Source of the DNA: Bacteroides cellulosilyticus
GTDB lineage: Bacteria; Bacteroidota; Bacteroidia; Bacteroidales; Bacteroidaceae
Direction of reading: 5' to 3'
Length of the DNA stretch: 64,000 nucleotides
Assembly: GCF_020091405.1 (NCBI RefSeq)
Contig: NZ_CP081903.1
Span: 682,001-746,000, forward strand
The first letter of the stretch is position 1, and the number at the start of each line of letters is the position of its first letter. The notes below the pieces were generated by a model. The model ran no database searches. It was not told the DNA's origin and saw only the letters and a list, made by a program, of their open reading frames with translations. The translations under genes were made by a program, and so were the position numbers. Positions 1-64,000 of the stretch are shown one piece after another.

Positions 1-3000
1 AACGCGGGTAGGAAGAATTATCAATACCCGGTGTTAATGCACTGCTTGATGCGGACACTTCAGGGTCATACCCCGTATAATCGGTAAAAGTATGAATGTT
101 ATTCAAGGTACAATACACACGGGCATTACTGATTTTAGCGCGTTGCACTAATTTCTTTGGTAAAGTATATCCCAAGGTGATCGTATTTAAGCGTAAATAA
201 GAGCCATCTTCCAAGTAATAACTACTGCGTTCACTAATGGCAGTCTTGTTATTCCCTGAAATATTCCACAAAGCATTACCATCATATTGGTGTGGATTCA
301 GTGCAGCCAAACGAGCCAAATCAGAACTTTCTTTACCCGTTGAAGGATCAATCAATGTGAAACGGTTCTTCATTTTTTCAAGTGTATTCTGATTAGCCAG
401 ATACGGGCCAATAAAGCGCTGAGTACTCATGCTGAACACATCATTACCTACTACGAAATTCATGAAAATAGTCAAATCAAATCCTTTATAAGTAAAGGTA
501 TTGTTCCAACCTCCAGTGAAATTAGGAGCTGCATTTCCTATCACAGTACGGTCATTAGTACCCCATACCGGATTTCCATCTGCATCTACCTCACCAGCCG
601 TCGGTCTATATTTAGCATCACCCGGCTTTACATTTTCACGATTAGAACCTTTCAAATAAGGAACACCTGCATTCAATGTATAGCCACCATCAGCATTCTG
701 TGTAAAATCATCTGTCGTATAGATACCATCATAAATCAAACCAAAGAATTGTCCCAACGGTTTTCCTTTTTCAATTTTAAAACCCATACGAGATTCATAC
801 TCTGTTATGAAATTATCAGTTTCACCATCACCATAAATATCCAATACCTTTGAACGGTTGAAAGCAATATTGAAGTCCATTGTCCAAGTGAAATCCTTTG
901 TACGAATATTAGTCGTATTCAAAACTAATTCTACACCACGATTACGGATAGAACCAATGTTCTGGAATTGATGGGTATAGCCAGTAGAAGTAGGTATTTG
1001 GTTCTTAATTAACAGATTGGAAGATTCATTGTTATACCAGTCTACTGACAGATTAACACGGCTATTAAGAATTGATATATCCAAACCGACATTGGTGGTA
1101 GTAGTTTTTTCCCACTTCAATTTCGGATTTCCAAGTGTTGTACCAGGCACAAGTGTTATGTAATCACTACCATTATAGCCATAATGACCTGAGCCATAAT
1201 CTGTAGCATACATATTATTATCAACGTTATTATTACCAGAAGTACCATAACCTACACGCAATTTCAAGTTCTGGAAGAAATCAAAATCCTTCATAAAACC
1301 TTCTTCTGAAATTCGCCATGCTGCAGAAGCAGAAGGGAAGTAACCCCATTGTTGGCCACGGGCAAACTTAGAAGAACCGTCGGCACGTAATGTTCCTGTA
1401 AACAAATAACGGTCACTATAATTGTAAGAAAGACGGCCAAAGAGAGAGACAAGGCCAACTCTACTTTTCCCTGATTTCCACGTCTGCGGAGTACCCATAC
1501 TGACATCATTCAAGCCAAAGTTGCCATCTGAGAATTTTCGGTATTCATTATCCAGATTCATAGATTCTTGATACCAGGTTTCCTGACCAAGCAGAACATT
1601 AAAACGATGGGCTTCTTTCACATTAAATGCATAATTCAATGTATTCGTAATCTGCCAAGAAAACTTTTCGCTGTTATTGCGATAACCATATCCATAAGGA
1701 CTTTGATTGGACGAAGCTGTCTTCGTATTACCATTATCCCAATAATCTTTACGCACTTGCTGCCACATGTAACTTCCGGATGTACGGAAAGTCAAATCTT
1801 TCAATATATCTATTTCCAACCCGGCATTCACTGTTGCCATACGAGTATATTTCTCATTGGTTATAGATTGATTATTGATGATTGGATTATTAGCATCATA
1901 ATTATCCCCACCATACATTTCAGAAAAGAGGTCAGCCAAATCAGAACCTAACAATTGTTCATTAGTCCACTTCACGCCACCTGTCACCGGTTGCAAAATT
2001 GTCTGTTTCAATGTACCGCCCAATGAACCTCCACCATCAATTTTTGTCATTTGTAAGCTGGAAGAAAAATCAAAACGTACACCTTTCCATAATTCATGAT
2101 TAATCTTAGCACGGATACTATTCTTCTGATATCCATGTTTATCCATTATACCATCCTCACCCGTGTAGTTATAGCTCAACATATACTTAGTCTTCTCACT
2201 GCCACCACTGATATTCACATTGTGATTCTGTGTAATACCCGTATTACCGAACACCTCATCCTGCCAATCAATGCCGGCACGATTACCATACTCATTAGCA
2301 ATACGACCGTATGCACCGGTATAGAAATCACCAGAATTAATATCTCCACCAAAAATATTCGAGAAGTTATCTTCATTGCCACGAAGTAACTGGAACTCAT
2401 ACTGATACTTTACATAGTCTTCAACTCCCATCAAATCCAGTTTCTTTCCTAATCGGTCAAAACTGACAAAACCATTATAAGAAACTTCGGTCTTACCTGC
2501 CTTACCGGATTTCGTAGTAATCAATATAACACCATTGGAACCACGAGCACCATAAATAGCCGTTGCAGAAGCATCCTTCATTACATCAATAGTTTCGATA
2601 TCATTGATGTCTACATTCTGCAAACCATTTTCCATTTGGAAACCATCAACAATATAAAGTGGTTCTGTTCCTTGTGTGATAGATGTACCACCACGTACCG
2701 TAATATTAATATCAGCCCCCGGAGCACCACTTTGCTGTACGATATTCACACCTGCCGCTTTACCCGCCAATGCTTGTGCTGCAGTAGTCACAGGAGCGAT
2801 AGCCAAATCCTTACTACCAACAGAAACAGAAGAACCAGTCAATTCTTTACGCTTCACCTTCGCATACCCAATAGCAACGACTTCTTCCAACATTACTGAA
2901 GATTCTTTGAGCGTAACTGCAAAATGGGTTTTGTTACCAATAAGAACAGTTTGATCTTCATAACCAATAAACGAAACCACCAATTCCTTAGCCGAAACAG

Positions 3001-3202
3001 GTACAGAGAGTTTGAAATTACCATCCATATCGGTAATAGTACCAATAGATTTGTCACCTTTCACCGTAACAGAAGCTCCGATCACCACGTCAATCGCATC
3101 GCGAACCGTACCGGTAAGCGTCTTGTTCTGGGCAAAAATGCTTAGAGGACAGCTTATTAACAGAAGCATTAATAAGCACATTTTTCTGTGTAAGATTCTC
3201 AT
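1..3202 (-). CDS. SusC-like TonB-dependent outer-membrane receptor (3' end cut by window edge)
   Basis: Outer-membrane transporter that imports oligosaccharides with a SusD partner and TonB energy. I translated it from the ATG at 3202; it stays open to the window edge. The signal peptide ends at about residue 25 (SIFAQ). A carboxypeptidase-regulatory-like domain follows (about 28-105, with GTITDMDGNFKL), then the TonB-box region (LEEVVAIGYAKVKRKELTG) and a plug (VRGGTSITQGTEPLYIVDGF, VMKDASATAIYGARGSNGV), then a long barrel. The last visible residues (YTGYDPEVSASSSALTPG, then YPR) match the typical SusC C-terminus, so only about 10-15 residues are missing. SusD would lie just outside the window. 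The promoter region carries the same 21-bp-spaced repeats as the GH28 gene upstream, so it probably belongs to the same regulon. The ligand is inferred from context only. Confidence 0.93.
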   Translation of the reverse strand, partial: MRILHRKMCLLMLLLISCPLSIFAQNKTLTGTVRDAIDVVIGASVTVKGDKSIGTITDMDGNFKLSVPVSAKELVVSFIGYEDQTVLIGNKTHFAVTLKESSVMLEEVVAIGYAKVKRKELTGSSVSVGSKDLAIAPVTTAAQALAGKAAGVNIVQQSGAPGADINITVRGGTSITQGTEPLYIVDGFQMENGLQNVDINDIETIDVMKDASATAIYGARGSNGVILITTKSGKAGKTEVSYNGFVSFDRLGKKLDLMGVEDYVKYQYEFQLLRGNEDNFSNIFGGDINSGDFYTGAYGRIANEYGNRAGIDWQDEVFGNTGITQNHNVNISGGSEKTKYMLSYNYTGEDGIMDKHGYQKNSIRAKINHELWKGVRFDFSSSLQMTKIDGGGSLGGTLKQTILQPVTGGVKWTNEQLLGSDLADLFSEMYGGDNYDANNPIINNQSITNEKYTRMATVNAGLEIDILKDLTFRTSGSYMWQQVRKDYWDNGNTKTASSNQSPYGYGYRNNSEKFSWQITNTLNYAFNVKEAHRFNVLLGQETWYQESMNLDNEYRKFSDGNFGLNDVSMGTPQTWKSGKSRVGLVSLFGRLSYNYSDRYLFTGTLRADGSSKFARGQQWGYFPSASAAWRISEEGFMKDFDFFQNLKLRVGYGTSGNNNVDNNMYATDYGSGHYGYNGSDYITLVPGTTLGNPKLKWEKTTTTNVGLDISILNSRVNLSVDWYNNESSNLLIKNQIPTSTGYTHQFQNIGSIRNRGVELVLNTTNIRTKDFTWTMDFNIAFNRSKVLDIYGDGETDNFITEYESRMGFKIEKGKPLGQFFGLIYDGIYTTDDFTQNADGGYTLNAGVPYLKGSNRENVKPGDAKYRPTAGEVDADGNPVWGTNDRTVIGNAAPNFTGGWNNTFTYKGFDLTIFMNFVVGNDVFSMSTQRFIGPYLANQNTLEKMKNRFTLIDPSTGKESSDLARLAALNPHQYDGNALWNISGNNKTAISERSSYYLEDGSYLRLNTITLGYTLPKKLVQRAKISNARVYCTLNNIHTFTDYTGYDPEVSASSSALTPGIDNSSYPR

Positions 3203-3284
3203 AGATTATTAATATAATTTGATTAATAAATAAATTTAAGCCTAACCAAATGCACAACCGTTATCGAGCACATTATTCTGGTTA

Positions 3285-3348
3285 CAAATATAGAATTTGA
3301 AACCAACCTACAAGATGTATTTTTTGACCGAAACACTTTCTCTTTTGA
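3285..3348 (-). promoter_or_regulatory. susC promoter with AraC-type direct-repeat operator
   Basis: On the minus strand a Bacteroides -7 box, TATATTTG, lies at 3292-3285, about 80 bp before the susC start. Two TTTTGA hexamers (written on the plus strand) lie at 3322-3327 and 3343-3348, exactly 21 bp apart, with the first 30 bp upstream of the -7 box. The same arrangement occurs before the GH28 gene, rhaB and the esterase-GH105 gene. Two helical turns between direct half-sites is typical of AraC-family activators. That the neighbouring AraC protein binds here is inference. Confidence 0.65.
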
Positions 3349-3450
3349 TTTTCTTAATAAATAACCTAATAGTTCAAACAAAGAATAGGATTTATTGTAG
3401 TATTCTTAATAGGTTAAATATAAAATCAATCCTAAAAATGCCATAAAAAA

Positions 3451-3473
3451 AGGATGCTCACTACGAACATCCT
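3451..3473 (-). terminator. Terminator after the sulfatase gene
   Basis: Read on the minus strand, AGGATG pairs with CATCCT around an 11-nt loop and is followed by a run of seven T (plus-strand A run at 3444-3450). It lies about 30 bp past the sulfatase stop and separates the GH28-sulfatase unit from susC. Confidence 0.75.
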
Positions 3474-3500
3474 TTCCTCATAAACTATCATTACAGCTAC

Positions 3501-4898
3501 TCAAAACTCACCGGGTAATGGCCAATTGGGAGTAGGTACATGCATTTTCTCCATTTCCTTTTCAAATTCAGCTATTACTCCAGGATATTTATCGGCTAAA
3601 TTCATAGACTCAGTCATGTCTTCCTTTATATTATATAATTCTAAAGGAGCATCTTTTTTAATAGTAACAACTTTCCAGTCACCTCTGCGAGCTGCACGTT
3701 GTTTTCCGGGAAACTCCCAGTATAGCAAACGATTATCCGTATCCATCTGCTTACCATAGAATAGAGGTAAGACATTTATCCCATTTAATTTTTGAGGCAA
3801 TTTATCTGTAGCATTAGCCAATGCGGCCAATGTAGGCATTATATCCGGGAAATAAATAATGTTATTCAATTTCTGAACCGGAACTTTACCTGGCTGATTA
3901 ACAATAAAGGGCACACGAATTCCTCCTTCATAAAGTTGTCCTTTCATACCCTTCAGTGCACCTTTACATCCTAACTCGGCCAATGGCGCCTGCTTAGCGG
4001 CTCCATTGTCTGAAGCAAAAATGATCATTGTATTCTCACGCAATCCTAATCTGTCAAGTTCTGCCAACAAGCGTCCAATTGCCCGGTCCATGTGTGTGAT
4101 AAGCGCAGCATACCGTTTAGTATTCATATCCCAAGTTTCATCATCATACCAAACCGTTTCATCTATAATATAAGGTTCATGCGGTGCATCATAGGCCAAA
4201 TACAAAAAGAATGGATTTGTCTTGTTCCTATTTATAAATTTAATCGCATCTTCCGTTGAAAGATCAGTATTATGCTTTATATGTTTGTCTCCTTCATTCT
4301 CTCTTATATTTTCAAGTTTCTCATTATTGAAACGCCAATAAGGATAGTAATATGGATCATTAGAATAAACCGTACTAATAAGCCAGCCGTAAAACTCATC
4401 AAATCCTCGATTCAAAGGGGTAGCCTCAGGATTAAAACCATCCAAATGCCATTTGTTTACCAAACATGTCCGATAGCCAGCACTACTTAATACAGTAGCG
4501 ATTGTTGTATCATTCGGTAACAAATGCATTCTTCGTATAAGCTTTGTACCTTTCATCCCTTCAATACCTCCTGCATTACAGAAATTATCACGAATGGTAG
4601 TATTCCCCGTATTCCGCCCCGTCATCAACGCACAACGAGAAGGAGAACTTATTCCCGATCCTGCATAACACTGAGTAAAAGAAGTGCCAGTTGCTGCCAG
4701 TTTATCAATATTAGGAGTTTCAATATATTTATTCCCATAACAAGCCAAATCACAATACCCCATATCATCCGCCAATATAAAAATAATATTAGTTTTTTTA
4801 TCGTTTACCGCAGTTGACTGCTGAGCTTTAACCACTATTTGAGAAAGAACCAACATATTTACGGCACAAAATCCTCCTAAAAGTTTATTCTTATTCAT
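3501..4898 (-). CDS. Exported S1-family sulfatase, serine type
   Basis: Hydrolyses a sulfate ester, probably in the periplasm or at the cell surface. The protein has 465 residues with a signal peptide to about residue 26 (VVKAQ). Metal-binding aspartates lie in ILADDMGYCD (D44, D45). The sulfatase signature reads S84-S-P-S-R88, so the residue matured to formylglycine is serine rather than cysteine. KWHLDGF and NRGFDEFYGW are further family motifs, and ASDNG near residue 288 is the usual second metal motif. Anaerobic maturases of gut Bacteroides are known to handle such sites; none is visible here. It lies 61 bp behind the GH28 gene and is probably co-transcribed with it. A sulfatase is unexpected in a pectin locus, since plant pectins are not usually sulfated, so the substrate is open. 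Confidence 0.92.
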   Translation of the reverse strand: MNKNKLLGGFCAVNMLVLSQIVVKAQQSTAVNDKKTNIIFILADDMGYCDLACYGNKYIETPNIDKLAATGTSFTQCYAGSGISSPSRCALMTGRNTGNTTIRDNFCNAGGIEGMKGTKLIRRMHLLPNDTTIATVLSSAGYRTCLVNKWHLDGFNPEATPLNRGFDEFYGWLISTVYSNDPYYYPYWRFNNEKLENIRENEGDKHIKHNTDLSTEDAIKFINRNKTNPFFLYLAYDAPHEPYIIDETVWYDDETWDMNTKRYAALITHMDRAIGRLLAELDRLGLRENTMIIFASDNGAAKQAPLAELGCKGALKGMKGQLYEGGIRVPFIVNQPGKVPVQKLNNIIYFPDIMPTLAALANATDKLPQKLNGINVLPLFYGKQMDTDNRLLYWEFPGKQRAARRGDWKVVTIKKDAPLELYNIKEDMTESMNLADKYPGVIAEFEKEMEKMHVPTPNWPLPGEF

Positions 4899-4959
4899 AT
4901 TCTACATATTTTTATTCATAGTTTCATTCTGTCTCACGAACATTATACTCCAACGCACA

Positions 4960-6381
4960 TTATGGCATATCAACATTCTCATTATACTCCAACATCAATT
5001 CATCATGAGCTTTAATCTGAACGTTATCTAATTTCCAGCCCTTAGCCCAAATGATTTTTCCAGCTTTATCACCTTCAATACAGACATTACGAAGTATAAA
5101 GTTTTCGATTTTGCTATTTGCTATTCCAACTACATTCATACAAGTTCTTGCATTAGAAGCTGTTACATTATCAAGAGTAACATTCCGAAAGACAGGAGTG
5201 CCTTGTTCCAAACTTACCGATTCTAGCATTTTACTCCAGTACACTGGAATGTTCTCCATATCATATCCCTTTGGAAGTTTAGAAATACTATATGCAGGAT
5301 TCCAATTCAAATCAACAACAAATGGTCGTTCAACCCCTATCATCTCGATGTCATACAAATAAATGTCTTCAATCACTCCACCACGCTGACAAGTACTCTT
5401 GAAACGCAATCCACATTTTGTACCTACACCTTTCATTCGGTATGCCACTATATTACGAATTCCCCCCGAGGTTTCACTACCACAAGTAAACATCCCCCCT
5501 CCTGAACCAGCTACACAATCACGAATCACTACATATTGGCAAGGGCGATTCACCCTAAGCCCGTCACTATCTCGTCCGGCTTTCAAACAGAAATTATCAT
5601 CATTGCAATTTATATTAGCATTCTGAACAAGAATATATTCAGATGAATCAATATCAATGCCATCTGTACTTGGACCATGACCTTCAATATTATTACTAAT
5701 TATAATACCATCAATTGTTATATGCTTACTATATAAAACATGCAAACTCCAAAAACCAGGCTGATACAATACAATATCACGTACAGTCACATTCTCACAT
5801 TCGGCAATAAGAATTCCGCGAGGGCGTTCACAATCATAATCCACAATCCAACGTAATCCCTTTGCCTCATAATCCTCCCGCATATTCCAGTACTTATCCC
5901 AAAACACCTTGCCACGCCCATTTATCACTCCATCACCAGAAATAGCAGCATTTTTCTTACCAATGATATTTATCAATGCAGAAGGCCACTCCATTTCTAT
6001 TCCTGCAACGCGCGTATCTATCTTCTTATAATCACCTATATCTTGAGAGCCTATAAGAGTGACTCCTTTTGAAATATGAAGATTTACATTGTTCCCTACA
6101 AATAAAGAACCGGTAAGATAAATGCCTGGATGAAACACTACAATTCCGCCTCCGGCTTGTTCTGCAGCATCAATTGCTTTTTGAATAGCCACAGTATTCA
6201 TACTTAGAGCATCTCCCTTTGCGCCATAGTCTGTGACATTATATACAGCCTGCTGTACCGGATAAGACATAGCACCTACTTTTTTCATCCAAAAGAAATC
6301 TGGTATTTCTCTGCCATGAGCGTTCGTGGATAAACCGGTCATCCATACAGACAACGTAAACAGAATAAAGTAATTCTTCAT
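4960..6381 (-). CDS. GH28 polygalacturonase-family glycoside hydrolase
   Basis: Right-handed beta-helix hydrolase of galacturonic-acid-containing polymers, exported (signal peptide ends near NAHG, about residue 23). I start it at the ATG at 6381 (MKNYFILF), because it begins the signal peptide and the upstream extension holds the promoter; this gives 473 residues. The GH28 fold is shown by the N-terminal NVTDYGAKGDALSMNT block, then STDGIDID, NDDNFCLKAG, GSETSGG and GLRFKS. The usual GHG catalytic-site motif reads GSG here (AGSGGGMFTCGSE), while the other GH28 of this window keeps GHG. It could therefore be an exo-acting or rhamnogalacturonan-specific variant, or less active. The operator and -7 box upstream resemble those of susC. 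Confidence 0.9.
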   Translation of the reverse strand: MKNYFILFTLSVWMTGLSTNAHGREIPDFFWMKKVGAMSYPVQQAVYNVTDYGAKGDALSMNTVAIQKAIDAAEQAGGGIVVFHPGIYLTGSLFVGNNVNLHISKGVTLIGSQDIGDYKKIDTRVAGIEMEWPSALINIIGKKNAAISGDGVINGRGKVFWDKYWNMREDYEAKGLRWIVDYDCERPRGILIAECENVTVRDIVLYQPGFWSLHVLYSKHITIDGIIISNNIEGHGPSTDGIDIDSSEYILVQNANINCNDDNFCLKAGRDSDGLRVNRPCQYVVIRDCVAGSGGGMFTCGSETSGGIRNIVAYRMKGVGTKCGLRFKSTCQRGGVIEDIYLYDIEMIGVERPFVVDLNWNPAYSISKLPKGYDMENIPVYWSKMLESVSLEQGTPVFRNVTLDNVTASNARTCMNVVGIANSKIENFILRNVCIEGDKAGKIIWAKGWKLDNVQIKAHDELMLEYNENVDMP

Positions 6382-6455
6382 TATATAAATTAGATTAACA
6401 AGTAAATTATGCGTTATTGAAAGGTCAATTAGTAAACAATAATTCTTATAAAGGA

Positions 6456-6518
6456 CAAAAGTAAACAATTATACAGCTACAATTATATTCCTTTTGACCC
6501 TAATACTTTTCCTTTTGA
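6456..6518 (-). promoter_or_regulatory. GH28 promoter with AraC-type direct-repeat operator
   Basis: The minus-strand -7 box TACTTTTG is at 6463-6456. TTTTGA hexamers (plus strand) lie at 6492-6497 and 6513-6518, exactly 21 bp apart, and the first is 29 bp upstream of the -7 box. The whole block closely matches the susC upstream block, including the inner TTTTGACC and ACTTT. The AraC gene lies directly upstream. Confidence 0.68.
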
Positions 6519-6616
6519 TTTTGTCCAATCAAAAAGTATCTATTGTCTCATCTTACGCTTAAATTCTCTCCGACTATTATTGTCAGAAGAGTCTTTCAAC
6601 TTTTCAAAAGTAGTGT

Positions 6617-7537
6617 TTATTCCTCGTCCACAATTCCGGTTTCACGCCCAAAAGATCTATATTCCAAGGGTGTAAATCCAGTACGTTTTTTGAAAAGAGA
6701 GAAAAAATGCTCAGTGGATTTATAATCGAGCATAAAAGATATTTCCTTGACAGACTGAGATGTACCTACTAACAACTGCTTTGCTTTACGAAGTTTCAAT
6801 TCCTGAAAATATTTGGCAGGCGCATATCCCGTATAATCCTTAAAGACCTTGCGGAACCAGGAATAGCTAATATTCAGTTTCATAGCCAATTCTTCCGGAT
6901 CAATATCTTTGAACACATTTTCATTCATAATAATTTTTGCCTGTTCAATCTTTTGATCAACATCACCAACCTCAAAAATCTTATTCTTAGAAATGGAAAG
7001 GATCATTCCTATCATATGCAACACAATACCAGAAAGATATTGTTGAGAAGAAATCTTATCAGCTTCAGCAATTTCCAATGCACGCGAGAAAAGAGTAACT
7101 AATTCTTCATTCAACCCCACCTCTAATACTTGATTATCTTTAGAAAGGAAACCACCTTTCAACATATCATCTATGACCGGTCCTTCAAAACCAATGTAGT
7201 ATTCATTCCATCCTGTCTGCTGGTATGGGTGGTATGTGTGCCACTGTCCGGGAAACAGCACCATGAGCCTTCCCTTACAAACTTGCTTTTCAGGAGTGGT
7301 CTCAGAGGTAAATAATCCTCGACCTTTAGTAATGTAAACCAGTTGATACTCACGTAAAACACGTCCCTTCTGAGCATTGAAGAAGTAACCAGAAGGATGG
7401 TCCTTCAAGGGATAGGGAGAATTCGGCTGGATAGACTGAAAGCCTACAGTATTTACCCACAGACCGAATTTCTGGTCCATGTCATTTACAATCAAGTACT
7501 TAAATTCAACCCCTAAATCATTATAGTTCTTAGTCAT
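6617..7537 (-). CDS. rhaR: AraC-family transcriptional activator, probable RhaR
   Basis: Cytoplasmic sugar-responsive activator of 306 residues. The N-terminal half (about 50-150) looks like the cupin-type ligand-binding region of AraC proteins (LREYQLVYITKGRG, VLFPGQWHTYHPY). The C-terminal 100 residues hold two helix-turn-helix units (LAMKLNISYSWFRKVFKDYT and VKEISFMLDYKSTEHFFSLF) followed by the family motif FKKRTGFTPLEYR. It follows the rhamnose genes in the position that RhaR holds next to the rha operon in B. thetaiotaomicron, which is the basis of the name. It has its own -7 box at 7572-7579 and sits after a terminator. Four 21-bp-spaced direct repeats in this window are candidate targets. 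The effector (rhamnose or a derivative) is inferred. Confidence 0.82.
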   Translation of the reverse strand: MTKNYNDLGVEFKYLIVNDMDQKFGLWVNTVGFQSIQPNSPYPLKDHPSGYFFNAQKGRVLREYQLVYITKGRGLFTSETTPEKQVCKGRLMVLFPGQWHTYHPYQQTGWNEYYIGFEGPVIDDMLKGGFLSKDNQVLEVGLNEELVTLFSRALEIAEADKISSQQYLSGIVLHMIGMILSISKNKIFEVGDVDQKIEQAKIIMNENVFKDIDPEELAMKLNISYSWFRKVFKDYTGYAPAKYFQELKLRKAKQLLVGTSQSVKEISFMLDYKSTEHFFSLFKKRTGFTPLEYRSFGRETGIVDEE

Positions 7538-7571
7538 AATACGTGTTTTTACAGGATAGGATAGGTAAGGG

Positions 7572-7579
7572 CAAAAATA
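7572..7579 (-). promoter_or_regulatory. -7 box of the AraC (rhaR) gene
   Basis: TATTTTTG on the minus strand matches TAnnTTTG and lies 35 bp before the start codon, downstream of the terminator that closes the rha operon. No 21-bp repeat is seen 30 bp upstream, so autoregulation through that motif is not supported. Confidence 0.5.
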
Positions 7580-7603
7580 GAAATTATTTGCGAATAAAAA
7601 AAT

Positions 7604-7643
7604 GTCCGCTCCGGGTTAATTCTAAAAATATACCGGAGCGGAC
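7604..7643 (-). terminator. Terminator of the rha operon
   Basis: GTCCGCTCCGG (7604-7614) and CCGGAGCGGAC (7633-7643) form a perfect 11-bp stem with an 18-nt loop. On the minus strand it is followed by a run of seven T. It lies 28 bp past the GH105 stop codon and ends the rhaB-to-GH105 transcript. Confidence 0.85.
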
Positions 7644-7670
7644 TAATAAATACGAATAAAGAGAAAGAGT

Positions 7671-8969
7671 CTATTTCTTTACGACAATCTTATCATATTG
7701 TTGTTCAGCCTTGATTTCTGTATACTTAGGTGCATCTATCATCTCGATAAGTGCACGGAGTACAGGACCTTCACCCATAGGATCGTTCTCTTGGGTAGGA
7801 CGGTTGTAATAGTATGCCACAGAAGGCATAATACCGGTTCCTACACAAATAGAAGTTACATCACCATCATCAGAGATTTTTCTCATCATACCCTTCAAAC
7901 CTTGTTCCGCCACATAGATAAAGTCCGGATGCAACCAACCTTCCTTCACACCACGGGCAATACCGAACACGAACATGGCGGTACCGGTGATTTCTTCATA
8001 AGAATCTTCCTTATCCAGCAATTGATGCCAAAGTCCGTTCTTACCTTGATAGCGAGCTACACCACTGGCTTGCTGGCGGAAATTTTCAATAACCGCTTCA
8101 CGCATCGGATGATCTTTCGGCATCATACTGAGCAAATCAGCTTGTGCCATAAACACCCAGCCGTTGGCACGGCTCCAATGAGCTACTCCATGTTCCTTAT
8201 TGTCTGTATGATAACAGTGATAATAAATCTGCTTTTCAGGACACCAGAGATAGCGATTATAATTCAATACCTGATTAGCGGCATCATTGAAATACTTCTC
8301 ATCACCAGTCAACTTACCCATACGTGCCAAAAAAGAAATTGCCATGAACGCATCGTCCGCCCAGATAGTATTAACGTGTGGCCAGATGCGGGCAATGGTA
8401 CCATCAACCAAACGAGGTTCACCGTAATTCAGATGTTCGGCAGTCTCATTAATATAACCCAAAAATGAATCATTAGGATACTTCAACTGCAACTCTATCA
8501 AACTGGCTCCCATCGGTCCATTATCGTCCAGACGTTTGCCACGGAAGATCATGTGCCAACTCAATTTGCGGACAGCATTCCAACCATCCCGCTTAAAAGC
8601 TTCATCATATTGTTTACGGAAGAAATCAAGGTTACCTTCGTTGAATACGAAGTTCATATTCTTCAAAACATATTTCTCATACTTCTTATCACCGAGCTTA
8701 TCACCCAGTTCCATCAAAGCCATGTTTGTTACCCCATTGGTATAGTGCCAGTTATTATACTTGCAAGCAACCTTTACGTCCATATCAAGAGGTAACTTCT
8801 TGACGGACTTATATGTCTCACCAGTCTTCGTATTCTTGAACTCGTATGTAGTGCTGGCAAGAATGCGGTCTGCAATCTTTACGGCAGCTTCTCTTGCCGT
8901 CATCTTGGTTTGGGCGGTAAGGGTTGCCACTGCCAACAGCAGGGCGAGGGAAAAGAATGTTCGTTTCAT
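7671..8969 (-). CDS. GH105 unsaturated rhamnogalacturonyl hydrolase
   Basis: Removes the unsaturated galacturonyl residue that a rhamnogalacturonan lyase leaves on the non-reducing end. The exported protein has 432 residues with a signal peptide to about residue 19 (ATLTAQ). The (alpha/alpha)6-barrel family is indicated by IWADDAFMAISFLARMG (the aspartate pair is the catalytic region), WSRANGWVFMAQADLL, YQGKNGLWHQLLD and EITGTAMFVFGIARG. It lies 70 bp behind the aldolase gene with a hairpin in the gap, and is the last gene before the operon terminator. In B. thetaiotaomicron this slot holds the lactaldehyde reductase rhaO, which I do not find anywhere in the window. A second GH105 domain exists in the esterase fusion at 20493-23024. 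Confidence 0.9.
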   Translation of the reverse strand: MKRTFFSLALLLAVATLTAQTKMTAREAAVKIADRILASTTYEFKNTKTGETYKSVKKLPLDMDVKVACKYNNWHYTNGVTNMALMELGDKLGDKKYEKYVLKNMNFVFNEGNLDFFRKQYDEAFKRDGWNAVRKLSWHMIFRGKRLDDNGPMGASLIELQLKYPNDSFLGYINETAEHLNYGEPRLVDGTIARIWPHVNTIWADDAFMAISFLARMGKLTGDEKYFNDAANQVLNYNRYLWCPEKQIYYHCYHTDNKEHGVAHWSRANGWVFMAQADLLSMMPKDHPMREAVIENFRQQASGVARYQGKNGLWHQLLDKEDSYEEITGTAMFVFGIARGVKEGWLHPDFIYVAEQGLKGMMRKISDDGDVTSICVGTGIMPSVAYYYNRPTQENDPMGEGPVLRALIEMIDAPKYTEIKAEQQYDKIVVKK

Positions 8970-8995
8970 GATTATAGTTTTAAGTAGTTAGTAGC

Positions 8996-9034
8996 AAGCG
9001 GATAGTAGCAGGCGGAAACTACTACTATCCGCTT
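8996..9034. other. Hairpin between rhaD and GH105
   Basis: AAGCGGATAGTAG (8996-9008) and CTACTATCCGCTT (9022-9034) form a perfect 13-bp stem around a 13-nt loop. There is no T run on the minus strand, so it is more likely an mRNA processing or stability element than a terminator. Confidence 0.7.
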
Positions 9035-9039
9035 AAGAG

Positions 9040-9849
9040 TTATTTAGGAAGATTAAATGCGCGAGTCATTTCCTGCATTTGCTCCTGACTCATGCCATCA
9101 GGTTCAAAGCCCATGTTTTTGGCAGCAATATAAATCAAGGCAGATTTATTCAATACATCTACCTGATCGAAAGCTGACATAACATCCACATCTACAGCAA
9201 AAACACCATGTTTTTCCCACATAGCCACGTCATAATCTTCAAGTTGTTCAATAGTTGCTTCCGCCAGTTTCACAGAGCTTGGCAGTTCGTAAGGAATGAT
9301 GCCTAAACCACGCGGACAGAAAGCCTTTGTTTCAGGAATCATACTCCAAAGTAAATTGGTAGCCACATCTTTCTCCAGGAATTTCTTGCAATGCGTCATA
9401 GCAATCAGTTCGATAGGATGGGTATGCAATGAAGCTTTATAGGGAGATCCTTTCTCAATCAAGCGATTGTGCACACTAAGATGGGCAGGAAGTTCGGAAG
9501 TAGGCATCACCGGATGATCGGCAATGATAACATAGCTGGCACAGCCATCCAGAATACGAATCACAGAACCGTGCTCCATTGGCCAACGGGCCAGATCGCG
9601 CATGCGCTTATTGGTGCCCTTGCAATAGAAATAGCAATCTTTCAGATACGGAAGAGTAGCGCCGATTTGTTTCACTTCGCTGATGGCAGGCAATGCTTTT
9701 ATTTCATCGTCTACAAATTCAGTAATATTCAGGGTGATATTACCGCCATTACGTTCGGCCCACCCTTTTTGCCAGAGATATCCGGCAACTTCTGCCACTT
9801 GATTGACTGCATAAGTCAATGTCGGACGGTTTTCGAGAATTGATTTCAT
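9040..9849 (-). CDS. rhaD: Rhamnulose-1-phosphate aldolase
   Basis: Class II zinc aldolase that splits L-rhamnulose-1-phosphate into dihydroxyacetone phosphate and L-lactaldehyde in the cytoplasm. At 269 residues it is close to the family length. Zinc ligands are visible in ASLHTHPIELIAMTH (H142, H144) and in WEKHGVFAVD near residue 215. TSELPAHLSVH holds the catalytic glutamate (E119). The early NGGNITLNI block is typical of the phosphate-binding region. Gene order kinase, isomerase, permease, aldolase supports the call. Called rhaA in the Bacteroides literature. Confidence 0.95.
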   Translation of the reverse strand: MKSILENRPTLTYAVNQVAEVAGYLWQKGWAERNGGNITLNITEFVDDEIKALPAISEVKQIGATLPYLKDCYFYCKGTNKRMRDLARWPMEHGSVIRILDGCASYVIIADHPVMPTSELPAHLSVHNRLIEKGSPYKASLHTHPIELIAMTHCKKFLEKDVATNLLWSMIPETKAFCPRGLGIIPYELPSSVKLAEATIEQLEDYDVAMWEKHGVFAVDVDVMSAFDQVDVLNKSALIYIAAKNMGFEPDGMSQEQMQEMTRAFNLPK

Positions 9850-9876
9850 TATAATAAATTAAGTTACGAGTTACGA

Positions 9877-9939
9877 GCTACAAGCTACGAGTTGCGCGCT
9901 ATCATACCGAAAGGCACTTGTAACTCGTAGCTCGTAGCT
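9877..9939. other. Inverted repeat between rhaT and rhaD
   Basis: Two arms built from the unit AGCTACGAG face each other: left arm about 9877-9895, right arm 9917-9939. The left side also has extra direct copies from 9863. The loop holds GCGC and CCGAAAGG. There is no T run on the minus strand, so it is not a clear terminator. Confidence 0.6.
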
Positions 9940-9949
9940 ATATATACTA

Positions 9950-10981
9950 TTACACTTGCGCCATTGCCACCACAATAATAGAAGATATCAGAACTACCAA
10001 ACCCAAAATAAGGACTGCAATCGTAGTATTGCTGACACCTTTCCATTCCTTCAACAGAATTCCCCAGACATTGCTGAACGTTACGTTCAATGACATCAGG
10101 ATGCTCCAGGAGAAAGCAAGCAGTACAGGACTGTCTGTCAGGAAGCTCTTACCCATTTCAAGGCCGAAGAACTGAGAATACCACAATACGCCTGCAAGCG
10201 CACAGAACAACAGATTATTCGTCAGTACCGAACCTTTCACAGAAAGATATTCCTTACCCGTCTTATTCTTGATATTCTGCCAGATACAATAAGCGGCATT
10301 CGTACAGAAACCTCCAAGAGTTACCAGGAAGATTACAGGCAGTCCGGCATAGAGCGCTTCTACTCCACCAACCAAAGCTGCCTCTTTTATCGGTGTTCCC
10401 GCATCCAGACCGAGAGCGAAACAAGCGCTCATCACACCTGCCAACAGAGCCACAAGCAGCCCTTTTGTCAGAGCAAAATCCTTAACGGCAGCGCGTTTTT
10501 CCTCTTCCGTCATATTCTTGGAACGGAGACTGCCGGCATATCCGATAATAGCAATACCTGCCAACGTGATACAGACACCGATGAGCAACATCAGCCCTTC
10601 ACCATGAAGCAAATCTTTTCCGGCAAACAACGCGGGGAAGAGTGTTCCGAAGCCGGCACACGTGCCAAGGGCGATACTCTGTCCGAGTGCTACACCCAAA
10701 TAGCGCATACTCAATCCGAATGTCAGTCCGCCCACGCCCCACAGAACGCCGTAAACCATAGCTGGCAAAGCGCCTCCTGCGCCCCAGAGTTCCAGTAAGG
10801 AGCTTCCCGCCGGAATGGCAAGCAGTGCGCCCAACAACGGAAAGACGAGCCATGCAAAGATTCCTTGCACCAGCCAGAAGCTTTCCCACGACCATCCGTC
10901 CACTTTTTTTATCGGCACATACGAGCTGCTCTGCCCGAAACTGCCAATGGCAATAATCAAAAGTCCTATCAGTGTATTCAT
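9950..10981 (-). CDS. rhaT: L-rhamnose permease, RhaT family
   Basis: Inner-membrane L-rhamnose/H+ symporter. At 343 residues it is practically the length of E. coli RhaT (344). About ten hydrophobic segments run through the protein, beginning with LIGLLIIAIGSFGQSSSYVP. WSWESFWLVQGIFAWLVFP and GVLWGVGGLTFGLSMRYLG are typical of the family, and LLKEWKGVSNTT marks the loop before the last segment. It lies in the rha operon, but the 246-bp gap before it carries a six-copy 23-bp repeat array and two possible -7 boxes, so it may also be transcribed separately. Called rhaP in Bacteroides work. Confidence 0.95.
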   Translation of the reverse strand: MNTLIGLLIIAIGSFGQSSSYVPIKKVDGWSWESFWLVQGIFAWLVFPLLGALLAIPAGSSLLELWGAGGALPAMVYGVLWGVGGLTFGLSMRYLGVALGQSIALGTCAGFGTLFPALFAGKDLLHGEGLMLLIGVCITLAGIAIIGYAGSLRSKNMTEEEKRAAVKDFALTKGLLVALLAGVMSACFALGLDAGTPIKEAALVGGVEALYAGLPVIFLVTLGGFCTNAAYCIWQNIKNKTGKEYLSVKGSVLTNNLLFCALAGVLWYSQFFGLEMGKSFLTDSPVLLAFSWSILMSLNVTFSNVWGILLKEWKGVSNTTIAVLILGLVVLISSIIVVAMAQV

Positions 10982-11040
10982 AATTTTCGTCTATTTGAGT
11001 CATCCGCAACGAACTAATTATCAAGTGCTTACACACTTCC

Positions 11041-11048
11041 CAAAGATA
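11041..11048 (-). promoter_or_regulatory. Possible -7 box of rhaT
   Basis: TATCTTTG on the minus strand matches TAnnTTTG 60 bp before the rhaT start and directly downstream of the repeat array. A second match, TACATTTG, lies on the other side of the array (11219-11212). If the latter is used, the array is in the 5' leader of the mRNA. Confidence 0.45.
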
Positions 11049-11055
11049 CCGTGAC

Positions 11056-11186
11056 GACAAGCGCATGTCAGTGGTGACGACAAGCGCATGTCATGGGTAG
11101 TGAGAAGCGCATGTCAGGGGGTGGTGAGAAGCGCATGTCAGGGATGGTGACAAGCGCATGTCATGAGTGGTGACATACGCATGTCA
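11056..11186. repeat. Six-copy 23-bp tandem array with palindromic core (rhaI-rhaT gap)
   Basis: The core GACAAGCGCATGTCA recurs with starts at 11056, 11079, 11102, 11126, 11149 and 11172, so the period is 23 bp with one step of 24. Copies three and four read GAGAAGCGC and copy six GACATACGC; ATGTCA is constant. The core is a near-palindrome (GACA-n-GCGC-n-TGTC). The flanks between cores are variations of GTGGTGA. The array fills most of the gap between the isomerase and permease genes. Confidence 0.92.
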
Positions 11187-11227
11187 TTATCGCCCTCATC
11201 CTTAGCCGTTGCAAATGTACACTAATT

Positions 11228-12478
11228 TCAGCGTTTCGACGTAACGTCTGCTTCGTATTTCTGTATCTCAGTAATGAATTCCTCGCCTACAGGTACACCG
11301 TTTCTCAGACAGAACATATCCCAAACAGCATTCCAAGGCAGAGATTTTCCTTCTTCGAGCAGAGCAAGGCGTTCAAACAGCTGATCGTTCGCCTCGTATT
11401 TACGCAATGTATCCAGCGGTTCCAGCAGAGCTTGCAACACACATTTCTGTGTAGCACGGCTACCTACTACATACGCACCGATACGATTGATAGAAGCATC
11501 GAAATAGTCCAAACCGATATGCACGCGATCCAAAGCATTACAACGTACGATTTCTTTGCAGAGGTCCATCGTCTCATCATTCATTATCGTTACATGGTCA
11601 GAATCCCAACGTACCGGACGGCTCACGTGCAACATGATTTCCGGAATAAACAGTAACAATGAAGACAACTTGTCGGCAACGCTTTCTGTCGGATGGAAGT
11701 GACCTGTATCCAGCGTAACAATCTTATTACGGCTCACACCATAACCGATATAGAAATCATTGGAACCTACCGTATAACTTTCCAGACCGATACCGAACAC
11801 TTTAGACTCCACACAGTCCTTCATATTCTTGTATTCCACCTCGAAGATACGATCCAAAGAATCCTTCAGTAACTCGCGATATAACATACGGTTTACAGTA
11901 ATATCCTTACTTCCATCATGCACCCACAGGTTCATGATACAAGGATCGCCCTGGCGTTTACCCATTTCCTCGGCAATAGCACGGCAACGTTTTGTGTGCT
12001 CCACCCAGAAATCACGGATTCCTTTATCAGGATTAGCAAGTGAAAGATTGCCACTCTTCGGATGAGAGAAAGAGGTAGAGTTGAAGTCCAGCTTCATATT
12101 GTTTTCGGCCGCCCATTGTATCCAGCTTTCAAAATGAGCCGGCTCCACCTGGTCGCGGTCAACGAACTTACCGCCGAAGTCACCATAGATTTCATGCAGA
12201 TTCAAACGATGAGTTCCGGGGATATAGCTGGCTGCCTTCAAGACGTCTTGTCTCAATTCTTCCATATTGCGAGCTTTGCCGGGATAGTTTCCGGTAGCCT
12301 GGATACCTCCTGTCAGCGCACCCTGCGCTTCAAATCCGGCTACATCATCTGCCTGCCAACAGTGCAGGGAAAGGGAAATCTTTTGCAAAGCATCCATTGC
12401 TTTTTCTACATCTACGCCAATAGCCGCATAACGTTCTTTTGCCAATTCATAGGCTCTCTGGATTAATTCTTCTTTCAT
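11228..12478 (-). CDS. rhaA: L-rhamnose isomerase
   Basis: Converts L-rhamnose to L-rhamnulose, a metal-dependent TIM-barrel enzyme of the cytoplasm. It has 416 residues, against 419 in E. coli RhaA. Recognisable blocks are LHCWQADDVAGFE near the start, GGIQATGNYPGKA, LNLHEIYGDFGGKFVDRD, LDFNSTSFSHPKS, NLWVHDGSKD and LDTGHFHPTESVADKLSSLL, which hold the metal and substrate ligands of the family. It follows the kinase gene by about 65 bp in one operon. Called rhaI in Bacteroides. Confidence 0.97.
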   Translation of the reverse strand: MKEELIQRAYELAKERYAAIGVDVEKAMDALQKISLSLHCWQADDVAGFEAQGALTGGIQATGNYPGKARNMEELRQDVLKAASYIPGTHRLNLHEIYGDFGGKFVDRDQVEPAHFESWIQWAAENNMKLDFNSTSFSHPKSGNLSLANPDKGIRDFWVEHTKRCRAIAEEMGKRQGDPCIMNLWVHDGSKDITVNRMLYRELLKDSLDRIFEVEYKNMKDCVESKVFGIGLESYTVGSNDFYIGYGVSRNKIVTLDTGHFHPTESVADKLSSLLLFIPEIMLHVSRPVRWDSDHVTIMNDETMDLCKEIVRCNALDRVHIGLDYFDASINRIGAYVVGSRATQKCVLQALLEPLDTLRKYEANDQLFERLALLEEGKSLPWNAVWDMFCLRNGVPVGEEFITEIQKYEADVTSKR

Positions 12479-12544
12479 GATGGTACTAGTTTTAATTATA
12501 AAGTTTTAAGTATTAAGTATTTTCTATTCAGGCGGTAAGGGAAA

Positions 12545-14002
12545 TCAGGCTAACTGCAGGAAGTGCAGATAAGCAGCATTCCATACTTCCACATTTTCCG
12601 GGGTGAAGGTTTTCAACGGAATGGAACGGTTGATGAGCTGACGCATGGAAACAACGTCACTCGCCGCACCCGCTGTAAGGGCTTGTATCATGACATTACC
12701 GATTGCTGTCGCTTCTGACGGACCGGCCACTACTGGTATACCTACTGCATTGGCTGTCCACTGATTTAATAAATCATTACGACTGCCACCTCCGATAACA
12801 TGCAGGGCCTCTACCGGACGGGGAGAAAGATTGCGCAGATTCTCCAGCACCTGACGATAGCGCAGTGCCAGACTTTCGAAGATACACCGCACCACCTGTC
12901 CGCGAGTCTCCGGTATCGGCTGATGATGGTCAGCACAATAGGTACGGATTGCCTGTTCCATATTCATCGGATTGGCAAACAGAGCGTCATCCGGATTTAT
13001 CAGGCTACGGAACGGTTCACAGGCTTCCGCTTCGGCGATCAGTTCGGGATAAGAGATCTCTTCCCAATCACAGCGACAGCGTTCCAGTAACCACATACCA
13101 CAAATATTCTTGAGCAAACGAATGGTTCCGGCAACACCGCCCTCATTCGTAAAATTTAAAGCTTCGGTTTCTTCATTAATAACCGGTGCATCCGTCTCTA
13201 CACCCATCAATGACCATGTGCCGCTACTCAGATAAGCAAAGTTACGATCCAGTGCCGGCACAGCCGCCACAGCCGAAGCCGTATCATGCCCGGCAACAGC
13301 AATCACCGGAATTGCTCCCAGCCCAGTGATCGTTTGTATTTCTTTAGTCAATACACCTACCTTTTCGCCCGGATAAACAAAACGGCCGAAATGCTCTTCC
13401 GTTAATCCGATTTCTTTTAACAATGCCGATTCCAAACGACGTGTTTCGGCATTCACCAGTTGCGCTGTGGTGGCAATGGTATATTCTGTCACCATCTCCC
13501 CCGTCAATAAGTAACTGAGTGCATCCGGCATGAAAAGTATCTTATCAACTGCTTCCAGTGCGCTATCTTTATTACGACGTAAAGTATCTAATTGAAAAAG
13601 TGAATTGAAATTCATGACCTGGATGCCTGTCCATCCATAAACTTGCTTACGGGGAACACGGTTGAAGAATGCCTCAGGAGCACCCTTAGTATGCGGATCA
13701 CGATAAGAATAGGGCTGGCGAAGCAATCCGCCGTCTTTACCTACGCATACAAAATCCACTCCCCAAGTATCAATTCCGATAGAAGTTATCTGTACATCAT
13801 CCATACGGGCAGCCAGTTTCAAACCTTCCAGAATGTGACGATACAATTCGTAAATATCCCAGTAGTAATGTCCGCCGACTTCGATCAGATGGTTAGGAAA
13901 GCGGTTTACATCCTGCAATTCCAATCCCTGGGGAGTGAATGTTCCCAATATGGTACGGCCGCTGGTGGCTCCCAAATCAACCGCAAAAAAGCAATGTTTC
14001 AT
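12545..14002 (-). CDS. rhaB: Rhamnulokinase
   Basis: FGGY-family kinase that phosphorylates L-rhamnulose to rhamnulose-1-phosphate. I start it at the ATG at 14002 (MKHCFFAVDLGATSGRT), because the actin-like ATP-binding motif DLGATSGR must be at the N-terminus; this gives 485 residues. Further motifs are IGIDTWGVDFV, AVAGHDTASAVAAVP, YLSSGTWSLMG and HVIGGGSRNDLLNQWTA. It is the first gene of the rha operon. Its -7 box overlaps the T run of a terminator that closes the upstream PUL operon, and a 21-bp-spaced direct repeat lies 30 bp further upstream. Called rhaK in Bacteroides. Confidence 0.96.
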   Translation of the reverse strand: MKHCFFAVDLGATSGRTILGTFTPQGLELQDVNRFPNHLIEVGGHYYWDIYELYRHILEGLKLAARMDDVQITSIGIDTWGVDFVCVGKDGGLLRQPYSYRDPHTKGAPEAFFNRVPRKQVYGWTGIQVMNFNSLFQLDTLRRNKDSALEAVDKILFMPDALSYLLTGEMVTEYTIATTAQLVNAETRRLESALLKEIGLTEEHFGRFVYPGEKVGVLTKEIQTITGLGAIPVIAVAGHDTASAVAAVPALDRNFAYLSSGTWSLMGVETDAPVINEETEALNFTNEGGVAGTIRLLKNICGMWLLERCRCDWEEISYPELIAEAEACEPFRSLINPDDALFANPMNMEQAIRTYCADHHQPIPETRGQVVRCIFESLALRYRQVLENLRNLSPRPVEALHVIGGGSRNDLLNQWTANAVGIPVVAGPSEATAIGNVMIQALTAGAASDVVSMRQLINRSIPLKTFTPENVEVWNAAYLHFLQLA

Positions 14003-14026
14003 GATATTAAATATAATTTGACGATA

Positions 14027-14090
14027 CAAAAATAGGGGAAACCTCCCCTATACTTTGTATTAGTTTTGATTGAAAAGGTGCTGTTTCTGA
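14027..14090 (-). promoter_or_regulatory. rhaB promoter, embedded terminator and AraC-type operator
   Basis: Read on the minus strand, a hairpin ATAGGGG / CCCCTAT (14033-14052) runs into TTTTTG. It looks like the intrinsic terminator of the upstream GH28 gene. The same bases form the -7 box TATTTTTG (14034-14027). Upstream lie hexamers TTTTGA (14064-14069) and TTCTGA (14085-14090), 21 bp apart, with the first 30 bp from the -7 box, as at susC, GH28 and the esterase-GH105 gene. The second half-site has one mismatch. Confidence 0.6.
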
Positions 14091-14121
14091 TATTCTTACC
14101 AGAGAGTGCACAGAGATCAAA

Positions 14122-15645
14122 TTACTCCTCCACTCCTTCACAATAACGGGTCACTATCTTTTCTCCTTCCGTATTACGAATATTCACATTCTTCATACTG
14201 ATATTCTTACTATATATAAATTCAGCTCCCAATTTAGAAGTAATATCTATATCTTCCAACACAATACCATCAATCGGCATTTCAGGGATACCATTGAAGA
14301 ATAAGGCACGGCGGGCTCCGGCACAAACCAGGTTCTTCACATGAATATTACGGAAACAAGGCGTAGTTTCATCCACCGGCAGCGGTTCTACTTTAGCAGG
14401 TACCTTCTCACCACTTTCCAACACTTCAACAGCCGATTTGCCACCATAATAAAGATTGAATGTAATCGGCTCCGTCGGGATATCCATCATGGCAATATTA
14501 CGTATCCAGATATTCTCAACAACTCCTCCGCGTCCGCGCTTGCTCTTAAAACGCAAACCAACATCCGTACCCAGAAACTGGCAATTACTGACAGAGACAT
14601 TGCGTACACCACCACTCATTTCACTACCAACCACAAAACCACCGTGGCCTTTGAATACTGTACAACCATCTACCACCACATTCTCACAAACACGTCCCCG
14701 GCGGCGGCCGTCTTCGTCTTTACCACTCTTCAGACAAATACCATCATCGCCCACATCAAATGTAGAGTTCACAATCAGTGCATTCTTGCAAGATTCCAGA
14801 TCCAGACCATCACCATTCTGTGCATAACTCGGATTACGTACCTGCACTTCTTCTATCAGCACATTCTCACACATCAACGGATGCAGGTTCCATGCCGGTG
14901 AATTCTGGAAAATCACACCCTGCAACCATACATTCTTACACTCTATCAGGCTCACCATCACCGGACGAAGGAAATGACGCACACTCTGCCACTCTTCCTC
15001 GGTTTTCAGATTCTGAGGTACATTCATATTACTGATAGTATCCCCTTTCAGCGTCTGTGGATAAGGGAACCAATAGGTGGGACGTTTATAAACCCCACCC
15101 CGGGCGATAGTCTGTTTCCATACACCTTCTGTCACTTTCTCCCGTTTCAGAGGACGCCAATAATGTCCGTTACCATCAATGGCACCTTCTCCCGTTATCG
15201 CTACATTTTCCAGATTGCGTCCGGAAACAGGCGATTGGCAACGACGGGTATCCAATCCTTCAAATACAGTCTCTACCAATGGATAGAGGTCCACATCAGG
15301 TGAAAAGAGGATAACAGCACCTTTTTCCAAGTGCAGGTCAATATTACTTTTCAGGACAATAGGACCTGTAAACCAAACACCGGCAGGAACAATCAAATGT
15401 CCGCCCCCCTTTTCTGCCAAAGCATCAATAGCCTTGGCAAAAGCCGCCGTACAAAGTTCTTCGCCATTACCCACTGCACCGAAGTCAGCAAGGTTCACCT
15501 TGCGATCGGGGAATTTCGGTGCTTCTACCCTTGGCATATCAAAAGGCAGGTCTTTATATACCGCTTCATACTTATACGTTGAAGATTGGCAAGCACTGAG
15601 CAACCACAGACACACGGCTGCAATCACATACAATTGTTTCGTCAT
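14122..15645 (-). CDS. GH28 lipoprotein, probable rhamnogalacturonan or polygalacturonan hydrolase
   Basis: Beta-helix glycoside hydrolase of 507 residues, lipid-anchored. I start it at 15645 (MTKQLYVI), because the lipobox LLSAC follows at about residue 18 and an earlier start would run into the PL11 gene. The GH28 features are NLADFGAVGNGEELCT, NGDGLDLES, VGDDGICLKSG (catalytic aspartates), KGHGGFVVGSE (GHG intact) and GLRFKSKRGRGG. The residues after the first motif, KGGGHLIVPAGVWFTGPI, are common in Bacteroidetes GH28. It starts 37 bp behind the PL11 stop, in the same operon, and likely works on lyase products or on the galacturonan parts of pectin. Confidence 0.93.
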   Translation of the reverse strand: MTKQLYVIAAVCLWLLSACQSSTYKYEAVYKDLPFDMPRVEAPKFPDRKVNLADFGAVGNGEELCTAAFAKAIDALAEKGGGHLIVPAGVWFTGPIVLKSNIDLHLEKGAVILFSPDVDLYPLVETVFEGLDTRRCQSPVSGRNLENVAITGEGAIDGNGHYWRPLKREKVTEGVWKQTIARGGVYKRPTYWFPYPQTLKGDTISNMNVPQNLKTEEEWQSVRHFLRPVMVSLIECKNVWLQGVIFQNSPAWNLHPLMCENVLIEEVQVRNPSYAQNGDGLDLESCKNALIVNSTFDVGDDGICLKSGKDEDGRRRGRVCENVVVDGCTVFKGHGGFVVGSEMSGGVRNVSVSNCQFLGTDVGLRFKSKRGRGGVVENIWIRNIAMMDIPTEPITFNLYYGGKSAVEVLESGEKVPAKVEPLPVDETTPCFRNIHVKNLVCAGARRALFFNGIPEMPIDGIVLEDIDITSKLGAEFIYSKNISMKNVNIRNTEGEKIVTRYCEGVEE

Positions 15646-15682
15646 TCTTAGTTCTTTTTTATTTATAATCAGATATTTATTT

Positions 15683-17512
15683 CTATTCTCCCAGATAGAA
15701 GGAAGGTACGGGCGCCTGCGGATACCCCATGCTGCGATGCGCCACATAGCTACGATAAAGCGGATCCTGCATCAGCGTTACGCGGCGGTCGCAAGCCGAA
15801 ATATTGGTATGATAGATACGCAACTCTCCCGGCAAAGCAGTAATCAGTTCTTCACGCCAATCACCTTCCAGGTCAGCTATCATCAAGATATCACCTTCGA
15901 TTCCTCCAGTCAACACTTCCCCCTGCCATTTCCAGATGCTTTGTTTGCGCCCACCGGAAGATGAAGAAGCTCCCCAGCGGTTATCATCTCCTTTAAAAGT
16001 CTCACGCAGCAGATCCGCATCCCACCATATCCAATTACGGCAACCGGGTACTTCTGCATTTGTAGTGTTTATTTTCTTGCCAGCGGCAGTGAGCAGGTAT
16101 TTATCCGTACTGCCACCTTTACGGTCTTCACTGGCAAAACATTCCATACCGGGATGTGAAGGGTCAAAATCGGCCACCATACCGTCACCTACATGATAGG
16201 TGGTCTGCCCGATTTTCCAGATCAATTTGCCGGTAGCTGCATCCACCACGGAAACACCGCGACCATCCTCTTTCTTCGGTTCACTCACCATAAACACCTG
16301 CATACCTTCCATATCCGGCTGAAGTTTGCAAAGATAAGCCTTGTCACTATGTCCCAAGCCGGAAGACCAAAGTAACGTACCATTATCATCGAGCATACAC
16401 GAGCCTAACAAAATCTCATCCCGTCCGTCACCGTCCACATCAGCCGTCACCATGCTGTGCGCACCCATACTGCGCACAATGGGATTTTCTTCATCCCCAT
16501 CCCAACGCCAGGCACGTTGCAGTTTTCCGTCTTTCAGCATCCAGGCATCTACCACCATCAGTTTGTAAGTGCCGCGGGCAGCCAATATATAAGGTGTCTT
16601 TCCATCCAGATAAGCAACCCCCATTTGGTTGCGGTTCTGGCGAATCAGATTTCCATAGCGGTCGTTCCGTTCAGGCCAGTCCACGCGATCTATCTCTTTA
16701 CCGGTCATGCCATCCAGCACGGAGAGGTATTCACTGCCACCACAAACACGGCCTTTCTCATTCTTCACATAGTCATCAGCAGCGGTCTTGATGGCAACTT
16801 CAGCTTTCCCATCTCCATTGAAATCGTATACAATGAAAGGAGAATACCAGATTCCCGGTTCGATACCCGGTCCCATATCATAAGTCCAGAGATAGGTTCC
16901 GTCACTCAGGTAAGCGGATATTTTATATGTTTTTCCGGTGGTATCTCCGGGCATACCGGGGTCAACATTCGTTTCGGGAGTACGGATGATATAGTCATAA
17001 ATACCGTCACCGTTCAAATCTGCTAAAGCGATCTTCCCGGCTTTCACATTCTCTTTCAATGGAATAGAAGTATAAGGTTTCAATTCGGAAAGGATCACTT
17101 CCCATTTCTCTGACAGGGCGGGCTTCTTTCCTTTCACCAGGGCTTCCACCCAATAAGACGCCTTTTCGGCAGGAGTAGCATCTATAAAGTCACAAGTCTG
17201 CGTAAGTGGCTTTTTAGTCAGGCGACGCACTTTACCGTCAGCTTCCCGATAGACATGAAAAGCAGTGCCGGGGGCATCCGATGCCAATAACCGCCAGCTG
17301 AAATAAACACCTTTGCCATCGCGGGCAGGAGTTACTGTCAGTCCACGACTCAGATTCTCGGTCACCCGTTCCCGGGTAAAACCTTCCACTAAGGGTTTCG
17401 GTTCGTGCCTCGGATCAAGAATTTCGTAGTAGTAATGCCTCTCGCGAGGATCCTGGGCATTCAGAGTACTTGCCAATCCAAGCAAGCAGAGCATAATTAG
17501 ATTCGATTTCAT
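15683..17512 (-). CDS. PL11 rhamnogalacturonan lyase
   Basis: Cleaves the rhamnose-galacturonate bond of the RG-I backbone by beta-elimination, leaving an unsaturated uronyl end. The exported protein has 609 residues with a signal peptide to about residue 19 (STLNAQ). The N-terminal beta-domain (about 35-125, ENLSRGLTV, WRLLASDAPGTAFHVYR) is followed by a propeller with repeated calcium-type loops: ADLNGDGIYDY, YDFNGDGKAE, ADVDGDGRDE, ADLEGDWREE. These, with WYSPFIVYDF and the C-terminal QDPLYRSYVAHRSMGYPQ, are characteristic of PL11. Its products are substrates of the two GH105 domains in this locus. A five-copy 22-bp array starts 25 bp before its start codon. Confidence 0.96.
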   Translation of the reverse strand: MKSNLIMLCLLGLASTLNAQDPRERHYYYEILDPRHEPKPLVEGFTRERVTENLSRGLTVTPARDGKGVYFSWRLLASDAPGTAFHVYREADGKVRRLTKKPLTQTCDFIDATPAEKASYWVEALVKGKKPALSEKWEVILSELKPYTSIPLKENVKAGKIALADLNGDGIYDYIIRTPETNVDPGMPGDTTGKTYKISAYLSDGTYLWTYDMGPGIEPGIWYSPFIVYDFNGDGKAEVAIKTAADDYVKNEKGRVCGGSEYLSVLDGMTGKEIDRVDWPERNDRYGNLIRQNRNQMGVAYLDGKTPYILAARGTYKLMVVDAWMLKDGKLQRAWRWDGDEENPIVRSMGAHSMVTADVDGDGRDEILLGSCMLDDNGTLLWSSGLGHSDKAYLCKLQPDMEGMQVFMVSEPKKEDGRGVSVVDAATGKLIWKIGQTTYHVGDGMVADFDPSHPGMECFASEDRKGGSTDKYLLTAAGKKINTTNAEVPGCRNWIWWDADLLRETFKGDDNRWGASSSSGGRKQSIWKWQGEVLTGGIEGDILMIADLEGDWREELITALPGELRIYHTNISACDRRVTLMQDPLYRSYVAHRSMGYPQAPVPSFYLGE

Positions 17513-17536
17513 TGATTATTGCTTTAGTTTGAAGTG

Positions 17537-17634
17537 ACACTAATGTACCGTTTGTGTAACACAAGCGTTACACTTGTACCACACAAGTGTTTGATTTGCG
17601 TAACACTTGCATTACATTTATGCCACACAAGTGT
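17537..17634. repeat. Five-copy 22-bp array with ACAC...GT cores, upstream of PL11
   Basis: Decamers start at 17537 (ACACTAATGT), 17559 (ACACAAGCGT), 17581 (ACACAAGTGT), 17603 (ACACTTGCAT) and 17625 (ACACAAGTGT), exactly 22 bp apart. Spacers of 12 bp are less conserved but tend to end in GTA or CC. The same core and exact period occur upstream of the GH20 gene at 52480. It lies in the 143-bp gap between the GH106 stop and the PL11 start. Confidence 0.9.
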
Positions 17635-17655
17635 TGTTCAAGGGCATTATAAATA

Positions 17656-20484
17656 CTATTCCAAAATCTGCATAGGAATCAAGTGCACAGGTCCCAGTAA
17701 CCCGCTTGGGACCGGTTCCCATTTGCCATAATTATCCTTTTTATAATGGATATTCACAATATTGGCATCCTTATAAATACGCCAGGGAACATCGCGCCGA
17801 TCCATATCAGCAATATGGTTAGCGGGCAGATTGGTAACTTCCACCTCCAATGTATTCACGCCCGGACGAAGATACTTACCCACCAAACAACGATAAGGAA
17901 CTGCAATAAGCGTAGCTACCGCCTGTCCGTTGATGCGTACACGGGCACTCTCACGAACATCCCCGAGGTCGAGCATCCACTCTCCGGCATCGGCAGGACT
18001 CTTCAGTGTAAACGTAGTGGTATAGCAAGCAGCTCCCATCACATTCTTTGCACCTTCGGCAGGAATTTCCGTCCATGAGCCAAGAGATACACTGTCCGGA
18101 GTGGCAGCAACCGCAGGGCTTGCCTCTACAAAGCGGAATCCCCATTTACCGGTAAAAGAATAAGTTACCGGAGACATCTTATTCACATCGTTCTGCATCA
18201 CAGGCGTCCAGTATCCATATTCGGGTGCAGAAACTTCCTGGTCCGCGAACGTCTTCAGGATAACAGATTCACCGGATGCCAATTGCAGGAACACTTCCGT
18301 CCTGCCATTATTCTGGCGCAACCGTGCCTTACCGGAGGTTCCGTTCATCGGATTATAAAGCATTGCCGAACGTGCCTGCACAGCCAAAGGTATCCAGTTT
18401 TCGGTATCTTCTGTTTTCAAAGCAGAGATGAAATAGTGGTGTCCTTCAGGATGCGAGCGACGAATGCTGCTTAATCCGAAAGTAGTCTTCATCTCTTCGG
18501 GAACAGCAGCAGTGGCGGCCAGTGTACGAGCATAGTCTGTTCCAAAGAGAATATGTCCCTTTCCTTCCCGCTCCTTTATCTGTGCCAGCGCCTTATTGAA
18601 CTCAGTACGGCGTCCTTCCAAAGTATTCAGCCCCGGCACATCCTCCGGATATTGCTCCAGAAAGACAATCGTAGCACCTTCATCTGCCAGACGGAGCAGT
18701 TTCTCCAGTACATCGGCAGGCATCAGGCGGGCGCCGGGAACTACCAGCGCTTTATAAGAGACACCACCGGAAGTCAATATCTTGCCATCCTGGCACATGG
18801 CATTACGGATGAAGTTATCGGAAATATAGTCCATATCATATCCCGCACTATAAATACGATGTACCGCCTCTATAAAACGGGGAGCACGTTTTGCCATCTT
18901 ATGAATATCGAAAAGCAACAGACGTCCATCCTGTTCATCCCACATATCGTATACAGGCAGATAAACCAGGAAGTCATTATCCGGTTGTCCCATTTGCAGG
19001 AAACTCTGGCAACGGGTGACATAATCGAAAAATGCAGGGGCATCCCGCCAAATAGTATTCGTAGGACTCATATCAATGGAAGCATAGAACTTCCAACCCG
19101 GCCAGGCAGCCTCAGCGGGCGAGTAAGTGGTTCCATGAAAATACATGTGATTCACACCCGAGATAAACATCAGGTCCATATCGGGCTTGCACTGCGAAAG
19201 TGAAGTGCGGAAGTGCTCTGTCAGCCAGGTGAATGTCTCCGAAGTAGTGAACGGTTTTCCGGCAATATGCGCTGCCGAAGAAGCATATTTCAGCATGGAA
19301 AGATCAGAGTCGTTGGGGCGCGTCAGCGAGTCCTTACGCAATCCTCGGATACCGAAGTCGGACAGTCCGAACCCCTCACATTCGGGCACGTCGACCGTTG
19401 CATAAAGATCTATCAGATTACCGGGAGAACCGTGTGCCTGGTTACGGGTACGTGAACCATGTTTGTGCGCCCAGTCCGTCCACTGGCGGGTGAAGTTCTC
19501 CTGAAGCAGTTCGGCAAGAGTTTCGCGATAATCGGAGATAATGCGGCGGGTAGTCTCTGTCCGGTCTTTCGAAAGGAAATCCGGAAGAAAGTGTTCCAGT
19601 TTATAGCCGCGATGACGGGCAAACTGTTCAAACAGGTCGTCCGTCCAGTCGGCACCGTAAACTTCATAAGAGTCATTGAAGAAATTATGCGGATACTCTG
19701 TTGGAGTTCCGGCAGAACCATCAGTCGCCTTTCCGGCGAAGGCCTGTTCAAACCGGTTCAGATAATTGGATACTGCTTTTGCCGAAAAGTGGTTCATCAC
19801 ATATCCTTCACCGCCGGGAGCAGCACGCTTCACTTTCTGAAATGTTTTACCAACGAAAGCGGCAATCAGCCGCCACTCCCCTTTCGGAGCCTTCCATGCC
19901 AGCTTTCCGTTCTCTATCTTCGAAGTCAGGTCATAGCAACGTACAGCCTTTTGTTCTTTCGAAGTAGAAGCGTCAGTCAGCACTCTGAAAGCCATCAGCT
20001 TACACAGTTTGGCATACGGACGTTGTTTTTCATCCGTCACTTCTATCTTTTCTTTCAGGCGTTCACCACCCTTCAGTGTATATTCTTCAATCAGCAATTT
20101 ACAGGCAGCATCTTCTATACCCACTTCCGGGCCACCGAAAGGCCAGCCCGTACCTGTGTTCATATCAATCTTCATACCCAGGCGTGCAGCTTCACTTTCC
20201 GTATGGCGTAACATTTGCATCCACCCGGGAGTCAGGAACTGAATCTCGTTTGCATCATTACCCTGCACACCATAGATAGGAGTAACTTCCATCGTGCCCA
20301 TCCCGGCTTTGGAATATGCTTCCAGATTGCGGGTCAGGTTAGCCGCATCTACCGCACTCCCCATCCACCACCAGCGAGCACCCGGTTTAGTTTCCGTAGT
20401 TACTTCGGGCCACGCTATATTTTGTGCGGAAAGGGTTCCGGCACAGAAAGAAGCAAAGATTATTGCCAATAAATTCTTTTTCAT
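17656..20484 (-). CDS. GH106-type alpha-L-rhamnosidase
   Basis: Exo-enzyme that removes terminal alpha-L-rhamnose. The exported protein has 942 residues with a signal peptide to about residue 20 (AGTLSAQ). The N-terminus is typical of the GH106-related family: TKPGARWWWMGSAVD, LTRNLEAYSKAGMGTMEVTPIYG, MKIDMNTGTGWPFGGPEV. Further family blocks are FFNDSYEVYGADWTDDLFEQF, ETFTWLTEHF and YFHGTTYSP. The C-terminal part (about 800-920) is a beta-sandwich with WMLDLGDVRESARVRING. It starts 8 bp after the esterase-GH105 stop, so the two are clearly co-transcribed. Rhamnose released here would feed the rha operon. Confidence 0.92.
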   Translation of the reverse strand: MKKNLLAIIFASFCAGTLSAQNIAWPEVTTETKPGARWWWMGSAVDAANLTRNLEAYSKAGMGTMEVTPIYGVQGNDANEIQFLTPGWMQMLRHTESEAARLGMKIDMNTGTGWPFGGPEVGIEDAACKLLIEEYTLKGGERLKEKIEVTDEKQRPYAKLCKLMAFRVLTDASTSKEQKAVRCYDLTSKIENGKLAWKAPKGEWRLIAAFVGKTFQKVKRAAPGGEGYVMNHFSAKAVSNYLNRFEQAFAGKATDGSAGTPTEYPHNFFNDSYEVYGADWTDDLFEQFARHRGYKLEHFLPDFLSKDRTETTRRIISDYRETLAELLQENFTRQWTDWAHKHGSRTRNQAHGSPGNLIDLYATVDVPECEGFGLSDFGIRGLRKDSLTRPNDSDLSMLKYASSAAHIAGKPFTTSETFTWLTEHFRTSLSQCKPDMDLMFISGVNHMYFHGTTYSPAEAAWPGWKFYASIDMSPTNTIWRDAPAFFDYVTRCQSFLQMGQPDNDFLVYLPVYDMWDEQDGRLLLFDIHKMAKRAPRFIEAVHRIYSAGYDMDYISDNFIRNAMCQDGKILTSGGVSYKALVVPGARLMPADVLEKLLRLADEGATIVFLEQYPEDVPGLNTLEGRRTEFNKALAQIKEREGKGHILFGTDYARTLAATAAVPEEMKTTFGLSSIRRSHPEGHHYFISALKTEDTENWIPLAVQARSAMLYNPMNGTSGKARLRQNNGRTEVFLQLASGESVILKTFADQEVSAPEYGYWTPVMQNDVNKMSPVTYSFTGKWGFRFVEASPAVAATPDSVSLGSWTEIPAEGAKNVMGAACYTTTFTLKSPADAGEWMLDLGDVRESARVRINGQAVATLIAVPYRCLVGKYLRPGVNTLEVEVTNLPANHIADMDRRDVPWRIYKDANIVNIHYKKDNYGKWEPVPSGLLGPVHLIPMQILE

Positions 20485-20492
20485 GATATATA

Positions 20493-23024
20493 CTATTTAT
20501 TCAGCTCCAGACAGCCCATAATGAACGGTCCTGTTGCTTTTGCATCATTATCCCGCATCTTCTCACCGATATAATATTCGAAGCTGCCATCGCGATACGG
20601 ATGTCCGCCCAAGCCGCCCACCTGACAGCAACGTGTCAGTGTCAGCGTACCATCCTGGCGTTCTACCATCAGTTTACTCTTCAATCCGTTGAAAGCCTTC
20701 TCAGCCACAGCACGATATTTCGGGTCAATATACCCTTTATTCACAGCTTTTGCATAAGCATACATGAATTGCGTGGTCACAGATGCTTCCGGGAAGTTTC
20801 CTTTCCGTTTCGGCTGGTCGAGTACCTGATACCACAAACCATTTTTGTCCTGATAAGCGGGCAGCACCTCAGCCAGTCCCTGTATCCAGCCAATCATCCG
20901 GGCGCGTCCTTCGTGGTTTTCGGGAATGAAATCCAACGCATCCACCATCGCCATGAACCACCATCCGATACTCCGTCCCCAGAAGTTAGGCGAATGTCCT
21001 GTTTCCGGATCTGCCCAACGCTGGCTCTTGCTTTCATCCCAAGCATGATGATAAAGTCCGGTTTTGGCATCATACGTATGTTTCTGGCAAAGCGTAAACT
21101 GCTTTACCGCCTCATCAATCCATTCGGGTTTGTTGAACTCCGCGCCATATTGTGCAAGGAAGGGAGACGCCATATACAGGCCATCCAGCCAAATCTGATG
21201 CTGATAGATCAGTTTATGCCAATACGCGCCTTCCAGCGTGCGCGGATGGTTTTTCAGTTGCTTAACCAGGGCATCCATTGCTGTTTTATATTTCTCTTTG
21301 CCTGTTTCACGGTACAGGTCGAACAAAACCTTACCTGAATTTATATAATCGATATTGTATGTTTCCACATGATACAAATGGATTTCTCCTTTATCATTAA
21401 TCAGTGAATCCGCCCATTGCTCCACATAGTCGAAATAACGGCGCTCTCCTGTCTTCTTCCACATTTGCAACATCGCACAGCAGCCTACACCCTGCGCATA
21501 TCCAAAGAACAGACGCTTCCCATGATCCAACTGATAGGCTTTCGGAAAACGTACCATTTCCGAATCGGCAAACCAACGGGCATACGAATCCGGCTCCCAC
21601 GTATCTGTACGGAAAGGAGTGGCCGGGAATCCGGCTTTATTATAAAGATTCACGCGGAAGAAATTGCAATATGCATAACGCACAGCTACCGGCACGGAAA
21701 CCTGCGGAGCGGAAACTTCCAGTCTGCCTCCCTTAATTACGGCTGTAGCCGGATAAAAGCGGCGATCTTCACCGGCAATGATAAAGCCTTTCACCGGTTC
21801 ATTGTCCGGAGTCATCAGTCCGTCGTCAGCATAGTCAAAGCTCAACACGGCTTTATTCCCTTCCACCTTCATTGTCTTGAACAACGGGCCGGAATAAGTC
21901 ACGTCCTTACCATATTGCTTTGCCAATGCCCAGGCAGCCAGGCGTTCACCTGTCACTGTTTTATTGCGGGGATGGATATCGAGCGAGTCTCCCGCATCAG
22001 TGATAACTGCCATACCCACATTCTTGAGTCCACTTTGCCAAGTCCGGAGTTGCGCTTCGCGGATAGTGGCCGGCTGTCCGTAGTGCGGAGCTATCTGCAC
22101 AAAGTAGAATGGCATATCCGGCTGTTTCCATTCCTTACGCCAACTGTTTATCATATTGGTGAATACCTGCTGGTATTTATCGGCACGGATAGAGTTTGAC
22201 TCTCCCTGATACCAGATATTTCCTTTTATCGTATATCCCAGAATGGGATGTATCATACCATTCCACAATGTTGCGGGTACTTTGCAATAGTTTTTCTGTT
22301 GCTTCACGCCTTCCAATGCAAAGTCTTTCAGCACATCGACATAAAGCGGATTTTTCTTCATTACATCCAGCTTCGTCCATGACTCCGCATGTGTTCCGCC
22401 CCAGGTAGACTGAATCAACCCTACGGGCATCTTCAGCTCTTTATATAACTTACGTCCGAAGACAAAGCCCACGGCCGAAAAGTCATACAGGTTCTTCGGA
22501 TTGCAAACCAACCATTCCCCTTCACAGTCGTCCAACTCGCCCTCGTGCGCCAACTGGTGTTTCACATGGAACAGGCGGATTTCCGGATAATCGGCATCCT
22601 TCAGTTCTTCCGCTTCATTCAGCATTCCGGTATTCCACTTCACATCCGGATGGCGCGATACGGGGAACTCCATATTACTCTGTCCCGTACAAAGCCAGAC
22701 TTCACCTATTAATACATTATTAATGGTAATCTCATTTTCACCGCTCACCGTAACGGACTGGTTGGTTGTTGCCTTCGGTGTCTTCAGTTTCACGGCCCAT
22801 TTACCATTGGCCGCAGCCTTGGCAGTCACAGCTTTATCCAGCCATGATGCTTTAACCTTTACTTTTTCTCCGGGCGCAGCTTTCCCCCACACATTCACCT
22901 GTGTGTTTTGCTGCAATACCATGTTGTCTGAAAAAATAGCAGGAAGTGTCACCTTTGCTTCTGCGGTGAGAGAAGCAATCAAAACTAATACCAGAAAAAT
23001 AGAAAATCCAAGAAGCTTTTTCAT
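20493..23024 (-). CDS. Fusion of SGNH acetylesterase and GH105 unsaturated uronyl hydrolase
   Basis: Exported bifunctional enzyme of 843 residues. After a signal peptide (to about 23, LTAEA), residues 25-480 form a sialate-O-acetylesterase-like SGNH esterase. It has the nucleophile block GEVWLCTGQSNMEFP, GLIQSTWGGTHAESW, NIWYQGESN and the Asp/His block DAGDSLDIHPRNK. Residues about 490-843 are a GH105 barrel: GVGCCAMLQMWKKTG, QIWLDGLYMASPFLAQYG, GRSIGWWFMAMVDALDFIP, YQDKNGLWYQVLDQ. The pairing suggests removal of acetyl groups and unsaturated uronyl ends from lyase-generated RG-I oligomers. It is the first gene of the operon with GH106, PL11 and GH28. Its promoter lies at 23089 with a regulon-type operator. 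Confidence 0.93.
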   Translation of the reverse strand: MKKLLGFSIFLVLVLIASLTAEAKVTLPAIFSDNMVLQQNTQVNVWGKAAPGEKVKVKASWLDKAVTAKAAANGKWAVKLKTPKATTNQSVTVSGENEITINNVLIGEVWLCTGQSNMEFPVSRHPDVKWNTGMLNEAEELKDADYPEIRLFHVKHQLAHEGELDDCEGEWLVCNPKNLYDFSAVGFVFGRKLYKELKMPVGLIQSTWGGTHAESWTKLDVMKKNPLYVDVLKDFALEGVKQQKNYCKVPATLWNGMIHPILGYTIKGNIWYQGESNSIRADKYQQVFTNMINSWRKEWKQPDMPFYFVQIAPHYGQPATIREAQLRTWQSGLKNVGMAVITDAGDSLDIHPRNKTVTGERLAAWALAKQYGKDVTYSGPLFKTMKVEGNKAVLSFDYADDGLMTPDNEPVKGFIIAGEDRRFYPATAVIKGGRLEVSAPQVSVPVAVRYAYCNFFRVNLYNKAGFPATPFRTDTWEPDSYARWFADSEMVRFPKAYQLDHGKRLFFGYAQGVGCCAMLQMWKKTGERRYFDYVEQWADSLINDKGEIHLYHVETYNIDYINSGKVLFDLYRETGKEKYKTAMDALVKQLKNHPRTLEGAYWHKLIYQHQIWLDGLYMASPFLAQYGAEFNKPEWIDEAVKQFTLCQKHTYDAKTGLYHHAWDESKSQRWADPETGHSPNFWGRSIGWWFMAMVDALDFIPENHEGRARMIGWIQGLAEVLPAYQDKNGLWYQVLDQPKRKGNFPEASVTTQFMYAYAKAVNKGYIDPKYRAVAEKAFNGLKSKLMVERQDGTLTLTRCCQVGGLGGHPYRDGSFEYYIGEKMRDNDAKATGPFIMGCLELNK

Positions 23025-23088
23025 GTGCCTTTAATAGTTTATAGATTCACATAGATTATTTTATAGAACATGCCAATACCTGACGGCA

Positions 23089-23152
23089 CAAAAATAGGGG
23101 TTTCCACCGAAACCCCTTCTTTATATTTTGATAGTTTTCTTATTGCTTTTGT
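23089..23152 (-). promoter_or_regulatory. Esterase-GH105 promoter, embedded terminator and AraC-type operator
   Basis: On the minus strand, AGGGGTTTC and GAAACCCCT (23096-23117) form a perfect 9-bp stem with a 4-nt loop, followed by ATTTTTG. This fits a terminator for the toxin-antitoxin operon. The tail also makes the -7 box TATTTTTG (23096-23089). Upstream hexamers TTTTGA (23126-23131) and TTTTGT (23147-23152) are 21 bp apart, with the first 30 bp from the -7 box. The layout equals that at rhaB. Confidence 0.62.
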
Positions 23153-23177
23153 CGTTTCCATAAAGACTTGCAATGAT

Positions 23178-23480
23178 TCAGATGTCATGTTTCCGAAGAC
23201 CATCCTTACTTTTCTTTGCATAAGCCTCCCCTCTGGGAACAAGATATTTAAATTTCGCTGTATCGTCTTTTACTTCTACATGAAAAATAAAAAAAGCTCG
23301 GTAATTGCCTATCCGAATCCGATAAACAAAATCATATCCGACTAGTTTCTTACAATCTGTAATCTGCTCTATACATTCAGCCTCTTTCACCTCTCGAATC
23401 ACTTCTCTCACAGAATCAAGCAGTTTTCCCGACAGTTTACGAACCGTCTTTTCGAAGTCTTTAGAATATTCAACTTTCAT
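23178..23480 (-). CDS. RelE/ParE-type toxin
   Basis: Probable type II toxin of 100 residues. I start it at MKVEYSKDF (23480), because that ATG overlaps the TGA of the antitoxin gene (ATGA), the usual translational coupling. The fold is suggested by the N-terminal strand, the helix pair EKTVRKLSGKLLDSVREVIREVKEA, and strands CKKLVGYDFVYRIRIGNYRAFFIF, as in RelE/ParE proteins (GYxxYRIRxGxYR). The C-terminus (KFKYLVPRGEAYAK) is close to that of RelE-like mRNA interferases, but the active residues are not clear enough to separate ribonuclease from gyrase poison. Confidence 0.82.
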   Translation of the reverse strand: MKVEYSKDFEKTVRKLSGKLLDSVREVIREVKEAECIEQITDCKKLVGYDFVYRIRIGNYRAFFIFHVEVKDDTAKFKYLVPRGEAYAKKSKDGLRKHDI

Positions 23481-23731
23481 AATCTTAACCAATCCTCAAA
23501 GGATCTCGTTTCTTCTTCGTTAAGCATATCTTTTCCTTCGGGACGTTTCTCACATAAATAAGCATACAAATGCGAATCATCTGCATTATCTGCATAGTCT
23601 ACTAACATTTTCTCAATAAAAGCTTTCAGATTAGTTCCGGAAGCCGCTGCTCTCACTGATAAAGTCCTGAACGTTTGTTCTGGTATATCAATGACCTTTC
23701 TTCTTTTTGCATTCGATAATGATGTATCCAT
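23477..23731 (-). CDS. Antitoxin of the RelE/ParE-type pair
   Basis: Protein of 84 residues starting at MDTSLSNAKRRKVIDIPE (23731). The N-terminal part has the strand-helix-helix look of ribbon-helix-helix DNA-binding proteins (KVIDIPEQTFRTLSVRAAASGTN), and the C-terminal part is acidic (NEEETRSFEDWLRL), as expected for binding the toxin. It precedes the toxin and overlaps it by 4 bp. It probably represses its own promoter. The family assignment is from general pattern and context, not from a specific motif. Confidence 0.75.
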   Translation of the reverse strand: MDTSLSNAKRRKVIDIPEQTFRTLSVRAAASGTNLKAFIEKMLVDYADNADDSHLYAYLCEKRPEGKDMLNEEETRSFEDWLRL

Positions 23732-23843
23732 AAGTCTTATTTTTAGCAAATATATATCATATATATGAGATATACAATAATGCATCTGAAAGTTTACGTT
23801 TAAACAAGGACCATTTTGATTCTTTACATTTTCATACAAACCA

Positions 23844-24068
23844 TTAGTCCTTCATCTTCAGCCAGCCCCAAATCGTTTTTTTTCGGGAGATGCTAAGTAA
23901 AGCAGCCCCCATCAGGCAACAGGCACAGCGTAACTCTTTATTGGAAAGTTTATTAAGATTATCAACAATACCGGGTAAAGGGTAGTTCTCTTTAAAAAAG
24001 GAAAATACATCGGCTGAGTTTTCTAAGTCGGTTTTCATCTGGCAGGTGCAAGTAAAAGGTTCATCCAT
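23844..24068 (-). CDS. Small cysteine-containing protein of unknown function
   Basis: Short open frame of 74 residues starting at MDEPFTCTCQMK; an alternative ATG 36 bp upstream would add 12 residues. I do not recognise a family. There is a CTC pair near the N-terminus and RCACCLMGAALL near residue 48, so five cysteines that might bind metal. The C-terminus is basic (SRKKTIWGWLKMKD). It lies about 110 bp upstream of the antitoxin on the same strand. No homologues can be checked here, and it may not be a real gene. Confidence 0.45.
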   Translation of the reverse strand: MDEPFTCTCQMKTDLENSADVFSFFKENYPLPGIVDNLNKLSNKELRCACCLMGAALLSISRKKTIWGWLKMKD

Positions 24069-24179
24069 CGTGTTATAAGTTTTAAAGGTTGATATCACCC
24101 CCATACCTCTATAATAAAAGTGGCGTAAGAGCTATTAACATATTATTTAATTCAAAGGCTCTGGTAAACCCGCAAGCAA

Positions 24180-24258
24180 ATAATAAGCAATAGCTCCACG
24201 CCAGAATGTATATAACAAAGTTATATGCAACTCAGACGTGGAGACCTTCACTTATTAT
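24180..24258. repeat. Triple-nested inverted repeat
   Basis: Three stems nest inside one another: ATAATAAG (24180-24187) with CTTATTAT (24251-24258), CTCCACG (24194-24200) with CGTGGAG (24237-24243), and ATATAAC (24210-24216) with GTTATAT (24220-24226) around AAA. Internal loops are 6 and 7 nt on the outer level. There is no T run, so it is not a simple terminator. Confidence 0.75.
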
Positions 24259-24600
24259 CCGTGCTTTTAAAAATTTACCAGACTTTTTGAATTACGAATA
24301 ATAAAATGATCTCCAAATCATAAAACATACCTCTTCACCGCTGAAGAAATATGCAACAAAGATACACAAAATATCAAAAGATATAGATTTAAGATACGAC
24401 AAATTTTATTTTCTATTTTCCATATCCGTTACAATCAATTTCCCCCCCTCTGAAATATACAAAGTATACCGGGAGATGTATAGCTGGAAAGACGACTATA
24501 TTTCTCTGAAAAAGAAGAATCACAAGAGCTAAGTAACAGGACCGCCACTTTTATCTCTTTTTCCTACGACTGCTAAGGAGAAACGCAGTATCTATTTATT

Positions 24601-24688
24601 CTTTCCACCACGGAGATTCTTTCTTTCCATCACGGTGGAAAGAAAGAATCCCCGTGGTGGAAAGAAACTTTCTCCATGATGGAAAGAA
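24601..24688. repeat. 22-bp periodic array upstream of the sensor-regulator
   Basis: GGAAAG recurs at 24637, 24659 and 24681, and its complement CTTTCC at 24601 and 24623, all in exact 22-bp steps within each orientation. Units include CTTTCCACCACGG, CTTTCCATCACGG, CCGTGGTGGAAAG and CCATGATGGAAAG. The two orientations together can fold into a strong hairpin. Weaker GAAAG copies continue to about 24728. The period equals that of the arrays at 17537 and 52480, but the core is different. Confidence 0.8.
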
Positions 24689-24855
24689 TAGTTATTTGCA
24701 GGAAAGCATGTTAATCTTCGGCAGAAAGAAACTTAGGAGATGCCGGGCTAGCGGTTAACAAATTAAGTGTTGTTCTCTCCCCCGATAACGGGGGAATCAG
24801 AGGGGAATTGAGACAGTTTTAATAACATACAGGCAACTTGCGAAACTTAAATTAT

Positions 24856-24863
24856 TATCTTTG
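24856..24863 (+). promoter_or_regulatory. -7 box of the sensor-regulator gene
   Basis: TATCTTTG fits TAnnTTTG and lies 34 bp before the ATG at 24897. ACTTGC about 17 bp upstream may serve as a weak -33 element. Confidence 0.55.
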
Positions 24864-24896
24864 CTACAGAATTTCTAAACAAAGAATGCTCCTTTA

Positions 24897-27680
24897 ATGA
24901 AAAAGTTCCAAATGATATTACAAGAAAGAGTCAAACTGCTACTGTTTGTCTTGCTTTCTATAAGTTTGAACTCTTTCTCTACCAATGCCAAATTCTACAA
25001 CATCAGTGACACCTATGGCATCACGTCAGGAGAAGCATTTTCCATCTGTAAAGACCAGTATGGTTTTATCTGGACCTCCACCAAAACCGGCATTTTAAGA
25101 GTGACTGAAGGCGACTGCCGCAATTATGAACTTCCCTGCCGAACCACAGATTTTGTATTCGTAAAGCTGACTTATAGCAATTCACAACTGTTCTCCTACA
25201 CCAATAACGGCCAGATATTTCATTATGACGAGCCTACAGACCAGTTCTTCTTCCTGACAGACTTGCGGGAAGAAACCGACAATAGCCACATTACAATAGG
25301 AACCATCGTTGCCGATACAAGCAATGTACTTTGGATGGCTACCTCGATCGGGCTTTTTAAATATGAGAATAACATACTTACAAAAATCCCACAAACGGAA
25401 GAGGACATAAAGCATCTCACTTTTTATGATGACAATCACTTATTCTATATTACATCGGCAGGCATTTCACTACTGAATATTTCGACATCAGAGAGCCGGC
25501 TTCTTTATTCAAACACTACGGAAGATTTCTTTCAGGTATCCAGCCTGTACTATGATGACCAGCTAAAACGTCTATGGATTGGAACCGGATCGGCCGGGCT
25601 TTTCTACTATGACATCATCCGGAAATCTTTATCAGATATCCCTATCAGAAACTTTCCGAAGCAACCCATTCTTGCTATCAGGAAGGATGCCAAAAACACC
25701 CTTCTGATTGGTATTGACGGACAAGGCATCTGGAACATCAGCGAAAAAGGAGATACAATTCTCCATATATATAAGGAGGACCTGAACAATCCTTTTTCAC
25801 TCCGGGGTGACGGAGTATATGATATTCTTTGCGACGGTTCAAAAAACTGGATAGCCACATTCACCGGAAAGCTGTCTTTCTTTGAAAACAACAATTCCCA
25901 GATCACACCGGTCACTTACCAGATAAACAACCCAAACTCCTTAGGAAACAACTACGTCAACCAGATTATTGAAGATCACGAAGGGCATATATGGTTTGCT
26001 ACAAACAACGGTTTAAGCCGCTGGGATGCAGCATCCAACAAATGGAAGCATTATTACCAGAATAAATCGGAACAGGCAAAGGTATTCTTATCTCTATGCG
26101 AAGATAACCGGGGACATATCTGGGCAGGAAGCTATTCTTCCGGCATCTATCTGTTGGATCGGGAAACCGGAAAAACACTGAAACATTACTCTTCCAAGAC
26201 CAACACTCCCGGCTTTACTGGCGATTTCATCTTTGACTTTTTCGTGGATAAAGAAGGAGACGTGTGGATAGGCGGCAACCAAAAACTATCCTGTTATCTG
26301 GTAAAAGAAGATCGTTTCCGTGAATATCCGGTCCGGCCCGTCAGCGCATTTGCCGAACTTTCTCCGGGAAAACTGTTGCTTACAACCTCACGTGGTTTGT
26401 TGCTGCTGGATAAAAATCAGGGAACAGTGGAAACATTAGTTGAAGGCAGTCTGACTCAGGACGTAGTAGTAACCGGCAATACAATATGGGTTGCCACTTG
26501 CAGAGACGGCCTGATAAGATATGACTATGACAAACAACAAACAGAGAGATTTACAACGGAATCCGGCCTGACGTCCAACTATGTGAACAGTATCTTATTT
26601 GACAGCGGTTTCTTATGGATCGGTACAGAACGAGGCTTGTGCCGGCTCAATATCTTAAATAATACAATCCAACCCTACACATCGATCTATTCCCTTTCAA
26701 CCACGACTTTCTGCGTCAACTCCTGTACGCGGCTGAAGAATGGCAAGCTGATCTGGGGAACAAGCAACGGTGCAATCATGTTTGCGCCGGAACTGATTCA
26801 GGAAACCCCTCCGCAAGGAAATATCTTTTTCCAGAATATCACCGTAGCAGGCCGCTCCATACGCACAATTCCCGATTTATTAAACAATACTCCCGTCAAT
26901 CAACAGAAGAATCTTTCCTTAAACTACACTCAGAACAATTTCATGTTAGAGCTGCTTCCAATAGGAAATTCTTCAGGAAACATGAAATTCTCGTGGCTAT
27001 TAGAGGGGATGGACGCAGACTGGAGCCGCCCTTCGGAACTTCACTTTATTAATTATACCAACCTTCCGGGTGGGAACTTCAAATTACATATCAGGATGTA
27101 CGACAGTTCCCTATCACAAATGATTGATGAACGCAGCCTGAACATACACGTCACGCCTCCTTTCTGGAAAACCTGGTGGTTTGCAGCTATCATCGGCCTA
27201 TGCACCATCTGCTATATCATTTATGCTTTCAGAAGTTATTCGAACCGCTTGAAGCGGAAGAGTACCAATGACAGACTTATTGCCGATGCTGTCCAGGCAC
27301 TCATGCAAGAAAGAATGGCACAAATGGAATCTGAAATCCGGGAAGAAAAGCCTGCACTACAAGTCAAGCCCAACGACCCGTTTGTCAGCAAGGCAATAAC
27401 CGTCATCAATGAAAACATTGCCAACTGTGAATTTGGCAAAGAAGAATTTGCCGCAGCCATGAATGTGAGTTCTTCACTTCTATATAAGAAAATTAAAACA
27501 TCGACGGACCAGTCCCCTTCCGATTTCATCAAGACTGTAAAGATGAACCATGCTCTCAAACTTCTGCAATCCGGACAATATACTGTAACCGAAGTTAGCG
27601 AACTTTCAGGTTTCTCAAGCCCCAGCTATTTCAGCCGTGCCTTCAAGAGCTATTTCGGTAAAACACCTACCGAAATCTAA
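24897..27680 (+). CDS. Membrane sensor with propeller domain and AraC DNA-binding domain, no kinase
   Basis: Protein of 927 residues built like a hybrid two-component sensor but shortened. A signal/anchor segment (about 13-30) is followed by many two-component-propeller repeats (about 35-650, for example DQYGFIWTSTKTGI, DHEGHIWFATNNGLSRWD, DNRGHIWAGSYSSGI, DKEGDVWIGG). Next come a Y_Y_Y-type domain (about 685-755, FSWLLEGMDADWS), one membrane helix (about 763-785, WWFAAIIGLCTICYIIYAF), a short coiled linker and an AraC-type HTH (about 830-927, ending FKSYFGKTPTEI). The histidine kinase and receiver domains of the usual 1300-1400-residue proteins are absent, with no sign of a frameshift. It probably senses an oligosaccharide in the periplasm and activates the GH43 cluster that follows. 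Confidence 0.9.
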   Translation: MKKFQMILQERVKLLLFVLLSISLNSFSTNAKFYNISDTYGITSGEAFSICKDQYGFIWTSTKTGILRVTEGDCRNYELPCRTTDFVFVKLTYSNSQLFSYTNNGQIFHYDEPTDQFFFLTDLREETDNSHITIGTIVADTSNVLWMATSIGLFKYENNILTKIPQTEEDIKHLTFYDDNHLFYITSAGISLLNISTSESRLLYSNTTEDFFQVSSLYYDDQLKRLWIGTGSAGLFYYDIIRKSLSDIPIRNFPKQPILAIRKDAKNTLLIGIDGQGIWNISEKGDTILHIYKEDLNNPFSLRGDGVYDILCDGSKNWIATFTGKLSFFENNNSQITPVTYQINNPNSLGNNYVNQIIEDHEGHIWFATNNGLSRWDAASNKWKHYYQNKSEQAKVFLSLCEDNRGHIWAGSYSSGIYLLDRETGKTLKHYSSKTNTPGFTGDFIFDFFVDKEGDVWIGGNQKLSCYLVKEDRFREYPVRPVSAFAELSPGKLLLTTSRGLLLLDKNQGTVETLVEGSLTQDVVVTGNTIWVATCRDGLIRYDYDKQQTERFTTESGLTSNYVNSILFDSGFLWIGTERGLCRLNILNNTIQPYTSIYSLSTTTFCVNSCTRLKNGKLIWGTSNGAIMFAPELIQETPPQGNIFFQNITVAGRSIRTIPDLLNNTPVNQQKNLSLNYTQNNFMLELLPIGNSSGNMKFSWLLEGMDADWSRPSELHFINYTNLPGGNFKLHIRMYDSSLSQMIDERSLNIHVTPPFWKTWWFAAIIGLCTICYIIYAFRSYSNRLKRKSTNDRLIADAVQALMQERMAQMESEIREEKPALQVKPNDPFVSKAITVINENIANCEFGKEEFAAAMNVSSSLLYKKIKTSTDQSPSDFIKTVKMNHALKLLQSGQYTVTEVSELSGFSSPSYFSRAFKSYFGKTPTEI

Positions 27681-27727
27681 GAAAATCCTCAGAAACAAGT
27701 CCGGAGACCATTATGCAGGCCTTTTTT

Positions 27728-27792
27728 ATCTGAAATGCAAAATGAAATATCTAAAATGAAAAGCCCTTTCACAGTCTCCTCCCCTAACTTTG
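27728..27792 (+). promoter_or_regulatory. Promoter of the GH43 cluster with 21-bp-spaced repeat
   Basis: ATCTGAAATG starts at 27728 and ATCTAAAATG at 27749, exactly 21 bp apart (9 of 10 bases equal). The -7 box TAACTTTG lies at 27785-27792, 26 bp past the second repeat and about 30 bp before the start codon. The spacing is typical of AraC-family sites, and the AraC-domain regulator is encoded directly upstream. Confidence 0.6.
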
Positions 27793-27820
27793 CAGGCAGA
27801 ACTTTTAAAATATCAGCAGA

Positions 27821-29824
27821 ATGAAAAACATGTCACATCATCTACAGCTTATATTAATAATGCTGTTCAGTTTCGGGGCAACCGCCAACGGATATGCCCA
27901 GAATAAAAAAACAAACATTGCATCTGACTTTGACAAAGTGGGTTGGAAAGTAGGTATTCAGTCCTACACCTTTACCCGGTACTCTCTTTTTGACGCTATT
28001 GATGCAGCGGCGGATTTAGGTCTGAAATATGTAGAGGCTACAATCTGGCAAACCATAGAGAGAGGAAAAGAAGAACGATTCAATCCATGGCAAATGTCAG
28101 AAGAGACTAAACAAAAAATCAAGAATAAATGTCTGGAGAAGGATATAACACTTACTTCATTCTACTGCCGTCCAAGCAAGGAAGATGCTGAGAACGGACA
28201 AACAGAGAAATTGTTCCAATTCTGCAAAGAATGGCATATATCTTTGACTACCGATCCTGTCCGTATTGCAGAAGGTCCGGGAAGTATGGACTTCTATGAC
28301 GAATTATGCCAAAAGTATGGCGTTTATATGTTTCTGACCAATCACCCCAAAGCACATGGTTCGCCCTATTGGAACCCTGTGGATGTATTGACCGATTGTA
28401 AAAACAGGAGTAAATACATCGGTGCTTCTGTCGATGTAGGACACTTTATGCGCGATGGTACCAATGTATATGAGGCTGTTAGAAGCTACACCGATGCAGG
28501 TCGTATGTATCATTTTCATTTTCGTGATGTAGACCGTTGCGACAAAGAAGGAAAAGATGTAGTCTTGGGTGAAGGAGCAGCTCAAATCAAAGAACTGCTA
28601 ACCTATCTTTATGAAAAAGGCGCTACTCCCATTATCGTATTCGAATATGAAAGGGATCAGGATGAACCGTTGAAATACGTGACTCCCAGTGTGGGCTATC
28701 TTCATCAACTCAGTAAAGAATTGTTCGGAAATAGGAGAGCGAAAAACTCCAATAAGAATGAAACCGTAAAATTGTGGGCACAGAATGCCCGGACAGAAGG
28801 CGGATTAAAGGTATATGACAAAGATACATTAGCAACGATACATGGCTGGAATAACACGGATCAACTTATTTCGTGGAACACCTTCTCTAAAAAAGGGAAC
28901 TATATCGTACGCATGAAGTATGCTGAACCCTACCAAGGTAGCGCCCTAACTGTTACGGCAGGACAACAGCAGCTTGCCGCACTGATTCAGCCGACCAACA
29001 ATTGGAACGAATACCGGGAGATGGATTTAGGCGTCATAAATATTCCCGTTACAGGAGAAATAGATATTAAGCTCCAAGGCATCCAACTCTCTTTAGCAAA
29101 AGATGAGAAAGGCAGACTGGTACACAAAGAAGCACTGCCCGATGTGCAATGCCTTTCACTGATACCAACAAAGGAAAAAGCGATTTCCACTCCAATGGAC
29201 ATACTGAAAGTATTCAAGGGAAAAACTCTCTTTAATGGAAAGACATTCAAAGGCTGGACTGGCAATAACGGCGACAACAGCATGAAGTGGTTTCGCATAG
29301 AAGAAGGTGCCATTATCGGCGGAAGCATAGAAAAGGATATTCCTAAAAATGAGTTCCTGCGTTCCGACCGCGAATACAGTAACTTTGAACTCCGCCTGAA
29401 ATTCAAAATTAACTGTGCGGATGACTCATATAACGCTGGTATCCAATTCCGTAGCCAACCCCAAACAGAAAAGAACAAAGAACATGAAATGATAGGTTAT
29501 CAGGCAGACATTATCTCATGGAAAAAAGGAGCGCTTTACGATGAGCAACGCCGGTGGGATTTCTTAGGTACGCCTCTCTGTAAAAACCCGGACTATAATC
29601 CCAAAGAATGGAACTCATATATTATCCGTTGTGAAGGTCCGCGTATCCGCATCTGGCTGAATGGTACACAAACATTGGACTACATCGAGCCTTTCTCTGA
29701 CTGCCCTCACCCGGATGCACAAATAGGTAAAATTCCACTGACAGGATACATCGCTTTACAAATTCACGAAGGTAAAGCTTGTGAGGCTATCTATAAAGAT
29801 ATTGAAATAGAAAAAATCAAATAG
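27821..29824 (+). CDS. Sugar isomerase-like TIM barrel fused to DUF1080 (3-keto-glycoside hydrolase type)
   Basis: Exported protein of 667 residues, signal peptide to about residue 26 (GYAQN). Residues 40-310 form a xylose-isomerase-like (AP endonuclease 2) TIM barrel, with VGIQSYTF, SVDVGHFMRDG, YHFHFRDVD and IVFEYERDQ as metal/substrate-site blocks. A beta-sandwich linker region (about 315-450) follows. Residues 465-667 are a DUF1080 domain (KTLFNGKTFKGWTG, NFELRLKFKINC, YNAGIQFRS, GYIALQIHEG). DUF1080 members are associated with cleaving 3-keto-glycosides. No partner 3-dehydrogenase is visible in the window. It is followed by a GH43 gene after 3 bp. A start three codons later (MSHHLQ) is also possible. 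Confidence 0.82.
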   Translation: MKNMSHHLQLILIMLFSFGATANGYAQNKKTNIASDFDKVGWKVGIQSYTFTRYSLFDAIDAAADLGLKYVEATIWQTIERGKEERFNPWQMSEETKQKIKNKCLEKDITLTSFYCRPSKEDAENGQTEKLFQFCKEWHISLTTDPVRIAEGPGSMDFYDELCQKYGVYMFLTNHPKAHGSPYWNPVDVLTDCKNRSKYIGASVDVGHFMRDGTNVYEAVRSYTDAGRMYHFHFRDVDRCDKEGKDVVLGEGAAQIKELLTYLYEKGATPIIVFEYERDQDEPLKYVTPSVGYLHQLSKELFGNRRAKNSNKNETVKLWAQNARTEGGLKVYDKDTLATIHGWNNTDQLISWNTFSKKGNYIVRMKYAEPYQGSALTVTAGQQQLAALIQPTNNWNEYREMDLGVINIPVTGEIDIKLQGIQLSLAKDEKGRLVHKEALPDVQCLSLIPTKEKAISTPMDILKVFKGKTLFNGKTFKGWTGNNGDNSMKWFRIEEGAIIGGSIEKDIPKNEFLRSDREYSNFELRLKFKINCADDSYNAGIQFRSQPQTEKNKEHEMIGYQADIISWKKGALYDEQRRWDFLGTPLCKNPDYNPKEWNSYIIRCEGPRIRIWLNGTQTLDYIEPFSDCPHPDAQIGKIPLTGYIALQIHEGKACEAIYKDIEIEKIK

Positions 29825-29827
29825 AAA

Positions 29828-31552
29828 ATGAAAACAACAATCAAGTTCTTTCTGCTACTTTCCCTATTATCCGTTCTATTGACAGCATGTAGGGAAAAAG
29901 AAAATAAGGTCAAAACAATCTGTAATCCGGTAAATCTAAGTTATCGTTTTTCACTCGACTCTCCGTCCTGGCGTGAGGCAGCAGACCCCAGTATGATAAA
30001 ATACAAAGGAGAATATTACCTTTTCCTTTCTAAATCCGGCGGTTATTTCCATTCAGCAAATCTTGTTCATTGGGATTTAATAACCACTGACAACCTTCCC
30101 ATCGAGAAGTATGCTCCTACCGTTATGGAAATGGACGGAGAGATCTACTTCACGGCCTCCGTAGCCACCAACAAAATCTATAAAAGCTCTGATCCCAAAT
30201 CAGGCAAATGGGAGTTGGTTACCGATCAGTTTCCTTACATCCTGGCAGACCCGATGTTGTTTTACGATTCAGATACTGACAAAGTATATCTATACTATGG
30301 TTCCGGCGCAGCCACTCCCATGATGGGAATGGAATTGGATAAAGAAACATTTATGCCCAAAGGGGAAGCCATTCCCTTATTTTACAGTAATGCTGAAAAA
30401 TACGGTTGGGAAGTATCCGGAGACTATAATACCAATTACAAGCACACTTGCTGGCTTGAAGGCGCATGGATGAACCAATACAAAGGGAAGTATTACCTGC
30501 AATATGCAGTACCCGGTACCGAATTCAAAAGTTACAGCAACGGAGTCTACGTATCGGAAAATCCATTGGGTCCATTCACTTTACTCGAACATAACCCTTT
30601 CTCTTATAAGCCCGAAGGTTTTGTCAACGGAACCGGACATGGCAGCACATTTCAGGATTTATATGGAAACTACTGGAATATCGGTACTTCCACAATCTCA
30701 CGGAGGCACATGTTCGAAAGAAGGATTTCCCTATATCCAACCTTCTTTGACAAAGATGGGAATATTTATGCATACACAGCATGGGGAGACTATCCAATGC
30801 TTGTTCCTGATAAAAAAATATCTTCTCCACAAGATTTATTTCCGGGATGGATGCTCCTATCTTATAAAAAGAAAGTAGAAGCGTCATCTACATTGGAAGG
30901 ATATCCTACAGAGAATGCCGTGAATGAAGATATCAGAACATGGTGGAGCGCAAAAACCGCAGACAAAGGAGAGTTTATGACTGTTGATTTAGACCGGAAC
31001 TCCAAAGTCTACGCCATTCAGATCAACTTTGCCGACCAGGATGCTACCGCATTGGGAAAATCGGATTCCATATATTACCAATACCGGATAGAAGATTCCC
31101 AAGATGGGATTACATGGAATCTGTTAGTTGACAAATCAGAGAACAAAGCAGATGCTCCCAATGACTACATCCAATTGGACAAACCGGTAGACGCCAGGTA
31201 TATCCGTATAACCAATATCTATTTCCCTTCCGGCAAGTTTTCCATCTCCGGCTTAAGAGTATTCGGGAAAGCGGATAAACCGGTTCCGGCAACTGCCCAA
31301 TTCACGGAATTAACCAGAAACAGCGATAATCGCAGAACCGTAAATCTGAGTTGGAACAAAGTCAACGATGCTACCGGATACAACATCCGGTTCGGTACAC
31401 AGAAGAACAAATTATACCATAATTATCTGGTATATGAAGACAACAAGGTCTCCATTAATGTATTGAACGCCGACCAGACTTATTATTTTGCGATTGACAG
31501 TTTCAATGAAGCGGGCATTACTATCGGAAAAGAAATCAAAATCATTCAATAA
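29828..31552 (+). CDS. GH43 lipoprotein with discoidin and fibronectin-like domains
   Basis: Lipid-anchored glycoside hydrolase of 574 residues; lipobox LLTAC at residues 17-21. The five-bladed GH43 propeller spans about 50-330, with candidate catalytic acids in AADPSMIKYKGEYYLF, ILADPMLFYDSD and CWLEGAWMNQYKGKYYL. A discoidin (F5/8 type C-like) domain follows at about 345-485 (AVNEDIRTWWSAK, ARYIRITNIYFPSGKFSISGL), then a fibronectin III-like module to the end (VNLSWNKVNDATGYNIRFGT). Likely an arabinosidase or xylosidase at the cell surface; substrate not determined. It starts 3 bp after the previous stop. Confidence 0.9.
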   Translation: MKTTIKFFLLLSLLSVLLTACREKENKVKTICNPVNLSYRFSLDSPSWREAADPSMIKYKGEYYLFLSKSGGYFHSANLVHWDLITTDNLPIEKYAPTVMEMDGEIYFTASVATNKIYKSSDPKSGKWELVTDQFPYILADPMLFYDSDTDKVYLYYGSGAATPMMGMELDKETFMPKGEAIPLFYSNAEKYGWEVSGDYNTNYKHTCWLEGAWMNQYKGKYYLQYAVPGTEFKSYSNGVYVSENPLGPFTLLEHNPFSYKPEGFVNGTGHGSTFQDLYGNYWNIGTSTISRRHMFERRISLYPTFFDKDGNIYAYTAWGDYPMLVPDKKISSPQDLFPGWMLLSYKKKVEASSTLEGYPTENAVNEDIRTWWSAKTADKGEFMTVDLDRNSKVYAIQINFADQDATALGKSDSIYYQYRIEDSQDGITWNLLVDKSENKADAPNDYIQLDKPVDARYIRITNIYFPSGKFSISGLRVFGKADKPVPATAQFTELTRNSDNRRTVNLSWNKVNDATGYNIRFGTQKNKLYHNYLVYEDNKVSINVLNADQTYYFAIDSFNEAGITIGKEIKIIQ

Positions 31553-31564
31553 ATATGTAATATC

Positions 31565-31802
31565 ATGAAAGCCACTTTTTATCTTAGGAAATCACTTTTC
31601 TGCTTATTACTGTTTGCATCATTTGCATCGATCAGCAAGGCGGATTATCCGCTGTTTTGGCAACGATATACAGCCGACCCATGGGGAATAGAATACAACG
31701 GACGTAGCTATTCCCAACACTGGTATATTTGATCTGTACTTTGTATTCAAAGGCAATAAAGAAGACTTTGCCCACATAGATTATTGGGAATTCACACATT
31801 AA
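31565..31802 (+). pseudogene. Remnant of a GH43-CBM6 gene with large internal deletion
   Basis: An ATG at 31565 starts a signal peptide (SLFCLLLFASFASISKA) and a GH43-like beginning (DYPLFWQRYTADPWGIEYNG), then stops after 54 codons. In another frame the bases just before that stop continue with NTGIFDLYFVFKGN and end DYWEFTH before a stop at 31800-31802. This second piece matches the C-terminal end of the intact neighbour (GIHDLYLIFKGK, FDYWMF). The two ends of one gene are thus joined with about 1.2 kb missing and a frame change. Not expected to be functional. Confidence 0.85.
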
Positions 31803-31851
31803 TATCCACAATAAATATTTGTATTAAAAGCAACTATCAACAATAATAATT

Positions 31852-33222
31852 ATGATGAAAAACAACATTTTAGCCCTATATCTGGGATTCCTTCCACTTT
31901 TGGCAACGGCTCAAAATCCGATTATTCAAACCAAATATACAGCCGATCCTGCCCCAATGGTGTATAACGATACATTATTCCTTTATGTGGGATGCGATGA
32001 AAAGGACGCTCCCTCCAACGCATACCTGATGAGAGAATATCGCCTGTATACCACTACCGATATGGTGAACTGGACGGACTGTGGAGCACCTCTGAAAACA
32101 AGTGATTTCAAATGGTCAGCCGGAGATGCCAGCGCCGCACAATGCATAGAACGGGATGGCAAGTTTTATTGGTATATATCCTCACAAAACAAATTCAGTC
32201 CGGGTTCATCCATCGGTGTAGCCGTTGCAGATACTTCTTATGGCCCCTTCAGAGATGCATTGGGCCAGGCATTGGTAACCAACAATATGACTACAGCCGC
32301 CAAACACTCCTGGGATGACCTTGACCCTACAGTCTTTATCGACAGTAATAAACAAGCATATCTCTATTGGGGAAACGGGGCTTGTTATCAGGCCAAACTG
32401 AATAAAGATATGATATCTCTGGACGGCTCAATCACAGCACTCGACATCAAAGACCAGACCGCCTTTGTGGGAAGGTTCACAGAGGCGCCCTGGGTATATA
32501 AGCGTAACAACCTTTATTATATGATTTATGCCGCCGGATTCCCGGAATCCATACATTATTCAACCGCCCGGACCGCAGAAGGTCCCTGGAAAGCCCGGGG
32601 AGTCGTAATGCCATTGGAAAAAGGAAGTAATACCAACCATCCCGGAATAATAGATTTTAAAGGTAACTCCTACTTCTTCTACCACAATGATGCGCTGCCC
32701 GGCGGACACAGTTATTGCAGATCGGTATGTGTGGAACAATTCACCTACAACCCCGACGGAACCATACCGCAAATGCACATGACTAATGAAGGTATAAAGA
32801 AAGGAACAGGTACACTCAATCCATACAAACGAACTGAAGCTGAGACTATAGCATGGGCACAAGGCGTTACATCTGCTACAGATAAAGAAAAAGGTGTATA
32901 TATAACCGCTATCCATAATACCGATTACATCAAGGTACGTGATGTGAACTTCGGACAGAAAGGTACTTCGCAATTCATCGCCTCCGCATCCAGCAGATAT
33001 CATGGAGGAGAAATAGAACTAAGAATCGACTCACTCGAAGGTGAAGTGATCGGCACCTTAAACATTCCCTATACCGGAGAATGGGATAATTGGGAACAAC
33101 ACGCTACCCATGTGAAGACGGTCAAAGGAATTCATGATCTATACCTTATATTTAAAGGTAAAACTCCCCACGAACTTTTCAACTTCGATTATTGGATGTT
33201 CTCCGAAAAGTCCTCAAATTAA
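31852..33222 (+). CDS. GH43 glycoside hydrolase with C-terminal CBM6
   Basis: Exported protein of 456 residues, signal peptide to about residue 21 (LLATAQ). GH43 acids are in YTADPAPMVYNDTLFLYVG (base), WDDLDPTVFIDSN (pKa modulator) and GRFTEAPWVYKRNNLYYMIYA (acid). Residues about 325-456 form a CBM6-like module (KRTEAETIAWAQG, IELRIDSLEGEVIGTL, GIHDLYLIFKGK). Typical activities in this type are arabinofuranosidase or xylanase side-chain removal. It lies 50 bp after the remnant, which may be its degraded duplicate. The start could also be the second ATG, one codon later. Confidence 0.92.
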   Translation: MMKNNILALYLGFLPLLATAQNPIIQTKYTADPAPMVYNDTLFLYVGCDEKDAPSNAYLMREYRLYTTTDMVNWTDCGAPLKTSDFKWSAGDASAAQCIERDGKFYWYISSQNKFSPGSSIGVAVADTSYGPFRDALGQALVTNNMTTAAKHSWDDLDPTVFIDSNKQAYLYWGNGACYQAKLNKDMISLDGSITALDIKDQTAFVGRFTEAPWVYKRNNLYYMIYAAGFPESIHYSTARTAEGPWKARGVVMPLEKGSNTNHPGIIDFKGNSYFFYHNDALPGGHSYCRSVCVEQFTYNPDGTIPQMHMTNEGIKKGTGTLNPYKRTEAETIAWAQGVTSATDKEKGVYITAIHNTDYIKVRDVNFGQKGTSQFIASASSRYHGGEIELRIDSLEGEVIGTLNIPYTGEWDNWEQHATHVKTVKGIHDLYLIFKGKTPHELFNFDYWMFSEKSSN

Positions 33223-33241
33223 TTAATTTATTCTATTTATT

Positions 33242-35335
33242 ATGACCATGAAGCATATATTCTCTATCATCCTCGGCCTGATGGCATTTTGCCAGTTACA
33301 AGCCCAGTCGTGGACAGCCGACAACGGCAATGGTACTTTTACCAATCCTCTGTTTTACGATGAATTTACCGATCCTGACCTGATACGTGTGGGAACAGAT
33401 TATTATATGGTTGCCAGTTCCATGCATGCCATGCCCGGACTACCGCTACTACGTTCCAAAGATCTGGTAAACTGGGAGTTCGTAACATATATCTTTGACA
33501 AACTCGATTTAGGACCTGATTTTCATCTGGAAGGCGATAAAGGCATTTATGGAAACGGAATATGGGCACCTGCCATCCGCTATCACAAAGGCACTTTCTA
33601 TGTATTCGTCAACGTAAATGACCACGGTTTACAAGTCTTCTCTGCCAAAGATCCCGCCGGTCCCTGGACACACAAGAATATGGGTGGCAGAATTTACGAC
33701 CTGGGCATATTGTTTGATGACGACGACAAGATATACGCAGTACATGGTTACGATGAAGTACATCTGATTCAACTCAAACCAGATTTCAGCGGTTATGTGG
33801 AAGGTAGTGAAAAAGTAATCATCCCTAAAGGTAATGCCATGGGAGAAGGGCATCATTTCTATAAAATAGACGGAAAGTATTATATCATCAGTGCAGACTA
33901 TGCACCCGTAGGCCGTATGCAATGCGCCCGCGCCGACAAGCTGGAAGGTCCTTACGAAACCGTGGTTATCAGCAATCGTGAAACCATGGGTACACAACGT
34001 GGCTGGTGGACCAAAGGATATGGCTTTTGGTCGAACATCCCCAATGAAGGAGAAGCAATGGAATTTGAGCGCCCTTCTGAAAATGGTTTCGGTGCAGTAA
34101 CGCTCCATCAGGGAGGCATCGTCGACCTGCCTAATGGTGAATGGTGGGGATTCTCAATGATGGACGTAAAATCCGCAGGACGACTGACTTTCCTTTCACC
34201 CGTGACCTGGAAAGATGGTTGGCCCTACTTCGGACTGGAAGGAAACCTGGGACGCTCACCACGCACCTGGTTCAAACCGGATACCGGAACGGATATAGCT
34301 CCTCTAACAACTTATCAGCGTGATGATGATTTCTCGTCTGCCAAACTAAAACCGATCTGGCAATGGAACCATATTCCGGTAGATAAGAAATGGTCGCTCA
34401 CTGAGAAAAAAGGTGTACTGCGCTTGCACACTCTCCCTGCCAAAAACTTCATGTATGCGAAAAACACACTTACTCAACGCGCTATCGGTCCGGAGTCCAG
34501 CGCCACCGTCGAATTAAATGCCAAATCCTTAAAGAAAGGTGACGTAGCCGGACTTGGGTTATTGAATGTTCCCTATTATTGGATCGGTGTAGTACGTACT
34601 GATGAGGGATTCATCCTGAGATTTTACGACTTAGTAAAGAACCAGTCTACAGACGAACCATTATCCGGGCCACAAGTGTACCTGCGTGCCAGTGGTGATT
34701 ACAATAGAGACCTGGCAACACTCAGTTTCAGTACAGACGGCAAAACATTCAAAGAAGTCGGCGGCGAACTGCGCCTGGGTTATCAAATGAAGACTTTCCA
34801 GGGAGTACGGTATGCCTTATTTGCTTTCAATACGAATGGAAAAGCGGGAGGTTATGCCGACTTCGACAATTTTAAGGTAAAGGAACCATTGGCAGATCGC
34901 TCTAAAAATCTTCCTCTCGGCAAAGTGATAACACTAACCAATCTCGCAAACGGTGAGCAAGTCTGGGCTAATCCCCACGGTATGCTGAATCGTTCCTATC
35001 CGGGAAGTAATACGTTCAACGGTACCGGATGCCAGTTCCGTGTACACGACCGCGGACAAGGACGTATAGCTCTTGAAGCATTAGACGGATCAGGCTTTGT
35101 CACCGTCACTGGAGCCGGGCTCTCAGCAGATGTCCGACTAATGAAGAAAGAAACGAAAGGCAGCCTCTTCATGTGGCAGGATATGCTATGGGGACAATGT
35201 ATGCTACTATCCCTAAAGACCAATCGCTTCATCGGTTTAGATCCGCGTACAGACGAACCCTATTCTGCCGACTGGCCCGGAACTATACCCAACCGTAAAG
35301 ATGGGACTGTATTTTCCTGGCAGGAAATAAAATAA
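33242..35335 (+). CDS. GH43 glycoside hydrolase, beta-xylosidase/arabinosidase type, with C-terminal trefoil
   Basis: Exported protein of 697 residues, signal peptide to about residue 22 (CQLQAQ). The GH43 propeller (about 32-335) has DEFTDPDLIRVGTDYYMVAS, GGRIYDLGILFDDDDKIYAVHG and AMGEGHHFYKIDGKYYI as acid-bearing blocks. A concanavalin-like beta-sandwich as in beta-xylosidases follows (about 350-555, YQRDDDFSSAKLKPIWQWNH). The last 130 residues look like a fascin/ricin-like beta-trefoil (ITLTNLANGEQVWAN, FRVHDRGQGRIALEALDGSG). It is the last gene of the cluster; no clear terminator is seen before argR. Confidence 0.9.
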   Translation: MTMKHIFSIILGLMAFCQLQAQSWTADNGNGTFTNPLFYDEFTDPDLIRVGTDYYMVASSMHAMPGLPLLRSKDLVNWEFVTYIFDKLDLGPDFHLEGDKGIYGNGIWAPAIRYHKGTFYVFVNVNDHGLQVFSAKDPAGPWTHKNMGGRIYDLGILFDDDDKIYAVHGYDEVHLIQLKPDFSGYVEGSEKVIIPKGNAMGEGHHFYKIDGKYYIISADYAPVGRMQCARADKLEGPYETVVISNRETMGTQRGWWTKGYGFWSNIPNEGEAMEFERPSENGFGAVTLHQGGIVDLPNGEWWGFSMMDVKSAGRLTFLSPVTWKDGWPYFGLEGNLGRSPRTWFKPDTGTDIAPLTTYQRDDDFSSAKLKPIWQWNHIPVDKKWSLTEKKGVLRLHTLPAKNFMYAKNTLTQRAIGPESSATVELNAKSLKKGDVAGLGLLNVPYYWIGVVRTDEGFILRFYDLVKNQSTDEPLSGPQVYLRASGDYNRDLATLSFSTDGKTFKEVGGELRLGYQMKTFQGVRYALFAFNTNGKAGGYADFDNFKVKEPLADRSKNLPLGKVITLTNLANGEQVWANPHGMLNRSYPGSNTFNGTGCQFRVHDRGQGRIALEALDGSGFVTVTGAGLSADVRLMKKETKGSLFMWQDMLWGQCMLLSLKTNRFIGLDPRTDEPYSADWPGTIPNRKDGTVFSWQEIK

Positions 35336-35353
35336 TTGCATATATCCTCCGAT

Positions 35354-35441
35354 TTATGCATAAAACATAGCATTCATAGTATAAAAAGTACAAAATTTCT
35401 CTCATTAATGCATATTCTTTCCAAAATTATCGCTACTTTTG
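35354..35441 (+). promoter_or_regulatory. argR promoter with possible ArgR-type boxes
   Basis: TACTTTTG at 35434-35441 fits the -7 box 30 bp before the argR start. Upstream, a perfect palindrome TTATGCATAA (35354-35363) and a related TAATGCATAT (35406-35415) could be arginine-repressor sites, whose family consensus is an AT-rich TGAAT/ATTCA-like palindrome. The match is loose. Confidence 0.4.
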
Positions 35442-35470
35442 CGCCATTCTTAGAATAATTATACAGAACA

Positions 35471-35944
35471 ATGAAGAAAAAAGCCAATCGGTTAGACGCT
35501 ATCAAGATGATTATCTCAAGCAAGGACGTCAGTTCTCAGGAAGAACTGCTGCAAGCTCTGAGCAAAGAAGGCTTTGAACTGACACAAGCCACTCTCTCCC
35601 GCGACTTGAAACAACTGAAAGTTGCCAAAGCGGCAAACATGAACGGGAAATACGTATATGTATTACCCAACAACATCATGTACAAACGTTCCAATGACCA
35701 GAGTGCCAGCGAGATGCTGATGACCAGCGGATTCGTGTCCCTGCAATTCTCCGGTAACATTGCCGTTATCCGTACACGACCGGGATATGCCAGCAGTATG
35801 GCCTACGACATCGACAACCGCGAATGTCCCGCCATTCTGGGCACTATTGCCGGAGACGACACCATCATGTTGGTAGTGCATGAAGCCGCTTCACATGGCG
35901 AAGTACGCGAATTTCTGTCGCAAATCATTCCGAACATTAAATAA
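35471..35944 (+). CDS. argR: Arginine repressor
   Basis: Arginine-sensing transcriptional repressor/activator of 157 residues, the usual length. The N-terminal winged helix (about 6-75) has RLDAIKMIISSKDVSSQEELL and FELTQATLSRDLKQLKVAK, and the C-terminal oligomerisation and arginine-binding domain ends with ILGTIAGDDTIMLV, the family motif. It heads the arg gene group and likely controls it. The next gene starts 99 bp downstream after a 54-bp cruciform element. Confidence 0.96.
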   Translation: MKKKANRLDAIKMIISSKDVSSQEELLQALSKEGFELTQATLSRDLKQLKVAKAANMNGKYVYVLPNNIMYKRSNDQSASEMLMTSGFVSLQFSGNIAVIRTRPGYASSMAYDIDNRECPAILGTIAGDDTIMLVVHEAASHGEVREFLSQIIPNIK

Positions 35945-35968
35945 TATAAATGAAGAACTAAAAATGAA

Positions 35969-36022
35969 GAATGAAGAATTGCCATGCGGCATACTTGCAC
36001 AGCGTAGTCAAATTCTTCATTC
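35969..36022 (+). repeat. 54-bp cruciform element, copy A
   Basis: GAATGAAGAATT and AATTCTTCATTC form a perfect 12-bp outer stem (35969-35980 with 36011-36022). The 30-bp inside starts TTGCCATGCGGCATACTTGC, which includes a small stem TGCC/GGCA. Copies B and C (37843, 47391) have the same length and nearly the same inside. All three lie between plus-strand genes. Confidence 0.9.
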
Positions 36023-36043
36023 AAAATTATTAATTAATAAGAA

Positions 36044-36601
36044 ATGGATACCAAAAAAGTGGACGTGATGGTGGCTGACGCCTCTCACGAAGTTTATGTG
36101 GATAAGATTTTGGATACCATCAGAGAAGCGGCCAAAGTACGTGGAACGGGCATCGCAGAACGCACACACGAATATGTGGCGACAAAAATGAAAGAAGGAA
36201 AAGCCATCATCGCCTTATGCGGAGACGTGTTTGCAGGCTTCAGCTACATCGAGAGTTGGGGAAACAAACAATACGTTGCGACTTCCGGTTTGATTGTGCA
36301 TCCCGACTTTCGCGGTATTGGATTGGCTAAGCGTATCAAAATGGCATCTTTCCGCCTGGCACGCTTGCGATGGCCCAACGCCAAAGTATTCAGTCTCACC
36401 AGCGGAGCCGCCGTCATGAAAATGAATACGGAACTGGGATACGTTCCCGTTACTTTCAATGAACTGACTGATGACGAATCCTTCTGGAAAGGCTGCGAAG
36501 GCTGCATCAACCATGATATATTAGTAGCCAAGAACCGCAAATTCTGCATCTGCACAGCAATGCTCTACGACCCGGATCTGCATGAAGATGATAAAATTTA
36601 A
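36044..36601 (+). CDS. GNAT-family acetyltransferase in the arg cluster
   Basis: Protein of 185 residues with a GNAT core: YVATSGLIVHPDFRGIGLAKRIK, the acyl-CoA-binding R-G-x-G-x-A loop, and FSLTSGAAVMKMNTELGYVPV. It sits between argR and argG, 12 bp before argG. Bacteroides makes arginine through succinylated rather than acetylated intermediates, and the enzyme of the first acylation step has no standard ArgA there. This gene is a candidate for that step (acylation of glutamate). Position is the only support; the acyl donor is unknown. A start at the ATG of 36044 (MDTKKVDVMVAD) is taken. Confidence 0.85.
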   Translation: MDTKKVDVMVADASHEVYVDKILDTIREAAKVRGTGIAERTHEYVATKMKEGKAIIALCGDVFAGFSYIESWGNKQYVATSGLIVHPDFRGIGLAKRIKMASFRLARLRWPNAKVFSLTSGAAVMKMNTELGYVPVTFNELTDDESFWKGCEGCINHDILVAKNRKFCICTAMLYDPDLHEDDKI

Positions 36602-36613
36602 AAAACAAAGGAT

Positions 36614-37819
36614 ATGGAAGATAAGAAAAAAGTAGTAGTCGCATTCAGCGGCGGTCTTGATACTTCATTTACGGTAATGTACCTTGCCAAGGAAAAAGGG
36701 TATGAAGTGTATGCAGCTTGTGCAAACACCGGTGGTTTCAGCCCCGAACAACTGAAAACAAACGAAGAAAACGCCTATAAACTGGGCGCAAAAGAATATG
36801 TCACTATCGACGTGACGCAGGAATATTACGAAAAGAGCTTGAAATACATGGTATTTGGTAACGTGCTGCGTAATGGTACCTATCCTATTTCCGTAAGTTC
36901 CGAACGTATCTTCCAGGCACTTGCCATCGCACGCTATGCCAACGAAATCGGTGCAGATGCTATCGCTCACGGTTCTACCGGTGCAGGCAACGACCAGATT
37001 CGTTTTGACATGACATTCCTTGTATTGGCTCCGGGCGTGGAAATCATCACACTGACCCGTGATATGGCATTGAGCCGTCAGGAAGAAATCGATTATCTAA
37101 ACAAACATGGTTTCTCGGCAGACTTCACCAAACTGAAATACTCTTATAATGTAGGTTTGTGGGGTACCTCTATCTGCGGTGGTGAGATTCTGGATTCCGC
37201 ACAAGGATTACCCGAAAGCGCTTATCTGAAACACTGTGTAAAGGAAGGCAGCGAACAACTCCGTCTTACTTTCGAAAAAGGTGAGTTGAAAGCTGTGAAC
37301 GATGAGAAATTTGATGATCCCATCAAAGCAATCCAGAAAGTGGAAGAAATCGGTGCTGCTTACGGCATTGGCCGTGACATGCATGTGGGTGATACAATTA
37401 TCGGTATCAAAGGCCGCGTAGGTTTCGAAGCTGCTGCTCCGATGCTGATTATCGGTGCACATAAGTTCCTGGAAAAATATACACTGAGCAAATGGCAGCA
37501 ATACTGGAAAGACCAGGTTGCCAATTGGTACGGTATGTTCCTGCACGAAAGCCAGTATTTGGAACCGGTAATGCGCGACATCGAAGCCATGCTACAGGAA
37601 AGTCAGCGTAACGTAAACGGTACGGCTATTCTGGAACTTCGCCCATTATCTTTCTCTACGGTAGGTGTAGAATCAGAAGACGATCTTGTGAAAACGAAGT
37701 TCGGCGAATATGGTGAAATGCAAAAAGGCTGGACAGCAGAAGATGCGAAAGGTTTTATCAAGGTTACTTCTACTCCACTGAGAGTATATTATAACAATCA
37801 TAAAGACGAAGAAATTTAA
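36614..37819 (+). CDS. argG: Argininosuccinate synthase
   Basis: Joins citrulline and aspartate with ATP to argininosuccinate. It has 401 residues. The ATP pyrophosphatase P-loop is at the start (VVVAFSGGLDTSFTVMYLAKE). Further family motifs are AIAHGSTGAGNDQIRFDMTF, YNVGLWGTSICGGE and GRVGFEAAAP. With argH further along the window it completes the last two steps of arginine synthesis. Confidence 0.97.
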   Translation: MEDKKKVVVAFSGGLDTSFTVMYLAKEKGYEVYAACANTGGFSPEQLKTNEENAYKLGAKEYVTIDVTQEYYEKSLKYMVFGNVLRNGTYPISVSSERIFQALAIARYANEIGADAIAHGSTGAGNDQIRFDMTFLVLAPGVEIITLTRDMALSRQEEIDYLNKHGFSADFTKLKYSYNVGLWGTSICGGEILDSAQGLPESAYLKHCVKEGSEQLRLTFEKGELKAVNDEKFDDPIKAIQKVEEIGAAYGIGRDMHVGDTIIGIKGRVGFEAAAPMLIIGAHKFLEKYTLSKWQQYWKDQVANWYGMFLHESQYLEPVMRDIEAMLQESQRNVNGTAILELRPLSFSTVGVESEDDLVKTKFGEYGEMQKGWTAEDAKGFIKVTSTPLRVYYNNHKDEEI

Positions 37820-37842
37820 TGAAATGAAGAACTAAAAATGAA

Positions 37843-37896
37843 GAATGAAGAATTGCCATGCGGCATACTTGCACAGCGCAGCAAAATTCTTCATTC
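37843..37896 (+). repeat. 54-bp cruciform element, copy B
   Basis: The same outer stem GAATGAAGAATT / AATTCTTCATTC (37843-37854 with 37885-37896) and the same inside start as copy A. Extra TTCATTC repeats follow. It lies between argG and the PspC gene. The open frame reading MRHTCTAQQ here is the element, not coding sequence. Confidence 0.9.
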
Positions 37897-37929
37897 TTCA
37901 TTCATCATTCTTCATTAAAAAAAGAATTT

Positions 37930-38142
37930 ATGGATAATAATAACAAAAAACTTACTCGCTCACGCAGCGACAGAATGCTTGCCGGCGTCTGCGGAGGACT
38001 GGCCGCTTATTTCGGACTCGACCCTTCACTCGTACGTATCGGCTATGCGTTATTGACGTTTTTTACCGTATTTGCCGGTATCCCCGTATACCTTATAATG
38101 TGGCTTATTGTTCCCGAGGAAAAGAACTTGTATAACAGATAA
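37930..38142 (+). CDS. PspC-domain membrane protein
   Basis: Small inner-membrane protein of 70 residues. The start is the ATG at 37930 (MDNNNKKLTRSRSD), since the longer frame runs through the repeat element. The PspC domain covers the whole protein: RMLAGVCGGLAAYFGLDPSLVRI and then a membrane helix (YALLTFFTVFAGIPVYLIMWLIVP). Related to the phage-shock/envelope-stress family. It lies 22 bp before argC and is likely co-transcribed with it, although no role in arginine synthesis is known. Confidence 0.9.
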   Translation: MDNNNKKLTRSRSDRMLAGVCGGLAAYFGLDPSLVRIGYALLTFFTVFAGIPVYLIMWLIVPEEKNLYNR

Positions 38143-38163
38143 AAGAATATAGTATAAACTAAC

Positions 38164-39132
38164 ATGATTAAAGTAGGAATCATCGGCGGAGCCGGATATA
38201 CGGCAGGTGAACTAATTCGTTTGCTGATCAATCATCCGGAAGCGGAAATCGTATTCATCAACAGCTCAAGTAACGCCGGAAACAAAATTACCGACGTACA
38301 TGAAGGATTGTACGGCGAAACGGACCTTGTCTTCACCGACGAGTTACCTCTAGACGAAATTGACGTGTTATTCTTCTGTACCGCCCATGGCGACACGAAG
38401 AAGTTCATGGAGAGTCACAACCTTCCCGAGGAGTTGAAGATTATCGACCTTTCTATGGACTACCGCATCGCTTCTCCGGAACATGACTTTATCTACGGTT
38501 TGCCGGAATTAAACCGTCGCGCTACCTGCAAAGCAAAACATGTGGCTAATCCGGGCTGCTTTGCCACTTGTATCCAATTGGGATTGCTCCCCCTTGCCAA
38601 ACATCTGATGCTGAACAATGACATCATGGTGAATGCCATTACCGGTTCCACCGGAGCAGGTGTAAAACCGGGGTCAACCAGTCACTTCAGTTGGCGCAAC
38701 AACAACATGAGCGTTTACAAAGCATTCGATCACCAGCATGTACCCGAAATCAAGCAATCCCTGAAGCAATTGCAGAACAGTTTTGATGCGGATATTGACT
38801 TTATCCCTTACCGCGGTGATTTCGCACGTGGTATTTTTGCTACCATCGTAGTAAAAACTAAAGTTGCCCTGGATGAAATAGTCCGTATGTACGAAGAATA
38901 TTACGCCAAAGACTCTTTCGTGCATATCGTAGAAAAGAACATCGACCTGAAACAAGTAGTGAACACCAACAAATGTCTTCTGCATTTGGAAAAGCACGGT
39001 GATAAGCTGCTTATCATCTCCTGCATCGATAACCTGCTGAAAGGTGCCAGTGGTCAGGCGGTACACAACATGAATCTGATGTTCAATTTAGAAGAAACCG
39101 TCGGCTTACGATTGAAGCCCAGCGCCTTCTAA
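38164..39132 (+). CDS. argC: N-acyl-gamma-glutamyl-phosphate reductase
   Basis: NADPH-dependent reductase of the third step of arginine synthesis. In Bacteroides the substrate is probably the N-succinyl form. It has 322 residues. The nucleotide-binding loop IGGAGYTAGELIRLL is at the N-terminus, the catalytic cysteine lies in HVANPGCFATC, and TGSTGAGVKPG and PYRGDFARGIFATI are family blocks. It is followed by argD after 33 bp. Confidence 0.96.
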   Translation: MIKVGIIGGAGYTAGELIRLLINHPEAEIVFINSSSNAGNKITDVHEGLYGETDLVFTDELPLDEIDVLFFCTAHGDTKKFMESHNLPEELKIIDLSMDYRIASPEHDFIYGLPELNRRATCKAKHVANPGCFATCIQLGLLPLAKHLMLNNDIMVNAITGSTGAGVKPGSTSHFSWRNNNMSVYKAFDHQHVPEIKQSLKQLQNSFDADIDFIPYRGDFARGIFATIVVKTKVALDEIVRMYEEYYAKDSFVHIVEKNIDLKQVVNTNKCLLHLEKHGDKLLIISCIDNLLKGASGQAVHNMNLMFNLEETVGLRLKPSAF

Positions 39133-39165
39133 GTAATTTGTATTTTGTAATTTAGAATTAAAGAA

Positions 39166-40290
39166 ATGAACTTATTCGACGTATATCCCCTTTTTGACAT
39201 CAACATTGTCAAGGGAAAAGGCTGCCACGTGTGGGACGAGAACGGTACTGAGTACCTCGATCTCTACGGCGGACATGCTGTTATCTCCATCGGTCATGCA
39301 CATCCGCATTACGTGGAGATGATCAGCAACCAGGTTGCCACGTTGGGATTTTATTCCAACTCTGTGATTAACAAGCTACAGGAACAGGTTGCTGAACGTC
39401 TGGGAAAAGCATGTGGTTATGATGACTACTCCTTATTCCTGATTAACAGCGGTGCAGAAGCCAACGAAAATGCTTTGAAACTCGCTTCGTTTTACAACGG
39501 ACGTACACGTGTGGTTTCCTTCAACAAGGCATTCCACGGACGTACTTCACTTGCCGTGGAAGTGACTAATAATCCCAAAATCATAGCTCCTATTAATGAC
39601 TGCGGACATGTCACTTACCTTCCGCTGAACGATATTGAAGCCATGAAAAACGAACTGACAAAAGGTGATGTCTGCGCAGTGATTATCGAAGGAATTCAAG
39701 GTGTGGGTGGTATTCAATTGCCGACAGATGAATTCATGCAGGCTTTGCGTGAAGCTTGTACAGCTCATAATACGATATTGGTTTTGGACGAAATTCAAAG
39801 TGGTTATGGCCGCAGCGGTAAGTTTTTCGCTCATCAATATAACGGTATCAAAGCAGATATTATCACTGTAGCCAAAGGCATCGGTAACGGTTTCCCAATG
39901 GCCGGTGTACTTATCAGTCCGATGTTCACTCCGGTTTACGGACAGTTGGGCACTACTTTCGGCGGTAATCATCTGGCATGCAGCGCAGCGCTTGCTGTCT
40001 TGGACGTAATAGGTCAGGAGAATCTGGTTGAAAATGCAGCCAAGGTAGGTGAGTATCTGATGACGGAGTTGAAGAAGTTCCCGCAGATCAAAGAAGTTCG
40101 CGGACGTGGTCTGATGATCGGTCTTGAATTTGAAGAACCGATAAAGGAACTTCGTCTGAAACTGTTGAAAGAACAACATGTATTTACCGGTGTCAGCGGT
40201 ACAAATGTACTCCGCCTGCTTCCACCCCTCTGCCTCAGCATGGAAGAAGCGGATCTGTTCCTCAAACGTTTCAGAAAAGCATTAGCATAA
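39166..40290 (+). CDS. argD: N-acyl-ornithine aminotransferase
   Basis: PLP-dependent class III aminotransferase of arginine synthesis (acetyl- or, in Bacteroides, succinyl-ornithine). It has 374 residues. LINSGAEANENALKLA and RVVSFNKAFHGRT form the cofactor pocket, LVLDEIQSGYGR holds the aspartate, and ITVAKGIGNGFPMAG the lysine that binds PLP. TTFGGNHLACSAALAVL follows. This is the last gene before the inserted opposite-strand cluster; proC resumes at 46000. Confidence 0.96.
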   Translation: MNLFDVYPLFDINIVKGKGCHVWDENGTEYLDLYGGHAVISIGHAHPHYVEMISNQVATLGFYSNSVINKLQEQVAERLGKACGYDDYSLFLINSGAEANENALKLASFYNGRTRVVSFNKAFHGRTSLAVEVTNNPKIIAPINDCGHVTYLPLNDIEAMKNELTKGDVCAVIIEGIQGVGGIQLPTDEFMQALREACTAHNTILVLDEIQSGYGRSGKFFAHQYNGIKADIITVAKGIGNGFPMAGVLISPMFTPVYGQLGTTFGGNHLACSAALAVLDVIGQENLVENAAKVGEYLMTELKKFPQIKEVRGRGLMIGLEFEEPIKELRLKLLKEQHVFTGVSGTNVLRLLPPLCLSMEEADLFLKRFRKALA

Positions 40291-40351
40291 GGCACTCTCA
40301 CCATCTTGCTACCCGCAAGACATACAGATTAATAATCAGCAAAAGAAAATG

Positions 40352-40388
40352 CAACCCTGTCTATGAGTATTTTTCACCGACAGGGTTG
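40352..40388. terminator. Bidirectional terminator between argD and the WG-repeat gene
   Basis: CAACCCTGTC (40352-40361) and GACAGGGTTG (40379-40388) form a perfect 10-bp stem. On the minus strand the tail is CATTTTCTTTTG, and on the plus strand TCCATTTT. It lies between two convergent genes and likely serves both. Confidence 0.75.
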
Positions 40389-40440
40389 TCCATTTTCCAA
40401 CTTCTTCAACTATCATACCTTTGATATGCACTCGGATTCT

Positions 40441-42144
40441 TTATTTCTGATTGCCATTATATCTTCGCAAGTTATAAATTTTATGTTCATGTTCTTCACA
40501 TACAAGTATTATCTCACCTTTGGAATTGATAAAATAGCCAATATTTGAACTTCCGTCTAATTTCACAAATGCCATACCATCACTGCGAAAGTTACCAACA
40601 GCAGCATAGTCACCACACACCTTATTGCCTTTATAGTCTATATAAAACCATTTATGGCCATCTTCAGTAACAGCAGCCAGTCCAAAGCTAAAACTTCTGG
40701 TAGATAAATACTTGCATGGAACAACCATTTTGGCATTTTCTGAAGTTATATTATAAAATCCATATTTACCATCTTTCTTCACCCAACAATAATTCAAATC
40801 CAAAGAATTCACCAATACAGATCTTGATCTGGTATAATTCTCATAAATAAAAGGGACTTTCACAATGCCGTCATGATTCATAAAACCCCACCCTTCTCCT
40901 TGCTTAACAGGTGTCAGCAATTGCCCTTTCGAATCCCACATTCCAATATAGTCATATATATCAGAGACCATTTTCCCAGACTTATTTATCAAGAAAGCTT
41001 CTTTCATCTTATCCTCCTTTTCATTGAAAACCGAAGCCACACCATTTACAAAAGACGATGCTTCGTCAAATTTAAAGGGGATTACAACCTTTCCCTTAAT
41101 ATCAATATAGCCAAATTTTCCATTCAGCTTAACACAAGCCAATCCTTCAGAAAAAGGAAAGGCAAAAGTATATTGAGGCGGTATTTCTATTTCTCCATCC
41201 TTACGCATAAACCCATATTTATCCCCCTCTTTATATTTCATGAGCCCATGATTAAAAGGAGCTTCTTCCGGATCTGATGAGAATTTTGTCATAGATAGTT
41301 TTTGCATAAGTCCATTCAAGAGTTCATAATCTGAATCTTGTACTCCGGTATTTCTTTTAAAATACATCTTCTTTGCCCAAAATTGTGCCATATAATGCGT
41401 AGCTCGTCCTCCATACTCTTCGCATCCTTGACGCAAAAACAACATATTCGCTAACGCATATTGAGAATTCATATCATCACGAATAGCACTCTGCTCAAAC
41501 AACAAAAGAGCCGATTTATACTTCTTCTCTTTATAACACCGACTGGCAACTTCATTAAGTTTTGAAGGACTGTAACCCAAGGAATGTTTCAACAAGAACT
41601 CAATATCTTTATCATTAGTGTCAAATTCTGCTTTTTCAATATATGCGATTTCTTCTTTTTCAAGATTCAACCGAATCACATTTTTAATCTTTATATTCTT
41701 GCCACCGCCTTCAATACGCTTATTTACATAGACAAATACATTATCGTACTCATAATTATCCGTATAAGTAGGAACAGACACTGGATGACAAATAATTGAG
41801 TCATAGCTAATCTTGAAAGTATAGCTGTTCTTATCTTCCAGAATACCAAATTGCAATAAATAATCATCAATATTGCAAGCTGTGGATTTATTCAGAATAT
41901 CTTTAAATGAATACAAATCATTATAAACCGGAGTTCGGAATTTATTCTCACACATCATAATAATATCCGTTCGCAATTCTGCCGCTTCTGCTCCCATCGG
42001 ATGATTTGCATAGCGGGCTAACATTTTGAAATAGCGTTCAACACACGTTTCTGCTTTTTCTCTTTGTTCAATAGTTAATTCATTCTGCGCCATCAACACG
42101 TTCGTCAATAGCAGACAGGCTATAAAGATTAAATATTTCCTCAT
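40441..42144 (-). CDS. Exported WG-repeat protein, last gene of the caspase operon
   Basis: Protein of 567 residues, signal peptide to about residue 19 (LMAQN). The middle (about 195-285) resembles a short TPR/Sel1-like region (ASRCYKEKKYKSALLLFEQSAI, QYALANMLFLRQG). From about 305 to the end run WG-type repeats: KYGFMRKDGEIEIPPQY, KFGYIDIKGKVVIPFKF, GWGFMNHDGIVKVPFIY, KYGFYNITSE and less regular ones such as WFYIDYKGNKV. WG repeats form beta-structures of unknown use. It starts 7 bp after the previous gene, so it belongs to the five-gene operon. It may bind a partner protein or act as scaffold; nothing more can be said. Confidence 0.85.
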   Translation of the reverse strand: MRKYLIFIACLLLTNVLMAQNELTIEQREKAETCVERYFKMLARYANHPMGAEAAELRTDIIMMCENKFRTPVYNDLYSFKDILNKSTACNIDDYLLQFGILEDKNSYTFKISYDSIICHPVSVPTYTDNYEYDNVFVYVNKRIEGGGKNIKIKNVIRLNLEKEEIAYIEKAEFDTNDKDIEFLLKHSLGYSPSKLNEVASRCYKEKKYKSALLLFEQSAIRDDMNSQYALANMLFLRQGCEEYGGRATHYMAQFWAKKMYFKRNTGVQDSDYELLNGLMQKLSMTKFSSDPEEAPFNHGLMKYKEGDKYGFMRKDGEIEIPPQYTFAFPFSEGLACVKLNGKFGYIDIKGKVVIPFKFDEASSFVNGVASVFNEKEDKMKEAFLINKSGKMVSDIYDYIGMWDSKGQLLTPVKQGEGWGFMNHDGIVKVPFIYENYTRSRSVLVNSLDLNYCWVKKDGKYGFYNITSENAKMVVPCKYLSTRSFSFGLAAVTEDGHKWFYIDYKGNKVCGDYAAVGNFRSDGMAFVKLDGSSNIGYFINSKGEIILVCEEHEHKIYNLRRYNGNQK

Positions 42145-42151
42145 AACTACC

Positions 42152-42958
42152 TTATCTATATAATTCCTTACTACAGTTATTTCTCTTATTTCCGTCTACC
42201 CGTTTAAAAGACGAAATCAGCCATCCTGTGTTATTCCCCTCACGTTCAACACGCTCCACAGTAAACGTATATCCCGGAACTTGCAATAGATGAAACTTCG
42301 TTTTTTCTACAACATCCAATGTGAACTGTCCGGAATAAATTAGAGCATAAAAGACAGACAAAGCGTCCGGCAAATAATTCTTTTCTGAATAATTCAGAAT
42401 ATTCTCATTACCTATTGCTGCTATTTTAGATAGGTCAATAAAACCCACTTCATGATTATCCGGTTGAATATCTAACCCATGATTTCGTTTCAATGGCTCC
42501 AAATCCAGGATTTTACCTTTTGCACCGACAATCACCCAGCGATATACATATACTTCCACTCGCTCGGGCTTTAAAAGCAAAGTTATTTTTTCTTCTTTGC
42601 CCTTATAGTGGCAATGGCATAATACCTCAGCCGTCCACGTAGAATCTGTATAATGTAAAGAAATAGAATCCTTAACAGCAGCCTCTATAAACTCAAAAGC
42701 CGCATTTTTCATAGAATCCGGGGTATTTAGGAACAGTTCACTGTCAAAAAGATACAGCATATTTGTACGCCGTATCAAAGAATCTTCCAAAGCCAGAGGG
42801 ATACTCTCCATTCCATTAAAACGTTTCATAAATTCATCCATCTGTTTTACACGATAACGAAATGTTTCATTGAAAGACTGGTTATTCATCAATTGCCCAT
42901 ACGTCATATACAGACAACCAAACAAGATACAAATTGATAATGCGATTTTTCGTCTCAT
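42152..42958 (-). CDS. Exported protein of unknown function (caspase operon)
   Basis: Protein of 268 residues starting at MRRKIALSICILFG (42958), which begins a signal peptide ending near YMTYGQ. A longer frame would start inside the previous gene. I recognise no domain. The middle contains alternating strands (TWTAEVLCHCHYKGKEEKITLLL, RVEVYVYRWVIVGAKGK), suggesting a mostly beta fold. It lies 10 bp after the previous stop and 7 bp before the WG-repeat gene. Confidence 0.8.
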   Translation of the reverse strand: MRRKIALSICILFGCLYMTYGQLMNNQSFNETFRYRVKQMDEFMKRFNGMESIPLALEDSLIRRTNMLYLFDSELFLNTPDSMKNAAFEFIEAAVKDSISLHYTDSTWTAEVLCHCHYKGKEEKITLLLKPERVEVYVYRWVIVGAKGKILDLEPLKRNHGLDIQPDNHEVGFIDLSKIAAIGNENILNYSEKNYLPDALSVFYALIYSGQFTLDVVEKTKFHLLQVPGYTFTVERVEREGNNTGWLISSFKRVDGNKRNNCSKELYR

Positions 42959-42968
42959 ACACTTTTTA

Positions 42969-43574
42969 TTAATAGGTATCCAATACTTCACTGTCGCCTA
43001 ACAATATCACATATTGATTGCCAACGCTCGTGATTTCTTGCTGAAGATATACATTAATTGTCTTTTCCGTGATGTCTTCATAAATCACTTTTTCATCCCT
43101 CATTCCTACAAATTTCTGCTTGATTGTCACCGCAGCTTTGTATAAGCCATCTCTGACTTTGTAGAAATCAGAGACATAGCATACGTCAGCTTGGGTTATC
43201 TGTACTTCTGAGTAACTTAGATTAGTCAAGTTCCTCAGATAAGTCTTTGTCTGTATCCATTTCTTTGTATTACGCGCTTTTGAAGAAACTTGAGTACGTA
43301 CAGCAGGCTGAATATTATTATAAATATCCTGATAATTATTTCCCTCTCCCATAAATAGTTTTAATGCCTGCTTCATATAAACCGCCTTCGTAGCATTATC
43401 ATTCTTCTTGCTCCCGATGAACGACAAGTACATCTGATAAGTATTAATTCGATTTCGCACCTCCTCTTTAAACATTTCCAAATCTTCTTCCGATAAATCA
43501 TTGGTTTGTGCATACCCCATCGAAACGCACATCTGAAAGATTGCAACGATAGTAACTAATATAATCTTTTTCAT
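42969..43574 (-). CDS. Exported protein of unknown function (caspase operon)
   Basis: Protein of 201 residues, start at MKKIILVTIVAIF (43574) with a signal peptide ending at GYAQ. The N-terminal half is charged and helical (EEDLEMFKEEVRNRINTY), followed by a beta-rich half (YSEVQITQADVCYVSDFYK, YKAAVTIKQKFVGMRD). No family recognised. It starts 13 bp past the caspase stop. The order and spacing suggest joint expression with the peptidase. Confidence 0.8.
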   Translation of the reverse strand: MKKIILVTIVAIFQMCVSMGYAQTNDLSEEDLEMFKEEVRNRINTYQMYLSFIGSKKNDNATKAVYMKQALKLFMGEGNNYQDIYNNIQPAVRTQVSSKARNTKKWIQTKTYLRNLTNLSYSEVQITQADVCYVSDFYKVRDGLYKAAVTIKQKFVGMRDEKVIYEDITEKTINVYLQQEITSVGNQYVILLGDSEVLDTY

Positions 43575-43587
43575 AATCGTATAAAAT

Positions 43588-44766
43588 CTATTTCTTATAA
43601 ACCTCATTAATTCTCAAAGAAGTAATCTTCCCATTATTGTCTTGAGTGAAAGATAGTACATTGAAATTTATCAAATAATATTCTGTACTCAACCTTTCCA
43701 AAAAGTTTCTGGCTGTCTCTCTTGCTACAATGGTTTTACAGTTCCTACCCAGCATTTCTACAATAGCATTTGCATTAGAAAAATACTTGTTTAGAATAGG
43801 GGTGACCATTGCGATACGTTGAGGGGCAGCTATATTCGTATCTATTAACTGCCGCAATCCTTCCAATACCTGATTCTGTGTATTTGCCGACACATCCGCT
43901 CCATGAATCACCGTTGTATTGGTCGATTCATCTACTACAGACTCATTTGCCGACACACTCGTTTGGGACACGACTGCATCAGACACAGAAACGTCAAAGA
44001 CTGGATGCTGCTTGTTTCCGGACAACTCAATGGTGGCATCCCGAGTAACCTCCAATATATTATTCCAATCTGAAATATTTTGCTTATTAGCTTCAGCCAT
44101 AACAGTCAAGTAACCATACGTCAGAAATCCGCCAATCTTTAAATTGCATGCTGATGTTTCACCCGCTTTACTACTTGTGATAATCATGGCACCTGATTTC
44201 TTCATAAACAAATCTTCATAATTCGTTTCAACCTTTCTATTTATACAGGGGGCACTTTTACTTAATTCCAGTTTGGGTGAAAGATTTTCACTGTAAGAAT
44301 TGCAGCAATCCGTTATCATGATACAAAGTCTCGGGCATTTTCTCTTAATAACATTGAACGTACCTTCTGCTGAAATAAGTTCATTCTCATAATGGGCACC
44401 CAAACTCATTTGAGGATATTTTGAAGTATCATGCAAAGAACGGGCACCATGACCACTATAATAAAGAAAAACCACATCATCTTTTCCACATTGAAGACGA
44501 CTCAAAACATTGCGTAAATTCTGAGGCGAACAGCGATTAGCAACATTAACATCATATTCAAATGAAATTTTATTTTGCAAAGCTGCTTGAGCCTCTGCAA
44601 GCATACAACTTATCCGTTCGATATCCAACTTCACAGTATTACCTATAGATTCATCATTAGTGTCACCGAAAAGAATAGCATGAAATGTCTGTGCTCTGAG
44701 CGGAATATTAACTAGAACCAAACATAAGATTAATAAAAAAACATTTTTCTGTAGTTTCATAATCAT
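43588..44766 (-). CDS. Exported caspase-like (C14-type) cysteine peptidase
   Basis: Protein of 392 residues with a signal peptide to about 26 (IPLRAQ), so it acts outside the cytoplasm. The caspase fold is shown by AILFGDTND, then DDVVFLYYSGHGAR with the catalytic His106, and RLCIMITDCCNSYSE with the D-x-C motif (Cys155). GAMIITSSKAGETSA and GGFLTYGYLTVM follow in the expected order. The C-terminal 140 residues have no recognisable domain; residues 255-300 are rich in Ser, Thr and Val. The start overlaps the stop of the lipoprotein gene by 4 bp (ATGA), indicating translational coupling. Substrate and role are unknown; options are processing of an operon partner, envelope stress or defence. 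Confidence 0.88.
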   Translation of the reverse strand: MIMKLQKNVFLLILCLVLVNIPLRAQTFHAILFGDTNDESIGNTVKLDIERISCMLAEAQAALQNKISFEYDVNVANRCSPQNLRNVLSRLQCGKDDVVFLYYSGHGARSLHDTSKYPQMSLGAHYENELISAEGTFNVIKRKCPRLCIMITDCCNSYSENLSPKLELSKSAPCINRKVETNYEDLFMKKSGAMIITSSKAGETSACNLKIGGFLTYGYLTVMAEANKQNISDWNNILEVTRDATIELSGNKQHPVFDVSVSDAVVSQTSVSANESVVDESTNTTVIHGADVSANTQNQVLEGLRQLIDTNIAAPQRIAMVTPILNKYFSNANAIVEMLGRNCKTIVARETARNFLERLSTEYYLINFNVLSFTQDNNGKITSLRINEVYKK

Positions 44767-45320
44767 GGGAGCTTTAAAAGAGTTTTTAAATATTCATTGT
44801 CAGGAAGAAGTCCTAAAGCGAATTTCACTAAATAGCGGGCATGTACATACTGCTGTCGACAATAGACCTTATCATCTTTCACAAAAGCTAATTGATTACC
44901 ATTAAATGCTACAAGCAAGTACAGCTCCTCCTTATTTTCATCGACAAATTTTATCGCTATATTAGGTTCAAAAGGAGTTTTAACTATACTCCCACTCAGA
45001 TCATAATTCAAGATATCTTGCAAAAAAAACTGTAGGATAGAATAATAGGATGCAGCAAGCTCACCAATTTTATAATCTATGGCGTACTGGGCAATCAATG
45101 TATCCTGTTCTGCTTTTTGGGGACGCATCTTATACCCTATCACTTCTGTTGGACTGTAAACAAACTGACATATTGTGTCACCTAATAAGACTACAACTTG
45201 ACTGTCTGGAACGATTGAGTGATTATCTATCTTCCGTGGAATATTCTGACTACTTCTACAAGAAGCACAACAAAAAATGAACGCTGTAATAGACAGAAGA
45301 AGCATATATTTAGTTCTCAT
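44763..45320 (-). CDS. Lipoprotein of unknown function, first gene of the caspase operon
   Basis: Protein of 185 residues with a lipoprotein signal (LLLSITAFIFCCASC, anchor cysteine at about residue 18 or 21). No family recognised. A mid-section helix (KIGELAASYYSILQFFLQDIL) and a beta pair (NIAIKFVDENKEELYLLVAFNG) can be seen. Its stop codon overlaps the caspase start (ATGA), so the two are translated together. The ~680 bp upstream is non-coding and contains an imperfect inverted repeat. Confidence 0.8.
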   Translation of the reverse strand: MRTKYMLLLSITAFIFCCASCRSSQNIPRKIDNHSIVPDSQVVVLLGDTICQFVYSPTEVIGYKMRPQKAEQDTLIAQYAIDYKIGELAASYYSILQFFLQDILNYDLSGSIVKTPFEPNIAIKFVDENKEELYLLVAFNGNQLAFVKDDKVYCRQQYVHARYLVKFALGLLPDNEYLKTLLKLP

Positions 45321-45493
45321 CTTTTTATATTTTTAAATGGATATTCTCGATATTAGGTGGTTATTCCACCTGTAAAATGCAAGTATTCTGTAGAAAGATG
45401 TCTATGTTTTCATTATGTTTCAAGTGCGTCTTCTCCAATTCCTCCTAAGACTGCTAAGCTTATTATACAACGAAACGTGGAACTGCATACTTT

Positions 45494-45627
45494 CATCTGT
45501 AGCCGAAGGTCCTAGGAAAACCCAACTACACAGACGACAGACAGCAATCCCACGCATAAGCGAGAGAACCACTGCACCAACATCTTGTGTAGTTTTGAAA
45601 ATTTCCTAGGTTTTCGACTACAAGATG
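45494..45627. repeat. Imperfect long inverted repeat upstream of the caspase operon
   Basis: The left arm (45494-45533) begins CATCTGTAG and holds CCTAGGAAAA and AACTACACAGA. The right arm (45583-45627) holds the complements TCTTGTGTAGTTTT, TTTCCTAGG and CTACAAGATG. Arms of about 40-45 bp are separated by about 50 bp. No T run follows on either strand. Possible structured leader RNA or a small non-coding mobile element. Confidence 0.7.
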
Positions 45628-45959
45628 AAGCACAACGCTTCTTATTTTTTATCTAACAAATAAATCAGAATGCAACGCTTTCCATTCTCAACAAGCACAA
45701 AATTACAAAAAAGGTTTATATTAAAAAGGAAAAATTGATAAAAAATGTATCCGTAATTTACAATCCACAATATCTGTCATATCAAAAGGATTTAGCTATT
45801 TGTCCTGATAGGAATTCATTTCTTTTTCAGACATAATCTATCATCTTTAGTTGAACTAATATACTCATTATCTTCTATATTAAACAAATAAAGCTTGCAT
45901 TTTGCAGAGTATTCAGCAAAAAACGTTTAAACTGTTTCATATATCGACTAAAAAATATC

Positions 45960-45967
45960 TACCTTTG
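45960..45967 (+). promoter_or_regulatory. -7 box of proC
   Basis: TACCTTTG matches TAnnTTTG and lies 33 bp before the proC ATG, with GTTTC about 21 bp upstream as a possible -33 element. Confidence 0.55.
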
Positions 45968-45999
45968 CCCATCGACAACCCTTTTAATAACAGAATGAT

Positions 46000-46776
46000 A
46001 TGAGAACAGCAATTATCGGAGCAGGAAACATGGGCGGCTCTATAGCCCGTGGATTGGCAAAGGGAAGTATTATCCCCGCCTCGGATATCATAGTGTCTAA
46101 TCCCTCACAAGGAAAGTTGGATGAACTGCAAGCGGAGTTTCCTGCTTTACAAATCACCCATGACAATCAGGAAGCCATCATCGGCGCCGAATTCATCATA
46201 CTCGCTGTAAAACCGTGGCTTATCAAAGGTGTGCTGCGCGAACTGAAACTGAAAAGCAAACAAATTATCATTTCTGTTGCTGCAGGCATCAACTTTGAAG
46301 AGCTGGCTCACTACGTACCCGAACCGGAAATGACCATGTTCCGCATTATTCCTAACACCGCCATCAGCGAGATGGAAAGTATGACACTGATTGCCAGTCG
46401 TAATGCGACCAAAGAACAAGAACAACTGATGCTGGATATTTTCAATCAGATGGGACTTGCCATGCTGATTCCCGAGGAAAAATTCGCAGCCTGCACTTCC
46501 ATGGCTTCCTGCGGAATCGCTTATGTGTTAAAATACATCCAGGCTGCCATGCAAGCCGGTATAGAAATGGGTGTTTATCCCAAAGATGCTATGAGAATGG
46601 TGGCTCAATCCGTAAAGGGAGCAGCCGAACTGATACTGAATAATGATACGCATCCCAGCGTAGAAATCGATAAAGTATGTACCCCCGGCGGTATTACCAT
46701 CAAAGGTATCAATGAACTGGAACATGACGGCTATACATCCGCCATCATCAATGCTATCAAAGCGAGTAAGCAATAA
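46000..46776 (+). CDS. proC: Pyrroline-5-carboxylate reductase
   Basis: Last enzyme of proline synthesis: reduces pyrroline-5-carboxylate with NAD(P)H. It has 258 residues. The Rossmann loop is IIGAGNMGGSIARGLAKG, and the C-terminal signature is KVCTPGGITIKGINELEHDGY. FRIIPNTAISEMESMTL and SCGIAYVLKYIQAAMQAG are further family blocks. It continues the amino-acid gene group interrupted by the caspase operon, and is followed by the XRE-cupin gene after 33 bp. Confidence 0.96.
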   Translation: MRTAIIGAGNMGGSIARGLAKGSIIPASDIIVSNPSQGKLDELQAEFPALQITHDNQEAIIGAEFIILAVKPWLIKGVLRELKLKSKQIIISVAAGINFEELAHYVPEPEMTMFRIIPNTAISEMESMTLIASRNATKEQEQLMLDIFNQMGLAMLIPEEKFAACTSMASCGIAYVLKYIQAAMQAGIEMGVYPKDAMRMVAQSVKGAAELILNNDTHPSVEIDKVCTPGGITIKGINELEHDGYTSAIINAIKASKQ

Positions 46777-46809
46777 GACTAACAATTAATTCATTAAATA
46801 AACAACCAC

Positions 46810-47364
46810 ATGGACGAACAAATTAAGCAAATAGCAGAACGCCTTCGCGGGCTTCGTGATGTACTGGAGCTGACCGCTGAAGACATTGCCCGTGAATGTG
46901 ACATCTCCGCTGAAGAATACCGCCTCGCAGAGTCTGGAGAATTTGATATTTCTGTCAGCATGCTGCAAAAGATTGCACGCAGATACGGAGTCTCATTAGA
47001 TGCACTGATGTTTGGCGAAGAACCGAAAATGAGTTCTTACTTCCTTACCCGTGCCGGAAAAGGTACCAGCATTGAACGTACCAAAGCCTACAAATACCAA
47101 TCACTTGCCGCAGGCTTCATGAATCGTAGTGCTGATCCGTTTGTAGTAACCGTAGAACCGAAACCGGAGAGCGAACCGATACACTATAACAGCCATGCCG
47201 GACAAGAATTCACCCTTGTACTCGAAGGGCGCATGATGATAAGCATCGATGGCAAAGAGCTTATACTAAACGAAGGAGACAGCCTGTACTTCAATTCCAA
47301 ATTGCCGCATGGCATGAAAGCACTGGACGGAAAAACGGTACGATTCCTGGCAATAATAATGTAA
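46810..47364 (+). CDS. XRE-family regulator with cupin domain
   Basis: Protein of 184 residues. Residues 8-65 form an XRE-type HTH (LRGLRDVLELTAEDIARECDIS, VSMLQKIARRYGVSLDALM) and residues about 110-180 a cupin_2 barrel (HSHAGQEFTLVLEGRMM, LNEGDSLYFNSKLPHGMKAL), with histidines at usual metal positions. Such proteins sense small ligands. It precedes the acyl-CoA ligase gene, which it may regulate, with a 54-bp element between them. Confidence 0.92.
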   Translation: MDEQIKQIAERLRGLRDVLELTAEDIARECDISAEEYRLAESGEFDISVSMLQKIARRYGVSLDALMFGEEPKMSSYFLTRAGKGTSIERTKAYKYQSLAAGFMNRSADPFVVTVEPKPESEPIHYNSHAGQEFTLVLEGRMMISIDGKELILNEGDSLYFNSKLPHGMKALDGKTVRFLAIIM

Positions 47365-47390
47365 TCATTAAATGAAGAATGAAAAATAAA

Positions 47391-47444
47391 GAATGAAGAA
47401 TTGCCATGCGGCATACTTGCACGGTGCAACAAAATTCTTCATTC
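47391..47444 (+). repeat. 54-bp cruciform element, copy C
   Basis: The outer stem GAATGAAGAATT / AATTCTTCATTC (47391-47402 with 47433-47444) is the same as in copies A and B. The inside differs at a few bases in the right half, where it forms a clean small hairpin TTGCAC/GTGCAA. It lies between the XRE-cupin and ligase genes. Confidence 0.9.
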
Positions 47445-47459
47445 TTAATTCCTATAATT

Positions 47460-49115
47460 ATGGTAGAAAGATTTTTATCACAAACCTCTTTCACTACACA
47501 AGAGGACTTTATCAAAAACTTTAAAATAAACGTACCGGAAGACTTCAACTTCGGATACGATGTAGTAGACGCCTGGGCTGCCGAACAACCTGACAAACCT
47601 GCATTGTTATGGACTAATGATAAGGGTGAACACCGGCAATTTACGTTTGCCGACATGAAACGTTATACGGACATGACCGCCTCGTATTTCCAAAGCCTCG
47701 GCATCGGCCATGGTGACATGGTAATGTTGATATTGAAACGCCGCTTTGAATTCTGGTACAGCACCATAGCTTTACATAAACTCGGTGCCGTCGTCATTCC
47801 CGCCACTCACTTGCTGACAAAGAAAGATATCGTGTACCGCTGTAACGCTGCGGACATCAAGATGATTGTTTGTGCAGGAGAATCGGTTATCACGGATCAT
47901 ATTGTAGCTGCCATGCCGGATTCCCCCAGCGTGAAGAAACTCGTCAGTGTAGGTCCCGAAGTAGCCGAAGGATTCGATGATTTCCACAAAGGGATCGAAA
48001 ATGCCGCACCTTTCGTGAAGCCGGAACATCCGAATACGAATGAAGATATCTCACTGATGTACTTCACCAGCGGAACCACCGGTGAACCGAAAATGGTTGC
48101 CCATGACTTTACATATCCGTTGGGCCATATCGTTACCGGTAGTTTTTGGCACAACCTGACGGAAAACAGCCTACATCTCACCATCGCCGATACCGGTTGG
48201 GGGAAAGCTGTGTGGGGCAAACTTTACGGACAATGGATTGCCGGAGCAAATATATTTGTGTATGACCACGAGAAATTTACCCCTGCCGCCATCCTGGAGA
48301 AGATACAGGATTATCATGTAACTTCTCTCTGCGCACCTCCCACCATCTTCCGTTTCCTCATTCACGAAGATCTGACAAAGTACGATCTCTCATCACTGCA
48401 ATATTGTACCATCGCCGGTGAAGCTTTGAACCCAGCTGTATTTGAGACCTTCAAGAAACTAACAGGCATCAAACTGATGGAAGGATTCGGACAGACAGAA
48501 ACCACACTGACCATCGCTACCATGCCCTGGATGGAACCGAAACCGGGAAGTATGGGATTGCCTAATCCACAATACGATGTAGACCTGATAGACAATGACG
48601 GCCGTTCCGTAGAAGCTGGTGAACAGGGACAAATCGTAATCCGCACAGACAAGGGTAAACCACTGGGATTGTTCAAAGAGTATTACCGTGATCCGGAACG
48701 TACACACGAAGCCTGGAACAACGATATCTACTACACGGGAGACGTTGCCTGGAAAGATGAGGACGGTTATCTCTGGTTTGTAGGCCGTGCCGACGATGTG
48801 ATCAAGAGCTCCGGTTACCGTATCGGCCCCTTCGAAGTGGAAAGTGCTCTGATGACGCACCCTGCCGTAATAGAATGTGCCATCACAGGCGTACCCGATG
48901 AAATCCGTGGTCAGGTAGTAAAAGCTACCATCGTACTGGCTAAAGAATATAAAGGGAAAGAAGGTGAAGAGCTTATCAAGGAATTGCAAAATCATGTGAA
49001 GAAAGTGACAGCCCCTTACAAATATCCGCGTGTGATTGAATTTGTAGACGAACTGCCGAAAACCATCAGTGGAAAGATCCGTCGGGTGGAAATCCGGAAG
49101 AACGATACGAAATAA
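47460..49115 (+). CDS. AMP-forming acyl-CoA synthetase
   Basis: Activates a carboxylic acid to its CoA ester through an acyl-adenylate. It has 551 residues from the ATG at 47460 (MVERFLSQTSF); the longer frame is the repeat element. The phosphate loop is LMYFTSGTTGEPKMVAHDF, with AGEALNPAVFETF and MEGFGQTETTL as adenylation motifs, and GYLWFVGRADDVIKSSGYRIGPFEVE and the C-terminal lysine block KTISGKIRRVEIR. It is of the acetyl/medium-chain acyl type, 95 bp behind the XRE-cupin gene. Substrate not determined. Confidence 0.93.
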   Translation: MVERFLSQTSFTTQEDFIKNFKINVPEDFNFGYDVVDAWAAEQPDKPALLWTNDKGEHRQFTFADMKRYTDMTASYFQSLGIGHGDMVMLILKRRFEFWYSTIALHKLGAVVIPATHLLTKKDIVYRCNAADIKMIVCAGESVITDHIVAAMPDSPSVKKLVSVGPEVAEGFDDFHKGIENAAPFVKPEHPNTNEDISLMYFTSGTTGEPKMVAHDFTYPLGHIVTGSFWHNLTENSLHLTIADTGWGKAVWGKLYGQWIAGANIFVYDHEKFTPAAILEKIQDYHVTSLCAPPTIFRFLIHEDLTKYDLSSLQYCTIAGEALNPAVFETFKKLTGIKLMEGFGQTETTLTIATMPWMEPKPGSMGLPNPQYDVDLIDNDGRSVEAGEQGQIVIRTDKGKPLGLFKEYYRDPERTHEAWNNDIYYTGDVAWKDEDGYLWFVGRADDVIKSSGYRIGPFEVESALMTHPAVIECAITGVPDEIRGQVVKATIVLAKEYKGKEGEELIKELQNHVKKVTAPYKYPRVIEFVDELPKTISGKIRRVEIRKNDTK

Positions 49116-49210
49116 GAAAAAAATATGAGGAATAAGCTACTTCTAAATCGTTTGCACCTTTTATGTTACTTTTTGATCGATTTGAGCTATTCGGTTTCCC
49201 GCAAACCACT

Positions 49211-49218
49211 TACATTTG
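49211..49218 (+). promoter_or_regulatory. -7 box of the DUF2007-type gene
   Basis: TACATTTG fits TAnnTTTG 35 bp before the ATG at 49253. TTTG at 49181-49184 is a possible but distant -33 element. Confidence 0.45.
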
Positions 49219-49252
49219 CGACCGGAAAGTACAACTAAAAAGTTTAAAGCAC

Positions 49253-49450
49253 ATGATTACAAGTAGAAAGATTTCTCAGATTAACGTTTTCGCAGGTAGC
49301 CCCTGGGAAGTGGAAAGTGTGAAGCAATTGCTGAAGTCAGCTTACATCACCGCTTCAACAGAGGACAAAGGTAATGGCATTCACGTGTCTGTGCCTTGTC
49401 AGCAGTACACTGCCGCCATGCGGGTTATCAGTAACCGAAAGGCTTTATAA
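49253..49450 (+). CDS. DUF2007-type small protein
   Basis: Protein of 65 residues starting at MITSRKISQINVFAG (49253), after its promoter. The fold is a small alpha/beta unit: a strand, the helix WEVESVKQLLKSAYI, TASTEDKGNGIHVSVP, and a second helix (QQYTAAMRVISN). This matches DUF2007 putative signal-transducing proteins, sometimes linked to PII-like folds. A strong terminator follows. Confidence 0.8.
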   Translation: MITSRKISQINVFAGSPWEVESVKQLLKSAYITASTEDKGNGIHVSVPCQQYTAAMRVISNRKAL

Positions 49451-49480
49451 GACTGAAAAGAAAACGAAGTGAAAAAAGGA

Positions 49481-49519
49481 CTGCCCGCCGGAAGATAATT
49501 CCGAACGGGCAGTTTTTTT
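49481..49519. terminator. Bidirectional terminator
   Basis: CTGCCCG (49481-49487) and CGGGCAG (49506-49512) with an inner CGGAA/TTCCG extension are followed by seven T on the plus strand and preceded by six A. It ends the DUF2007-type gene and, on the other strand, the lipoprotein gene. Confidence 0.88.
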
Positions 49520-49520
49520 A

Positions 49521-49970
49521 TTAATAGATCACTTCTCCTCCTTCGGACTCTTCACTATATCGTATATCAAAGCGTCCCTCTGTTACACTCCCGCCACTGA
49601 ACGTTCCACTGATAATCGTTCCGTTCATACGGGTGATATATGCCTTGCCATCTTCCAGTTTTACACCATCAAAACTGGCATTAATATAAGTACAGACAGC
49701 CCCCTGCCGTGGATTCACAAGCGTAAAATGCAAAGAACTGAAAACACCGGCGTCCGCACCAATCGTAACATAATGGTTACCGTCTTCATCGTAAGTACTG
49801 ACATCCGGCTTTCCAAACCGCCCGGAAGTATGCACCCAGCCGTCTATCAAACAACCTAACGTATTTTGCCCCGTCGTCGTAGCTTCGGGCATCAGTGTCG
49901 GGTCCACCGACTTATCTTCCTCGCAGGCACAACAGAGAACCAGCAGGAACAGAAATAACAACTTTTTCAT
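49521..49970 (-). CDS. Lipoprotein of unknown function
   Basis: Protein of 149 residues from the ATG at 49970 (MKKLLFLFLLVLCCAC), with a lipobox at LCCAC. After the anchor comes a low-complexity linker and then a beta-rich domain (GWVHTSGRFGKP, NHYVTIGADAGVFSSLHFTL, YINASFDGVKLEDGKAYI). It resembles unnamed lipoprotein domain families of Bacteroidetes; function unknown. It lies 5 bp after the outer-membrane protein gene and is probably co-transcribed. Confidence 0.82.
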   Translation of the reverse strand: MKKLLFLFLLVLCCACEEDKSVDPTLMPEATTTGQNTLGCLIDGWVHTSGRFGKPDVSTYDEDGNHYVTIGADAGVFSSLHFTLVNPRQGAVCTYINASFDGVKLEDGKAYITRMNGTIISGTFSGGSVTEGRFDIRYSEESEGGEVIY

Positions 49971-49975
49971 AACGC

Positions 49976-50620
49976 TCAAAAATGATAATTTAAACCGAAG
50001 ACTAAAGATAACTGACCGAAATAACCGGTACCGGTTTTCGGATTTTCTACATTCCACCTCTCATCGTGATACTTCACCGAGTAGGTTTCCGTGCTGGATG
50101 CCAGCCAGTTCAGACGGGCCGAAGCTCCCCAATGGCTCGTCAGGAAATACTCGCCCGAGAGGGCCAGGTTACCTGCAAGTTTATCCATCGAAACATTCCG
50201 CGGCTTGCCATACACCTTACTCTTATCTTTATAAAACTGATAGCCTATTCCACCTGCCAACTGAAGTTGATAATGCTTCTTCACCATCGTCAAAGATACC
50301 TGCGGCGCCATGTAGTGCATCAGAATCTTGTCCGCCCCGGTGTCGTGCGTATTTTTATAGGAACTTCCCTGATACAGTGCTCCCACCCCGAACTTCAACT
50401 TCCGGCCGGCAACTTGTGCCAGATAGCTGACATCCCAAGCCACTCCTTTTCGTAAATCACTGCGATAGGCATCCGATCTGTCGGTGATTCCCATCAATTG
50501 TCCCAAATACCATGACGGTCCGGCATGAACAGAAAAAGAGGACCTTTTATCACCTGCACTTTGGGCGTACAGAGAGGTAGTTAACAATACCCCAACAAGA
50601 AAACAAAGCAAGTACTTCAT
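49976..50620 (-). CDS. Outer-membrane beta-barrel-like protein
   Basis: Protein of 214 residues starting at MKYLLCFLVGVLLTT (50620), signal peptide ending at SLYAQ. Alternating strands with aromatic ends (HAGPSWYLGQL, FGVGALYQGSS, YQLQLAGGIGYQF, GASARLNWLASS) and a final LVFGLNYHF fit a small outer-membrane beta-barrel of unknown function. It is paired with the lipoprotein gene. Confidence 0.85.
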   Translation of the reverse strand: MKYLLCFLVGVLLTTSLYAQSAGDKRSSFSVHAGPSWYLGQLMGITDRSDAYRSDLRKGVAWDVSYLAQVAGRKLKFGVGALYQGSSYKNTHDTGADKILMHYMAPQVSLTMVKKHYQLQLAGGIGYQFYKDKSKVYGKPRNVSMDKLAGNLALSGEYFLTSHWGASARLNWLASSTETYSVKYHDERWNVENPKTGTGYFGQLSLVFGLNYHF

Positions 50621-50692
50621 AATGATTTGTATAGCGTTTTTCTTATTAAATGCAAAAAAATGAAAAGTACTGCACACCGACCGTTATTTCTG

Positions 50693-52372
50693 TTATCTTT
50701 TTCGTTCCACGTCTTGCGTACGGAAGAATGCTTCGGAATAGCGCGCTCCCCAAAGCTCATAACGCTCATACTGCGTCTCTACTTTACGGGCGAAGTTTTC
50801 CCAGTCCTTCTTCTCCAAAGGCGACCAGACATTTTCCGCCAGTGCTGACATACGTGGGAAAACGGCAAACTCCGCTTTCCAGGTAGTAGGGATATACTCA
50901 GTCCACAAGCACCCCTGCGCTCCCCAGACCAGTTTCTGTTGTTGCGTAGTCAGCGAATCGGGCACAATCTGAAAACCATATACTTTCTCCAGAGGCAACG
51001 GACCGCGCGGGCCGATTTCCGCTTGGGTACGGCTCTCTTTCAGATTGAAGTACGACCAGGCAGAGCAGGTGGATATGGTGCGGTGGTTCGTCTTCAACGC
51101 TTTCTTCCCAAATTCCGGACGGCGCCAGTTCATCACGATGCAATCTTCCGAAATACCTCCTTCAAGGATTTCATCCCAACCGATCAGCGTCTTTCCTTTA
51201 CCATTCACCACATCCTGTACATAATGAACGAAGTAACTTTGCAATGCTTTCTCATCTTTCAGTCCGTGCTCACGCATGAATTGCTGCGTTTCTTCCGATT
51301 CCTGCCACCAACGCTTGGCACATTCGTCACCGCCCACATGGATGTATTGACCGGGAAACAAGTCACACAATTCGGAAAACACATCTTTTAGGAAGTCGAA
51401 AACTTCCGGTTTGGGAGCCAGCACGTTATTGAACTTATTGAAGATACCCCACGTCAGCGCTGCTTTCTTCGGCTCATCCGGCGTAGTACTAAATTGCGGA
51501 TAGGTGGCAAGTACTGCCATGCAATGACCGGGGATATCTATTTCGGGTATCACCGTGATATAACGTTCGGCAGCATAGCGCACTATCTCGCGCACATCTT
51601 CGTGGGTATAATATCCGCCATAAGGCAATGGCTGGTATTTTCCCGGATAAAGTCCGAGGATTTCCCCTTCGCGTACGGAACCTTTCTCTGTCAGTTCCGG
51701 CCGGCATTTCATTTCAACACGCCAGGCCTGATCGTCCGTCAGATGCCAATGGAAGTAGTTAAGTTTATGAAGGGCAAGGTAATCAATATACTTTTTGATG
51801 AAATCTACGGGGAAGAAATGGCGTACCACATCCAAATGCATACCACGATAAGGGAAACGCGGATAGTCGTTAATTTTCACAGTCGGAAGGATAGGTAGCA
51901 CACCTGCACGGGTGGGTAATAATTGTATAAGCGTCTGAATGCCATAGAATACACCCGTCTCGTCATTTCCTTCGACACGTACACCACCTACAGGGGTAAT
52001 TTCTAACTGATAGCCTCCTGAAATTCCTCCATTCTTTTGGTTTATCAGAACGATACAAGGTTGTTCACCCGACTTTGGAAGTATTACTTCTATAGCAGAC
52101 GACCTTTTCTTTCTGGATTTTCCAGACTTTGGGACTTCCGTTTGTAAGGGTATGCCGAGATAGCGATCCATATAATCAACCAAATAGGTAGCCGAAGATG
52201 CCAACACCGGTTCTGACATACGAATGACCGTATTACGTTGAATCAAATACTCTCCCTGTCCGGTTACAGTTATCTCCACCGGTTCGGGAATAATGCTAAA
52301 AGTTTTCTCCTGTGCCTGCCCGGCAAGCGCAGTTGCAGCAAAGGTTGCAGTCATAATTTTCTTTAAGTACAT
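50693..52372 (-). CDS. GH20 beta-N-acetylhexosaminidase
   Basis: Removes terminal beta-linked GlcNAc or GalNAc by substrate-assisted catalysis, for example from host glycans. It has 559 residues; the signal peptide ends near LAGQAQ (about residue 20). An N-terminal GH20b domain (about 25-155) leads to the TIM barrel (GMHLDVVRHFFPVDFIKKYIDYLALHKLNYFHWHLTDDQAWR). The catalytic Asp-Glu pair lies in YIHVGGDECAKRWW (about 340-345), and WSPLEKKDWE is near the end. A -7 box TATATTTG lies at 52403-52396 on the minus strand, and a four-copy 22-bp array lies about 108 bp upstream of the start. Confidence 0.95.
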   Translation of the reverse strand: MYLKKIMTATFAATALAGQAQEKTFSIIPEPVEITVTGQGEYLIQRNTVIRMSEPVLASSATYLVDYMDRYLGIPLQTEVPKSGKSRKKRSSAIEVILPKSGEQPCIVLINQKNGGISGGYQLEITPVGGVRVEGNDETGVFYGIQTLIQLLPTRAGVLPILPTVKINDYPRFPYRGMHLDVVRHFFPVDFIKKYIDYLALHKLNYFHWHLTDDQAWRVEMKCRPELTEKGSVREGEILGLYPGKYQPLPYGGYYTHEDVREIVRYAAERYITVIPEIDIPGHCMAVLATYPQFSTTPDEPKKAALTWGIFNKFNNVLAPKPEVFDFLKDVFSELCDLFPGQYIHVGGDECAKRWWQESEETQQFMREHGLKDEKALQSYFVHYVQDVVNGKGKTLIGWDEILEGGISEDCIVMNWRRPEFGKKALKTNHRTISTCSAWSYFNLKESRTQAEIGPRGPLPLEKVYGFQIVPDSLTTQQQKLVWGAQGCLWTEYIPTTWKAEFAVFPRMSALAENVWSPLEKKDWENFARKVETQYERYELWGARYSEAFFRTQDVERKR

Positions 52373-52479
52373 AGATGATGATGTATATTATATTGCAAAT
52401 ATAATCCTTTTGCAGAAAGATGTTTAAGATTTCCAACCTCTTTTTGACGAAAAAAGAAAGTATGACATTGAACAATACC

Positions 52480-52555
52480 ACACAAGTGTTTAATGTATAC
52501 CATACAAGTATTTCATATCTGTAACACAAGTGTTTTATTTACAGGATACAAGTAT
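52480..52555. repeat. Four-copy 22-bp array with covarying palindromic cores, upstream of GH20
   Basis: ACACAAGTGT starts at 52480 and 52524, ATACAAGTAT at 52502 and 52546, each step exactly 22 bp. Both changes in the second form keep the arms complementary (ACAC/GTGT to ATAC/GTAT), so the dyad symmetry itself seems conserved. The core and period match the array upstream of the PL11 gene. Confidence 0.92.
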
Positions 52556-52708
52556 TACATAAGTACCCTAATAATAAGCCTTCCGTCCATATAGCAAGGT
52601 GATCAATCAATATTGAAAGAGTATAATTTAATATTATAGAGGCAAACAACTAGTTTGCATCGTGAAAATAAAACTGGGAGAATAATATCCTTCATTCTTC
52701 TCACTATG

Positions 52709-52821
52709 CCCTTCCACACGACTGCATTCCTTTATTCATCGGCCTTAGCGGGTGAAAGGGATAAAAGCACCCTTCCACCCGCTAAGGCCGATGAATAAGG
52801 AAGTGTAGAAGTGTGGAAGGG
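52709..52821. repeat. Long hairpin (nested inverted repeat)
   Basis: The inner arms 52727-52760 and 52770-52802 pair over about 33 bp with one bulge and one mismatch around a 9-nt loop; the core is CATCGGCCTTAGCGGGTG. Outer arms CCCTTCCACAC (52709-52719) and GTGTGGAAGGG (52811-52821) pair perfectly. No gene overlaps. There is no good T run on either strand. Confidence 0.9.
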
Positions 52822-53099
52822 AATTAAGTTTTCATTGTTTTAAGTCAATAGATTAAAGAAGTACCAAAGCTTATGCACCATAATCTCACTTGCTCCTTGG
52901 ATCTCATATAAAAGGACTTTCAGTCTGTAACACAACACATTAACAGTAGCCTTCATACATTTTTCCGGTTTACATCTTGGTTTACATGAACCGTATAATT
53001 CATAGGAAATGTCACTCAATTTAATGCTAAAGGATGCTTTTTCTTAAGAAGATATAGAAAAGAAAAGCTCCGCAAACACTTGGTTTACAGAGCTTTAAA

Positions 53100-53186
53100 T
53101 GGTACTCGAAGCGGGACTTGAACCCGCACAGCCGCAATGGCCAAAGGATTTTAAGTCCTTCGTGTCTACCATTCCACCATTCGAGC
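53100..53186 (-). tRNA. tRNA-Leu (TAA)
   Basis: The minus strand folds as a class II tRNA with acceptor GCTCGAA / TTCGAGT, anticodon loop CTTAAAA (anticodon TAA), a long variable arm, GTTCAAGTC in the T arm and an encoded CCA end (53102-53100). Confidence 0.95.
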
Positions 53187-53200
53187 ATCCTATAAAGGAG

Positions 53201-53273
53201 AGCGGAAAACGAGACTCGAACTCGCGACCCTAACCTTGGCAAGGTTATGCTCTACCAACTGAGCTATTTCCGC
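53201..53273 (-). tRNA. tRNA-Gly (GCC)
   Basis: The minus strand gives GCGGAAATAGCTCAGTTGGT as the 5' part, anticodon loop TTGCCAA (anticodon GCC), T arm GAGTTCGAGTCTC and acceptor GTTTTCCGC. CCA is not encoded. It lies 14 bp upstream of tRNA-Leu, so both are likely one transcript. Confidence 0.95.
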
Positions 53274-53358
53274 AGGTCTTTTTTTGTAGAACGGGTGCAA
53301 AGATAAGGAGTTTCCCCGTTACAGCCAAATTTTTTACATAGAAAATGTTACAGTTTTA

Positions 53359-53808
53359 TTAGTTCCTCACTTGCAAAGAAGTGCCGGACACAGTGACTTT
53401 ATAATGCTTCAGATACTCTGTACCTTCCCCCGTAGGAAATCCGCCACTACTCAAATTATATTTGGTATGGCATTTAGGACATTCTGCCGTCCCCAATCCA
53501 TCTTCCAAGACCTCTACCGAAACATTACGACTGGCCTCCACCGGACAAGCTGCATCATAAGCAACATAAGTATTCCCCTCTGAGAAAACACTCTGCCCGA
53601 TAATCAATCCCGCATAGCCCACCGGCAGTCCATTTACATTCTTCTCTATCTTCAGAAACTGACCGGGAGTCGTAATCTTATAATAAGGAGACTGTGAAAG
53701 ACTACATGAAAAATTAAAGGTAACGGAAGGAATGCTCGATTCGTAGGAATCACCACAACCGGTGACACACAACCAAAGCATTCCTATGACTATACAGAGT
53801 TTCCGCAT
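53359..53808 (-). CDS. Rieske-like lipoprotein with altered ligands
   Basis: Protein of 149 residues, lipobox VTGC at about residue 18. The C-terminal half is like a Rieske domain: AYDAACPVEAS as first ligand loop and ECPKCHTKYNLSSGG as second, followed by KHYKVTVSG. A normal Rieske site has CxH and CxxH; here the first histidine is missing and the second motif reads CPKCH. It may bind iron-sulfur or zinc differently, or have lost the metal. It follows argH by 12 bp on the same strand and may be read through from it. Confidence 0.8.
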   Translation of the reverse strand: MRKLCIVIGMLWLCVTGCGDSYESSIPSVTFNFSCSLSQSPYYKITTPGQFLKIEKNVNGLPVGYAGLIIGQSVFSEGNTYVAYDAACPVEASRNVSVEVLEDGLGTAECPKCHTKYNLSSGGFPTGEGTEYLKHYKVTVSGTSLQVRN

Positions 53809-53820
53809 ACAATATCGTAT

Positions 53821-55161
53821 TTATCGACCAAGCAAAGCTTTTTCAGCCACTTCCATTCCATGAAAATTGAAACCATCTACCACTTCCTGCATCAGCGCCG
53901 AGATTTCATCGTTACAGAGATTACCGATACTTCCCTCATGTGTGTGATGCACTTGCTTGCTGTGTGAGAAGTTTCCGGCTTCAATGTCCAATCCCACTTT
54001 CTTATAAGCATCCCGGAAAGGCATACCTTCGCGTGCCAAGCGGTTCACTTCTTCCACACTGAAAATAAGCAGGTATTTATCATCGTCGAGGATATGTTTG
54101 TTTACCTTTATCTCATTCATAATATAGGTAGTCATCTGCAAACAGTCTTTCAACTCTTGGAAAGCAGGCAAAAAGACTTCCTTAATAATCTGCAAATCCC
54201 GGAAATAGCCGGACGGCAAATTATTGGCAATCATCATGATCTGTTGTGGCAATGATTGCAGTTTATTGCATTTAGCACGCGTCAGTTCAAAGACATCCGG
54301 GTTCTTCTTATGGGGCATAATGCTGGAACCTGTCGTGCAATCATCAGGCAGCTTTACGAAACCGAAGTTCTGACTGTTGAACATACAAGCATCAAAAGCC
54401 AGTTTGGAAATAGTTCCGGCAATACTTGCCAAAGCAAAAGCTACATTACGTTCCATCTTGCCACGCCCCATCTGGGCATAAACAACATTATAGTTTAAAG
54501 AGTCAAAGCCCAACAAACGTGTTGTCATCGTACGATTCAATGGGAATGAGGAACCATACCCGGCAGCCGACCCCAAAGGATTACGATTACACATCTTGAA
54601 TGCTGCCTGCAAAAAGAGCATATCATCCACCAGACTCTCGGCATAAGCGCCAAACCACAATCCGAAAGAAGACGGCATAGCTATCTGCAAATGAGTATAC
54701 CCCGGCATCAGCACATCTTTAAAACGTTCACTCTGGCATATCAGCACATGAAACAGTTGTTCCACAGCTTCAGCAATCTCCTTAATCTGCGCACGCGTGA
54801 AAAGTTTCAGATCGAGCAACACCTGATCGTTGCGCGAACGACCACTATGTATCTTCTTACCTATATCACCCAATTTACGCGTCAGCATCAATTCTACCTG
54901 CGAGTGTACATCTTCCACTCCTTCTTCTATCACAAACTCCCCTTTCTCGGCAGCCGCATAGATATTTTTCAGTTCTTCAAGCAAAAGAGCCAGCTCTTCC
55001 TTCGTCAGCAGACCGATACTTTCGAGCATGGTGATGTGAGCCATAGAACCTACCACATCATGTTTAGCCAGATAAAGGTCCATCTCGCGATCACGTCCTA
55101 CCGTGAAGCGTTCTATATCCTTATTTACCTGAACGGATTTCTCCCAAAGTTTCTGAGCCAT
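53821..55161 (-). CDS. argH: Argininosuccinate lyase
   Basis: Splits argininosuccinate into arginine and fumarate, the last step of arginine synthesis. It has 446 residues. The superfamily signature is TGSSIMPHKKNPDVFE; VEDVHSQVE, HSGRSRNDQVLLDLKL and GYTHLQIAMPSSFG form the active-site blocks. It starts 25 bp after the SRPBCC stop. It lies apart from argG-argC-argD, separated by the caspase, GH20 and tRNA regions. Confidence 0.97.
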   Translation of the reverse strand: MAQKLWEKSVQVNKDIERFTVGRDREMDLYLAKHDVVGSMAHITMLESIGLLTKEELALLLEELKNIYAAAEKGEFVIEEGVEDVHSQVELMLTRKLGDIGKKIHSGRSRNDQVLLDLKLFTRAQIKEIAEAVEQLFHVLICQSERFKDVLMPGYTHLQIAMPSSFGLWFGAYAESLVDDMLFLQAAFKMCNRNPLGSAAGYGSSFPLNRTMTTRLLGFDSLNYNVVYAQMGRGKMERNVAFALASIAGTISKLAFDACMFNSQNFGFVKLPDDCTTGSSIMPHKKNPDVFELTRAKCNKLQSLPQQIMMIANNLPSGYFRDLQIIKEVFLPAFQELKDCLQMTTYIMNEIKVNKHILDDDKYLLIFSVEEVNRLAREGMPFRDAYKKVGLDIEAGNFSHSKQVHHTHEGSIGNLCNDEISALMQEVVDGFNFHGMEVAEKALLGR

Positions 55162-55186
55162 TTATTTAGTGATTAATGGTTAGTGA

Positions 55187-55597
55187 TTAATAGGGTATTA
55201 TCGACAGCATATCCGCCATCTTTTCCAACCCTTCTTGCAAAGGTTTCTGGACCATACCTTTCATGAAAGGATTCAGTTCCAAGCCAATGGTCAATTTCAG
55301 TTTACATTCTGTTTCTGTTACCGGAACAATCTGTATCCACAGATTAAAGGGCAGTGGTGAAGTAGTTGTGGCAAACTTAATACACTTGCATGGTTCTTTC
55401 CCTACTATACTCAGCGCTATTTTACCCACGGGAGCTACTTCTATCATCATACTCTCCGAGTCAAAACTCAAGTTCTTTACTTTATCTTCCGGCAAGCTGT
55501 CTTTAAGCTTCTCCAGATTATTCAAATCAGATAGTTTCTCATAAACAGCCTCCTGTGAGGCAGGTATAGTTTTTACACTACTTTCAAATTTTGTCAT
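55187..55597 (-). CDS. SRPBCC-family protein
   Basis: Protein of 136 residues starting at MTKFESSVKTIPASQEAVYEK (55597); the codon further upstream in the same frame is TTG and less likely. The pattern of a START/SRPBCC helix-grip fold is visible: the N-terminal strand, helix AVYEKLSDLNNLEKLKDSLP, central strands, and the long C-terminal helix with MKGMVQKPLQEGLEKMADML. Probably binds a hydrophobic ligand; role unknown. It lies between pyrE and argH. Confidence 0.85.
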   Translation of the reverse strand: MTKFESSVKTIPASQEAVYEKLSDLNNLEKLKDSLPEDKVKNLSFDSESMMIEVAPVGKIALSIVGKEPCKCIKFATTTSPLPFNLWIQIVPVTETECKLKLTIGLELNPFMKGMVQKPLQEGLEKMADMLSIIPY

Positions 55598-55619
55598 ATT
55601 TTGATTCTCTTTAAAAGAC

Positions 55620-55651
55620 AAAAAAAGAACTATCCGGACAGAAACTATCCG
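55620..55651 (-). terminator. Possible terminator after pyrE
   Basis: On the minus strand CGGATAG and CTGTCCG form a 7-bp stem with one G-U pair around TTT. A run of T follows a few bases later (plus-strand A run 55620-55626). The spacing is slightly long, so termination may be partial and argH may be read through. Confidence 0.45.
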
Positions 55652-55696
55652 AATGGCCCTTTTATCATATTAATTATTTTATAGTATAAACCGCCG

Positions 55697-56335
55697 TTAC
55701 TTTCCAGCATCCCAATGTGCAGGGTCCTTACGCCATTCGTTCAGCGTTGCAATATCATCTTCTTCGATGTAACCCGTACGAAGTGCAACATCCAGAACCG
55801 CTTCATAATTCGTCAACGTCACCAAAGGAACTTTGGCATCCTTGAATGCTTTTTCTGCAACCGGGAAACCATAGGTATAAGCTGCAACCATACCGATTAC
55901 TTCACATCCGTCGCGACGAATAGCTTCTACAGCCTTCAAGCTACTTCCACCTGTAGAAATCAAATCTTCAACCACCACAACTTTCATACCCGGGCGAAGC
56001 TCTCCTTCGATCAGGTTTTCCAATCCATGGTCTTTCGGGGTAGAACGTACATACACAAACGGCAAATTCAGCGCATCGGCAACTAAAGCCCCCTGAGGGA
56101 TAGCGCCTGTTGCTACGCCGGCAATTGCATCCACCTGCCCGAAACGTTCCAATATCAAACGGGTAATCTCAATCTTTACAAAATTACGCAAAGAAGGATA
56201 AGAAAGTGTTTTGCGGTTATCACAGTAAAAGGGGGATTTCCATCCGGAAGCCCATGTAAAGGGATTTGCCGGTTGTAGTTTAATCGCTTTTATCTTCAGC
56301 AACTTCTCTGCGAATAGTTTTTCTAAAGTTCTCAT
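55697..56335 (-). CDS. pyrE: Orotate phosphoribosyltransferase
   Basis: Transfers phosphoribosyl to orotate to form OMP in pyrimidine synthesis. It has 212 residues. The PRPP-binding motif is VVVEDLISTGGSSLKAVEAI, and AIAGVATGAIPQGALVADALN and FTWASGWKSPFYCDNR are typical of the family. It lies about 80 bp behind recX on the same strand. Confidence 0.97.
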   Translation of the reverse strand: MRTLEKLFAEKLLKIKAIKLQPANPFTWASGWKSPFYCDNRKTLSYPSLRNFVKIEITRLILERFGQVDAIAGVATGAIPQGALVADALNLPFVYVRSTPKDHGLENLIEGELRPGMKVVVVEDLISTGGSSLKAVEAIRRDGCEVIGMVAAYTYGFPVAEKAFKDAKVPLVTLTNYEAVLDVALRTGYIEEDDIATLNEWRKDPAHWDAGK

Positions 56336-56416
56336 AACTAAATTAGCTATTTATAGTAAATATGGCACAAAAATACAGAAACAGAACGAGAATAAAAAAA
56401 AGAATAAAGAGATTTT

Positions 56417-56896
56417 TCACTCAAAGTCGTCATTTTCGTCAGAAAGTTGTATACAATGACGAATATCTTTCATTTCAAAACCCCGACTCAGGGCAAAACG
56501 CTTCAATTTTCCATTCAACTCATACTCATTCTCCGCATGTATGCTTTTCCTTTTTGCAGTCAGCAACCTATCTAAAATAGACAAGTATTCTTCTTCATCT
56601 ATTTCATTCAAGAACTGCCGGCATGTATTATAAGGAACTTTCTTCAATTGCAGTGCCTGCGCAATTTTCACTTTTCCCCATTTGGCAAAGCGATATTTAT
56701 CATTCACAAAGGCACGGCAGAAGCGTTCTTCATCAATATATTTTTCATCTACCAACCGCTTGAGAATGCGGTCAATGGCATCATAGGGCAATCCCCAACG
56801 TTGTAGTTTTTCAGAAATCTCTGCACGGCAGTGTTCCGCTGCAGAGCAATAGGCAGCTACTTTATTCAGCGCCTCTGTTTCAGTAATATTCGTCAT
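56417..56896 (-). CDS. recX: Regulatory protein RecX
   Basis: Modulator of RecA filaments, 159 residues, built of three-helix repeats. ALNKVAAYCSAAEHCRAEIS, RILKRLVDEKYIDEERFCRAF and DKYRFAKWGKVKIAQALQLK are the characteristic blocks. Its ATG overlaps the prmC stop by 4 bp (ATGA), so translation is coupled. No recA is seen in the window. Confidence 0.94.
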   Translation of the reverse strand: MTNITETEALNKVAAYCSAAEHCRAEISEKLQRWGLPYDAIDRILKRLVDEKYIDEERFCRAFVNDKYRFAKWGKVKIAQALQLKKVPYNTCRQFLNEIDEEEYLSILDRLLTAKRKSIHAENEYELNGKLKRFALSRGFEMKDIRHCIQLSDENDDFE

Positions 56897-57729
56897 TTTT
56901 CGGCTATTACAAATCGATCATTATGAGAAATGTCCTTTTGGAGTCGGACAGCACGATATCCTGATTCACACAACATCGCTACAGTATCTTTTCCAAAAGC
57001 ACGGTTAATTTCAAAATAAAGTTTTCCACCGGGCGTAAGCATCTCAAGTCCCAGCACGGCTATGCGACGATAAAAGCGCAAAGGATCTGTATCGGGCACA
57101 AACAATGCCAACGAAGGCTCCCAGTCCAGCACATTATGTTCCATCTCTTGTTTCTCAGCTTCAGTAACATAAGGCGGATTGCTCACAATTACATCATAAC
57201 AGTCCGCCACACAAGGTTCATAGGTTAACACATCGCGCTGTTCGAACCGTACGGATGCCTGCAAAGCCTTACTATTAGTAGCAGCAATAGATAAAGCTTC
57301 TCCCGATACATCCCAAGCGGTGACTTGCGACTCCGGTAATTCTTTCGCCAAAGAGATGGCGATACAACCGCTACCTGTCCCAACGTCTAAAACACGAGAA
57401 ACGGGAGAAAGTTCTTTCAACATCATCTCTACCAGCTCCTCGGTTTCCGGACGGGGAATGAGTACACCCGGAGCCACGCGAAAAGTTCTTCCCATGAAGC
57501 GGGCTTCCCCTAAAATATATTGTATCGGTTCAAAATTACGTAAACGGGCAAGAATGCTTTCCAATTCCTGTTCCTCTTTTACGGATAAAGTTATATCTTT
57601 GCCCAAATAATAATCTACTGTACGCTGCCCCAATATCTCGCAACAAATAAGCCTGGACAGATTGCCGGCTTCCTGCGGAATATAAAAATCCTGTAGTTTC
57701 TGACGGATGTAAGAGGCGGTAATATTCAT
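56893..57729 (-). CDS. prmC: Peptide chain release factor N5-glutamine methyltransferase
   Basis: Methylates the GGQ glutamine of release factors RF1 and RF2 with SAM. It has 278 residues from the ATG at 57729 (MNITASYIRQKL), which follows a good -7 box; the longer frame would run through the ribD promoter and the start of ribD. The SAM motif is VLDVGTGSGCIAISLA, the substrate motif YDVIVSNPPYV, and VLIPRPETEELVE is the PrmC-specific block. It is the first gene of the prmC-recX-pyrE run. Confidence 0.96.
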   Translation of the reverse strand: MNITASYIRQKLQDFYIPQEAGNLSRLICCEILGQRTVDYYLGKDITLSVKEEQELESILARLRNFEPIQYILGEARFMGRTFRVAPGVLIPRPETEELVEMMLKELSPVSRVLDVGTGSGCIAISLAKELPESQVTAWDVSGEALSIAATNSKALQASVRFEQRDVLTYEPCVADCYDVIVSNPPYVTEAEKQEMEHNVLDWEPSLALFVPDTDPLRFYRRIAVLGLEMLTPGGKLYFEINRAFGKDTVAMLCESGYRAVRLQKDISHNDRFVIAEK

Positions 57730-57736
57730 AAATGGA

Positions 57737-57757
57737 TATTTTTGGAGTGCAAAAGTA
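57737..57757. promoter_or_regulatory. Overlapping divergent -7 boxes of ribD and prmC
   Basis: On the plus strand TATTTTTG (57737-57744) serves ribD. On the minus strand TACTTTTG (57757-57750) serves prmC. They lie only 5 bp apart and face each other, so each start point would fall in or next to the other's -7 box. Confidence 0.6.
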
Positions 57758-57782
57758 AGAATTATCCGAAAAGAAAGCACAC

Positions 57783-58820
57783 ATGGAAGAAGAAAAATAC
57801 ATGCGCCGCTGTATACAACTGGCGCGAAACGGACTTTGTAATGCAGCACCTAATCCGATGGTGGGGGCGGTAATCGTATGCGACGGGAAGATCATCGGTG
57901 AGGGCTATCATGTACGTTGCGGAGAAGCACACGCTGAAGTCAATGCTATTCGTTCCGTAAAAGAGACCTCATTACTAAAGCGTTCCACCATCTATGTGAG
58001 TCTGGAACCCTGCTCTCATCACGGGAAAACTCCCCCCTGTGCAGATTTGATTATTGAAAAACAAATCCCCCGTATCGTCATCGGCTGCCAGGACCCTTTT
58101 TCCAAGGTTGCCGGACGGGGCATACAGAAACTGAAAGATGCCGGACGAGAAGTAATCGTAGGAGTACTGGAAGACGAATGTCGACACCTAATCAAAAGAT
58201 TCATAACCTTTCACACCTTGCACCGCCCATATATCACACTGAAATGGGCAGAATCCGCAGACGGGTTTATTGATTTATGCCGGACCGAAGGAAATCCTGT
58301 GATTCTATCCACTCCCTTGACCTCCATGCTGGTACATAAAAAGAGAGCAGAACATTCTGCCATTCTTGTAGGCACACGTACTGCTAAACTGGACAATCCA
58401 TCTTTGAATGTACGCAACTGGTATGGGCGCTCTCCCATACGTCTCGTCATCGACCGGAAACAGAGTCTGTCTCCTACCCTTCATTTGTTTGACGGAAGTG
58501 TACTGACACTCGTCTTTACCGAACACTTTCAGGATGCTCTGCCCAACGTGGAATACCTCCCGATAGATTTCCAACAGGACATATTACCTCAGATCATGCA
58601 GATATTGTATGAGCGTGGTATTCAATCTCTGTTGGTGGAGGGCGGAAGCGCCTTGCTACAATCTTTCATCGATGCGGGGCTTTGGGATGAAGCGTATGTT
58701 GAAGAAAGTCCCAGATCACTGATATCCGGTGTTAAAGCTCCTGAAATGAACGATAAAATTAGTTATGCCAGTGAGCAATCTTTCGGCAGAAGTATACGGC
58801 ATTACACAGCAACGAAATAG
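57783..58820 (+). CDS. ribD: Bifunctional riboflavin biosynthesis deaminase/reductase
   Basis: Catalyses the second and third steps of riboflavin synthesis from the GTP-derived pyrimidine. It has 345 residues. The N-terminal zinc deaminase (1-145) has GEAHAEVNAIRS and VSLEPCSHHGKTPPCADLI, and the C-terminal reductase (about 150-345) has RPYITLKWAESADGFID, SAILVGTRTAKLDNPSLNVR and LLVEGGSALLQSFID. Other riboflavin genes are not in the window. Confidence 0.96.
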   Translation: MEEEKYMRRCIQLARNGLCNAAPNPMVGAVIVCDGKIIGEGYHVRCGEAHAEVNAIRSVKETSLLKRSTIYVSLEPCSHHGKTPPCADLIIEKQIPRIVIGCQDPFSKVAGRGIQKLKDAGREVIVGVLEDECRHLIKRFITFHTLHRPYITLKWAESADGFIDLCRTEGNPVILSTPLTSMLVHKKRAEHSAILVGTRTAKLDNPSLNVRNWYGRSPIRLVIDRKQSLSPTLHLFDGSVLTLVFTEHFQDALPNVEYLPIDFQQDILPQIMQILYERGIQSLLVEGGSALLQSFIDAGLWDEAYVEESPRSLISGVKAPEMNDKISYASEQSFGRSIRHYTATK

Positions 58821-58926
58821 TCCGAATTACCTCATTTTGATGCTTTTTTATCGAGAAAAACAGGGGTATTATCTATAATTTTATATAAAACTTCCCCGGG
58901 ATGCTGATTATAGAAAAAAATGTTCC

Positions 58927-58934
58927 TATTTTTG
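58927..58934 (+). promoter_or_regulatory. -7 box of the DUF6242-type lipoprotein gene
   Basis: TATTTTTG fits TAnnTTTG and lies 30 bp before the ATG at 58965. Confidence 0.5.
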
Positions 58935-58964
58935 CAACTTGTAAATAAACACTATCTTTAGAAA

Positions 58965-60326
58965 ATGAAAATAAAGTTTTTATCCGTAATACTGAGTTTT
59001 CTTCTTATGTCAATTGCCATAAGTTCGTGTCTTGACTCAGATGAAAATTATGAATATAGTTCCGATGCGACGATACGTGCCTTTGGTATTGATAGTATAA
59101 CAAAAGGCGTATATTATAAGTTTACGATTGACCAGTTGAAAAGAGAAATTTATAATGTAGACTCGCTTCCTATGGGTGCTGATTCCATCATAAAACGTAT
59201 CTTAATCGACACACTGACGGTAACAGGATGGGTAACTTCAGGTCTGAATGATACTGTATTCAACATGAACGACTCGGTTGACCTGAGAGAACCGATCAAA
59301 CTAAAAGTACATGCAGCCGACGGAATCACTACCCGCGAATATACCATCAAGGTAAATGTTCACACACAGGATCCGGACTCACTGATTTGGAGAGAGATGC
59401 CATCACTGCCCGTTTCTCCGGCTTCCGGAAAACAAAAGTCTGTAGTACTGAATAAAAATTTAATTATCTACACCTCTACTACGACAGCCTATCGCAGTTC
59501 CGTAGAAAATCCTGCCAGCCTTCAATGGGGAAGCCCGATCACAATCAACGGTCTACCTTCAGATGCAAAATTAACTTCTATCGTTCATTTCAACAACCGA
59601 TTATACATCACCACAGAGAGTGGGAAAGCGTTCGATTCCGACAACGGTATTGATTGGGCCGAAATGGATGTGCAAGGAATGCAGATGGTGACATTCGTAG
59701 CAGGTATTCCGGAAGACGCCGTAACGGGAAGTAAGAACAAACTTGCCGGCATCTTCACGAAAGATGGCGCCTATTACTTCTGCGCGAGAAATGCAGAAGA
59801 AACGGAATGGCAACCGAGTGAAGAGATTGTTCCTTCAGATTTCCCGCTGGAAGGTATATACTCCACTGTATTCACAAATGCAAGTGGCATCAAGCAAACA
59901 GTGATAGTGGGCAATACGGAAGAAACAGCCAAAGCGACAGTACCTTGGTCCACAATGGACGGGCTTACTTGGGTTGACATAAATACGCCTTCAGACTTTT
60001 TCTGTCCGGTCATGAAGAATCCGTCAATCATGTACTACGGAGGCTTATTCCACATGATGGGTGGAGATTTCAATATAATCCGTTCTTCCCTCGTAGGAAT
60101 AGCTTGGAACGAAGCTGCCACGAAATTCCGGTACCCGACAAAGATTGAAATAGAAAAGGGTGAAGGCACAGATGCTAAAGATACGATTAAGTATATAAGT
60201 TTATTCAAAGACAAGGGAGATTACTCTCTGACCATTGACGCAAACCATTATATTTGGATTGTATGGAGCAGCGACGGTTCTGTTTGGCGTGGGCGTCTAA
60301 ACAAACTGGGTTTCAAGCAACAATAA
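58965..60326 (+). CDS. DUF6242-type lipoprotein
   Basis: Lipoprotein of 453 residues (lipobox AISSC at about 22) of a family common in Bacteroides, with an N-terminal cadherin/Ig-like domain (about 30-130, ATIRAFGIDSITKGVYY, LKVHAADGITTREYTIKVN). A beta-propeller-like region follows with repeated strand patterns (SIVHFNNRLYITTESGKAF, NKLAGIFTKDGAYYFCA, YIWIVWSSDGSVW). Function unknown. It is followed by the DUF6089-type gene after 55 bp, then uppS and bamA, which suggests an envelope role. Confidence 0.8.
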   Translation: MKIKFLSVILSFLLMSIAISSCLDSDENYEYSSDATIRAFGIDSITKGVYYKFTIDQLKREIYNVDSLPMGADSIIKRILIDTLTVTGWVTSGLNDTVFNMNDSVDLREPIKLKVHAADGITTREYTIKVNVHTQDPDSLIWREMPSLPVSPASGKQKSVVLNKNLIIYTSTTTAYRSSVENPASLQWGSPITINGLPSDAKLTSIVHFNNRLYITTESGKAFDSDNGIDWAEMDVQGMQMVTFVAGIPEDAVTGSKNKLAGIFTKDGAYYFCARNAEETEWQPSEEIVPSDFPLEGIYSTVFTNASGIKQTVIVGNTEETAKATVPWSTMDGLTWVDINTPSDFFCPVMKNPSIMYYGGLFHMMGGDFNIIRSSLVGIAWNEAATKFRYPTKIEIEKGEGTDAKDTIKYISLFKDKGDYSLTIDANHYIWIVWSSDGSVWRGRLNKLGFKQQ

Positions 60327-60381
60327 TAAAATAGTCAAATTTCCGTTTCCTTATATAATTAAGGAGTAACAAGAAAACGGT

Positions 60382-61077
60382 ATGACTATTATAAGAAATA
60401 TAAAAATAGTATTTTGCCTGCTCATGTTCCCATTCTGTTGTGCCATGGCACAGGAAGAATATACTTGGGAGATGGGAGGAGCCATTGGAGGAAGTTTTTA
60501 TATGGGAGATGCAAATAGCAGCATCCCGTTTAAAGACACAGGTATAGCGGGAGGTTTTATAGCCCGGTACTTACTGAATCCACACATGGCAATAAAAGGC
60601 AATCTGACAGCCGGCAGGATTTCCGGTGACACGAGAGATTTCAAAAATGTGTATCCGAATGGAGAGTATGCCACTTTCAAACGGACTATAATCGATTTGG
60701 GAGCACAGTTTGAATATAACTTTTTGGGATATGGTATCGGTAATACGTACCGGGGTGACCGTCGGTTTACACCTTATATATTAGGTGGATTGGGTTTTAC
60801 GTTTGCACCAAAGCCTGTAAAGACGGTCTTTACGATGAACATCCCCATAGGAGTGGGAATAAAATTCAAAGCAACCCCACGCATCAATATAGGATGCGAG
60901 TTTACGATGCGGTTCAGCCTTAGCGACCAGTTGGATGTTACTCAACGGGAAGGTTTGCAACTGGAAGATCCATACCAGATAAAAGGAAAAGGTTGGAAGA
61001 ATAAAGACAGTTATGCATTTACCGTCTTTTTCGTCACCTACGACCTCTTCCCAAGATGTAAGGAATGTAACAACTAA
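60382..61077 (+). CDS. DUF6089-type outer-membrane beta-barrel protein
   Basis: Protein of 231 residues with a signal peptide (about 1-22, CCAMAQ). The barrel strands include [49 protein letters not shown] and [13 protein letters not shown], with the final aromatic strand [15 protein letters not shown]. Typical for the Bacteroidetes family found next to uppS and bamA. It starts 5 bp before uppS. Confidence 0.87.
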
Positions 61078-61082
61078 AAAAG

Positions 61083-61817
61083 ATGCAATATAAAGAACAA
61101 ATTGATTTGAGCCGGATACCCCAGCATGTGGCGATTATCATGGATGGCAACGGACGATGGGCGAAGCAGCGCGGACACGAGCGCAGCTACGGACATCAGG
61201 TCGGTGCAGAAACCGTCCATGTAATAGCCGAAGAGGCAGCCAGACTGGGCATCAGATATCTGACCCTATATACGTTCTCAACCGAAAACTGGAACCGCCC
61301 GACAGATGAAGTGGCAGCCTTGATGAGCCTTCTTTTCGACTCCATCGAAGAGGATACGTTCATGAAGAACAACATCAGTTTCCGGATCATCGGAGATATA
61401 GAAAAGTTACCCGCAAATGTACAGACACGTTTATACAATTGCGTAGAAAATACTTCTAAGAATACAGGTATGTGCCTGGTACTTGCACTCAGCTACTCTT
61501 CACGTTGGGAAATCACAGAAGCCAGCCGGCAAATTGCCGCTTTGGTGCAGAAAGGAGAATTGACACCCGAACAGATCGACTGCGATTTAATGTCAAAGCA
61601 CCTGACTACCCACTTCATGCCTGATCCCGACTTGCTGATACGCACCGGTGGAGAAATCCGTCTGAGTAATTACCTTCTTTGGCAATGCGCGTATTCGGAA
61701 CTTTATTTTTGTGAAACCTATTGGCCCGATTTTCGGGAAGAGGAACTTTGCAAAGCCATTTGCGACTACCAGAGACGGGAACGCAGATTTGGCAAAACCA
61801 GTGAACAAATCAGTTAA
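61083..61817 (+). CDS. uppS: Isoprenyl transferase (undecaprenyl diphosphate synthase)
   Basis: Cis-prenyltransferase that makes the undecaprenyl carrier for cell-wall and surface-glycan synthesis. It has 244 residues. The signature is [17 protein letters not shown] with the catalytic aspartate; [13 protein letters not shown] and the C-terminal [19 protein letters not shown] block are specific. It is followed by bamA after 28 bp, an arrangement conserved in Bacteroidetes. Confidence 0.97.
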
Positions 61818-61845
61818 ACTCAAACATATTTAATCAAAAACATAA

Positions 61846-64000
61846 ATGCACTATCGTATTTTCTCTATACTCACAGCGTTTATCTGCCTCTTCGGTTGTG
61901 TACTGACAAGTGCGGCTCAAGATGCCAATGGCACCGATAATGATGCAGCAAAACCGGTTATTCTCTATTCGGGAACACCCAAGAAGTATGAAATTGCAGA
62001 AATTAAAGTAGAAGGAGTTAAGAACTATGAGGACTATGTACTGATCGGACTATCCGGTTTGTCTGTAGGACAAACGATTACCATACCGGGTGACGAAGTC
62101 ACTCAGGCTTGTAAGCGTTACTGGAAACATGGTCTGTTCTCCAATGTTCAAATCACCGCAGATAAGATAGAAGGCGATAAGGTCTGGCTTACGATTCATC
62201 TGACTCAGCGTCCGCGTGTATCCGATATCCGCTATCACGGCGTGAAGAAGTCAGAGCGCGAGGATATAGAAAGCCGAATCGGTATGATTAAGGGCGGACA
62301 GGTGACCCCTAATGTCATTGACCGCGCCAAAACTTTGATTAAGCGCTACTTTGATGATAAAGGCTTTAAGAATGCAGAAGTTATTATCTCGCAGAAAGAC
62401 GATGTATCCAACGATAACCAGGTGATCGTGGATATCGACATCGACAAAAAGGAGAAGGTAAAAGTACACGAAATCACCATCGTTGGCAATGAAGCGATTG
62501 CAACTAAGAAGTTGAAACGTATCATGAAGAAGACCAACGAAAAGAATAAATTGCTCAATCTGTTCCGTACCAAGAAGTTCGTGGAAGAAAACTTCGAGGC
62601 AGACAAGCAGTTGATCATCGATAAGTACAACGAATTAGGCTATCGTGATGCTATGATCGTAGAAGACAGCATCAAACCGTACGATGACCGCACCGTAGAC
62701 ATCTTCATGAAGATTGATGAAGGAGATAAATATTATCTGCGTAATGTAACGTGGGTAGGTAACACCTTGTATCCTTCCGAACAGTTGAACTTTATGCTTC
62801 GCATGAAGAAAGGTGATGTATACAACCAGAAATTACTGGAAGAACGTACCATGTCAGACGAAGATGCTATCGGTAACCTCTACTATAATAACGGCTATTT
62901 GTTCTACAGCCTTGAACCCGTAGAAGTAAATATCGTAGGAGACTCCATCGACCTGGAAATGCGTATTTTCGAAGGCCGCCAGGCTACCATTAATAAGATC
63001 AACATCAATGGTAACGACCGTTTGTACGAAAATGTAGTACGTCGTGAACTCCGTACCCGCCCGGGTGACTTGTTCAGCCGTGAAGACCTGATGCGTTCTA
63101 TGCGTGAAATCCAGCAGATGGGACACTTCGACCCGGAACAAATCAAACCGGATATTCAGCCAAGACCGGAAGACGGAACTGTAGATATAGGTTACGATCT
63201 GGTATCCAAAGCTAACGACCAGGTGGAATTCTCTGCCGGTTGGGGACAAACCGGTATCATCGGTAAGTTGAGTTTGAAGTTCACTAACTTCTCACTGGCC
63301 AACTTGTTGCATCCGGGTGAAAACTACCGTGGTATCCTACCGCAGGGTGATGGCCAGACCTTGACCGTCAGCGGACAGACTAATGCCAAGTATTACCAAT
63401 CCTATAGCATTTCATTCTATGACCCGTGGTTCGGCGGTAAACGTCCGAACGCATTCTCTCTGTCGGCCTTCTATTCCGTACAGACAGATATCAGTAGCCG
63501 CTATTATAACTCGGCATATATGAATAGCTACTACAACAGTATGTATAGTGGTATGTACGGTTATGGTATGTATAACTACGGTAACTACAACAGCTATGAG
63601 AACTATTACGACCCCGACAAGTCTATCAAGATGTTCGGTGTAGCAGCTATGTTCGGAAAACGTTTGAAATGGCCGGATGACTACTTCCAGTTTACCGCTG
63701 AGTTATCTTACCAACGTTATATCCTGAGCGACTGGCAGTACTTCCCCGTTACAAACGGTAAGTGTAACAACCTTAGTATCAACCTGACATTGTCTCGTAG
63801 TTCTATTGACAATCCGATCTATCCCCGTTCCGGTTCTGAGTTCTCATTGTCTGTACAGTTAACTCCGCCGTACTCACTGTTTGATGGAACTGACTACAGC
63901 AAGTACAGTACTACCAGCCAGGACGACATGAACAAGATGCACAAATGGATTGAATATCACAAATGGAAATTCAAATCCAAGGTGTACATCCCGTTGATGG
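61846..64000 (+). CDS. bamA: Outer-membrane assembly protein BamA (3' end cut by window edge)
   Basis: Central subunit of the machinery that folds and inserts outer-membrane proteins. I translated it from the ATG at 61846 (MHYRIFSILTAF); about 718 codons lie in the window, and the family needs roughly 150 more. After the signal peptide come five POTRA repeats (about 45-420, starting YEIAEIKVEGVKNYEDYVL), then the 16-strand barrel (from VEFSAGWGQTG). Between residues 552 and 590 lies an unusual surface loop with 14 tyrosines in 36 residues (553-588), rich in N, S, G and M. It is downstream of uppS in one operon. Confidence 0.95.
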   Translation, partial: MHYRIFSILTAFICLFGCVLTSAAQDANGTDNDAAKPVILYSGTPKKYEIAEIKVEGVKNYEDYVLIGLSGLSVGQTITIPGDEVTQACKRYWKHGLFSNVQITADKIEGDKVWLTIHLTQRPRVSDIRYHGVKKSEREDIESRIGMIKGGQVTPNVIDRAKTLIKRYFDDKGFKNAEVIISQKDDVSNDNQVIVDIDIDKKEKVKVHEITIVGNEAIATKKLKRIMKKTNEKNKLLNLFRTKKFVEENFEADKQLIIDKYNELGYRDAMIVEDSIKPYDDRTVDIFMKIDEGDKYYLRNVTWVGNTLYPSEQLNFMLRMKKGDVYNQKLLEERTMSDEDAIGNLYYNNGYLFYSLEPVEVNIVGDSIDLEMRIFEGRQATINKININGNDRLYENVVRRELRTRPGDLFSREDLMRSMREIQQMGHFDPEQIKPDIQPRPEDGTVDIGYDLVSKANDQVEFSAGWGQTGIIGKLSLKFTNFSLANLLHPGENYRGILPQGDGQTLTVSGQTNAKYYQSYSISFYDPWFGGKRPNAFSLSAFYSVQTDISSRYYNSAYMNSYYNSMYSGMYGYGMYNYGNYNSYENYYDPDKSIKMFGVAAMFGKRLKWPDDYFQFTAELSYQRYILSDWQYFPVTNGKCNNLSINLTLSRSSIDNPIYPRSGSEFSLSVQLTPPYSLFDGTDYSKYSTTSQDDMNKMHKWIEYHKWKFKSKVYIPLM

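Follow-up and report, generated by a model that had tools for sequence, protein, structure and literature searches.

In the usual view, most polysaccharide loci of Bacteroides are switched on by dedicated sensors, namely HTCS, SusR-like regulators and ECF sigma factors. The closest described counterpart of the regulator considered here is RhaR (BT3768) of Bacteroides thetaiotaomicron, an AraC-family protein encoded beside the rha genes and reported to be a positive regulator of the rha cluster, and the motifs predicted for RhaR in Bacteroides are 21-bp direct repeats (PMC3870299; PMC3878776). B. thetaiotaomicron RhaR raises rha transcription, and a rhaR knockout retained growth on rhamnose, so RhaR control may not be all-or-none (PMC11669328). 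As printed, its regulon is a single operon of a transporter and cytoplasmic enzymes. ManR and AraR of the same species are likewise cytoplasmic-sugar regulators for which control of a SusC/D operon has also been predicted (PMC3878776), although they belong to the GntR and NrtR families and serve other sugars. In gene content, the described loci most alike are those of HTCS_Rgu-1/-2 in B. thetaiotaomicron and PUL 50 in B. xylanisolvens, with GH28, GH105, GH106, PL11 and SusC/D, and with HTCS sites built as direct repeats spaced by about 21 bp (PMC3878776; PMC4769552). These rhamnogalacturonan loci use hybrid two-component sensors, whereas the locus described below encodes a one-component AraC protein of 306 aa.

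The window, that is, the whole 64,000-nucleotide stretch of the Bacteroides cellulosilyticus genome that was analysed, contains the following genes.

2-3202, minus strand: susC (TonB-dependent transporter), which runs on left of the window and is followed by susD (L093:17951-19954)
3501-4898, minus strand: sulfatase (PF00884), presumably within the GH28a operon
4960-6381, minus strand: GH28a, GH28 pectin hydrolase family, with the ATG at 6381 assumed to be its start
6617-7537, minus strand: AraC-family regulator, 306 aa, RhaR-type (AraC_binding and HTH_18)
7671-8969, minus strand: GH105a, GH88/GH105-type (Pfam Glyco_hydro_88)
9040-9849, minus strand: rhaD, rhamnulose-1-phosphate aldolase
9950-10981, minus strand: rhaT, L-rhamnose/proton symporter
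11228-12478, minus strand: rhaA, L-rhamnose isomerase
12545-14029, minus strand: rhaB, rhamnulokinase, first gene of the rhamnose operon
14122-15747, minus strand: GH28b, second GH28 gene, start uncertain, as the listed frame overlaps PL11
15683-17512, minus strand: PL11 rhamnogalacturonan lyase
17656-20484, minus strand: GH106 alpha-L-rhamnosidase
20493-23024, minus strand: GH105b, GH88/GH105 and SASA esterase fusion, presumed first gene of a GH105b-GH106-PL11-GH28b operon
24897-27680: propeller/HTH_AraC protein, 927 aa, beside GH105b

Small open reading frames upstream of GH105b gave no Pfam or PADLOC match. When compared with the B. thetaiotaomicron RhaR regulon, the genes found here in addition are susC/D, two GH28s, PL11, GH106, the GH105-type genes and the sulfatase.

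The original prediction placed similar operators before susC and GH28a only. Direct inspection of the sequence located the TTTTGA hexamers exactly where it had put them, 21 bp apart, at 3322-3327 and 3343-3348 on the susC side and at 6492-6497 and 6513-6518 on the GH28a side. Both sites have the form TCAAAA-N15-TCAAAA-N28/29-TAnnTTTG when read on the minus (coding) strand, with the box 29 bases beyond the inner hexamer for susC and 28 for GH28a; the 30 and 29 bp given earlier differ only by counting convention. The two 27-bp elements are identical at 22 of 27 positions. Both sites are therefore real, but they are two of four: composites with one mismatch, which had been overlooked, precede rhaB (14027-14090) and the GH105/esterase gene GH105b (23089-23152).

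3316-3348, minus strand: predicted RhaR-type operator of susC, half-sites TCAAAA-N5-A spaced by 21 bp, 5' end 146 bp upstream of the start codon
3285-3292, minus strand: -7 promoter box TATATTTG of susC
6486-6518, minus strand: predicted RhaR-type operator of GH28a, 5' end 137 bp upstream of the start codon
6456-6463, minus strand: -7 promoter box TACTTTTG of GH28a
14058-14090, minus strand: predicted RhaR-type operator of rhaB (TCAGAA...TCAAAA), 5' end 61 bp upstream of the start codon as listed
14027-14034, minus strand: rhaB -7 promoter box TATTTTTG, which overlaps a terminator-like hairpin
23120-23152, minus strand: predicted RhaR-type operator of GH105b (ACAAAA...TCAAAA), 5' end 128 bp upstream of the start codon
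23089-23096, minus strand: -7 promoter box TATTTTTG of GH105b

With a site at rhaB the element is connected to rhamnose, and these two further sites are better evidence for the rhamnose identity of the regulator than the two first noticed.

The genome search for the repeat pair plus -7 box, which had been proposed beforehand, confined the composite to this locus: with the N28 and N29 spacings, the 6.94-Mb genome holds two perfect copies (susC and GH28a), two with one mismatch (rhaB and GH105b), and no others at up to one mismatch. At exactly two mismatches there are 16 other composites, some of which could be real, against two for the reversed pattern, an imperfect control since it also loses the real -7 box; the upstream regions of other genes make a better one. 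A longer site model lacking the -7 box, allowing up to three mismatches, ranked susC (0), GH28a (2) and rhaB (2) as its best three and did not recover GH105b, with 14 other matches at three mismatches (seven of them copies of one repeat) versus six in the control. The bare hexamer pair was discarded as evidence, as its 12 genomic occurrences against six in the reversed control are not special.

Conservation was evaluated across 80 related loci that contain the AraC gene (1.48 Mb), using 300-bp upstream regions and up to two mismatches. The element precedes rhaB in 48 of 54 loci and the susC located 3' of araC in 15 of 17, and it is missing at this threshold from the remaining six and two upstream regions, respectively. 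Occurrence at random upstream regions had been named as counting against operators; the element was found in one of 288 control regions (rhaA 0/56, rhaT 1/53, rhaD 0/55, GH105a 0/29, araC 0/79, GH28b 0/16), so that araC itself shows no site within its own 300 bp in any of 79 loci. Over the whole 80 loci, 37, 64 and 92 sites were found at up to zero, one and two mismatches, versus 0, 0 and 1 in reversed sequence. The spacing is equally sharp: exact TCAAAA pairs occur 39 times with a 15-bp gap, while no other gap between 4 and 31 is seen more than five times, and 37 of the 38 -7 boxes lying 10-59 bp after a pair fall at 28 or 29. In addition, the A residues at +11 and +32, which are 21 bp apart and outside the search pattern, are invariant in all 62 distinct sites, where half-sites and spacing are kept while the intervening bases vary.

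Across 149 Bacteroides genomes the perfect composite is present in 43 of the 77 with the AraC gene versus four of the 72 without it (Fisher p 8e-12, a guide only because the genomes are related). The 34 genomes with the gene and no perfect composite, like the six rhaB and two susC upstream regions without the element, likely reflect drift of sites below threshold. Among the four with a composite and no full AraC match, one (G438) keeps pieces of the gene near the site, and the other three are drafts, 73-85% complete. Linkage points in the same direction, as GH105b orthologs within 44 kb of araC carry the site in 23 of 23 cases, versus one of seven elsewhere (0/4 far away on the same contig, 1/3 on another contig). 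An order-wide scan was of little use as support: 12 of 295 genomes had a perfect composite, versus four matches for the reversed control, and of these 12, five had a relative at E ≤1e-60 and two had one at least 60% identical.

The protein encoded at 6617-7537 matches PF02311 and PF12833 above cut-off, namely, a ligand-binding domain and a C-terminal AraC helix-turn-helix. It is 83% identical to its counterparts in B. faecis and B. xylanisolvens (L049 and L054), which share the rhaBATD-araC gene order; orthology with the B. thetaiotaomicron-group regulator was judged on these two, BT3768 not being among the compared loci. Within its own genome there is no close paralog, the next best relative being 37% identical over residues 160-295 only. 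Ten sequences of solved structures match it, over the DNA-binding part only, and of the best 120 among 1337 protein matches, the few that carry a name are called AraC family or helix-turn-helix regulator. Its identification as an HTCS was rejected, given 306 aa with AraC_binding and HTH domains only. In the 927-aa neighbour, propeller, Y_Y_Y and HTH domains were matched, with no kinase or receiver match.

Taken as a comparison of sequences, the rhaB and susC counts, the co-occurrence across the genus and the linkage of GH105b strongly support the proposal that this gene controls the susC and GH28 operons, and the same element before rhaB, here and in most relatives, favours the accompanying claim that transport and pectin hydrolysis are tied to the rhamnose regulator. 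The repeats are very probably operators of this RhaR-type protein, with the four promoters forming one regulon. Two monomers would occupy two direct half-sites, [AG]TCAAAA-N3-R-N-A, 21 bp or two helical turns apart, the inner one lying just upstream of the -33 region, and would recruit RNA polymerase to the TAnnTTTG box 28-29 bp further on. The putative regulon would comprise rhaB-A-T-D-GH105a, GH105b-GH106-PL11-GH28b, GH28a-sulfatase and susC-susD, with operon boundaries that we infer. If the four promoters are one regulon, cytoplasmic rhamnose or a product of it would switch on the use of the sugar together with the genes that import and cleave a pectin rich in it, probably rhamnogalacturonan I. 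Binding by the AraC protein is itself a prediction, and its roles as activator and of rhamnose or a derivative as inducer are proposed by analogy with B. thetaiotaomicron RhaR. In RNA-seq of B. cellulosilyticus WH2, L-fucose and L-rhamnose cultures cluster (PMC3747994).

The sites could instead be bound by another regulator with the same type of site, for instance the 927-aa propeller/HTH_AraC protein, which adjoins GH105b, or an HTCS, whose predicted sites have the same architecture of direct repeats some 21 bp apart (PMC3878776). We consider this improbable: full-length propeller relatives (at least 81%) occur in five of the 149 Bacteroides genomes, including this one, compared with 47 for the perfect site; three of those five lie far from araC or on another contig; and the B. 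xylanisolvens/B. faecis group has the rhaB site with only 21-28% propeller relatives in the locus sequence examined. What the site tracks is the AraC gene and its linkage. It is slightly harder still to credit that the likeness between the susC and GH28a promoters marks descent and not function, having arisen through copying that accompanied the insertion of GH28a and the sulfatase next to rhaR. In three close relatives (L014, L015 and L017) susC directly follows araC, with no GH28a or sulfatase match in the locus sequence examined, and by eye the GH28a leader faintly resembles that of susC; yet copying leaves unexplained the rhaB and GH105b sites, as well as half-sites and spacing kept in 62 distinct sites despite varying bases between them. 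Copying of the promoter as such may well have happened, and would not conflict with function.

A rival that we regard as unlikely, though clearly less so than the former two, is that the AraC protein represses or needs a second signal, for instance from a Crp-like BT4338-type regulator or an HTCS, such that rhamnose alone would be insufficient for the polysaccharide genes. There is a precedent in the arabinan use of B. thetaiotaomicron, which requires a sugar regulator and an HTCS jointly (PMC5061871; PMC3878776). The position of the sites just upstream of the -33 region, together with -33 sequences that look poor by eye, suits an activator, as does the increase of rha transcription by RhaR in B. 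thetaiotaomicron (PMC11669328).

The proposed control of four promoters by the RhaR-type protein extends what is already in print, which includes RhaR, its 21-bp repeats and sugar regulators that reach SusC/D. What appears new from these comparisons is a wider, lineage-specific regulon, as well as a promoter, leader and signal peptide that are conserved although the SusC following them varies from one species to another; some of the sites may already be in RegPrecise, since B. cellulosilyticus DSM 14838 is among the 11 genomes of the printed regulon study. Among the titles and abstract openings listed in a literature search, with subscription papers, supplements and RegPrecise outside its scope, none described control of a susC by RhaR. 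Every step from import to catabolism appears here to be in the hands of a single cytoplasmic one-component sugar regulator, through a sharp DNA code of two half-sites, fixed spacing and fixed distance to the -7 box. This sharpness makes regulon growth measurable across species, as with GH105b beside rhaR and elsewhere, and the code could serve as a rhamnose-controlled promoter for commensal Bacteroides.

Between the susC promoter and its gene lies one further feature.

3203-3284, minus strand: susC leader, conserved in most susC genes next to rhaR: GATAACGG...GTTAGGCTT.AATTTATTTATTAATC

A pattern screen of 13 other susC-like genes sampled in this genome found neither leader nor operator, with a sensitivity such that, of the 17 susC genes adjacent to araC, the leader was found at 9 and the pair at 13. 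No structure emerged for the leader from consensus folding, and there was no credible Rfam match there. It is conceivable, though we hold it somewhat below an even chance, that the stretch 3' of rhaR is a fixed expression socket, in which operator, -7 box, a leader of ~85 nt and the signal peptide of SusC remain similar from species to species, whereas the transporter behind them is exchanged, and maybe multiplied. If so, rhamnose from many glycans would drive whichever importer occupies the socket. Two genomes (G339 and G349) have three perfect sites each, 9-11 kb apart.

The two repeat pairs of the original prediction, before susC and before the GH28 gene GH28a, were found at the positions it gave in this Bacteroides genome (single contig, 6.94 Mb). 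Their coding-strand sequences, TCAAAAGAGAAAGTGTTTCGGTCAAAA for susC and TCAAAAGGAAAAGTATTAGGGTCAAAA for GH28a, are identical at 22 of 27 positions and are followed 29 and 28 bases further on, respectively, by TAnnTTTG, described as the -7 consensus of the main Bacteroides sigma factor (PMC7366714). The bare hexamer pair is fairly common, with 12 occurrences in the genome versus six for the control. When pair and -7 box were searched together (TCAAAA-N15-TCAAAA-N28/29-TAnnTTTG), the whole genome gave four matches with no more than one mismatch, all within this locus, and the two before rhaB and GH105b had no part in the construction of the pattern.

Table. Composite sites with at most one mismatch in the genome, and predicted target units (minus strand; operon borders inferred from gene spacing and strand).
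Before susC: susC, then susD left of the window
Before GH28a (4960-6381): GH28a-sulfatase
Before rhaB, one mismatch: rhaB-rhaA-rhaT-rhaD-GH105a (GH105a, 7671-8969)
Before GH105b (GH105/esterase fusion, 20493-23024), one mismatch: GH105b-GH106-PL11-GH28b (GH28b, second GH28 gene, 14122-15747)

This enzyme set points to rhamnogalacturonan I as the substrate, with the sulfatase left without explanation. Exactly two mismatches are seen at 16 further genome places, outside the locus, versus two for the reversed pattern, an imperfect control in which the real promoter box is destroyed too; these 16 are possible weak or unrelated promoters.

Control of susC and GH28a by the araC gene (rhaR; 6617-7537, minus strand; 100% identical to its B. 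cellulosilyticus DSM 14838 counterpart), as originally proposed, is well supported by these sequence comparisons, and the two extra sites strengthen the case. Among 149 Bacteroides genomes, taken from a larger group, 47 have a perfect composite and 77 carry the araC gene at E up to 1e-80; the site is present in 43 of the 77 genomes with the gene versus 4 of the 72 without it (Fisher p 8e-12, a guide only, the genomes being related), and the reversed control pattern in none of the 149. Three of the four exceptions are drafts (G408, G404 and G323; 85, 73 and 80% complete), and in the other, G438, the site lies before rhaB, with just fragments of the araC gene about 6 kb farther on. The two loci concerned, L166 (G438:C1:1466202-1466570) and L097, belong to a 99% complete, single-contig genome in which the rhaB operator is kept with only rhaR fragments nearby. 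As a test within a single gene, the 30 best GH105b loci out of 54 matches from 49 genomes were examined, and 24 carry the site with up to two mismatches: 23 of 23 with araC within 44 kb on one contig, none of four in which more than 300 kb of the same contig separates the genes, and one of three with them on separate contigs. As for other binders, the closest other AraC-family protein in the genome shares 37% identity, in the DNA-binding half only, and the propeller/HTH protein encoded at 24897-27680 was rejected as a general binder of the sites because it is too rare, close full-length relatives occurring in 5 of the 149 genomes, this one included. That 927-aa propeller/Y_Y_Y/HTH_AraC protein has no kinase or receiver match, and its gene adjoins GH43 genes.

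Conservation was followed in 80 loci bearing araC relatives (62-100% identity; the best 80 of 163), where 64 sites with at most one mismatch are spread over 52 loci; their reversed sequence gives none, and at two mismatches one versus 92. Upstream counts used 300-bp regions of tblastn-located genes and up to two mismatches; rows were left out if their match fell below 40% identity or began far into the protein, or if they had less than 200 bp. The site precedes rhaB in 48 of 54 regions (lacking in L030, L040, L047, L064, L087 and L092) and the susC 3' of araC in 15 of 17; in the remaining two, L040 has a perfect site farther upstream, and L057 has, by eye, the pair with two extra bases. Random occurrence upstream of genes is not what was found, with one site in 288 control regions of the same loci (rhaA, rhaT, rhaD, GH105a, araC and GH28b). 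GH106 and PL11 are preceded by a site in three of nine and one of three loci, respectively.

Across 62 distinct sites with at most one mismatch, A is invariant at +11 and +32, 21 bp apart and outside the search pattern, and TTTC is favoured at +15 to +18 (each base in 50-56 of the 62), as is a purine before each TCAAAA (58 and 61 of 62), so that the half-site can be written [AG]TCAAAA-N3-R-N-A. Exact TCAAAA pairs in the 80 loci are separated by 15 bp in 39 cases, every other gap from 4 to 31 bp occurring at most five times, and 37 of 38 -7 boxes detected 10-59 bp past a pair sit at 28 or 29 bp. This constant phasing fits the way AraC-family activators work, in which a dimer just upstream of the -33 region would contact RNA polymerase. 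Terminator-like hairpins at 14032-14051 and 23096-23117 (minus strand) have T-runs that coincide with the -7 boxes of rhaB and GH105b. Of 12 close loci, 11 keep the 8-bp rhaB stem (L013-L023; absent in L025), with compensating substitutions, for example G-C in place of A-T at the stem base; the stem test was negative for the GH105b hairpin of L016.

The susC beside rhaR was compared in 16 of 17 loci, leaving out L026, which has a short reading frame. AraC and SusC identities are uncorrelated (r 0.00, 120 pairs), and promoter identity follows AraC (r 0.63) more closely than SusC (r 0.36). Among pairs with AraC 97-99% alike, SusC is 80-93% alike in L014/L017 and L018/L021, and just 38 and 62% alike over the first 500 residues in L020/L021 and L014/L015, where the signal peptide is 81% alike and identity over residues 401-500 drops to 17 and 34%. 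We consider exchange of susC behind a kept promoter, leader and signal peptide only likely from these alignments, since slowly changing N-termini and fast-changing barrels could produce part of the pattern. The leader is conserved in sequence, with no conserved RNA fold shown, and neither leader nor operator pattern (sensitivity 9/17 and 13/17 among susC genes adjoining araC) matches any of 13 further susC-like genes lying in 20 stretches sampled from this genome. Genomes G339 and G349 hold three perfect sites apiece, spaced 9-11 kb; the one examined, in G349, has a susC-like gene downstream. Strong hairpins with T-runs at 3441-3483, between the sulfatase gene and susC, and, by eye, at about 7600-7645, between GH105a and araC, suggest that susC and araC may be transcribed separately.

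RhaR is described as a positive AraC-type regulator of rha genes (PMC3870299; PMC3878776; PMC11669328), with 21-bp direct repeats in Bacteroides (PMC3870299; PMC3878776), and the sugar regulators ManR and AraR are predicted to reach SusC/D operons (PMC3878776). The proposed four-site regulon extends the role of a known regulator in a specific way and does not amount to a system of a new type; no description of RhaR control of susC was found in the literature searched. Since B. cellulosilyticus DSM 14838 is among the genomes of the published regulon work (PMC3878776), RegPrecise may already hold a portion of it. The B. xylanisolvens/B. faecis group has a site (at most one mismatch) only at rhaB within the sequence examined, in agreement with the single-operon RhaR regulon published for B. 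thetaiotaomicron (PMC3878776). Similar pectin enzymes are reported in an HTCS-bearing locus of B. xylanisolvens (PMC4769552), and rha genes of B. uniformis are reported up on gum arabic, which contains rhamnose (PMC5609589).

Tandem repeats lie upstream of rhaT (11056-11186, 23 bp x 5.7) and of the PL11 gene (17551-17635, 44 bp x 1.9). A near-perfect long inverted repeat at 24596-24669 matched an Rfam microRNA under the gathering threshold, surely spuriously. Past susD, at 11044-16298 of L093, the stretch that includes susD, lie genes for a TonB receptor, DUF4374 and PepSY_TM, perhaps, at a guess, an iron-uptake set. An identical 33-bp match occurs seven times in this genome (G000:C1:1014212, 1759342, 2869052, 2870385, 2870905, 5754672 and 5756005), with two pairs 1333 bp apart, resembling an insertion-sequence-like repeat.
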